Part shown: piece by piece, positions 1 to 33,870 of the stretch
How the letters are laid out: the number at the start of each line of letters is the position of its first letter
Numbering within the stretch: the stretch's first letter is position 1
DNA from: Bdellovibrionota bacterium
GTDB taxonomy: Bacteria; Bdellovibrionota; Bdellovibrionia; Bdellovibrionales; Bdellovibrionaceae
Assembly: GCA_963170155.1 (NCBI GenBank)
Contig: CAUJGP010000013.1
Span: forward strand, 1-33,870
DNA: 33,870 nt
Direction of reading: 5' to 3'
Made by a program: the position numbers and the translations under genes
Notes under the pieces: model-generated
Told to the model about the DNA's origin: nothing
The model's database searches: none
The model's input: the letters and a program-made list of their open reading frames with translations, nothing else

Positions 1-111
1 ATCGTATCGTTCCTTGATTATGATCTGGGGTACTTTGATCAGGTAGCAAAAAGGGTCGAACCGGTGGACGATCCATTTAAAATAAAAGTGTTACCTATGT
101 CTCCGGAATAA
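1..111 (+). CDS. 3' end of an IS481-like / integrase-core transposase (partial)
   Basis: Frame 1 is open from the window edge to the TAA at 109-111 and gives 36 residues ending in VLPMSPE. The stretch FLDYDLGYFD followed by a short charged linker and this C-terminus resembles, from memory, the end of IS481-like integrase-core transposases. The catalytic DDE core would lie to the left, outside the window. The stop codon falls at the end of the first of two direct repeats, a layout typical of a transposase gene running up to its own IS end. Whether the full gene is intact cannot be seen. The family call rests on a short tail, so confidence is moderate. Confidence 0.6.
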   Translation: MVSFLDYDLGYFDQVAKRVEPVDDPFKIKVLPMSPE

Positions 112-134
112 ACTGTTACCCATGTCTCCGGAAT
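89..134. repeat. Two 21-bp direct repeats at the IS right end
   Basis: TGTTACC(T/C)ATGTCTCCGGAAT occurs at 89-109 and again at 114-134 with one mismatch and a 25-bp period. The first copy contains the end and stop codon of the transposase gene. Such repeats at IS ends are usually transposase-binding sites, so the IS boundary is probably close to 135. The inferred role rests on position only. Confidence 0.6.
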
Positions 135-440
135 GGACCGACCGCATCAGAGTTTAGGATATTTAAGCCCAGATGAGTTTTTTGAAAGACAAAATCTCCA
201 AAATATTTGTTAAAATAAGTGTTGAAATCATGGGTGCATTACAGATTGAATAGGTAAAATCAGTGACTAGGTGTGAGCATAATGTTGCCAGTTGATTGCC
301 AGTCTGTTGCCAGGATGAGTGGTTATATTTGGTTATTTAGGGTGTTGTTTAAAGCGATCCGAACCTAATAAGTCATTGAATCCATTGTTATTTGATTTTC
401 GTTATTTAGATTTGCTTTGTGACTATATTCCGCAGAAATT
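135..440. other. Gene-free stretch between IS end and tRNA-Cys
   Basis: No convincing reading frame is present on either strand. An open frame at 319-519 merely runs through the tRNA-Cys gene on the opposite strand. The only structure I see is a short tandem of the heptamer TTGCCAG at 285-313. Confidence 0.6.
285..313. repeat. Three TTGCCAG copies with 11-bp period
   Basis: TTGCCAG begins at 285, 296 and 307, so the three copies are exactly 11 bp apart, roughly one helical turn. Such phased heptamers can be protein-binding sites or a remnant of a recombination arm site. No function can be assigned. Confidence 0.6.
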
Positions 441-514
441 TGGAGGTGGTGGAGGGATTCGCACCCCCGTACACGCTTTTGCAGAGCGCTGCCTAACTCC
501 TCGGCCACACCACC
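441..514 (-). tRNA. tRNA-Cys (GCA)
   Basis: The minus strand folds as a full cloverleaf. The acceptor stem GGTGGTG pairs with CACCACC, followed by discriminator T and an encoded CCA. The anticodon stem GCGCT/AGCGT encloses the loop CTGCAAA, giving anticodon GCA. The T arm is GGGGG-TGCGAAT-CCCTC. The length is 74 nt. Confidence 0.93.
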
Positions 515-609
515 CTTGATCTATCAATTAAAAAACAGAAGTTGATACTTATGTTACTTGTTACCTTTGCGGCAACGAAGATTGACTCTAGCCATAAAGA
601 GATGGTGAG

Positions 610-2076
610 TCAATCCCATCGTTGTAACTCCACAAAGGGCGTTACAGTGTATTGAATTGCCTTTTCTATATCATCGATGTTGGGCTTACTTTTGCCTTTC
701 AGATTAGCAATTGTTTGACTCACTCGTAAGGTAGAAAGAAGTCGGCGGTGAGATCCTTGCAGTTGTTCGAGAAGTTTGCGCTCAAGAAGTGGCCAACTTG
801 AAATATTAAAAGAGGCCTCAGCAAGCACAGCATTATCAGTCTGATTCACAGAAAATAGATTTCGTAAGTGATGGAGCTTAGTTTTTAATTGGTTGAAAGA
901 GAGGGTACGCTCTCCCTTCCAGCGATGAGAAAAAGCAAGCAATTGAAAGCGATCAACTAAAGGTCCTGTGAGTTTTTGGGAGTAGCTTCGACATTTCGTT
1001 AGCGAAAAACGACAGCGCGTAGGTCGCTTAGGAATGTAGTCGCCACAGGGACAGAGATTGGTGGTCGCAAGAAGTTGAAAACGGCAATCATAGTTTTCAA
1101 AGCCAGAGACTCTAACTAAACGAAGTTTAGCAGTTTCCAGAGGCTCCCTTAGGGATTCAATAACAGGTTGCTTGAACTCCAAGAGTTCATCTAGAATCAG
1201 TGTCCCATGATGGGCACGAGCCAGCTCTCCTAAAAGAATAGGATTTCCACCTCCGATTAAACCTTGAACAGTAATGGAATGATGCGGGCGAATCAACGGT
1301 CGCCAAAAATAAGAGGAGGGGATGTTTTTATGAGTATGGAATTGTCGGCGCCAGAGTTCTTTTTGAACATTTAAACTCGGATCACTACTCAATCCATGGA
1401 TAACTTCACACATGAGGGATTTTCCGCTGCCAGCAGGTCCGGCCATCAGTACTGGGTGTCGTCCCCAAGCCGCAATGAGGGCTAGCTCTGCTTGTTCAGA
1501 GGTAATAAAAATTGAATCCATCGCTGGAGGTGTCAGTGGAGGAGGAGTTGTAAAAAGCTCCCACCGAGGATTCAACAAACATTGAAGGTGAGAGATCAAT
1601 CCGAGTGGTTTATTTAACCAAGGCCTTTGAATATGAGGTTCTTTTTCTCCTGTGATGACTGAGATCGAAGGCATTTCGTTATCATCGACGTAAACCAGGT
1701 CTTCGGGTTGATGAACACTTCCATCCAAATTGAGTTCACCGTAGAGAATCCAATTTTGAACATCGGGAGGAGGCAGAAGTTGTTGCGTTTCCCATAGAAT
1801 TCCAGCGGCAACAGCCAACTCTAAGCCACGGCTGGATTTTTTGAGATGATTGGGTTTAAGATTCACAATGATTTGTTCCACTTCTGGCCAGCGGAATCCA
1901 CTTTGTTTAATCGCCGTTTTGATTCTAAGGGCACTTTCTTTGATGGTTTGATCTGGAAGTCCCACAAACTTAAGATCTGGGAGCCCTCGTGTCAGTAAAA
2001 CTTCTACTTCGATAGGAATAAGAGACCAGCCGTGAGAAACTAAGGATTGTATTTTCATAGAAAACACAGATAGCAA
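610..2076 (-). CDS. comM: ComM/YifB-family AAA+ helicase (Mg-chelatase-like)
   Basis: The family forms a hexameric cytoplasmic helicase that promotes branch migration of single-stranded DNA during homologous recombination, best known from natural transformation. The N-terminal subdomain-like region (about residues 7-100) has the YifB signatures GLPDLKFVGLPD and VNLKPNHLKK. The AAA+ module has Walker A GPAGSGKS (213-220), the RPLIRPHHSIT motif, Walker B TLILDEL (292-298) and ATTNLCPCG. The C-terminus is the usual Mg-chelatase lid. At 488 aa it is near normal length (about 500). The frame opens with TTG at 2076, which has AAGG 8 nt upstream. An in-frame ATG at 2058 (MKIQ) aligns better with family N-termini but lacks a ribosome site, so the true start is uncertain. 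It is about 105 bp downstream of the xerC-like gene and may share its transcript. Confidence 0.9.
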   Translation of the reverse strand: MLSVFSMKIQSLVSHGWSLIPIEVEVLLTRGLPDLKFVGLPDQTIKESALRIKTAIKQSGFRWPEVEQIIVNLKPNHLKKSSRGLELAVAAGILWETQQLLPPPDVQNWILYGELNLDGSVHQPEDLVYVDDNEMPSISVITGEKEPHIQRPWLNKPLGLISHLQCLLNPRWELFTTPPPLTPPAMDSIFITSEQAELALIAAWGRHPVLMAGPAGSGKSLMCEVIHGLSSDPSLNVQKELWRRQFHTHKNIPSSYFWRPLIRPHHSITVQGLIGGGNPILLGELARAHHGTLILDELLEFKQPVIESLREPLETAKLRLVRVSGFENYDCRFQLLATTNLCPCGDYIPKRPTRCRFSLTKCRSYSQKLTGPLVDRFQLLAFSHRWKGERTLSFNQLKTKLHHLRNLFSVNQTDNAVLAEASFNISSWPLLERKLLEQLQGSHRRLLSTLRVSQTIANLKGKSKPNIDDIEKAIQYTVTPFVELQRWD

Positions 2077-2181
2077 AAAGCAAACCTTATTGAATACAAA
2101 GTGGAGTGAGGTTTGAGGTCCGCCCTAGAGACTTTTTCGGATTTTATTTTTTAATATTAAGAACCTGAATTTCAGGAGGAT

Positions 2182-3147
2182 TTAATCTTGCTCTTTTTCA
2201 TTAAGCAGAGGAGATGTCGGTCGAAGGGGAGGCGACGAAGTTGTCAATGAGGGTTCTTTAATATTGGTGTTAGCATTCACATTGATGCTCTGTTGAGAGA
2301 GAGGGTGATAAGTGTCTATGGCTTCACGTAAATGTTGATTGCTGACGGATGTATAAATTTGAGTTGTTTGAATACTGGTATGGCCAAGAAGAATTTGAAT
2401 GCTTCGTAGATCAGCACCAGAATCTAAAAGGGCTGTGGCGCACCCATGCCGCAGCTGGTGAGGAGAAATTGTCTCTTCAAAACCTGCTTTTTTCGACCAA
2501 GCAGAAAGCCAGCGCCAAATATCAATACGACTAGGACGATGCCCACGATCATTGACCAACAAGGTGTCGCTTTTTTCACGAACTAAGATAGGCCGAACTG
2601 TTTCCAAATATTGGTTAACCGCTTGGACTAGAACTTCCGTTAATGGCACCAATCTTTGTTTTCCAGCTTTTCCTGTCAATTTAATCCAGCGTTCAATGGC
2701 ATTATAATCAGCTGTATTCAGAGTGATAAGCTCCGAAACTCGACAGCCAGAGCCAAAAAGTAAAGAAAGAGTGAGTTGATTGCGCAAGGTTTGAGAAGCT
2801 TCATCCGTGATAGCTGCTTTTTGCAACTCATAAAATTGGTCTGTGGTGAGGACTTTAGGTAAAGTTTTATTGGTTTTAGGTTGTCGCAATTCTCGAAGCT
2901 CAGGACATTTTTCACCTTGAGATTCGCAGAATTTTAAGTAGGTACGGATGCTGCTAATAACACGAGCCTGGGAACGAGGAGAAAGGTTTTTCTTTTTGAA
3001 AAACTCATAAATATAAGAGGTTGGACGTTTTTCGGCTACGAAATCAGAATAAAGTTCAAGATCTCTTCGATAAGCCATAACAGTATTGAGACTGCGTCCT
3101 CGCACAGTTTGTAAATCCTCAAAAAAATCGGCCCAACGATCTAACAT
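2182..3147 (-). CDS. xerC: Tyrosine recombinase of the XerC/XerD type
   Basis: A site-specific recombinase, probably one half of the XerCD pair that resolves chromosome dimers at dif. The N-terminal SAM-like core-binding domain (about 1-85) and C-terminal catalytic domain are complete. Catalytic residues are visible: R136 in GCRVSEL, K160 in the beta-hairpin TGKAGK, H230 and R233 in HQLRHG, H256 in LLGHTS, and the nucleophile Y265 in TQIYTSVS. A tail of roughly 45 low-complexity residues rich in Ser, Pro and Asn follows the usual end. At 321 aa it is slightly long because of this tail. Its position beside comM and away from any mobile element argues for the housekeeping recombinase rather than a phage integrase. 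XerC versus XerD cannot be separated from sequence alone here. Confidence 0.85.
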   Translation of the reverse strand: MLDRWADFFEDLQTVRGRSLNTVMAYRRDLELYSDFVAEKRPTSYIYEFFKKKNLSPRSQARVISSIRTYLKFCESQGEKCPELRELRQPKTNKTLPKVLTTDQFYELQKAAITDEASQTLRNQLTLSLLFGSGCRVSELITLNTADYNAIERWIKLTGKAGKQRLVPLTEVLVQAVNQYLETVRPILVREKSDTLLVNDRGHRPSRIDIWRWLSAWSKKAGFEETISPHQLRHGCATALLDSGADLRSIQILLGHTSIQTTQIYTSVSNQHLREAIDTYHPLSQQSINVNANTNIKEPSLTTSSPPLRPTSPLLNEKEQD

Positions 3148-3405
3148 GGTTTAATCATGATTGGGCACAATTTAAAAATCAATCCTTAAAATAGGAATTT
3201 GACATTGATCTAACAATTAAAAGCGAGCGATGAATTATCTTGTAAAGATTGATTAGTGATTGCTTTCCAAAAAACCTGTCGTTAGAATTTACCACTTATT
3301 ATTTTTGATATTTAAGATTTTATGTACAAGAGATCAATAAGCGTCGGTATTTGATTGAAAAAATTAAAAAGGCGCTATTATTGTGGTAAGAAAAGGTTGT
3401 CTATC

Positions 3406-3816
3406 ATGAAGGCTATTAAGTGGGTATTTAGTTTTATAATTTTAATTGGATTGTTGTTTGGAATGATCCGATATTATCCCTTTATTTTTGCAAGAACAGT
3501 CATTGGTGTCGTCGTTGATGTGCAAAAAATTGAAATGGAAGAAACGATATTAAGTCGTCCTACTCGAACAACCCCTAATAAAGGGGATTTACCTTACATG
3601 CATTCCTTTGCGATTGCTATTAAAGACAAATCCAATGAAATTATAACCTCTTCGTCAGAGGATCGTCAGTGGGCGGTAGTTAAGGCTGGTCATTGTGTTG
3701 AAGCAAAATACTTTCCTTATCCGCCTTGGAATTTTGATAAGTCTGGGACTTATTTTGGCGCTCGATTATTAAAACTTTCTGAATGTGATCCTAACAGTAC
3801 AACAGTAACTCAATAA
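3406..3816 (+). CDS. Small membrane-anchored protein, unknown function
   Basis: Not recognised. I start it at the ATG at 3406, which has AAAGG 9 nt upstream. An in-frame TTG at 3355 would add 17 basic residues without a better ribosome site. The 136-aa product has one hydrophobic segment near residues 5-22, then a soluble domain of about 110 aa with two cysteines (in AGHCVEAKYFP and LSECDP). The topology suggests an inner-membrane anchor with a periplasmic domain. It is divergent from the xerC-like gene across a 258-bp AT-rich gap and followed by a short spacer before the lysine-rich gene on the same strand. Confidence 0.6.
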   Translation: MKAIKWVFSFIILIGLLFGMIRYYPFIFARTVIGVVVDVQKIEMEETILSRPTRTTPNKGDLPYMHSFAIAIKDKSNEIITSSSEDRQWAVVKAGHCVEAKYFPYPPWNFDKSGTYFGARLLKLSECDPNSTTVTQ

Positions 3817-3981
3817 AATTTTTTCGCCGAATTCAAAGTCTTTTACAGGTCAATTCTAAATAATAAAGCGACAAGGGATAAAGTCTTCGTATCAGTTTTC
3901 ATCGCTTTCTTTTTTAGCCGCAACAAGTTACTCAAGAGGTCTATTGACAGAGGGGGTAAAATACAACAAGCATCAAAATCT

Positions 3982-5043
3982 ATGGGAAAAACCACATTAA
4001 AATCATCGAAGTCAGAAGTGAAGTCTAAAAAAAATGCCAAGCCAGGGAAAACCTTGTCTACTCATTCAGCAAAAAAAAATGCTAAGGTTGTGCTTAAAAA
4101 ATCTACTCATTCGAAAAATGATAAGAAGTCTGAAGGAAAGGCGATATCCTCAAAAGGTTCAATCGCAAAGAAGCCCCTAACAAAGGGAGATAAAAAGGGG
4201 AAAGAATCCTCTTCCAAAGCCTCAACGAAATCTCAGAGCCCAATTAAATCTGCCGAAAAAAAGGGCTCTGCTAGCTCTAAAGATTCTATAAAGTCACTTG
4301 GTGTTCATAAGGTTGCTGAGAAAAAAGGAGCTGAGTCTAAAAAAGCAGCAGAAGCTCATAAAGAGAGTGATAAACCACATCTCAATAAAAAAAATACTTC
4401 TGAAAAAGAGACTACAGAAAAATGGGGAGCTAAGTCTTCAACTCCAGCCAAGAAAAAGAGTGGTGAAAAAAAGGAAGAATTTGCTGTTGAAGATGATTTG
4501 GTAGGTGAAAGCGATGATTTTATTAGTGATGAATTATCGGAATATCAATCAGAGTTAGAAAATGCAGAGGACGATGAGGATGAAAAAGAGGTTGTTGTTG
4601 AGGAGTCTTCTTCTACACTGATTGTTGCTGTTACACCATCTTCATTGGCTCATAACAAAGATAAAAGCGATGATATTGTATTAACAGATGCTGAAGGTCG
4701 GCGTTATTGTCGCGTAAAGGATTGTGATCAAGTTGAAACTGTAGATGCTTATTGTCGTTATCATTATTTATTACTATGGAAACGAATTCAAATTCGCAAA
4801 AAAATTCTCTCTGATGGCAAGCTTGAGCGCTATGTGGAGGAGTTGACTTCAAGATATCCAGACAAGTTTCTCGAAGTCATTCGACGCGATTTACGAACTG
4901 AAAAAGACTTTTTATCCGCAATTCAAGAAATGGAAATTGATGAGTCGAGTTCAGATAATGATTTTGAAGATGAGTCTTCAAATTTTATTGATGAGGTTCG
5001 GGGAGCTTCAGCTGACGGCTTAGTTGAAGACGATGAATATTAA
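3982..5043 (+). CDS. Lysine-rich histone-H1-like protein with a C-terminal Cys/His motif
   Basis: The first half (about residues 1-150) is low-complexity Lys/Ser/Ala, like histone H1 or AlgP-type DNA-binding tails. A strongly acidic segment rich in Glu, Asp and Ser follows (about 155-210). A compact domain then begins with C-x4-C-x9-C-x2-H (CRVKDC...CRYH, from about residue 242), a plausible zinc-binding knuckle, continued by an amphipathic helical region. A second acidic tail ends the protein. The mix of basic tail, acidic block and metal motif suggests a nucleoid or RNA-associated factor, but the function is unknown. The start lacks a clear Shine-Dalgarno. The basic half is poorly constrained, so homology searches should use the C-terminal domain only. 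Confidence 0.7.
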   Translation: MGKTTLKSSKSEVKSKKNAKPGKTLSTHSAKKNAKVVLKKSTHSKNDKKSEGKAISSKGSIAKKPLTKGDKKGKESSSKASTKSQSPIKSAEKKGSASSKDSIKSLGVHKVAEKKGAESKKAAEAHKESDKPHLNKKNTSEKETTEKWGAKSSTPAKKKSGEKKEEFAVEDDLVGESDDFISDELSEYQSELENAEDDEDEKEVVVEESSSTLIVAVTPSSLAHNKDKSDDIVLTDAEGRRYCRVKDCDQVETVDAYCRYHYLLLWKRIQIRKKILSDGKLERYVEELTSRYPDKFLEVIRRDLRTEKDFLSAIQEMEIDESSSDNDFEDESSNFIDEVRGASADGLVEDDEY

Positions 5044-5066
5044 AAAATAATAAGACCCTTTTGATG

Positions 5067-5097
5067 AGCTATTAATGAGGTGGATTTATTAATAGCT
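5067..5097. terminator. Possible bidirectional terminator between convergent genes
   Basis: AGCTATTAAT (5067-5076) and ATTAATAGCT (5088-5097) form a perfect 10-bp inverted repeat with an 11-nt loop, lying between two convergent genes. It overlaps the stop codon of the leftward gene. The stem is AT-rich and the flanking T tract is weak, so this is a modest call. Confidence 0.35.
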
Positions 5098-6952
5098 AAA
5101 ATTGATAACCCAACCCAAGATTTAATTCATAGAGACGAGTGGTTTGAGTTTGTTTTTCTGCTTCAGCATGAAGATTTTCCCAGAGGACCTTCCAAGACCA
5201 AAAATAGTTTTCTTTAAAATTGTAACGGCTTTGCCACGAACTCTTTAAGAAAGAATTTGAATTCTTACAGGTTTCCGTACTCAAACAAAGAGCGTAATAA
5301 GTGATCTGGAAATCATGATTATCTCCGAGGAGTGATGTCCAAAAAGAATTCTTAAAATGATGGGGACCATCATGAGTCCATTTAAATCCAATCCATTGGG
5401 ACGTTTCTGAATTTGCTGAAAAGGGTGAGGTTTGTGTCCGAGATAAAGCACTCAATCTGAGACCAGAACTGGGATGTGAGTGATGAAAGTTCGAGTTGAA
5501 TCGATAAGAAAGATCCATTGTCATATCGGTGGTTTGTAAATCTGGCTTTTGAAAGGCTCTCTGACGACCGTCTAAATGTAAGCCCCAGCGTAAATACATC
5601 CAAGGGTTATAGGAACCTAAAAAACTATCAAAATATTTACTAAGGTGGAGTTGAGCGGATGTGCTGCTGTAGGATTCCGAAAGTTGGGATGCCATTTCAT
5701 TTGAAGATGTTGCTTGAATGTTTCCTGGGCCCCCTTCTAAGTGCACTTCCCAAGAGGGTGCTCTTTCTACTTCATAGGCGCCGACAAATTTTACTTTTTT
5801 AAATTCAATATTAACCAAATGTGGCTTTATAGGACCTGTTTTTAAGTTATTAAGATTCCAAAAAATGTGAGAGGAGGTTTTTTTGACTGTATCGCCCTTG
5901 GTGGCCGGTCTTAACCTTAAGGTGGGTTGAGCTTTAAACTTCAGTGTTACTTTTGATGAATAGGTTTTGGAAATTCCGCTGTCTAAGATAGGGCGATCCT
6001 TATCTTTAGGAAGTAGGGCTTTATCGATTTTGAGTTCTTGTTTAAGAGGAATTTGTCCATAAGATTCGATGTAAACAAAGGGATTATTGACAGAAACGGT
6101 GGTGATCCAGGTGTTGTTTTCTTTTGTTTCTGCGTTTTTTTCTCTGAGTTTTAGTTGGACCTCATCTTTTTCTTCATTGTAGATTAAGTCTAAAAACTCA
6201 AGTTCAATAGGAACAGCTCTAATTTCTGTAAATAAGCCGCTGGTTAAGTTAATGGCGATAGCGACAGACTGAACTTGTTTATCGAATTGAATGATACCGT
6301 GTTCGTTGACCTCAACACCGTTCACAATCACCGTATTTTCTGTTTTAGAAGGTTCTGGATTTTTTAAAGCCCATTGATCGTTCTCTTTTTCGAGGGAGTA
6401 AATAGGCGTGCAAATTTGGATTCTATTGGTTTGAGTTTCATTAAAGATACAAAAAGTAAAGACAGAGTTAGTTTCTAAACGATTTTGAAAACTTTTAACG
6501 GAATCAATCACATATTGACCCGTATTGTTTTTTTTAATGTCAGAAGGTGTGTCATTATGAGTAGAGCCAGGCGCAAGTTCTGTTATTTTTTTGATGGTAT
6601 GGCTCCAGAGCGCTCTTCCTAAAGGGTCTTTGATGATGAGAGTGCCTCCAACCATCAATTGGAGTGGGCCGTTGACCACAAGTTTTTCTTTTTCATCAAT
6701 CAAAAGCTTAAAATTCTCCGTTGAGATAACAAGGTTTCCTATCCTTAGAGAGTCTTTATTTAAAACGCTGTATTCTAACTTCTGATTGAGCAATTTAACT
6801 TGAGCTTCTGTGGTTAAAAAATAAAGATCTGAAAACGCAGGTTCTGTACCAAAAGCTGTTGTTCCTCCATAGAGGACGAGCAACAAGACTAAGAAAACGA
6901 AGGTTTTTTTAAGAGGAACTGGAATGAAAAAAAAAGTAAATGGTTTCATCAT
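5096..6952 (-). CDS. Probable outer-membrane beta-barrel protein with signal peptide
   Basis: Not recognised at family level. The start is taken at tandem ATGs (6952/6949), because the signal peptide then begins directly with a basic n-region and the hydrophobic core TFVFLVLLLVLYGG. The central 350 residues are rich in short beta strands, with several VNG/VEV segments. The last 200 residues alternate aromatic and polar residues (SYRFNSNFHHSHPSSGLRLS, YNFKENYFWSWKVLW) and end in GLGYQF. A terminal aromatic residue is the usual recognition signal for the BAM complex. I infer an outer-membrane barrel with a large N-terminal periplasmic domain. The two-TM gene at 6992-7627 lies just upstream, so they may be cotranscribed. 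Confidence 0.7.
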   Translation of the reverse strand: MMKPFTFFFIPVPLKKTFVFLVLLLVLYGGTTAFGTEPAFSDLYFLTTEAQVKLLNQKLEYSVLNKDSLRIGNLVISTENFKLLIDEKEKLVVNGPLQLMVGGTLIIKDPLGRALWSHTIKKITELAPGSTHNDTPSDIKKNNTGQYVIDSVKSFQNRLETNSVFTFCIFNETQTNRIQICTPIYSLEKENDQWALKNPEPSKTENTVIVNGVEVNEHGIIQFDKQVQSVAIAINLTSGLFTEIRAVPIELEFLDLIYNEEKDEVQLKLREKNAETKENNTWITTVSVNNPFVYIESYGQIPLKQELKIDKALLPKDKDRPILDSGISKTYSSKVTLKFKAQPTLRLRPATKGDTVKKTSSHIFWNLNNLKTGPIKPHLVNIEFKKVKFVGAYEVERAPSWEVHLEGGPGNIQATSSNEMASQLSESYSSTSAQLHLSKYFDSFLGSYNPWMYLRWGLHLDGRQRAFQKPDLQTTDMTMDLSYRFNSNFHHSHPSSGLRLSALSRTQTSPFSANSETSQWIGFKWTHDGPHHFKNSFWTSLLGDNHDFQITYYALCLSTETCKNSNSFLKSSWQSRYNFKENYFWSWKVLWENLHAEAEKQTQTTRLYELNLGLGYQF

Positions 6953-6991
6953 TTTTATTTTTAATGATACTGAGAAAAAATTCAAGAGGTA

Positions 6992-7627
6992 TTAAGAAGC
7001 CCTATTCCAATAGATTGATGAATGAGCGGCATGAGTATTTTCGGTAATAATCTCTTCGTGCCCTAGTCGAGATTTTTTCTGCTGGAGAAGCATTTTCCAG
7101 AGGGTAAAGTTTTCTCTTTGAGAAGGGTCAATTTTCATTTTTTCTAAGAGTTGGATTTCAGCTTTTGTCATAGCCTGAAGGGACTTATAAAAATAGCCAT
7201 ATTGTTCCACTAGATCTTTAAAATCATCTTTTTCCCTCACTCGCAGAGAAGGAGTAAACCATTCCCCTCGAATTAAATGTTTGAGATGGCGATCAAAGGA
7301 GTGGACTTGGCCTTGAAAGTTAGAAACAAACTTGCTGGAAAACCACCAATGGCTTAGGGCAAAGGTGAGAACAAGAAAGAAGGCTGCGATATTAAATAAA
7401 AATTGTTCCCTTTCAAGGTGAGTTAATAGAGTCGGACTTGATGCTACAGCCATTTTTTGAAAAAAGAGGAAGTTTTCATTGGCCAAATAAATAAAAGGAC
7501 CCAATAAGAGGCTGGTCATAGTCAGAGTAGAAGCGAGGAACGTGTAAACAGATCTGCGATTTTTTTCCCATTTAGGAAAACGTCGCCTAAAATAATGAGT
7601 ATGAGAGGGTTTTCGTCGATAAAACAT
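6992..7627 (-). CDS. Two-TM membrane protein with HAMP-like segment
   Basis: Not recognised as a named family. A basic N-terminus is followed by a first membrane segment (about residues 29-48, TLTMTSLLLGPFIYLA) and a second (about 74-95, FNIAAFFLVLTFALSHWWF). The loop between them, about 25 residues, would be periplasmic. After TM2 there is a charged helical region (about 100-190) that resembles a HAMP linker continued into a coiled coil, but no output domain such as MCP, kinase or GGDEF follows. At 211 aa it could be a stand-alone regulator or scaffold. No clear Shine-Dalgarno precedes the ATG. Confidence 0.55.
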   Translation of the reverse strand: MFYRRKPSHTHYFRRRFPKWEKNRRSVYTFLASTLTMTSLLLGPFIYLANENFLFFQKMAVASSPTLLTHLEREQFLFNIAAFFLVLTFALSHWWFSSKFVSNFQGQVHSFDRHLKHLIRGEWFTPSLRVREKDDFKDLVEQYGYFYKSLQAMTKAEIQLLEKMKIDPSQRENFTLWKMLLQQKKSRLGHEEIITENTHAAHSSIYWNRAS

Positions 7628-7788
7628 TTAATGATAGGCTACTTTTTTTTATTCTATCCGAAAACATGAGAATGGACTTTTTTTAAAAGTCTCTTCTTAA
7701 GCCTCGCTTGAGCGAAAAAAATCAATTTTTCTCAGCCTGCCTTTTGAAGGCAAAGGATGCATTCTAGGCTCAAGAGTTGTTGTTATGA

Positions 7789-9165
7789 TTAGATTTTTGG
7801 TGATGCAGATGAGTTGTTAAAATGTAGTAGACGGCCTTTAGGACGGTCAATCACTTGATCCTCCATCATGGCCAATTGTCCATTGATAAAACAGGCTTTC
7901 ATCCAACCCTTGACCTTCATCCCATCATAAGGAGTCCAGCCGCACTTACTTACAATCCACTGATTTTCAATTTTTCGCTCTAATTTTAAATCGACAAGAG
8001 TAAGATTCGCAGAGGCCCCAATTTCAAGTTTACCATGTCCTTCAATATTAAAAATCTTAGCAGGGTTACTTGAGATCAATTGAATAAGATGAGGGAGTGA
8101 GAGATTGCCATTATTAACATGATTGAGCATGATGGGCAGTAATGTTTGAACTCCCGGCATTCCCGAGGGAGAAGCGGGATACTCTCGCTTTTTCTCCTCA
8201 ATCGTGTGTGGGGCATGATCAGATCCAATAACGTCGATAATCCCTTTTTGAAGGGCCTTCCAGAGAGCCGCTTGGTGAGATTTATCGCGTAGAGGTGGAT
8301 TTTGTTGAGCAAAGCTACCGAGTCTTTCGTAGCAATCCGGAGCAAAAAGTGTAAGGTGCTGAGGAAGCACTTCGATGGTCGCTATATTTTTATGAGCAGC
8401 TAAAAATTCAACTTCTTGTTTTGATGAAACATGGAGAACGTGAACAGGTCTTTTTGCTTTTAAAGCCAGTCGAATTAATCTTTGTACAGCAAGAAGCGCA
8501 GTTTCTTCATCCCGCCAGAGAGGATGAAGATGAGGGGATTTGCCTTCGATTGCGATCTTTTTGCGTTCTTTGAGGCGTTGCTCATCCTCGCAGTGGACCG
8601 CAACGCGACAGTGACCATTGGACAGGATTTTAAAAAGATTATCGTCATCTTCAACAAGAAGCGTTCCTGTTGAGCTCCCCATAAAAACCTTAATACCACA
8701 ACATCCTTCAAGTTTTTCAAGTTCAGGCAGTTGTAGAATGTTTTCGTAAGATCCTCCCACATAAAAACCCACATTGCACCAAGCCCTATTGTCTAAAGCC
8801 TTCACTTTGGCCGAAAAACTGGAGTGATCCGTTGTAGAGGGTTGGGTATTCGGCATTTCAAAAACAGCAGTAACCCCTCCGAGGAGAGCCGCTTTAGTTC
8901 CTGACTCGAGATCCTCTTTATGGGTAAGACCCGGTTCTCTAAAATGAACTTGAGAATCGACAATACCAGGAAGAATATGGAGTCCTTCAACATTCAGTGT
9001 GGAATGAGATGGGTGTGTACGCAAGTAACCAATATGTGAAATTTTACCGTCTGAAATTCCGACGTCTGCTTTAATAATTTTAATATCGCCATTGGAGGAA
9101 GTAACAGCAACATGGCCCCCAATCAAAGAATAATCCAAAGGTTTTTCATTTTGTGTATTTTGCAT
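7789..9165 (-). CDS. pyrC: Dihydroorotase-like amidohydrolase (PyrC, class I type)
   Basis: Member of the metal-dependent amidohydrolase superfamily. Dihydroorotase makes dihydroorotate from carbamoyl aspartate in de novo pyrimidine synthesis in the cytosol. Family signatures include VHFREPG (73-79), the Lys region IKVFMGSSTGTLLVED, AVHCEDE, HVLHVSS and GSDHAPHT with the catalytic Asp. At 458 aa it is normal length. The metal-binding HxH motif reads Q72-V-H74 (DSQVHFR), so the first histidine is glutamine. I recall this variant in a subgroup of bacterial dihydroorotases that share the GIKVFMGSSTG signature, so it need not be inactive, but the gene could also encode a non-catalytic partner or another hydantoinase-like activity. 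It stands alone between a 161-bp gap and a divergent gene. Confidence 0.85.
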   Translation of the reverse strand: MQNTQNEKPLDYSLIGGHVAVTSSNGDIKIIKADVGISDGKISHIGYLRTHPSHSTLNVEGLHILPGIVDSQVHFREPGLTHKEDLESGTKAALLGGVTAVFEMPNTQPSTTDHSSFSAKVKALDNRAWCNVGFYVGGSYENILQLPELEKLEGCCGIKVFMGSSTGTLLVEDDDNLFKILSNGHCRVAVHCEDEQRLKERKKIAIEGKSPHLHPLWRDEETALLAVQRLIRLALKAKRPVHVLHVSSKQEVEFLAAHKNIATIEVLPQHLTLFAPDCYERLGSFAQQNPPLRDKSHQAALWKALQKGIIDVIGSDHAPHTIEEKKREYPASPSGMPGVQTLLPIMLNHVNNGNLSLPHLIQLISSNPAKIFNIEGHGKLEIGASANLTLVDLKLERKIENQWIVSKCGWTPYDGMKVKGWMKACFINGQLAMMEDQVIDRPKGRLLHFNNSSASPKI

Positions 9166-9406
9166 TTCCGCAGCTTAGCAGTGTATTTTAAAAAGGTCTA
9201 GTGGAGTGAGGTGGTTAAGCCACTGCACAATAATGTATAATTGAGTACTACCTACTTGAGTTTGCGGAGAGAGCTAGGCTAAGGTTGAGAAAGTTCTGAA
9301 ACTCTTTCTTTATAGCGTAAAAAGAAATGACAGACGAAGCGCTAGGACTAAATCATCGTTATTTTGCTTACTTGACCTCAAATAAGACTTCTTTAAACTA
9401 GATGAT

Positions 9407-10642
9407 GTGAATATTGATAAGCTTTTGAATTTATTTTTTCATTGGAATGTTTTTATTATTGAAGCCCTCTTTGGAGTGGTGCTTCTGGGAATCGTCTTTT
9501 TGGCGATCCGATCTTTTATGCGGCCTGAAGGGCACGATTCTGAATTAAATCTAGGTGGAATTGAAAACAGTCTAAAAAAATTAATAGAAAATTACTCCGG
9601 AAATGAATCTGCTTCGGTACAAACTGAAGCATCACTTGAAGGTGATGCGATTATGGAAGAGATGGCCACTCAAATCGAGAGGCTTAAGCTTCAGTTGATA
9701 GAAAAAACAGAAGAAATAGAGCAGTTAAAAACAGGAACAGCAGTTGTCAGTTCAAATACTGTTGCATCAAATGCAGCACCTATTGAAGCTGTTCCAGTAA
9801 AGCCCTCGGTCTCTTCCCCCTCAGGTGCTAATGAGGAGTTAGAAGAGAAAGTACGAGAGCTAGAAGCTCGTCTTAGTGAATACTCAATCATAGAAGACGA
9901 TATTGCTGATCTTTCATTTTACAAAGAAGAAACGGTTCGTTTACAGGCTGAAATTGATAGATTAAAAGCAAAGTTGGCTGAGTATGAGGCAAAGGGAGCT
10001 CCTTCATTATCGCAAACTTCAGCGGCCTCGTCGTCTTCTCCTTTGACAGCAGAAGAGAGTCATGTTTCTCCCATCGTAGCTCCATCTTCTCCAGTCTCTG
10101 TTACGGCCCCTGCCTCTCCTCCTTCAGCTCCAGCAGCTTCTGTGGTTCAAGAAACACCTGTGAATGTTCCCTCGGAGCCTGATGTTGCGGCTTCTTCGAA
10201 TACGACATCAGCACCATCCGTATTATCCCTTGATGATGATATTATGGCCGAGTTTGAGCGAGCCGTTGCAGAGCAAAAGGCAATGAATTCAACACAAAAA
10301 GTGGCCACTGAACTTTCTCCCGCAGCTTTCACTGAAGAAGTTCCAAAAGCAGAATCAATAAAAAATGAATCGGCAAAATTGGTGGAGAATTCTCAGGAGC
10401 CGCAGAGCCAGGTTGATTCTACAGGAACCCTTGAAGAAGTTGTTGAGAACGGGATTAATTTAGATAAAATGTTGAATGAAGTGAGTGGTTTGCCTGAAGG
10501 TTCTGATGTCGAGGTGGCAAATGTTTTAGAGCAAACCTTGGATACAGAAAAACTTCTCAAAGAAGCAACTGTCATGGATAGAGTGGAGGAGCCCGAGTCC
10601 ATTCAGGGACTTGAGGAATTTCTTAAAAAAGAAGGAGCCTAG
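9407..10642 (+). CDS. Membrane-anchored coiled-coil protein with Ser/Ala/Pro-rich linker
   Basis: Not recognised. The frame starts with GTG at 9407, since the neighbouring ATGs run straight into a TGA. One N-terminal membrane segment (about residues 13-33, FIIEALFGVVLLGIVFLAI) is followed by two coiled-coil blocks rich in Glu, Leu and Lys (about 80-100 and 145-195). A long Ser/Ala/Pro/Val linker follows, then acidic helices up to the end (LEEFLKKEGA). The organisation suits a structural or scaffold protein projecting from the inner membrane into the cytoplasm or periplasm. It is translationally close to the HEAT-repeat gene, whose ATG lies one base after its stop codon, so the two products probably act together. 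Confidence 0.6.
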   Translation: MNIDKLLNLFFHWNVFIIEALFGVVLLGIVFLAIRSFMRPEGHDSELNLGGIENSLKKLIENYSGNESASVQTEASLEGDAIMEEMATQIERLKLQLIEKTEEIEQLKTGTAVVSSNTVASNAAPIEAVPVKPSVSSPSGANEELEEKVRELEARLSEYSIIEDDIADLSFYKEETVRLQAEIDRLKAKLAEYEAKGAPSLSQTSAASSSSPLTAEESHVSPIVAPSSPVSVTAPASPPSAPAASVVQETPVNVPSEPDVAASSNTTSAPSVLSLDDDIMAEFERAVAEQKAMNSTQKVATELSPAAFTEEVPKAESIKNESAKLVENSQEPQSQVDSTGTLEEVVENGINLDKMLNEVSGLPEGSDVEVANVLEQTLDTEKLLKEATVMDRVEEPESIQGLEEFLKKEGA

Positions 10643-10643
10643 G

Positions 10644-11420
10644 ATGGGGATGAAGACCTTAGGGTTAGCAGGAGCAACCTATTTATTAATGATTGGACAC
10701 CCAACTTTTGTGTTTTCCAGTCCTTCGGTCCCAGCCTTTAGCAACAATTCCTTAAGTGAGAAAATTATTAAAGAGACTGAAACGACTCTTCGTTTGCCGA
10801 AGTCGGAGTTGGAAAAAATCACAAATAAATTAACGGCAAATCAAAAATTAGCCCTTAGAAAAATAGCTTTTCGATCTGACTCAGATCTCCAAGTACGCTG
10901 GAGAGCTTTGGTTTTGGCGGCTCGTCTCTTAGGCTCTGAAATGAAGGAAGACATTGCCAGTGCTTCAAAAAGCAGTGAGTGGTTTATGCGGTCTGCCTCT
11001 ATGATGGCTGCTAACGAAATTTCGTTAGCAGAAGGTGCGACTCTGGCGCGTCGGATGGTAAATGATAAGGCGTTGGTTGTAAGATCAGCTGCCGTTGATA
11101 TTCTGGGGCAAACCGGGGAGCTTTCAGATCGCACATTACTTTGGAATATTATTCGCGACCCCATTAATAAAAGAAAGGGGCAAAGCCTATGGATTCGCTC
11201 CCAAGCTTTGCAACTTTTGGCGCGCACTCCGCAAAAAAAGGAAATTTCGGGTTTTATTTCTCTGCTTAAGGAAAATGATTTAGAACTTCAAGCCATTTCT
11301 ATCAACGCTCTTGAAAAAGCATCTGCCTTTCAATTCGGGAGTAGTCAGGATAGCATTGAAAACCATCGTAAGAGATGGATGAGTTGGTGGGAGCTTTCTG
11401 GAAAGACAAAATCTTTCTAG
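10644..11420 (+). CDS. Exported HEAT-repeat protein
   Basis: Start placed at ATG 10644, preceded by AAGGAG at the ideal distance inside the end of the previous gene. The product is 258 aa with a probable signal peptide (TLGLAGATYLLMIGH) and then about 200 residues of alternating helices of the HEAT or armadillo type. Units such as VRWRALVLAARLL, WFMRSASMMAANEIS, VVRSAAVDILGQTG and LWIRSQALQLLARTP are recognisable. HEAT arrays are protein-protein interaction scaffolds, here presumably periplasmic or inner-membrane bound. Tight coupling to the coiled-coil membrane protein suggests a shared complex. A 24-bp perfect palindrome lies within the coding region at 11008-11031. Confidence 0.7.
   Translation: MGMKTLGLAGATYLLMIGHPTFVFSSPSVPAFSNNSLSEKIIKETETTLRLPKSELEKITNKLTANQKLALRKIAFRSDSDLQVRWRALVLAARLLGSEMKEDIASASKSSEWFMRSASMMAANEISLAEGATLARRMVNDKALVVRSAAVDILGQTGELSDRTLLWNIIRDPINKRKGQSLWIRSQALQLLARTPQKKEISGFISLLKENDLELQAISINALEKASAFQFGSSQDSIENHRKRWMSWWELSGKTKSF
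11008..11031. repeat. 24-bp perfect palindrome inside the HEAT-repeat gene
   Basis: CTGCTAACGAAA is followed immediately by its exact reverse complement TTTCGTTAGCAG. The palindrome encodes residues in the MMAANEISLAEG helix, so it may be coincidental codon use. The 11-mer ATTTCGTTAGC also occurs in comM near position 1000, where it forms TTTCG-TTAG-CGAAA. Confidence 0.7.
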
Positions 11421-11503
11421 GACGGGTTTAAATAGCCCTCATTATCTTTACTTTCTTCGTCTTTGGTTTATTACTTCCGTTACAAGATCTGTTCTTTTAA
11501 TTG

Positions 11504-11992
11504 TTAATGAGCATGATTAGCTGCAATTTCTTTGGCTATTGTTAACTCCCGATCAATTCTGTACAGGATATGAACTTCTTCCATTCCATCATTGGGAAGG
11601 CTTTCTGGTTCAGATATAAAATCCCGCATCACTTGCAGAGATTTATGAATGCGCACTCGGATTCCACGAGATGAAATCCTCACTAATTGTAAAGAGAGGC
11701 TGCAACGAACTCCCGCAGAAAACTTTTCTGCCTTCGAGGGACTATGCCAACATTGAGTCCCACGAAGGTAGTCCGTTTTGAGAATACCAGCGTCTTTATT
11801 GCTTTCTGAAATAGGGTATTGAGCAAGGGCTCTTTCTGTGGCCATCCAAACATCATCCATTGAGCCCTTAAAGACAGTTTCATTGGTCAGTTTTGTTCCC
11901 GAATTCATTGTTGCGCATCCTATGGAGAACATCCCTAGAAAACAGCAGCAAAGAAGATTAAATGCTTTAAGAAAAAAGTGGACACGACCCAT
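11504..11992 (-). CDS. Small outer-membrane lipoprotein, unknown function
   Basis: A lipoprotein signal peptide with lipobox FSIGC places the modified cysteine at C26. Three further cysteines (LLCCCF) sit in the hydrophobic core of the signal. The mature part of about 135 aa has one alpha/beta domain with MDDVWMATERAL and DAGILKTDY segments, resembling the small helix-grip domains of BamC-like or YajI-like lipoproteins. The resemblance is only by pattern. It follows the larger lipoprotein gene by 5 bp in the same direction, so the two form an operon. No function is assigned. Confidence 0.6.
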   Translation of the reverse strand: MGRVHFFLKAFNLLCCCFLGMFSIGCATMNSGTKLTNETVFKGSMDDVWMATERALAQYPISESNKDAGILKTDYLRGTQCWHSPSKAEKFSAGVRCSLSLQLVRISSRGIRVRIHKSLQVMRDFISEPESLPNDGMEEVHILYRIDRELTIAKEIAANHAH

Positions 11993-11997
11993 AAAAA

Positions 11998-13527
11998 CTA
12001 AAATTCAACACTGTTAAAACTGATATGCGATGCCAATTCAGCAGAGTCTGGGCCTAGTGCTGTCTGCATGGGAATTGGTAGTTTTTGATTGGATCCAACA
12101 TACACGATTTCCCAACGGTGGTTATCGGCAAAAGGTCTGATTTCTTCTTTCTGCGATGCTACGGTCGTCGTTGTATTATCCTCTGGCCACTCTGGTAATT
12201 CGAGAGAAGAAACCCATGCGGATGCGTAGACTTCCCATTCTCTTTGAATCTTTTTTCGGTTTCCTTCTATAATAATTTTAGAGAGCACGGAGAATGTTGT
12301 TAAAGGAGTAACGCCTTCTGTGGGCTCAGGTGTTTGGCTGGACCAACCATAGTTACCAATTGGCGTAGGTGTTGGAATCAGATTTAGGAATTGGGGAGTG
12401 TGGTTGGGAGTTTGCGCCACAAATTCTACACTGGAAGCCTCTTGAAACTGTGCTTCTCTTTTAGGGGCATTGGGATCATAAGTTAAAACAGAAAGAAAGT
12501 GTTTCTGAGCTTTTTCTATTCCTTTGAGGAAGAAAGGTTTTTCATTCTCAACTTTACGCATATCTGTTGGAAAAAGCATTCCGTTGAGTTCGAATAGAGA
12601 AATAGAAAGCATTAACAGTTGAGGCGGGATGGCTGGTGGTTGAAGACTTTCCTTGGCTGTGAAACTCATTTCATTCACTGGAAGATTCAACTCCAATGGG
12701 CCATCCAGTTGAAATTCTTTTAAACCCCCACCAACAAATTTGAATGAGTTGATAATAGAAGTAAAAGGCACATCATTTCGAAACTTATCAACGGTTTCTT
12801 TAAAAGGAAATTGACCGTGGAGAGCATAGGATCTTTTAAGACCTGGTTCTCGGAAAAATAAACGATACTTTTCTTTTTCTAAAACAATCGGCAAACCGTA
12901 GGTTTCTTGTTGGCGAGGGAATGTCAGATTGCTGGGAATAGAGGCTTCAACAATTCCACCCACCCTGAATTTATCAAATTCAGGACTGATAAGTTTGTCG
13001 ATATTAAAGGAAAACAAATCACCTCTCGTGAGAGCTTGGATTACTAAGCCAAAATCAGCAATGTTGTCTCTTTTAAGATTTCCAAAGTGAGTGGTTTTTC
13101 CTGAGAGAAGAATTTGTGCCGTTTGAGCCAAGGGACGAAGCTTAAACCTCAGATTTTGAGGTTGGACTTGATGATAAGTAATTCTCATAAAACCAGGATA
13201 TTGAACAGTTACAGATTGAGGTGTGATCCATTTCGAAGGAGCAATTGCTTGTCCCTTGCCGTCGGTTTCCAACCAGTTATTTGCAAAGGGCTGTCCTCTT
13301 TTATTGCCAATGAGGATCTTAGCACGCTCTAAGGGTTTACCATCTAAAGTTGTTACAGTAAAAGTATGGGGAGCTTCTGATGCCGTAAGACTTTCTTGCG
13401 TGGCTTTAGCTAAAGATCTTTTTGTTTCAGGGGTGGTTGCTTCATGAGCATTGGGGGGAGCCATTTGACAGGATGATTGAAATACCACTGCAATTAAGCA
13501 TAGAACTGCGATGAGTTGTTTATTCAT
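11998..13527 (-). CDS. Large lipoprotein, unknown function
   Basis: The N-terminus has a lipoprotein signal with C20 (FQSSC, a weak but acceptable lipobox). The start ATG has a strong AGGAGG Shine-Dalgarno about 5 nt upstream. The first domain (about residues 55-130) looks like a carboxypeptidase-regulatory or Ig-like beta sandwich (FTVTTLDGKPLERAKILIGN). The remaining 370 residues are mixed beta and unrecognised, with a Thr/Pro-rich linker near residue 395 (IPTPTPIGNYGWSSQTPEPT). It heads a two-gene lipoprotein operon with the 162-aa lipoprotein downstream. It is probably surface or outer-membrane attached. Confidence 0.6.
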   Translation of the reverse strand: MNKQLIAVLCLIAVVFQSSCQMAPPNAHEATTPETKRSLAKATQESLTASEAPHTFTVTTLDGKPLERAKILIGNKRGQPFANNWLETDGKGQAIAPSKWITPQSVTVQYPGFMRITYHQVQPQNLRFKLRPLAQTAQILLSGKTTHFGNLKRDNIADFGLVIQALTRGDLFSFNIDKLISPEFDKFRVGGIVEASIPSNLTFPRQQETYGLPIVLEKEKYRLFFREPGLKRSYALHGQFPFKETVDKFRNDVPFTSIINSFKFVGGGLKEFQLDGPLELNLPVNEMSFTAKESLQPPAIPPQLLMLSISLFELNGMLFPTDMRKVENEKPFFLKGIEKAQKHFLSVLTYDPNAPKREAQFQEASSVEFVAQTPNHTPQFLNLIPTPTPIGNYGWSSQTPEPTEGVTPLTTFSVLSKIIIEGNRKKIQREWEVYASAWVSSLELPEWPEDNTTTTVASQKEEIRPFADNHRWEIVYVGSNQKLPIPMQTALGPDSAELASHISFNSVEF

Positions 13528-13765
13528 AGTATCCTCCTCAGTTGAATTTTAATAAGTCTTTTTTATTAATACAATCATGAACCAACGGATTGTTCTTTTT
13601 ACCTTTATAAAAGGGGAGTGATAGTAAATAGAGCTTTTAAAGATAAAATAACTATTTTTAGGTTTCCTCAAAAGGTGAGCACTCCTAAACCTTGTTGAGA
13701 ATCAGTTTTATTTAAGCCTAGAGTCAAAAGTTATTATAAATATTTATGCATTGTGCGGTCTTATA
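13528..13765. other. AT-rich divergent spacer upstream of tRNA-Met
   Basis: This gap separates the leftward lipoprotein gene from the rightward tRNA-Met. It contains no gene that I can support. It should hold the promoter of the lipoprotein operon, but I could not settle on one. Confidence 0.5.
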
Positions 13766-13794
13766 TTGACTAAAAAGGATGAATAGAATTAAAT
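13766..13794 (+). promoter_or_regulatory. Sigma-70-type promoter of tRNA-Met
   Basis: TTGACT (13766-13771), a 17-bp spacer and TTAAAT (13789-13794) lie with the -10 box ending 21 bp before the tRNA 5' end. This is the expected position for the native tRNA promoter, and it lies outside the integrated element. Confidence 0.6.
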
Positions 13795-13815
13795 CCTCCC
13801 TTTACTTACTATTAT

Positions 13816-13870
<55 letters not shown>

Positions 13871-13892
<22 letters not shown>

Positions 13893-15670
13893 AATTCTAC
13901 AACTTGCGAACCAAAAATACCCAAATTATGAGACTGACCGCCCTCGGCGGTCCCAGCGGCAGCCGGTGGCTGTTGCTGTGGTCTTCTATTGTCCAAATCA
14001 ATGACGTTCTTTTGACTTTCCTCTGGAATAGCTACGGTTGGAGTAGTGGCGTCAGAATTTAAACTACCTGACAATCTAAACTGGATACTTAGGCCGCTGC
14101 TAGGGTTAACGATGATCCCATAGATTAAATCCTTTATTAATGCCTTTCGAGCAGTAGCTGTTGATTTTTTCCATCCTCGACGGAAAGCCTCAAGTCTTGA
14201 TTTTAGATCATCAATGGCTGTTTCAACATCTGACTCTTGGGTTTCTTGGAGTTTAACCTTTTCAATCGCGGCCTCAATCAGTGCTTTTTTACGGCTAAGA
14301 TCATTCAGTTCAGCGGCAGTAACCCGAATGGCTTCTGACTGCGGGTCTAATTCAGCTTGGATACGGAATGTGTTTTTTATGGCCGTATTCAACCTTTGTA
14401 ATTCCAGGGTTAAACGGTTCTTTTCTGCCTTAATCACTTCTGGCTTAACCGTTATGGCCTTTCTAATATTATCACTCACCTTATTAAAATATCCCGCCAA
14501 AACCAAAATCTCTGACAAATAATCCACAATCTTTGATTCAATCTTTTCAGCACGAATTCTTTTAAAGCTGCAATTGATGACATCGCCTTTTTTGCTTGAA
14601 TGCACATAGTAGCGATGAACTTTATTTCTACCATGGGCAGATTGTCCAACAAGGGCACGCCCACATTGACCACACTTACAGACTTGAGCGGCAAGAAAGA
14701 CTCTTTCTTCAGACGTTTCAAGTCTGGCTCGCTCTTTTTCACGATTTTCTTGGATAATTTTTTGAACTTCACTAAATGTCGCTTCATCAACAATGGCTGG
14801 CCATGAAGCTTTCACTTCGGTGAATTTCTGCCAAGCTTTCAGCTTATGCGGATCTTTATTTTTGTTGATCTTGTTAACCTCTTTAATTCCAATATAAGAC
14901 TTGTTTTGAAGGACAAAGCTGAGCGAGTCTACAGTCCATCTGCCTTCATTCATAAGACGATTCTTTTTTGATTTTTTACCTTTGGGTTTAATTCCAAGAG
15001 TCTCTAAAGCAATAATGGTTCGGCCAATAGTTCTTTGCTCTAAAAATGTAGAAAATATTTTTTGAACTTGTTCGGCCTCAGATTCATTGACAATAAAAGT
15101 TGTTTTGTTGAATTCCGGTCGATCATATCCAAGGATCACGGGACCACCACTGAGTAATCCACGCATGGATCTTGAATGACAATTGATCGCAACACGCTCT
15201 GAAATTTGCTCCCTTTCGAACTGACTCAAATTTATCATATTAAAGAGCATCATTTTTCCAGACGGAGTACTTGAATCAAAATTTTCTTTGATCGCCAAAA
15301 ACTTTGCGCCAAGACTATCCAAAATTTTGTGAAAATCGCAGAAATCAGGAATATTGCGTGATAATCGAGAGAGTTCTGTCACCATAATCGCATTAATACG
15401 GCCACTCTTTAAGTCTTTCATCATCCTTTGATAACCTGGACGATTGGTGTCTTTAGCTGAATAACCATCGTCAATGTAATTTTCAACAATGCGTCCCCAG
15501 CCAGGCTCTTGCATGTTCTTGATATCAATGAATGATTGGAGTCGATGACGTTGATTATCCATAGAACCTTCGACAACTTGGGCCTGCTCGTCAGTCGAGA
15601 CCCTTTGATAAAGTCCCAATAGTAGTGTCGCAGAATTTGCTTGTGGAGTGTTAGGCTGCGATTTTTTCAT
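13871..15670 (-). CDS. Large serine recombinase (element integrase)
   Basis: It should catalyse integration and excision of the element. The resolvase-type catalytic domain (about residues 15-165) has the nucleophile S25 in LYQRVSTDEQ, plus ELSRLSRN and QFEREQISER. A Recombinase domain follows (about 195-310, with GYDRPEF and SYIGIKEVN). A zinc ribbon begins near residue 330 (CKCGQCGRALVG, later INCSF). A coiled-coil region rich in Leu, Lys and Glu lies at about 400-500. At 599 aa it is typical for the class. AAGGAGG precedes the ATG, and the start overlaps the 67-aa gene by 20 bp. The last residues (GSEGGT) are encoded by the antisense of the tRNA-Met 3' end, so excision would replace them. 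A serine rather than tyrosine recombinase at a tRNA end is unusual. Confidence 0.92.
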
Positions 15671-15854
15671 TGTCGTTTTCCTCCTTACGAGGGCGTCCTC
15701 TTTTTAGTCCCAGGGCAATCATACCTGCAATTTTAGATCGAACCCGTTCTTCATTTGCTTCGGCATCACCTGATTCATCTAAGATCCCTATAAACTCAAC
15801 TTGCACGTCATCTTCTAAAAACTTTGTTGGCCTTTTTTTAAAGCCTTTACTCAT
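15651..15854 (-). CDS. 67-aa basic protein with AT-hook-like motif, overlapping the integrase start
   Basis: Not recognised. The product is a short charged protein: an acidic middle (ILDESGDAEANEERVRSK), then a C-terminal GLKRGRPRKEEN that matches the AT-hook core (RGRP with flanking basic residues). It overlaps the XRE gene upstream by 8 bp and the integrase downstream by 20 bp, so all three are likely translated together. Position directly before the integrase and a DNA-binding motif make it a candidate accessory or recombination directionality factor. That is inference only. Confidence 0.6.
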   Translation of the reverse strand: MSKGFKKRPTKFLEDDVQVEFIGILDESGDAEANEERVRSKIAGMIALGLKRGRPRKEENDNEKIAA

Positions 15855-16104
15855 CAGATTTAGCCTTTTCCTGACGTTTAACTTTTTTCAAATGCTCAGA
15901 CAACAATTCAATAAGCTCCACTGCTTTTCGCTCTGGAAGGCTACCAAGCAGGCTCATTATAGCCTGTATTAATGGACTTGGTTTTCTAAATCCGGTTTCA
16001 AAATGACTTATTGGTTTTCTTCCTGAAAGCCCAAGTAATTCCGAAAGCTCCTCTTGCGTGAGTCCTAACTTTTCTCGAATTGATTTAAATTTGTCAGGAC
16101 TCAT
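15847..16104 (-). CDS. XRE/Cro-family helix-turn-helix regulator
   Basis: Residues 3-60 form a classic HTH_3 domain: FKSIREKLGLTQEELSELLG, followed by the recognition helix segment RKPISHFETGFRKPS. About 25 C-terminal residues are helical and basic. At 85 aa it is a minimal single-domain regulator. Such proteins in integrative elements usually control the integrase or transfer genes. The gene overlaps its upstream neighbour by 4 bp and the 67-aa gene downstream by 8 bp. The HTH call is firm, the target is unknown. Confidence 0.85.
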   Translation of the reverse strand: MSPDKFKSIREKLGLTQEELSELLGLSGRKPISHFETGFRKPSPLIQAIMSLLGSLPERKAVELIELLSEHLKKVKRQEKAKSDE

Positions 16105-16505
16105 GCTGCTTCCTCATTTCTATGTCTATCTATGATACCTTCTGGTTTCAAGGTCTTTTTTCCCTTTTTTGCGGAATTTGATCCACCCCCAAAGAAATAC
16201 TGTGCCAGCACTTCTTTTAATTCAGGCGGTAAGTTGCCAGAAGCCTTGGCCTTTTTAACGATGCTGTCAAGCATGGTCAGGTCATTAGCCACTTGCAGTC
16301 GAATCATGTGCAATATGTCATCGGTACAGTTATCTTTAAACCAATGAATGATGAAGCTTGTGACATCGAGTTTTGTTGCTCGACCTGCTTCAAAGCCAGT
16401 ATTTACGGCATTGGTAATTTCATTGACTATATTATCCGCCTCTTTGGAAACCATTGCTCTTACTACTTTTACGTCATTATTTTCAATTATTTCTGTCTCA
16501 TTCAT
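16101..16505 (-). CDS. 134-aa soluble protein, unknown function
   Basis: Not recognised. A perfect Shine-Dalgarno (AAGGAGGT) precedes the ATG. The product is mostly helical with an acidic N-terminus and a basic C-terminus (SAKKGKKTLKPEG). It lies directly downstream of the Replication-relaxation gene (88-bp gap with no gene) and overlaps the XRE gene. It may be a DNA-binding accessory of transfer or maintenance, by position only. The two-gene arrangement with a small HTH protein also recalls toxin-antitoxin pairs, but no toxin motif is visible. Confidence 0.6.
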   Translation of the reverse strand: MNETEIIENNDVKVVRAMVSKEADNIVNEITNAVNTGFEAGRATKLDVTSFIIHWFKDNCTDDILHMIRLQVANDLTMLDSIVKKAKASGNLPPELKEVLAQYFFGGGSNSAKKGKKTLKPEGIIDRHRNEEAA

Positions 16506-16593
16506 ATCAGTTCCACCTCCTTAATTTTTAGGTTTAAATGGTTCTTATTTTTCTTCCTGGTTTTCTGTATCTGTATTTCCTCTGTCTTCTTAT

Positions 16594-17577
16594 TCATTCT
16601 TCTCTTTCCTCCTCTCCGGTTCGATTAGGACCCCGCCCAACTCCGGCCCCCGGTTCGTGACCACCCTCAATCAACATCGTTGGGTGGGGGTGGTCACGAA
16701 GGCTCTGCCAGGGGGCCGGTGCTTGGGCGGGCGGTGTAAGTTCCTGATCTGCTTTTGAAAAACTTTGTTTTTCAAAATTGTTTTCTAAAATATTTTCCCG
16801 AAATGGTTTTCGGTTTTTTTTCGGATTTTTCTCCCAAGTATCTTCTGGAGTTTCAAAAGCAGCAGATAGCATTTTTTTAAGTGGCATCCGTCGATTTAGA
16901 AGCGAACCTTCAGCACCAAAATCATCTTTACTAAATTCTGAATTTAAAAAAGTAATTGGAGCTTTCTGACTTCTCACAAATTCTGCACCTGAAAAAGCTC
17001 TAGCCACTGTAGCTTGAATGACTGAACTGGAGCAGCCATAAATCAATAAATTTACATTCCTCATTGATAAATAACCATGACTGATCCTTAAATACCTGTC
17101 CCTTGCTTTAAGGGTATTTTCAATCTCTATGGCAATTCGAATGGTTTTATTTGCTCCTTGTAGGTCAACCAATAAATCTGGAAACTTATCAATTCTATTC
17201 ACTCCCAATAAAATACAGGTTTGGTATTGATCTTTTGAAAGTTCAAATTCAGTCCATGCACTAAGTAACTTTCCGGTCCGTTCTAGTTGCAAAAATATGT
17301 TTGCAACTAGAATATCGTGATTCAAAATATAAAGGCTCTTATTTGGTGCAACTGAAACTGTGGCCATTTTTTTACCCTTGGCTGAAAGATAAATTAAGCC
17401 ATGTTGCTTCTGTGACTTGAAAAAATACCCGCCAGTCACTAGTCTATTCCAATGATAGTACTGTTGAGTTGTTTGATTGAAGCAAAGATGCTCGAAGAAA
17501 ATCTCTTTCGTCAAAAATCCAAACCGTCCTGCAAAATTGATTGCGTTTTGCAAAATATCAAAAGAGCTTCTATTCAC
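16594..17577 (-). CDS. Replication-relaxation family protein (PF13814-like), candidate DNA-processing factor
   Basis: The N-terminal region (about 12-75) is a winged helix ending in a wing of the form GGYFFKSQ...LIYLSAKGKK. The middle domain has D134 in FPDLLVDL, E151 and E153 in IAIEIENTLK, and K157. This arrangement of Asp, Glu-x-Glu and Lys resembles a PD-(D/E)xK nuclease-like core, as in Replication-relaxation proteins encoded beside conjugation genes of other bacteria. Residues after about 282 form a Pro/Gly-rich, poorly folded tail encoded by the nested inverted repeat at 16632-16731. It is the last gene of the transfer operon, three bases after the lipoprotein gene. This is where a relaxase gene often sits, and no other relaxase is visible. 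Whether it nicks DNA is not established. Confidence 0.72.
   Translation of the reverse strand: MNRSSFDILQNAINFAGRFGFLTKEIFFEHLCFNQTTQQYYHWNRLVTGGYFFKSQKQHGLIYLSAKGKKMATVSVAPNKSLYILNHDILVANIFLQLERTGKLLSAWTEFELSKDQYQTCILLGVNRIDKFPDLLVDLQGANKTIRIAIEIENTLKARDRYLRISHGYLSMRNVNLLIYGCSSSVIQATVARAFSGAEFVRSQKAPITFLNSEFSKDDFGAEGSLLNRRMPLKKMLSAAFETPEDTWEKNPKKNRKPFRENILENNFEKQSFSKADQELTPPAQAPAPWQSLRDHPHPTMLIEGGHEPGAGVGRGPNRTGEEEREE
16632..16731. repeat. 100-bp nested GC-rich inverted repeat, oriT candidate
   Basis: Three pairs of perfect arms are nested: CCCGCCCAA (16632-16640) with TTGGGCGGG (16723-16731); CCGGCCCCC (16643-16651) with GGGGGCCGG (16711-16719); and TTCGTGACCACC (16654-16665) with GGTGGTCACGAA (16689-16700). 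The loop is 23 nt. The block is much richer in G and C than its surroundings. It lies within the 3' end of the Replication-relaxation gene and has no following T tract that would make it an ordinary terminator. Origins of transfer typically carry such arms near the nick site. Confidence 0.6.
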
Positions 17578-17580
17578 AGC

Positions 17581-17874
17581 TTACTCATTCTTTTGGTTCT
17601 TTGTAAGTTTAGGCTTCAATTTGAAATGACCCATAGTGATCTGACCATCAATAAAAACTGGATCAACCCAAGTGAGTTCCATGACCGCTAACTCTGGGTT
17701 CTTGAGTGATTCTGGAATTTTTAAATTACTTCCAATTTCAACTTGTCGGATGCGGACTAAACAAGAAGTCTTACCATCTAAGATTATCTTAGCTCCCTCG
17801 AGATTTCCGCATTTGGGTGAATGAGCGCAGCCAACATAAATGACCATCATTGAGAAATATAAAATTAATTTCAT
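17581..17874 (-). CDS. Small lipoprotein (VirB7-like or entry-exclusion candidate)
   Basis: A 97-aa protein with a lipobox ending at C16 (IYVGC). The mature part contains two more cysteines (SPKCGN and TSCLVR) and a short beta-rich region. Its ATG overlaps the stop of the coupling protein gene (TAATG), so translation is coupled. Small lipoproteins in conjugation operons are usually VirB7/TraV-type core-complex subunits or TrbK/Eex-type entry-exclusion proteins. Position after virD4 rather than between B6 and B8 favours neither. The lipoprotein assignment is good, the role is inference. Confidence 0.65.
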   Translation of the reverse strand: MKLILYFSMMVIYVGCAHSPKCGNLEGAKIILDGKTSCLVRIRQVEIGSNLKIPESLKNPELAVMELTWVDPVFIDGQITMGHFKLKPKLTKNQKNE

Positions 17875-19547
17875 TAAGCCCCCTTTCTTTGAGTGTTATT
17901 TTCGACATTTAAAATCTTCATCAATTCGGTATTTTCGTTTTCAGTTGAGTTTTGATCTGTTTCTTCGGGCGTTTGATTTTGGATGGCTGGCAAACTTAAC
18001 GGCAAGACTTTGGCGGGATGAGGAAATCTCACGTCTTCTAATATATCTGGCGTTTTTCTAAATTTGAGTCTGACTGGCAAGCTCCCAGTTGAATGCGGAA
18101 TAATAATAACCGCCTCACCAACACCCAGATCTTGTTTAAAGACATTTGGATGGAATTTAAATTCTTCAACATCTCTGACAGAAGCTTCTCCTGTTTTCTC
18201 AGATCCAAAAGTTCCAGAGGTTTCACGTTCCGTTCTTTTTAAACCTTGAATCGTACCTATGGTTTGCGAAAAATATTCGGCGGACTCTGGTTCATTGGTC
18301 CTCATAAATACTTTCAAATTTGAATTTGATAGGATGGTGTTTTTAATACCATCGCCAAGGCCCGCCAAGTCACCCAAGGCTTGGTGTGCAAAAACCACTC
18401 CCACATTTGCACTCCGCGATTTGTTTAGTAGACTCACAAAACTCTCAGTTAAGTATTCTGTAAAGTCATCCAAGTAGATGCTAAAGAACTCTTTATTTTT
18501 TGATGTTCCGAGATGCCTTGAAGCCACAGCACTTTGAAGACATTGCAGAATGAGCTTACCGACGGTCTTTCCTAGAGTAGGGATTTTTAGCACTGGAAGC
18601 TGGCAATAGATAATTGAGCCCTCATTCAGCGCTTTCTCCAAATCAATATCTGAAGCCTCAGAATTAAAAATAGGTGCAGTATCACCGACGGCCAGAGCTT
18701 GCAGTTGCGAAATTAAACCGCTGGTTTCTTGATTTCGTTCTTCATTTGTTTTTTTCAAAAAATCACTGGACCAGGAAATGAGTTTTTGATCCTCAGTCTT
18801 TTTTGCAAGATGAAAGAGCATTGCAGGGGATCTCATCCCTTCGATAATCTTAATTGGAGTAGGAACAATTTGTGATTTTTCAAAAATCAAAAGAGTATGC
18901 AGAAGTGATTCGTATTGAAGACTTTTGTAATATTCATTTTCAAAGTTGAAAGCTTTAAAAACTCTTTCTGTAACCTCAAGTGCTGTACCATACGATAGTG
19001 GGTTGAATGTGTTACTGATGCCTACGTCACAAAGTGATAAAATCTTTACCTCTTGTTCACGATTGTGAACTTTAGCATAGGAGTAAAGTTTATTGAGCAT
19101 TGATTTATCGGATTTTCCATCAATAATGATGAGCCCTCGTTTTCTTTTTATATCGTCAATAGCCCATGGTAAAATTACTGACTCCGTTTTTCCAGCATTG
19201 GTAGTGCCGACCACTTGCGTGTGCATTCGTCTAAATGAGGGTTTGATATGAACTCTTTTGCCCCTGTCACTAAAGCCTGCAAACACCGAAGATTCGACAA
19301 GTGACTCTCCTAAAACTTCATTCTCAAGATCAGAATATCTAAATTTTGATCTAAGAACTGTTTTAATTTTTAAATAAACTGCTAAGATTAAAATCGTAAT
19401 ACCAAATGCAATCAATACTCGGTATTCAAGGTAAGCCTTAAGAAGGTAGACTCGGTATTTATAGGAAAACACGATGAGCAAGAAACAAATGGCGGCAAAT
19501 ATAAAAAATGAATCCTGGTTATTACTTGATTTCATGTCCTTACTCAT
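17874..19547 (-). CDS. virD4: Type IV coupling protein (VirD4/TraD family)
   Basis: Inner-membrane ATPase that docks the relaxosome to the secretion channel. Two membrane segments lie near residues 10-50 (FIFAAICFLLIVFSYKY and VLIAFGITILILAVYL). Walker A is GTTNAGKTES near residue 117, and Walker B is FFSIYLDDF near residue 355. Family signatures LIIIDGKSDKS and SANVGVVFAHQALGDL are present. I choose ATG 19547 because GGGAGG lies 5 nt upstream; an in-frame GTG at 19553 lies too close to that site. The product is 557 aa, within family range. It overlaps the VirB10 gene by 8 bp. The tail after residue 500 is low-complexity. Confidence 0.9.
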   Translation of the reverse strand: MSKDMKSSNNQDSFFIFAAICFLLIVFSYKYRVYLLKAYLEYRVLIAFGITILILAVYLKIKTVLRSKFRYSDLENEVLGESLVESSVFAGFSDRGKRVHIKPSFRRMHTQVVGTTNAGKTESVILPWAIDDIKRKRGLIIIDGKSDKSMLNKLYSYAKVHNREQEVKILSLCDVGISNTFNPLSYGTALEVTERVFKAFNFENEYYKSLQYESLLHTLLIFEKSQIVPTPIKIIEGMRSPAMLFHLAKKTEDQKLISWSSDFLKKTNEERNQETSGLISQLQALAVGDTAPIFNSEASDIDLEKALNEGSIIYCQLPVLKIPTLGKTVGKLILQCLQSAVASRHLGTSKNKEFFSIYLDDFTEYLTESFVSLLNKSRSANVGVVFAHQALGDLAGLGDGIKNTILSNSNLKVFMRTNEPESAEYFSQTIGTIQGLKRTERETSGTFGSEKTGEASVRDVEEFKFHPNVFKQDLGVGEAVIIIPHSTGSLPVRLKFRKTPDILEDVRFPHPAKVLPLSLPAIQNQTPEETDQNSTENENTELMKILNVENNTQRKGA

Positions 19548-20529
19548 AATCACCTCCCAATTGTTGAAGATTCATGGATTCACTCAAGAGCACATCACAC
19601 TCAGCGCCCATGTTGACTTCGATCCATTCACGTTGGGTCTTGAGTTTTTCACCATAAGAATTAGCTCGGTCTTTTGCTGTGGCAGCTACAGCGGCTTTAA
19701 GCCCATTCTCAACACCACCTTTTGAACGACCTAATACATCAGTTTCCATGCTTCCAGTGGCATAGCCAGCAATAAATGTTGTAATGATTGAGCCCATCGT
19801 ATTCTTTGCACCATCACTATGAACATCGCCTGCAACCCCTGGTTGTCCGTCCTTTCCAACAGCAATTCCGCTAATAGATTTAATTTCACCACTGGGTAGT
19901 GAAATTTGTCTAAATTGAATGACTGCCCTCTCGGACCCTTTTTGAAAACTGGCTTCACCGTAGAATCTTGAACCTGCGGGCAAACGCAACCCTGAGTCAG
20001 TTGTTGAATCCAAGATGCTTTCTGCAAGGATTGGAACGGATTCTTGAGACACCACAAACTTATCAATAATTCTCAATGGGATTCTGATTCCAGATCGAAG
20101 TTGTGTTTTCGCATTTCCATTTTTTGCACCCACAATCATTGAGGTGTTATAGTTGATTTGATTTCCGCTGCTGCCACCACTAGAATTGCCATAAACATTT
20201 CTTAAACCATTTGATGGCGATGAATTCCACATCTGGGTGGCTAGGTCTTGATTTGGATCAGTTTTTGAATTTTCAACTTCATCAGTATGCGCTTTTTCGG
20301 TGGCTGGAACCATTTTTTGCGAAAACTCGATATCTTGTTCTGTCGGTAAAAGAAACGTCACCAGAATAAAAATCAATACTCCGCCAAATAATAGGATTTT
20401 AAAGGATTTAAAATTAACTTCTCTTTTTTCACTAACATCCGACTTTTTAACAAAATGGGTTTTTATTTTAAGAATGGAAGATTTGATTGCTTCAATAAAG
20501 AGACTTACGCTTTTATTTTTTACTTCCAT
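19540..20529 (-). CDS. virB10: VirB10/TrbI-like core-complex protein
   Basis: A bitopic protein linking inner and outer membrane in the secretion core complex. One membrane segment lies near residues 46-63 (ILLFGGVLIFILVTFLL), followed by a low-complexity, Asn/Ser-rich periplasmic linker. The conserved C-terminal domain starts near residue 145 with RIPLRIIDKFVVSQES, then PAGSRFYGEASFQKGSERA and GEIKSISGIAVGKDGQPG. The last 60 residues include the Gly/Ala-rich helical part that would enter the outer membrane. At 329 aa it is on the short side. A strong GGAGGTG site precedes the ATG. It overlaps the VirB9 gene by 10 bp. Confidence 0.82.
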   Translation of the reverse strand: MEVKNKSVSLFIEAIKSSILKIKTHFVKKSDVSEKREVNFKSFKILLFGGVLIFILVTFLLPTEQDIEFSQKMVPATEKAHTDEVENSKTDPNQDLATQMWNSSPSNGLRNVYGNSSGGSSGNQINYNTSMIVGAKNGNAKTQLRSGIRIPLRIIDKFVVSQESVPILAESILDSTTDSGLRLPAGSRFYGEASFQKGSERAVIQFRQISLPSGEIKSISGIAVGKDGQPGVAGDVHSDGAKNTMGSIITTFIAGYATGSMETDVLGRSKGGVENGLKAAVAATAKDRANSYGEKLKTQREWIEVNMGAECDVLLSESMNLQQLGGDYE

Positions 20530-21218
20530 AACACCTCCAAAGGAATATCAATGACTAGGTTCACTTCAGACTTGATTTGCAATTGAATTGGCTTTTTATC
20601 TTCAAAATCAGAACTCGCGAGTGAGACACCATACTCTAGTGGATATTTTGCTGATGGCTTAAGACTTGATAAATAAAGCCCATTAACTACCTTGGATTTT
20701 GCATCCTGAAATACCCAAATGTTTTCGGGTTTAATGGGACGGCATTCTTTGCACCAAAGTCTGCCGCTGATCAAAATAAATCCACCTCTGGATTTTCCTA
20801 TTTTTATAACTTCGAAAGTCCACACATCAACTTGCACCTTTTTATTCCAAACCTTCCAAGTGATCTGCTCCTCCGGCTTCTTGGTATCTACATAGATAAT
20901 AAAATCGGCTTGCTCTTGGCGTTCGGTTTGAAGTCTTAAGTTGTAGCGCTGCTTTTCTGTGATGAGGTACAAATTGGTTTTAGCACCCCACCGTAAAGGT
21001 TTAATGGTGACTGCTTTGTCAAGATATTCGACCTTAAATCCTGATTGATCTCCAATAATAATGGACTGAATAGTTTCAGGTAACTGAATGATGGTTGCAA
21101 TTCCTAGAGCGGTATTTACACTTAATATACCGTCGGTAAAATAGGGAACTGTTTTTATGGGCCCAGCAAAAACAATTTTACTCATCAATGAAATAAAAAT
21201 ACTTTGGATAATCCTCAC
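20520..21218 (-). CDS. virB9: VirB9/TrbG/CagX-like core-complex protein
   Basis: Periplasmic/outer-membrane core subunit that partners VirB10. A short signal-like N-terminus is followed by a beta-rich N-domain: GIATIIQLPETIQSIIIGDQ, VTIKPLRWGAKTNLYLITEK and RYNLRLQT are the typical CagX pattern of TNL-x-hydrophobic-T strands. A C-domain of about 100 aa follows a short linker. The start codon is GTG at 21218, overlapping the VirB8 stop (GTGA), with AAGGAG 8 nt upstream. At 232 aa it is slightly short for the family (about 260-290). Two cysteines (LWCKEC) in the C-domain might form a disulfide or metal site. Confidence 0.78.
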   Translation of the reverse strand: MRIIQSIFISLMSKIVFAGPIKTVPYFTDGILSVNTALGIATIIQLPETIQSIIIGDQSGFKVEYLDKAVTIKPLRWGAKTNLYLITEKQRYNLRLQTERQEQADFIIYVDTKKPEEQITWKVWNKKVQVDVWTFEVIKIGKSRGGFILISGRLWCKECRPIKPENIWVFQDAKSKVVNGLYLSSLKPSAKYPLEYGVSLASSDFEDKKPIQLQIKSEVNLVIDIPLEVLWK

Positions 21219-21805
21219 TGAGAAACTCCTTCAGTCTCTTTGGTGATGAATATCCCCCAGGGGTTAGCCACGCTTCGGTCATCAACTGAGAAATCTAAGA
21301 CGAGTTTTAATTCCGTTGCCGCTTTTAAATTATCAAACTCTGTAATTCGATCAGCAAGGATAGTTGCTTTTTTCCCTTTGAGATCAATCTGAATATTTTT
21401 TGGATAAACGCGCTGAGTGACCTTTTTTTCTTTTACAAACTTTTGAACGTCTAACATCGCTTTTTGAAAAGCTGAAGACATTGATGGAATAACAAAAAAC
21501 TGAGCCTTCTGCAATTGGCTTGTGATATTCTGCTCGCTCCAGTTGTAACGATAGCTTAGATACTCTCGGATGGCAGAATCTATTTGTAGATCAGTTATTT
21601 TTGTTTCGACTTTGGCAATTTGTCCATTTTCAGCTAGGGCAATTACTTTTGGACCACTTTTTACCAAGTAAAGAAGCATTGCTAGCACCACTATCACAAT
21701 CATGATTAGTGCTGCTGACAAAACCTTAAGGTTAAAGTTTGCCTTTGCAAACTCCTCAACCATCTTTGGATATTTTTTAATTTCAATATGTTTTACCTCT
21801 GTCAT
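21215..21805 (-). CDS. virB8: VirB8/TraE-like inner-membrane protein
   Basis: A short cytoplasmic N-terminus, one membrane segment near residues 26-48 (LKVLSAALIMIVIVVLAMLL) and a periplasmic domain of about 140 aa of alpha/beta character. The spacing and the segments LQIDSAIREYLSYRYNWSEQ and KATILADRITEF are typical of TraE/VirB8, which bridges the channel and core complex. The start overlaps the VirB6 stop as ATGA, with AAAGGAGG upstream. At 196 aa it fits TraE (about 190-210) better than VirB8 (about 230). Confidence 0.75.
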   Translation of the reverse strand: MTEVKHIEIKKYPKMVEEFAKANFNLKVLSAALIMIVIVVLAMLLYLVKSGPKVIALAENGQIAKVETKITDLQIDSAIREYLSYRYNWSEQNITSQLQKAQFFVIPSMSSAFQKAMLDVQKFVKEKKVTQRVYPKNIQIDLKGKKATILADRITEFDNLKAATELKLVLDFSVDDRSVANPWGIFITKETEGVSQ

Positions 21806-22686
21806 TTAGGACCTCCTTTGTTAAAGAAATTATTCTTGTTAAATGATTGGATTCTTTCTGATGCGTAAGACCGAGTCGTTGAGATCACATTGCGCGATAC
21901 TTCTTGAACCCGGACAATACGTGCGGGAATGCCAACTGCTGCACCCACCGCGGCAGCTCCAAGTGTGTTTGCAGTAGCTTGCGCACCCTCTGAAATCAGA
22001 GATTTCATTAGTAAGGGCGTAAATAAAAGAGCTAAGGCAATCACAAAATTCATCACAATGAGTGTGACATATGATCCTTCCGTTTTATAAATGTTTCCAA
22101 ATGAAAGTGCCGTGAGCATTGCTGATAAAATTGCCCATAAACATTTCCAAGATGCCACTTCAAATAAGCCTCGGTAGAGATTAGCTGTAATTCCAGCCGT
22201 TCGTGGAAAGATATAGCAAAGAATCATTATTGGTGAGCAGATTGAGAGTAAACACCAGTAGAAATAATAGAGTGCAATAGAAATGTATCTTGAAATATAA
22301 AGCAGTATGAAACTTCCAAAACTTAAGATTGCCATGAAAAGATCATCAAACTTTAGCATCAATACATTTTTTGCTCCTGCATAACTTCGTGATTTTTCCT
22401 CCGCCATTCTCATGAAAGTTTCAAGGCCTGAAAGATTATCAATCCGTAGGGCAATGCCATCACAGATATCTAAAATAGCATTTGAAACTTCTGGGAATGA
22501 AATCAGTAATAGACTTGCCACAAAGGCACGCTTTATAATTTCTGGAAAATCTGGGTCTCCGGATTTCAAATAAGAAATTACTACCGATAATAGAATCGCA
22601 ACTGGCAACATCAAGTAAAAGAGATTTGATAGAGAATGATGAAGGTCCTTTGCTAAACTCCCTAGGACATCAAGATTCGGAATCAT
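21802..22686 (-). CDS. virB6: VirB6/TrbL-like polytopic membrane protein
   Basis: Five to six hydrophobic segments are visible: near residues 22-42, 55-70, 110-140, 145-165, 170-195 and 205-228. A C-terminal soluble tail is rich in Ala, Gly and Ser (TANTLGAAAVGAAVGIPARI). This topology, size (294 aa) and place between the TrbJ-like and VirB8 genes match VirB6/TrbL, the inner-membrane channel component. Sequence conservation in the family is low, so the call depends on topology and order. Confidence 0.72.
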   Translation of the reverse strand: MIPNLDVLGSLAKDLHHSLSNLFYLMLPVAILLSVVISYLKSGDPDFPEIIKRAFVASLLLISFPEVSNAILDICDGIALRIDNLSGLETFMRMAEEKSRSYAGAKNVLMLKFDDLFMAILSFGSFILLYISRYISIALYYFYWCLLSICSPIMILCYIFPRTAGITANLYRGLFEVASWKCLWAILSAMLTALSFGNIYKTEGSYVTLIVMNFVIALALLFTPLLMKSLISEGAQATANTLGAAAVGAAVGIPARIVRVQEVSRNVISTTRSYASERIQSFNKNNFFNKGGPK

Positions 22687-23438
22687 TGACTACCTCCAAA
22701 ACCACCATTAAGGCGTGGTAAGGTTGTAGTTTTAGGAATACTCTTGAAACCTTCTGATAAACCCTGATAATTTTCTTGAAAATTACGTGTGGATAATTTC
22801 TCTTTTCGATTATCATAAGCGAGATTCTGAGCCATGATCTTGAGCATTTGACTTTGGGTGCGCAGAAGTTGAGTTGTAACTCCAATCAAAACCCCAAGTG
22901 CTTGGTTTTGAAGCTTTCCAGCACCTTGAGGACTTACGACTTGGGAGTGAAATAAAATCCTTTCACGCTCTCGATCCACTCCATCGGCATAGTCATATAA
23001 ATTACGGTTCATCGAAATTACTTCAGCCACGCTTTGATCTTGAGCTGAAATAAGATCTTTATCCATTCCATCAGGTACAGGACCATAAACTGCCTGTAAG
23101 GCTCTAAGAACGGCCTGGGGATCTCGTAGATCACCATACACGCCAGCAGCAAACTGAGGGTTTATAACCCTGATTAAATCGAGTCCCGATCTTACTCCTG
23201 AATTCACATCACGAAGTAGATTCAAAGTATCTGCTCCGTTTTCTAAAATGCTTTTTAGCTGCAATACAGTTTCAATGGCTTGCGCGAGAATTTGGGTTAA
23301 GACGACCACGTCTCCGCCCCAAAGATCTGCTCGCGCGGAGCGTGGTGTGACCATCACAGTGACAGTAAATATGATTGCCAATAAAAATCGGCTCATTTTT
23401 TCAGAATACGTTTTTATTATGGTTTTTATTTTATTCAT
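22683..23438 (-). CDS. TrbJ/VirB5-like periplasmic protein
   Basis: A signal peptide with core FLLAIIFTVTVMVT and probable cleavage after SARA is followed by a helical protein of about 215 aa. The mature start, DLWGGDVVVLTQILAQAIE, closely follows the TrbJ pattern, in which a helix-rich protein is exported to the periplasm or minor pilus tip. QLKSILENGADTLNLLRDV continues that pattern. It overlaps virB4 and virB6-like genes by 4 bp each. VirB5-type proteins act as pilus-tip adhesins, but that role is inferred from family and position. Confidence 0.7.
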   Translation of the reverse strand: MNKIKTIIKTYSEKMSRFLLAIIFTVTVMVTPRSARADLWGGDVVVLTQILAQAIETVLQLKSILENGADTLNLLRDVNSGVRSGLDLIRVINPQFAAGVYGDLRDPQAVLRALQAVYGPVPDGMDKDLISAQDQSVAEVISMNRNLYDYADGVDRERERILFHSQVVSPQGAGKLQNQALGVLIGVTTQLLRTQSQMLKIMAQNLAYDNRKEKLSTRNFQENYQGLSEGFKSIPKTTTLPRLNGGFGGSQ

Positions 23439-25900
23439 GCAACCCCTTTCTTTTGCGCCACTCCAAAAGGGGCCAACTCAGTCGCGCGAATTAATGCTTC
23501 TTGAAGAGTTTTACCTTCATCCATTATTTTTTTAATAAACTGATTGTCTCTTGAATCGCTGGTTGAAATCCAATATTCAAGTGGTGAAGGTTGAATGCGA
23601 ATGATCTGCCTTGCTTCACCCGCAATAAAAAATCCTTCACTGTAGAGCCCCTTTCTTTGTTCAAGGGATTGGATTAATTTTAACTCTGTCGTATTTAGCT
23701 TTAAAGTTTCAGATAAGATCTTCGTATCGCCTTTTTGAAGCATCACAAGCTTAGTAGCAGTGTTATTTAGAATTGCTGGTCCGATGCCACTTCCAATAAT
23801 TTCTTCGACACCTTGGGTGATAAAACTTATTCCACTTCCAGTTTTTCGAAATGTTCTAGCAGCATATTCCATAAAATTGGCCGCAGCAGGACTCTTTAAA
23901 AACTGCCAAGCTTCATCAAGGAGTACTCTTTTGGATACTGTTCGATCAGATTCCACTTGATCCAAAATAAAATTGGTTAGGATTAGAATCATGACCGCTT
24001 GCAGATCTGGGTATTGTGACAGTCCCTTTAAATCAAAAGCTACAATGGGGCTGTCCGCGCGAATATGACCTTGTCGATCAAGCATTTTGCCAAATGGGGT
24101 TTGGCCAACCCATGGAAACAAAAGTTTTCCAATTTTCTTTAAACACGCTTCATTAGATTTTTCACAATACCGTGCTAAATCAGAAATCAATGGGGATCGT
24201 GGTACTTTTTCACTGCGAGCATTTTCAAAAATGTGTATGAGTGCTTCTTCAAGCTGCACTCTTTCAAGTCGATTGAGTTTTTCTCCTTCATCAACAATCA
24301 TTTGTTCAACAATGGCAAGCATACCCTTGAGTCTATCACCAGATGGCATCGTGCTTGGGTTTGAAGTTGCAAATGGATTGATGGCATAATTTTCTGAAAG
24401 ATTAATTTCAAAATACTGACCACCTAAAACCTTGGTCATCTTCTCGTAAGATCCTCCGACATCAATAATATAAACTCTTGTGCCTCTGGCAATTTGTTGG
24501 AGCATCAAAAAATTGTTGGCAAACGATTTTCCACTCCCGCTCGAACCAGTCACCAGCATATTGTAATTGGTGAGTTTGGGATCTATTGGATTAAAGGAAT
24601 AAAGTCCACCCAGTCGAGTATTAAATAATACTGTTGGGATATCATCACCCCGAGCTGGACCAAACATTGGTAAGAAATCAACAAGGTTATAGGTTTTAAG
24701 TCTCTTTCCCCTTACTAAAGACATCGGTGCTAGTGGTAAATCTGATTTAAATATTTTCCAAGACCCAACGGTTTCATCACAGGCTTCAGAACCACTCAGG
24801 GTTTTAAACTGTGATAGAACCTCTTTAGTTTTTAGATTTAGAAGTCGTTGTCCATCTCTAGTATTTTCTTCTCTGAGGATTAGGACCAGTTCGCCTTGAA
24901 ATATTTTTTGACCAGTTTCAATAATGTCTCGCAAAAGGATTGTTGTTTGATTGAGTTTGGATTCACTTTCTAAATCGCTGACTCGATTACTTTGTGAATT
25001 TGCAAGCGAGTGTGCCATTCGCCGGTCTCTTTCAAGAGATCTAATTTCTTTGGCTTGATCACTCACATTGAATGAAAATATTAGTTCATATTTAAATGGA
25101 AGAGCTAAAAATCCACTCATCATTCCGGCAAATGTACTTTCCGGTAATGTTTTAAGCGTAATCACTCGGGTTCGCATTTTTTCTAATACGAAATCGTTAT
25201 GATCCAATATCAAATCACCAAACACCAACTGTGCTCTTGGGGAATCACCTCCAATTTGTGTTGTTCGCACTCCAATAGTGGGAGCAATGATATCTTTTGA
25301 CCGAACGGGATTGAAGTAGCTGTACAGTAAATCAATCAATGCATTTTTATTTAACCTCTCGGCAAAAAATCCCATTGATGAAAGAGAGGATTGTACACTG
25401 GTGATGGCTTGATCAAGTGCTTGTAAGCGGTCATCGTAACCCTGACAGAATTCCGCCGCAAATTTCTTGGTGCTTTTGAACTGACTTTGCTTGATTGGAG
25501 CTTCTGTTTTTAAAAATAGAAATAGCCTAGGACCAAAAATCTGATTGTTATCAACAGCTGATTGAATTTTCTCTCTGCGTGATTTATCTAAGAATTTTAA
25601 AAACTCATCATTTGTTGTAAGAAGCTGTTCATGAGCTTGAACTTTCTGTTCATAGTTCGAATCAACTTTTACATAGTATTGGCAGGTAAACCCTTCAGGA
25701 AGGGAGTTTACAAAGGATCGCAAACCCTGAGTTACACTATTGATTCTGGCGCTATCAAAGCACTCAATATCAAGCGGTAAGAGTTCAATTCCTGCACTCA
25801 AAGAGCCATCCCATAATATGGCATGTGAAAATGGTTCTGATTCAAACTCCCAGTAAGGAAGTTCTTCGCAAAGAGGATAGTCGTTCATGGCATTGTTCAA
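23435..25900 (-). CDS. virB4: VirB4/TraC-family secretion ATPase
   Basis: Large cytoplasmic ATPase energising pilus assembly and transfer. The N-terminal domain (about 1-430) has the CagE/TraC pattern, with AGIELLPLDIECFDS and a GFTCQYYVKVD segment. The C-terminal ATPase domain has Walker A VTGSSGSGKS (about 450-459), Walker B RVLLDEAWQF (about 655-664) and FITQGVEEI after it. At 821 aa the length is normal. The start codon is TTG at 25900, overlapping the VirB3 stop, with GGGAGG 6 nt upstream. An internal ATG at 25888 is too far from the ribosome site. This is the most secure marker of the secretion system. Confidence 0.93.
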   Translation of the reverse strand: MNNAMNDYPLCEELPYWEFESEPFSHAILWDGSLSAGIELLPLDIECFDSARINSVTQGLRSFVNSLPEGFTCQYYVKVDSNYEQKVQAHEQLLTTNDEFLKFLDKSRREKIQSAVDNNQIFGPRLFLFLKTEAPIKQSQFKSTKKFAAEFCQGYDDRLQALDQAITSVQSSLSSMGFFAERLNKNALIDLLYSYFNPVRSKDIIAPTIGVRTTQIGGDSPRAQLVFGDLILDHNDFVLEKMRTRVITLKTLPESTFAGMMSGFLALPFKYELIFSFNVSDQAKEIRSLERDRRMAHSLANSQSNRVSDLESESKLNQTTILLRDIIETGQKIFQGELVLILREENTRDGQRLLNLKTKEVLSQFKTLSGSEACDETVGSWKIFKSDLPLAPMSLVRGKRLKTYNLVDFLPMFGPARGDDIPTVLFNTRLGGLYSFNPIDPKLTNYNMLVTGSSGSGKSFANNFLMLQQIARGTRVYIIDVGGSYEKMTKVLGGQYFEINLSENYAINPFATSNPSTMPSGDRLKGMLAIVEQMIVDEGEKLNRLERVQLEEALIHIFENARSEKVPRSPLISDLARYCEKSNEACLKKIGKLLFPWVGQTPFGKMLDRQGHIRADSPIVAFDLKGLSQYPDLQAVMILILTNFILDQVESDRTVSKRVLLDEAWQFLKSPAAANFMEYAARTFRKTGSGISFITQGVEEIIGSGIGPAILNNTATKLVMLQKGDTKILSETLKLNTTELKLIQSLEQRKGLYSEGFFIAGEARQIIRIQPSPLEYWISTSDSRDNQFIKKIMDEGKTLQEALIRATELAPFGVAQKKGVA

Positions 25901-26220
25901 GTTAACCTCCCTTTTGAAAATGGTTGATATTGATTGTCATTTGAATTGGCAGAGCGAATGGTGGGTGAAATCATAAATTGTAATAGGTGTTGCAAATAAA
26001 GATCAGGTTTTCCGCGTTTAACAAAAAATAAAAGCCCTGCCATTATAATACTGGTTCCAAACACCATAGGTACTTTCATGCTGGTGGAGCCAAAAATTAA
26101 GTTTTGAATAGATAAGTTTAGCAAAAGCAGTAAAACATCTGAAAGTTCCAGTCCCAATATCTTGCTCTTTGTTTCTAGTGTCCTTGGGACTACGGTCGTC
26201 AGTAATGAATCATCGTTCAT
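25897..26220 (-). CDS. virB3: VirB3/TraL-like membrane protein
   Basis: A 107-aa protein with a short cytoplasmic N-terminus containing VPRTLETKSKILGLELSD, which fits the VirB3 lead-in before the membrane hairpin. Two closely spaced hydrophobic segments follow (about 27-45 and 50-67). The RGKPDLYLQHL segment with its basic residues is also typical. Its ATG overlaps the pilin stop codon (TAATG) and its stop overlaps the virB4 TTG start. Size, topology and order all agree. Confidence 0.75.
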   Translation of the reverse strand: MNDDSLLTTVVPRTLETKSKILGLELSDVLLLLLNLSIQNLIFGSTSMKVPMVFGTSIIMAGLLFFVKRGKPDLYLQHLLQFMISPTIRSANSNDNQYQPFSKGRLT

Positions 26221-26501
26221 TATCTGACCGCCTGAGAAATAAAATCTACAATTGCCTGTGCTCCAAAACCAATGGCACTGCCGATTATTGCATACCAGAT
26301 ATGGGCCTTAGCGCGTTCATTACCAGTCATAAGTGAAAATGCCGCCCATGCTATACCAATCACAGAAAGTGTAGGCAAAATCACTCGTGTGAGTTTCATT
26401 TGTACACCCATAAGTGATGACTCCACACTGGCACTGGCTAGCTCTGGTAGAATGATTGAAATGAACATAAGTGAAAAAATAAAATATTTGTTTTTGATCA
26501 T
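26220..26501 (-). CDS. virB2: VirB2/TrbC-like pilin precursor
   Basis: Start placed at ATG 26501, preceded by AAAGGAGG; the frame is open further upstream but that part reads through the end of the neighbouring gene. The 93-aa product has a signal peptide (FIFSLMFISIILPELASA) and a mature part of about 65 aa with two membrane segments (VILPTLSVIGIAWAAFSLM and HIWYAIIGSAIGFGAQAIV) separated by a short charged turn (TGNERAKA). This is the VirB2/TrbC major pilin layout. It immediately precedes virB3. Confidence 0.78.
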   Translation of the reverse strand: MIKNKYFIFSLMFISIILPELASASVESSLMGVQMKLTRVILPTLSVIGIAWAAFSLMTGNERAKAHIWYAIIGSAIGFGAQAIVDFISQAVR

Positions 26502-26523
26502 TAGCTGACCTCCTTTGTTAAAA

Positions 26524-26919
26524 TTAAATGGCAACAGATTCCTCCTCGTAATTTGTTTTTTCTGGAAATAAACAGAGAAAAATGTCCTCTGCAAAAAATT
26601 GAATATTGAATTTGATAAAGCTACCGACGAGATGTCCTCGGCCTACTTTATTCCAATTCGTTTTTACTTCGCCGTTTTGGGTTTTGTATTCCTCAATTGA
26701 CAGCACTTGATACTCATCCGGTAGCGATTTTTCATCCTGAACTAGAAAATAAGTGTTCAATGGATGAACCCATAGTTTTATGCGAAACATTTTTGAACCA
26801 GGCTTCAAAAATGCAAATCCAACGTGATCCTCTTCAATGACTTCACCCCGAGGTGAAACAAGACCTCGCGTAAGTTTGAAGCGATCGTATTTTCTAAACG
26901 GAATAATATTTTCATTCAT
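26524..26919 (-). CDS. 131-aa protein at the head of the pilus genes, unknown function
   Basis: Not recognised. It has a good Shine-Dalgarno (AAAAGGAGG) and lies 22 bp before the pilin gene in the same operon. No signal peptide or membrane segment is visible. The sequence looks beta-rich with a charged C-terminus (FPEKTNYEEESVAI). Probably a cytoplasmic accessory protein, but nothing in it suggests a role in the secretion channel. Confidence 0.6.
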   Translation of the reverse strand: MNENIIPFRKYDRFKLTRGLVSPRGEVIEEDHVGFAFLKPGSKMFRIKLWVHPLNTYFLVQDEKSLPDEYQVLSIEEYKTQNGEVKTNWNKVGRGHLVGSFIKFNIQFFAEDIFLCLFPEKTNYEEESVAI

Positions 26920-26946
26920 AACTGTAACCTCCTTTTGTAATAGTGT

Positions 26947-27198
26947 TTATGCCGCCACCGGAACTAGAATCAGATCACCAAAAGCCATTTCAACTTCTCC
27001 ACAGTCATGACAAACAAGATAACCTCCTTCAAATTCAGTCAAACGACCGCAGTAGTGGCAGTGATAGGTTCTAGGTTCAATGGGACCAAAGCGTTTAAAG
27101 TTTTCAAATCTTCGAGAGAGAATCATTTCTCTTGAATTGAGTCTTGATTTAGCGGGACCACCATAGATCGTCCTTTTGTCCTTAAAAGTTCTAGACAT
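26947..27198 (-). CDS. Small zinc-ribbon protein
   Basis: 83 aa with a basic N-terminal half (SRTFKDKRTIYGGPAKSRL, RRFENFKRF) and a C-terminal zinc ribbon: YHCHYCGRL followed 12 residues later by YLVCHDCGEVEM, i.e. two CxxC pairs. A GGGAG site lies about 9 nt upstream, inside the preceding gene. Ribbon plus basic arm suggests a nucleic-acid-binding or protein-docking factor. It is the third gene of the transfer operon, so it would be made early in transfer. No specific function is assigned. Confidence 0.65.
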   Translation of the reverse strand: MSRTFKDKRTIYGGPAKSRLNSREMILSRRFENFKRFGPIEPRTYHCHYCGRLTEFEGGYLVCHDCGEVEMAFGDLILVPVAA

Positions 27199-27405
27199 TT
27201 ATAATTGCTCCCAAGGGTTACGGATAGGACGGTAAGAGCGCTTGACATCAAGTTGCTCAAACTCATAAAGATCGAGATCTTCTTCCCTAATTGCTTCTTT
27301 GAATTTGGATTTGATATTGGCGATGATAGATTTAAATTTGTTTAAAATAGTTTTCATATTATTGGGCTCCTTGTTTGAGTTGTTGTTCATATTTTTTGTT
27401 TGCAT
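27199..27405 (-). CDS. Small basic-acidic protein with two possible starts
   Basis: 68 aa from the ATG at 27405 (AAGGAGG upstream). A second in-frame ATG at 27357 also has its own AAGGAG, so a 52-aa form is equally plausible. The residues between are an Asn/Lys-rich stretch (NMNNNSNKEPNN) unlike the rest. The shared part has an amphipathic basic helix (ILNKFKSIIANIKSKFKEAI), then an acidic segment and a basic C-terminus. Not recognised. Its stop abuts the zinc-ribbon start. Confidence 0.55.
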   Translation of the reverse strand: MQTKNMNNNSNKEPNNMKTILNKFKSIIANIKSKFKEAIREEDLDLYEFEQLDVKRSYRPIRNPWEQL

Positions 27406-27435
27406 TGCTATTCCTCCTTTGTTTTAGAATTGTAC

Positions 27436-27678
27436 TTATGCGGTTAATGAATTTTCAAAATTGACCATTGACTCCTGATCATCCTTTGATGCTTTGTAAT
27501 TAATGTGAAAGTGCTCGAAAGCTGCTTGTTCTGGATCATCGAGCTGACCAAGATCCACCAACATTTTTAGATTGTCCCAATCACAGTCAGTGCACATTTG
27601 ATCAAGTCCAAATGTCAGAATATTCTTTGAATGACATCGTGGACATTGAGTCTGTTTGACATAAATTAATTTTGACAT
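27436..27678 (-). CDS. First gene of the transfer operon: small zinc-ribbon protein
   Basis: 80 aa; a zinc ribbon fills the N-terminal half: CPRCHSKN, then 12 residues later MCTDCDWDN, giving two CxxC pairs. The rest is an acidic helical tail (DLGQLDDPEQAAFEHFHINY). It has a GAGGAG ribosome site and is the first gene after the proposed sigma-54 promoter. It is a separate protein from the ribbon at 26947-27198, and the two do not look like recent duplicates beyond the metal motif. No function is assigned. Confidence 0.65.
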   Translation of the reverse strand: MSKLIYVKQTQCPRCHSKNILTFGLDQMCTDCDWDNLKMLVDLGQLDDPEQAAFEHFHINYKASKDDQESMVNFENSLTA

Positions 27679-27715
27679 TAGAATCTCCTCATTGTTTTAC
27701 GTTTAGTTTTATGAA

Positions 27716-27729
27716 GCTCAAATCTGAGC
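27716..27729 (-). promoter_or_regulatory. Small hairpin in the leader of the transfer operon
   Basis: GCTCA and TGAGC flank a 4-nt loop, within the predicted 58-nt leader and ahead of the first ribosome site. The stem is only 5 bp, so it may not matter. Confidence 0.3.
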
Positions 27730-27746
27730 AACACGCTCCTATATAA

Positions 27747-27762
27747 AACAAGAATCGTTCCA
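27747..27762 (-). promoter_or_regulatory. Predicted sigma-54 (-24/-12) promoter of the transfer operon
   Basis: On the minus strand the sequence is TGGAACGATTCTTGTT. Against the RpoN consensus TGGCACG-N4-TTGCW it matches 10 of the 12 defined positions, including the GG at -24 and the exact spacing. The two differences are A for C in the first block and T for C in the -12 GC. Transcription would start near 27736, giving a leader of about 58 nt. The operon encoding an NtrC-type activator ends just upstream, which strengthens the call. A 10-bp palindrome (ATTCCGGAAT, 27764-27773) abuts it. Confidence 0.68.
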
Positions 27763-27850
27763 GATTCCGGAATGACGTTGATTTTGAATTTAAGTTGTTG
27801 ATAACTTTCAGAGATTGGATTTTTACAAATTTCAGACAAGAAAAACTAAG

Positions 27851-27866
27851 TGGCGGAGATCCGCCA
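27851..27866. promoter_or_regulatory. Palindromic upstream activator site 1
   Basis: TGGCGGA-ga-TCCGCCA, perfect on both halves; its centre is about 122 bp upstream of the predicted start site. Downstream on the plus strand is a T run that could make it look like a terminator, but no plus-strand gene needs one. Confidence 0.62.
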
Positions 27867-27921
27867 GGGCATTTTTTTATTTTTCTATTGAAAACATAAA
27901 CTTATAGAAAATTGATTCGGG

Positions 27922-27937
27922 TGGCGGACTCCCGCCA
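27922..27937. promoter_or_regulatory. Palindromic upstream activator site 2
   Basis: TGGCGGA-ct-CCCGCCA has one mismatch to site 1; the flanking bases extend it to GTGGCGG-actc-CCGCCAC. The centre is about 193 bp upstream of the predicted start and 20 bp, about two helical turns, from site 3. Confidence 0.62.
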
Positions 27938-27941
27938 CTTC

Positions 27942-27957
27942 TGGCGGATTTCCGCCC
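27942..27957. promoter_or_regulatory. Palindromic upstream activator site 3
   Basis: TGGCGGA-tt-TCCGCCC has one mismatch to site 1. The centre is about 213 bp upstream of the predicted start. It lies 41 bp after the histidine kinase stop codon. The shared 16-bp consensus across all three sites argues for one dimeric binding protein. Confidence 0.62.
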
Positions 27958-27998
27958 CGATAAATTCAGGAGAATAGAAAGTAAAAAGAAAAAAGTGG

Positions 27999-29618
27999 TT
28001 AAATGACTACGACAGGGAGCTGTGGGATTTCAGTCTTGGGAATTAAAAAAACTTTGTGCTTTTCACAAAGGTCTCGAATTTCTTGTTTATCAAAGTGCCC
28101 TGTGGCTAGAATTCTATGAGAGCCTTGCGGTAGTAATGATAGGAGATCTATGCCCGTGATATTTTCATTGAGATCATAATCGAAAATAAACACAGAATTG
28201 AATGGGTCAAAGCCTGGTTCTTCAAATGTAACCTTAGTTTCACCACTATTTGCTAAAAAGCGAACATTTGCATTTATACCACATTCGGTCAGCTTTAGCT
28301 TCCAAAGCTGCCTTCCTGTAAGTTGATCATCTAGTACGTAGATTTTATCTGATTGTTTAAATTTAAGCCTCGGTACAAACCAAGAAGCCCTTTCAAATAT
28401 CGGTAGCATTAAAGTAATTCTAGTTCCTTTGCCAATTTCGGAATCTACTTTAATTTGCCCACCCCAATTGGTTACATGAGTCTTTGCGTGATATAAACCC
28501 AAGCCTGTTCCATTTATTTTGCCTTTAGTGAACCCATGCTCAAAAATTTGTTCTCGCAATGCTGAATCAATACCTGGACCGTTATCAATAATCTCAATCT
28601 GCAAATAAGGATCAACGTCTTTCGCGTAAAGTTCAATAGTTCCTTCTGATCCATTAAAGGCATCTAATGAATTATTAACGACATTGCCAATGATAATTTG
28701 AAGTTCAACGGGAATATGATCTACTTTCGCCGAACAAAGCGAATCATCAATCTGAAAATTAAAATTCACATTTGACGGAATAGTTGTTGAAATTTGATTC
28801 ACAGATTTAATAAGGCTATCAAAAATCTCTTCTGAGCGGTTTTTATCATCGCCTGACACTTTTAGTTTTCTTTGATCTAGTGCTGAGGTTATTTTTTTTA
28901 TTTGTTCAATAGACGTTTTAAGAAGTTCACGGTCTTGTTTGAGGCTCTCCGGAAGCCGTGAAGGGATTCGTAACAAACTAGCCAGTGGAGTCCTTAGATT
29001 GTGCCTGACCTCATCAGAAATTCTATTGCTCTCTTTTGCTTTTGCCAAGATTAGATCTTTATCAAATTGCTCAGTTAGCTTTTTCTTCATTAGTCGCGTT
29101 TGCGGTATTGTCACCAACAAAATGAGGAGCCATAGAAATACGGCATAGGGTACTAAGGCAAATCTGCTATACTCAAAAATAAAATACTCGATTGTATAGC
29201 CAGAAATTGAATCCTCAAAAGGAATAATAATTTTGTCTCTTAAAATCACTCCAAAGGCATTTTTTGTATTGGATTGAAGATACTGAGACGCAGGTAAAAT
29301 AAATGATCGCTCAGTGGCAGATGACTTAAACGCAATAGTTTCAAAATTGCCTTTTAGGGATTCCTGAAGGACATAAGTCGCATCCCGAATCATCCCCATT
29401 TGCATCATTCGGGTAACGTATCGAGTGCTCTGCTCGGCGACCGACTGTAGGTGCAAATTGTTCATAACAATAGAAATTCCAATGAGTATTAGTAATCCAA
29501 GAAAAGAATAAATAGCCTGCCTTTTTTCAAACTCTTTAATTGTCTTGTTGAGTTCGGACTTTGGAAGATCATTTTCAGAGCTTTTGTTGAAATTGAAAAG
29601 GAGGTTTATAAATCTCAT
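27999..29618 (-). CDS. Hybrid membrane histidine kinase with C-terminal receiver
   Basis: The start ATG 29618 overlaps the YcaO stop (ATGA) and has GAGG upstream. Two membrane segments (about 36-53 and 153-171) enclose a periplasmic sensor region of about 100 aa that I do not recognise. HisKA follows with H206 in EVRHNLRTPL, then HATPase_c with the N box (NVVNNSLDAF), G1 (DNGPGID) and GTGLGL. The last 115 residues form a receiver: VLDDQLTGRQ with the paired acidic residues, phosphoacceptor near D480 in FIFDYDL, T506 in LATGH and K528 in FLIPKT. It is the last gene of the operon that starts with the NtrC-like regulator, its likely partner. A hybrid kinase may phosphorylate that regulator directly or by relay. 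Confidence 0.88.
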   Translation of the reverse strand: MRFINLLFNFNKSSENDLPKSELNKTIKEFEKRQAIYSFLGLLILIGISIVMNNLHLQSVAEQSTRYVTRMMQMGMIRDATYVLQESLKGNFETIAFKSSATERSFILPASQYLQSNTKNAFGVILRDKIIIPFEDSISGYTIEYFIFEYSRFALVPYAVFLWLLILLVTIPQTRLMKKKLTEQFDKDLILAKAKESNRISDEVRHNLRTPLASLLRIPSRLPESLKQDRELLKTSIEQIKKITSALDQRKLKVSGDDKNRSEEIFDSLIKSVNQISTTIPSNVNFNFQIDDSLCSAKVDHIPVELQIIIGNVVNNSLDAFNGSEGTIELYAKDVDPYLQIEIIDNGPGIDSALREQIFEHGFTKGKINGTGLGLYHAKTHVTNWGGQIKVDSEIGKGTRITLMLPIFERASWFVPRLKFKQSDKIYVLDDQLTGRQLWKLKLTECGINANVRFLANSGETKVTFEEPGFDPFNSVFIFDYDLNENITGIDLLSLLPQGSHRILATGHFDKQEIRDLCEKHKVFLIPKTEIPQLPVVVI

Positions 29619-30484
29619 TTGCAAACCTCATTTTTCCTAATACAAACTTTCACGGGATCAATGGGACAATCTTTAAGTTCGGGTAGAGTGTAGAAGTTAA
29701 TTTGTAGGGTTTCTAGTTCAGGCTCTTCGACAATTTTATTTTCTGATTTAGAATTTGATAATTCACTATCAACGAAAATAAGGGGTAATATTTGGGAATA
29801 GAAACTTTGGCTCAAATGCCACGGTTTATTTTCTAGTAAAATATTCGGTAATGAATTTGAAATTGTAGAAGACAATTCCTTTTCTTTTAGTGCTGCAAAA
29901 TTTGGAATAGCTTCGACAAAGGATTTTTTTAAAGAGTGCTCCAGGTTTTTACTAAACGCAAAGCCTAATGAAAAAACATTAAGCTTCGTATCTTCAATAA
30001 AACAAACAATTCCATATTCGTGAATCGGTGTTTGCATTTGATGGAAACTAACAAATGTTGACTGAGAATTGTCTTCTAACTGACCTATCATTTGCACTAT
30101 GGAAGATTCAATTGCGCTTTCATCAATTCGATAAAAAGGAAGTTTATGACACAAATGACGATTTAAATAGTATCTCTCAAGTGCTTCGAACTTTGCGTGT
30201 TCAATTGCTGAAACAAATCCCGAAACAGAAAAACCAACCGAATCCATTTTTAAAACTTTGCATAGATATCTTTCAATTGCTTCAGCAGAAGCTTTTTCTA
30301 TGGCGACCTCTGCAAACAAATCTGTTCCTCTGCCTTGGCTAGAAATCCCATTTACAGAAATTTGCGCTGTATAATCATAAAGCGCAGGTAAATATCTTTC
30401 CGGCCATCCATATTGTGTAAAGGATAGATTAAAAAGTTCTTTTCGACTGATTAACCATTTGGTTATGGGGTTTGTATTTGCCAT
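29615..30484 (-). CDS. Compact YcaO-family protein
   Basis: YcaO enzymes use ATP to activate backbone amides, making azolines, thioamides or amidines in peptides and proteins. Family blocks occur in order: GRGTD (51-55) followed by E68-x-x-E71-R72 (AEAIER); a second block GFVSAIEHAKFEALERYYL with E100 and E103-R104; and LGFAFSKNLEHSLKKSFVEA with E191, matching the GxG...Al..a..E block. The usual ExxxQ here reads E191-A-I-P-N195. At 289 aa it is clearly shorter than typical YcaO proteins (about 400 or more) and no Pro-rich C-terminus or partner (TfuA, ThiF/E1-like, dehydrogenase) is present in the window. It overlaps the solute-binding gene by 22 bp and the kinase by 4. Substrate and activity are unknown. 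The identification by motifs is my own and should be tested. Confidence 0.7.
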   Translation of the reverse strand: MANTNPITKWLISRKELFNLSFTQYGWPERYLPALYDYTAQISVNGISSQGRGTDLFAEVAIEKASAEAIERYLCKVLKMDSVGFSVSGFVSAIEHAKFEALERYYLNRHLCHKLPFYRIDESAIESSIVQMIGQLEDNSQSTFVSFHQMQTPIHEYGIVCFIEDTKLNVFSLGFAFSKNLEHSLKKSFVEAIPNFAALKEKELSSTISNSLPNILLENKPWHLSQSFYSQILPLIFVDSELSNSKSENKIVEEPELETLQINFYTLPELKDCPIDPVKVCIRKNEVCK

Positions 30485-32025
30485 AGAGGATTATTTGCAT
30501 AAAGATCAGATAATTTTATCTTCCAAGGTTTTCTTACTGTTGCCGAGTATGGCGATGCCACCAATGGTACAATCCAAGGTGTCGTTAAAGCGTTGTAATG
30601 AAGCTCCTTCAGCTTATCAAGGCGAGTAGATTTGTTGAGAGTGGCCATGTATTTAGAAATCCAAACGTCTCTGTCGGCTTTTGTAAGACCCAAAAAACCT
30701 GCATTGAGTGAATATGAAATTAAACTGATATCTTCCATGAAGCCTGTATCAGTGGAAACAATAAATGCCTCAGGATAATCATCATATTTGAGATTTTTTT
30801 TGAGATCGGGGACATTGTCCTCAAAATAGGTTTGAGCGTCGGGTAGAACTTTTGATAGTGGCCCAGACCATTGCTCGATCCCTCCTCTTTTCATAAGACC
30901 CAGCTTAAAGGATTTGAGTGGTTTTACTCCTGGTTGTTTATTAAAAATATCGACGTTATCTTTTTGATTTTTGGTCAATCCACCTTCGCCAAGACTTGGA
31001 AAAAACTCAGAACGAGATTCAAAGCCCGGACTGTTTCCATAAATTTCTTGAAAAGCTGATCTCACCTTCTGAGAAATGTAGATTCGTTCGTCCTTATTAA
31101 GATTCTTAATTCCTTTTTCAGTAAAAACTAAAAGGTGTAACCTAATTTTCTGAGTGAGATGATTTTCAAATTCAGAGTGTTTTTGCACGAACGGAATTTG
31201 CTCATCTGCCTTTTTCACGTCTACCGTTGTTACAAAATCTACTTTGTCTTGAGCGAGTGCCTCTAAGCTGCTCAGACCTGATTTGGCAGTGTAAGGGACA
31301 AGATCTATGGTTTGAGCGATATTTTGAGAGTGCTGAAAATGATATGGATTTATTTTTAGTTGGATATTTCCATTCCCATAATCCTTTTCAACAAAATAAA
31401 CACCACTTGTTTCTGAGTAATCTTCAATGGCAAGTGTTTTAGAATTTACACTTTTTCTTGGGATAATCGCAAAATCAATTGCAGCAAGCATCGGAAGTAA
31501 AAACGTTTTCTTTGCTCCAGCATTTAGAATAATGGCATTATCCTTCAAGTTTATATTTAACCCAGGACAATCTTGTTCAGCAGATTCTAGGTCTATGCCC
31601 TCACATACTAAATCTTTAAAATTGCCATGAGTGTTTCCAGTCAAAACTAATAGTCGTTTTAACGAAAACAAAACATCATCCACAGTAATTGGCTGACCTG
31701 ATTTTGTTTTTAAATCTTCTCTGATGCTTAGTATGAGTTTATCTCCATCCCATTTTATCGTTTTAGCGACCCCTGGAACAATTGCGCCACTTTCATTCAT
31801 TTGAACTAAGGGCGAGAATACATTTTCAAGAAAAATGTATTCTGCCGCAATTGTAATATTCGTAGGTTCATACTCAGTAACCTTTTTAGTTAATGGAAAG
31901 GCCACGCGCAAATGCTTTTGCACGGAACTTTCTAAGTGGTTTGATTTAAACATAAGAACACCGCCAATTGTTGTTACAACTATGATAGCAAGACCGAAAC
32001 AAAATAAAAGGTATTTATTTTGCAT
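30463..32025 (-). CDS. Family-5 solute-binding protein, membrane-anchored (DppA/OppA type)
   Basis: The N-terminal hydrophobic segment (about 5-26, FCFGLAIIVVTTIGGVLMF) has no lipobox or clear cleavage site, so the protein is probably anchored in the inner membrane facing the periplasm. The SBP_bac_5 pattern follows: FSPLVQMNESGAIVPGVAKT, LREDLKTKSGQPITVDDVLF-like region, SLKRLLVLTG, and DVWISKYMATLNKS near the C-terminus. The family binds oligopeptides, dipeptides, nickel or related ligands. No permease or ATPase gene accompanies it, so it is more likely a sensor subunit than a transporter component. It lies between the small exported protein and the YcaO gene in an operon with the kinase and response regulator. 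Confidence 0.82.
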   Translation of the reverse strand: MQNKYLLFCFGLAIIVVTTIGGVLMFKSNHLESSVQKHLRVAFPLTKKVTEYEPTNITIAAEYIFLENVFSPLVQMNESGAIVPGVAKTIKWDGDKLILSIREDLKTKSGQPITVDDVLFSLKRLLVLTGNTHGNFKDLVCEGIDLESAEQDCPGLNINLKDNAIILNAGAKKTFLLPMLAAIDFAIIPRKSVNSKTLAIEDYSETSGVYFVEKDYGNGNIQLKINPYHFQHSQNIAQTIDLVPYTAKSGLSSLEALAQDKVDFVTTVDVKKADEQIPFVQKHSEFENHLTQKIRLHLLVFTEKGIKNLNKDERIYISQKVRSAFQEIYGNSPGFESRSEFFPSLGEGGLTKNQKDNVDIFNKQPGVKPLKSFKLGLMKRGGIEQWSGPLSKVLPDAQTYFEDNVPDLKKNLKYDDYPEAFIVSTDTGFMEDISLISYSLNAGFLGLTKADRDVWISKYMATLNKSTRLDKLKELHYNALTTPWIVPLVASPYSATVRKPWKIKLSDLYANNPLWQIQTP

Positions 32026-32026
32026 T

Positions 32027-32302
32027 TCAATTTGACCCGTCGGCGCAAATGGACATCATAATTACTTGGTCTTTTTTAAGTAAGCCTTGGTTCAATAAAT
32101 CTTGTATCAAATCTGTTTTAACCTCTAAACACTGACCACTTGGATGTGCGCTCACAACTTTATAGCGCAGAAGAAGTTTGATTGCTTTTGCAATTTGAAG
32201 CTTTTCATATTCAGTCAATGGCAGCTCGCTGCCTTCATCTGCATTAACATGACTCAAGCCCGTCATAAACACAAAACACGTCATTAAAATATACTTACCC
32301 AT
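32027..32302 (-). CDS. Small exported protein, unknown; candidate ligand or sensor accessory
   Basis: 91 aa with a signal peptide (cleavage after SHVNA, residue 21) and a mature part of 70 aa. It begins acidic and then has helices EYEKLQIAKAIKLLLRYK and TDLIQDLLNQGLLKKD. Two cysteines, C58 and C86 (the latter near the C-terminus in SICADGSN), could form a disulfide in the periplasm. The start overlaps the response regulator by 8 bp and has GAGGAGG upstream. Not recognised. Position directly before the solute-binding protein suggests it modulates, or is, the signal. Confidence 0.65.
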   Translation of the reverse strand: MGKYILMTCFVFMTGLSHVNADEGSELPLTEYEKLQIAKAIKLLLRYKVVSAHPSGQCLEVKTDLIQDLLNQGLLKKDQVIMMSICADGSN

Positions 32303-33704
32303 AGATTACCTCCTCCTCGATTGCAGAATTATCTCTCAAAAGAATAATTCCATATTTTTTTATTTTATCCCTCAATGTAGTTCTCTTCATATTCAAAGCT
32401 CTAGCTGCGGCGGCCACGGTAAAATACTTTTTGATGGCCGACTCGATGATTTGCTTTTCTGTTAATGTAACCTTAGATTTTAATACGTCTAAATTATCTG
32501 ATTTTTTTAAATCTCGATGTTTGTGGTTGCACTCACTTGATAAAAGTTCAATGTTTAAATAGGGACCATCGGATAGACTTGCTAGTCGAGAAATCTCACT
32601 TTGAAGTTCGCGAACATTGCCTGCCCAATGCAATTTACTCAAATTCTCCATTGCAGATTCAAGAATTTGAAAATGAGTACCATTTCTTTTATTGGCCTCA
32701 TCCAAAAAATGATTCACCAAATAGGGTATGTCTTCTGGGCGCTCTCTAAGAGATGGTACATTTAAAGGGAGGACGTTCAATCGATAATAAAGATCTTCAC
32801 GAAATTGTTTTTCTTTTATAAGATCTTCCAAAGGAGCATTGGTTGCTGCAATGATTCTGACATCAATTTTCTTAGTGGCATTAGAACCAACGGGTGTAAT
32901 GATTCGCTCTTGAATGACCCGAAGAAGTTTAACTTGTAAATGAAAAGGCATATCGCCGATCTCATCGAGAAAAATAGTTCCACCTTGAGCCGCTTGAAAT
33001 TTTCCAATTTTATCATGAGTTGCACCTGTAAATGCGCCTTTCTCATGTCCGAAGAGTTCACTCTCAACTAGGTTTTCAGGAATTGCACCTGCATTGATCG
33101 CAATGAATTTTTGAGTCTTCCGTTGTGAGTTTTGGTGGATGGCTTTAGCAATCAGCTCCTTGCCAGTTCCATTTTCTCCTCTTATTAAAACCGTCTCGTC
33201 AGTTGCGGCATATTTTATGATTAGTTTGCCAACATCAAACATTTTATCAGAAACGCCCACAATCCCTAGCGTCGCTAAAAATCTGAAATTTTCGGATTTG
33301 GTCGAGACTACCAAGGGCTTAATTTTACGCTCAACCTCACGACACACTCGGTGAATGATACCTAGTAGTTTTGCGTCAGCAGTATCCTTTGAAACAAAAA
33401 AGATCGCTCCAGAATCAAGTGACTCGTTGTGGACTTGGATCGAGTCATCACCTGAAAATGCAAGAATCACAATTTCTTTGTTATGTTTTCGAATTTCTTT
33501 TATTGTTTTAACGCCATTCATTAGTGGCATATGGTAATCAATAAGTGCTAAAGAAAATGGTATTGTTTTTTGTCGTATTAGTGCCGCACCCTCAGATCCA
33601 CTTTGAACTGCTTTGACATAAAATCCCTCATCGTTTAAAAATCCGGATAGCGATTTCAAGATCGCTGGATCATCATCAATAAGAAGTATATTGTGCCTCA
33701 TCAT
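32295..33704 (-). CDS. NtrC-family sigma-54-dependent response regulator
   Basis: A receiver domain (residues 4-125) has D10-D11-D12, the phosphoacceptor D56 in LALIDYHMP and K106. The AAA+ domain has Walker A GENGTGKE (176-183), GAFTGA (223-228, the sigma-54 contact loop) and Walker B IFLDEIG (244-250). A Fis-type HTH closes the protein (AAARALNMKRTTLRDKIKKY). All key residues are intact, so it should activate transcription with RpoN. AGGGGA lies 8 nt before the ATG. It heads the operon that encodes the hybrid kinase at its other end. Its likely targets are the three palindromes at 27851-27957, upstream of the transfer operon. It could also regulate other element genes. Confidence 0.93.
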   Translation of the reverse strand: MMRHNILLIDDDPAILKSLSGFLNDEGFYVKAVQSGSEGAALIRQKTIPFSLALIDYHMPLMNGVKTIKEIRKHNKEIVILAFSGDDSIQVHNESLDSGAIFFVSKDTADAKLLGIIHRVCREVERKIKPLVVSTKSENFRFLATLGIVGVSDKMFDVGKLIIKYAATDETVLIRGENGTGKELIAKAIHQNSQRKTQKFIAINAGAIPENLVESELFGHEKGAFTGATHDKIGKFQAAQGGTIFLDEIGDMPFHLQVKLLRVIQERIITPVGSNATKKIDVRIIAATNAPLEDLIKEKQFREDLYYRLNVLPLNVPSLRERPEDIPYLVNHFLDEANKRNGTHFQILESAMENLSKLHWAGNVRELQSEISRLASLSDGPYLNIELLSSECNHKHRDLKKSDNLDVLKSKVTLTEKQIIESAIKKYFTVAAAARALNMKRTTLRDKIKKYGIILLRDNSAIEEEVIYG

Positions 33705-33748
33705 AATTGCATCCCCTAAATTTCTGTTGGCATTTCAGTTTTAGCGAG

Positions 33749-33776
33749 AACAGTTCAACAAAGACTGTTTATCATA
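33749..33776 (-). promoter_or_regulatory. Possible promoter and operator of the signalling operon
   Basis: TATGAT (minus strand, 33776-33771) could be a -10 box; a weak TACATT lies 17 bp upstream. Directly downstream an inverted repeat AACAGT-N9-ACTGTT spans 33749-33769, where it could act as an operator. The -35 match is poor, so the promoter is tentative. Confidence 0.35.
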
Positions 33777-33820
33777 GTGGCGATCAAGTAATCAATGTAT
33801 GTAAAAAGTATAGGTAAACT

Positions 33821-33843
33821 TTGCATAAGATATTTTTATGCAA
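33821..33843. promoter_or_regulatory. 8-bp inverted repeat at the right edge
   Basis: TTGCATAA and TTATGCAA are exact reverse complements separated by 7 bp. The repeat lies in the non-coding stretch upstream of the response regulator and may be a regulator-binding site or belong to a gene beyond the window. Function unknown. Confidence 0.4.
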
Positions 33844-33870
33844 TTTGAGGCACGTGATTTATTACCCATT

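Follow-up and report, generated by a model that had tools for sequence, protein, structure and literature searches.

A predicted enhancer-driven, sigma-54-type switch ahead of a type IV secretion operon in mobile elements of Bdellovibrionota

Gene content of the element

The window, by which we mean the whole stretch of DNA analysed here, is a complete contig of 33,870 bases from the draft genome of a bacterium related to the predator Bdellovibrio (Table 1). Its minus strand carries, in order, a regulatory operon, the intergenic region that is the subject of this study, and a type IV secretion operon extending from 27678 down to approximately 16101. We identified in this window features expected of an integrative conjugative element, i.e. 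type IV secretion genes with a coupling protein, and recombinases. A Pfam search of the window turned up no relaxase, so that the transfer competence of the element is only putative; the contig may be incomplete. A tRNA-Met gene (13816-13892) overlaps the large serine recombinase gene at its 3' end, and likely marks an integration site and the left edge of the element.

The regulatory operon encodes an NtrC-type response regulator, a small protein, a solute-binding protein, a YcaO enzyme and a sensor histidine kinase. The original prediction had recognised an NtrC-type activator with an intact GAFTGA motif in this neighbouring operon, and we found its receiver domain to be intact and a Fis-type HTH to be present as well. 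Searching with the binding protein, we identified this five-gene module in 24 of the 141 genomes of the order, a count in which the weakest matches may be other binding proteins; searching with the YcaO protein, its distribution in the phylum was wider. Many elements of the Bdellovibrionales carry the module next to homologous transfer genes.

Table 1. Positions and properties of the features identified in the window
Feature	Position	Strand	Properties or basis
tRNA-Cys gene	441-514		Near left contig end, not linked to the switch
Tyrosine recombinase	2182-3147		Near left contig end, not linked to the switch
Large serine recombinase	13871-15670		
Transfer operon after its first gene	16101-27198	minus	Pfam and synteny; genes other than those below unnamed
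Coupling protein	17874-19553	minus	Pfam
VirB10	19540-20529	minus	Pfam
VirB9	20520-21218	minus	Pfam
VirB8-like	21215-21805	minus	Pfam, weak
VirB6-like	21802-22686	minus	Pfam, weak
VirB4	23435-25900	minus	Pfam
VirB3-like	25897-26220	minus	Pfam
VirB2	26220-26594	minus	Pfam
First gene of transfer operon	27436-27678	minus	Cys-rich, zinc-ribbon-like protein of 80 aa; homologues at the corresponding position in relatives
Sigma-54-type -24/-12 element	27747-27762	minus	TGGAACGATTCTTGTT; predicted +1 at 27736
IHF-consensus site	27791-27803	minus	TATCAACAACTTA (WATCAANNNNTTR); about -67 to -55, between palindrome and promoter
Proximal enhancer palindrome	27851-27866	none	TGGCGGA-GA-TCCGCCA, exact; centre -122.5
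Second palindrome	27922-27937	none	One mismatch; centre -193.5
Third palindrome	27942-27957	none	One mismatch; centre -213.5
Sensor histidine kinase	27999-29624	minus	H-box RHNLRTPLA, receiver-like C-terminus
Compact YcaO enzyme	29615-30484	minus	Conserved ATP/Mg-site glutamates and arginines; predicted fold
Family 5 (oligopeptide type) solute-binding protein	30463-32025	minus	Membrane-anchored
Small protein	32027-32302	minus	Signal-peptide-like N-terminus, invariant C-terminal Cys
NtrC-type response regulator	32295-33704	minus	Receiver, sigma-54 AAA+ domain with GAFTGA, Fis-type HTH

Promoter, palindromes and IHF-type site upstream of the transfer operon

We investigated the -24/-12 element upstream of the transfer operon. 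As the original prediction held, TGGAACGATTCTTGTT (27762-27747, minus strand) matches the consensus TGGCACG-N4-TTGCW at 10 of 12 positions. The GG at -24 and the G at -13 are present with the correct 10-bp spacing; the -12 dinucleotide is GT, not GC, with a T instead of the consensus C, and for this reason we refer to the promoter as sigma-54-type. The consensus match alone is not significant, as the window contains 36 matches at three or fewer mismatches, compared to 35.8 expected, and three at two or fewer. A matrix built solely from the regulator promoters of other elements ranks 27747-27762 first across both strands of the window, with a p value at 27747 of 0.004 within the 200-bp upstream region. 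In most relatives, these regulator-trained matrices missed the transfer promoters (p > 0.05 except in the window, L077 and L079), which became clear only once the upstream regions were aligned on the palindrome. An inverted repeat, TTCCGGAATCTGGAA (27758-27772), overlaps the -24 element, and could be either a second regulator site or a chance occurrence.

For the palindromes, we found the three copies of TGGCGGA-N2-TCCGCCA where they had been predicted, with measured centres that agree with the distances of about 122, 193 and 213 bp from the predicted start site originally claimed, and that fall within the span of about 80-250 bp from +1 typical of sites for NtrC-type regulators. At up to three mismatches, there are four matches to this pattern in the window, compared to 0.69 expected, and none of 100 shuffles reached four; at one mismatch or fewer, these three sites are the only ones in the whole 2.85 Mb genome. 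Clusters of the TGGCGGA palindrome were identified in 11 of 100 genomes of relatives, some of the 11 being chance intragenic matches, compared to one genome for the reversed pattern. Exact-pattern matches in L011, L012, L013 and L019 lie inside genes, are not accompanied by the regulatory module, and look like chance.

The original prediction had also proposed a search for the same palindrome ahead of related transfer operons. We identified palindromes in these positions, at a fixed distance from the promoter even where the palindrome sequence is unrelated. When the upstream regions of 12 transfer operons were aligned on the proximal palindrome, no word at any offset was as well conserved as TGC, found 108.5-110.5 bp away in 10 of the 12; with TG[C/T] permitted, 11 of the 12 share this spacing (TGT being the form in the window), and a sister element, L077, is the sole deviant. 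Across five elements with four operator types, the proximal palindrome is centred at -122.5, -123.5, -124.5, -122.5 and -123.5. This combination of fixed geometry and free sequence fits an enhancer acting with a promoter, and would not be expected of terminators or of random repeats. The conserved distance in relatives is that of the proximal palindrome only. The suggestion that the second and third sites fall on the same face of the helix is roughly true for the 20 bp that separate them here, but this spacing is not fixed in relatives, in which both sites are variably placed.

The two halves of the promoter are not equally retained in all elements. The transfer promoters of L027, L029, L030, L031, L070 and L071 have lost the GG at -24 and kept the TGC at -12, and the regulator promoters show the reverse, with the GG kept and the C at -12 usually lost. 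For the second palindrome pair of L028, we could not find a good -12 element at the expected offset. In L029, an extra exact palindrome (L029:6502) adjoins cargo genes inserted between the regulatory and transfer operons, which suggests that this cargo is under the same control as the transfer operon.

We additionally identified a feature absent from the original prediction, an IHF-type site between the proximal palindrome and the promoter. The sequence TATCAACAACTTA is a perfect match to WATCAANNNNTTR, one of two in the window. In most relatives the best match to the consensus is found at the same offset, 55-57 bp from the proximal palindrome, and the mismatches summed at this offset come to 22, compared to a mean of 50 at other offsets. 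The match to the consensus points to IHF, rather than another bending protein, as the putative ligand of 27791-27803, and three genes of the HU/IHF family are present in the host genome. Support for an IHF-type site before the regulator genes is weak.

Operator types and the regulator

We investigated the upstream regions of the regulator genes. The word GGC-N7-TTG, which has the layout of a sigma-54 -24/-12 element, was found without any prior motif in 17 of 18 non-redundant regions, compared to 6-8 in shuffles, usually with T or A at -12. In a further set of six distant regulators, which were not used in defining the motif, the canonical form TGGCAC-N5-TTGC[T/C] is present in five; these five have a different palindrome, TGACGA-N4-TCGTCA, at -109.5 and at about -200 (four measured). 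At the regulator promoters, the proximal palindrome of most elements is centred between -200 and -203 or between -212 and -216; in L081 and L082 its centre is at approximately -132. The 166 bp available upstream of the window's own regulator contain no convincing -24/-12 element, and no other contig overlaps the right end of the window. In L143, neither a promoter nor a palindrome accompanies the nearest NtrC gene, which probably does not encode the cognate regulator. In the regulator upstream regions of L023, L031, L033, L066, L073 and L075, a conserved word close to AAAACGACCATG precedes the -24 element by about 100 bp.

The operators found among the elements include TGGCGGA-N2-TCCGCCA, TAACGGA-N2-TCCGTTA, CGGCTCA-N2-TGAGCCG, TGGTTCA-N2-TGAACCA and TAGTACG-N2-CGTACTA. 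In most elements for which both regions are available, the regulator gene and the transfer operon carry the same type, and the type differs between clades; in L027, L030, L074 and L079 the automatic score for a shared site does not clearly exceed that of shuffles. Operator divergence covaries with that of the regulator HTH (Mantel r 0.79), and does so given the divergence of the AAA+ domain (partial r 0.43, p 0.0015). The sister element L077 (G000:C35), which lies on another contig of the same genome as the window, has an ATCCGAA-type operator with its proximal palindrome at -105.5, and the GAFTGA motif of its regulator is degenerate (GAYTSS); it is possibly defective or different in mode. The differing operators of these two elements would fit an insulation of co-resident elements from one another. 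More broadly, since the recognition sequence of the activator changes between elements while the promoter geometry remains fixed to about 1 bp, these elements constitute a natural experiment in regulator-site co-evolution and in insulation among co-resident mobile elements.

The matrix rank, the fixed spacing, the covariation of operator and HTH, and the recurrence of the arrangement at regulator genes support the core of the original prediction, namely that the transfer operon has a sigma-54-type promoter, and upstream of it enhancer palindromes for the NtrC-type regulator of the element. We considered whether the palindromes might bind the regulator at a promoter that depends on sigma-70 or another sigma factor, with the regulator serving as a class I activator or a repressor. 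The T at -12, a TATATA stretch just downstream and the lack of GG at -24 in several relatives are consistent with this, but we consider it unlikely, given that the regulator retains GAFTGA, that the -24/-12 elements before regulator genes are unmistakable, and canonical in five distant ones, and that TGC is found at a fixed distance from the palindrome. Moreover, scanning for sigma-70 sites gave none on the minus strand upstream of the transfer operon, and positions of -122 to -213 are better suited to an enhancer than to class I activation.

Two further readings would assign the palindromes to functions other than regulator binding. That they are intrinsic terminators or mRNA hairpins that end the kinase operon is very improbable: although the kinase gene ends at 27999 and the first site resembles a terminator by its score on either strand, T tracts are absent from the second and third sites, AT-rich versions of the operator (TATCAAGATCTTGATA) would not terminate, and the same sequence covaries with the HTH and is found before the regulator genes of relatives at a fixed distance from the -24/-12 element. 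Inverted repeats in an intergenic region adjoining transfer genes might also belong to an origin of transfer, or to a binding array for a relaxase or accessory protein. We regard this as scarcely credible, since palindromes also precede regulator operons located away from transfer genes (L023, L033 and L068), their sequence follows the regulator HTH, and Pfam recognised no relaxase in the window.

The predicted circuit and its possible signal

On these sequence comparisons, 27747-27957 is very probably the regulatory region of the transfer operon, operating as the enhancer-driven, sigma-54-type switch originally proposed. Host RNA polymerase with RpoN would bind the -24/-12 element; the host has one rpoN gene (E 6e-65), with the RpoN box ARRTVAKYR intact. 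Upon phosphorylation by the neighbouring kinase, the NtrC-type regulator would bind the palindromes at -122, -193 and -213, and the intervening DNA would loop, bending at the IHF-type site at about -60. The AAA+ ring of the regulator (GAFTGA) would open the promoter, and the genes for type IV secretion and for the coupling protein would be switched on. The circuit probably amplifies itself through autoactivation of the regulator gene, because in relatives this gene, too, is preceded by a sigma-54-type promoter and by the same site for the regulator; the window's own element may likewise be autoactivated, its contig stopping short of the expected site. The "complete on-element switch" of the original prediction is not wholly encoded by the element, because RpoN and IHF/HU are host genes.

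Enhancer-dependent sigma-54 control is already known, and the arrangement resembles NtrC/NifA-type systems in its AAA+ GAFTGA and Fis HTH regulator, upstream palindromes, intervening IHF-type site and GG-N10-G promoter. It differs in driving a type IV secretion and conjugation operon on a mobile element, in the frequent T or A at -12 of the regulator promoters, and in the loss of the -24 GG from some transfer promoters. In the Bacteroides element CTnDOT, RteA and the NtrC-like RteB are needed to switch on excision and transfer. This is a known instance of element-borne two-component control of transfer (PMC1976400), with a sensor and response regulator carried by the element as here; RteB works via RteC in a tetracycline-triggered pathway (PMC1976400), whereas in the present system the sites stand at the transfer operon itself, and the regulatory operon has additional genes for a binding protein, a YcaO enzyme and a small secreted protein. 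In the open-access literature we found no paper describing such a circuit, subscription papers being outside the search. We regard it as a well-supported variant of element-borne two-component control of conjugation. The searchable literature does not describe a sigma-54/UAS/IHF arrangement placed directly at a type IV secretion operon, the occurrence of this arrangement across Bdellovibrionota elements whose operator types are swapped, or the YcaO module. The circuit offers a concrete way into the study of gene transfer in predatory Bdellovibrionota, and connects a peptide-modifying YcaO enzyme with the control of conjugation.

Finally, for the proteins of the regulatory operon, we identified residues E68, E71, R72, E100, E103, R104 and E191 of the YcaO enzyme as invariant across 19 homologues; these residues fall at motifs that make up the ATP/Mg site of known YcaO proteins. 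Residue types around the cysteine of the small protein are those on which YcaO enzymes act; this protein has low overall identity, and the cysteine near its C-terminus is invariant, in contexts such as TTICV, SSIC and GTVCI. The fold model of the small protein is of low confidence. The YcaO enzyme has a confident model (mean pLDDT 89), which among solved structures is matched best by YcaO enzymes, with a Z of 17.5 to 6cib over 241 residues. The enzyme resembles the ATP-dependent peptide-modifying enzymes 6cib, 6peu and McbD in fold and ATP/Mg residues, but is shorter (about 265-330 aa) and is encoded in a regulatory operon.

The joint presence of a YcaO enzyme, a protein with a C-terminal cysteine, an oligopeptide-type binding protein and a kinase suggests a modified-peptide signal. 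In this tentative scheme, the YcaO enzyme would modify the small secreted protein, the anchored peptide-binding protein and the kinase would sense the modified product, and the NtrC-type regulator would relay the signal to the sigma-54 promoters that drive the transfer operon and the regulator's own operon. It is possible, but rather doubtful, that the regulatory operon as a whole is a modified-peptide signalling circuit for conjugation, with operators diversified against cross-activation of co-resident elements; the hypothesis does not account for a meeting of a cytoplasmic YcaO enzyme with an exported protein. As in the peptide-signal control of conjugation in pLS20, an element-encoded small exported protein is the candidate signal, but pLS20 uses Rap/Phr and a repressor in place of a kinase/NtrC pathway with a YcaO enzyme (PMC3814332). 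Similarly, sensor kinases activated by neighbouring solute-binding proteins are known (PMC11113362), and the adjoining genes for a binding protein and a kinase resemble these, whereas the operon studied here contains no transporter genes and is tied to conjugation and to YcaO. In two distant relatives, L132 and L135, the module lies near genes for a secretion ATPase (T2SSE), not near a homologous VirB4, and palindromes of another type are found upstream of the regulator.
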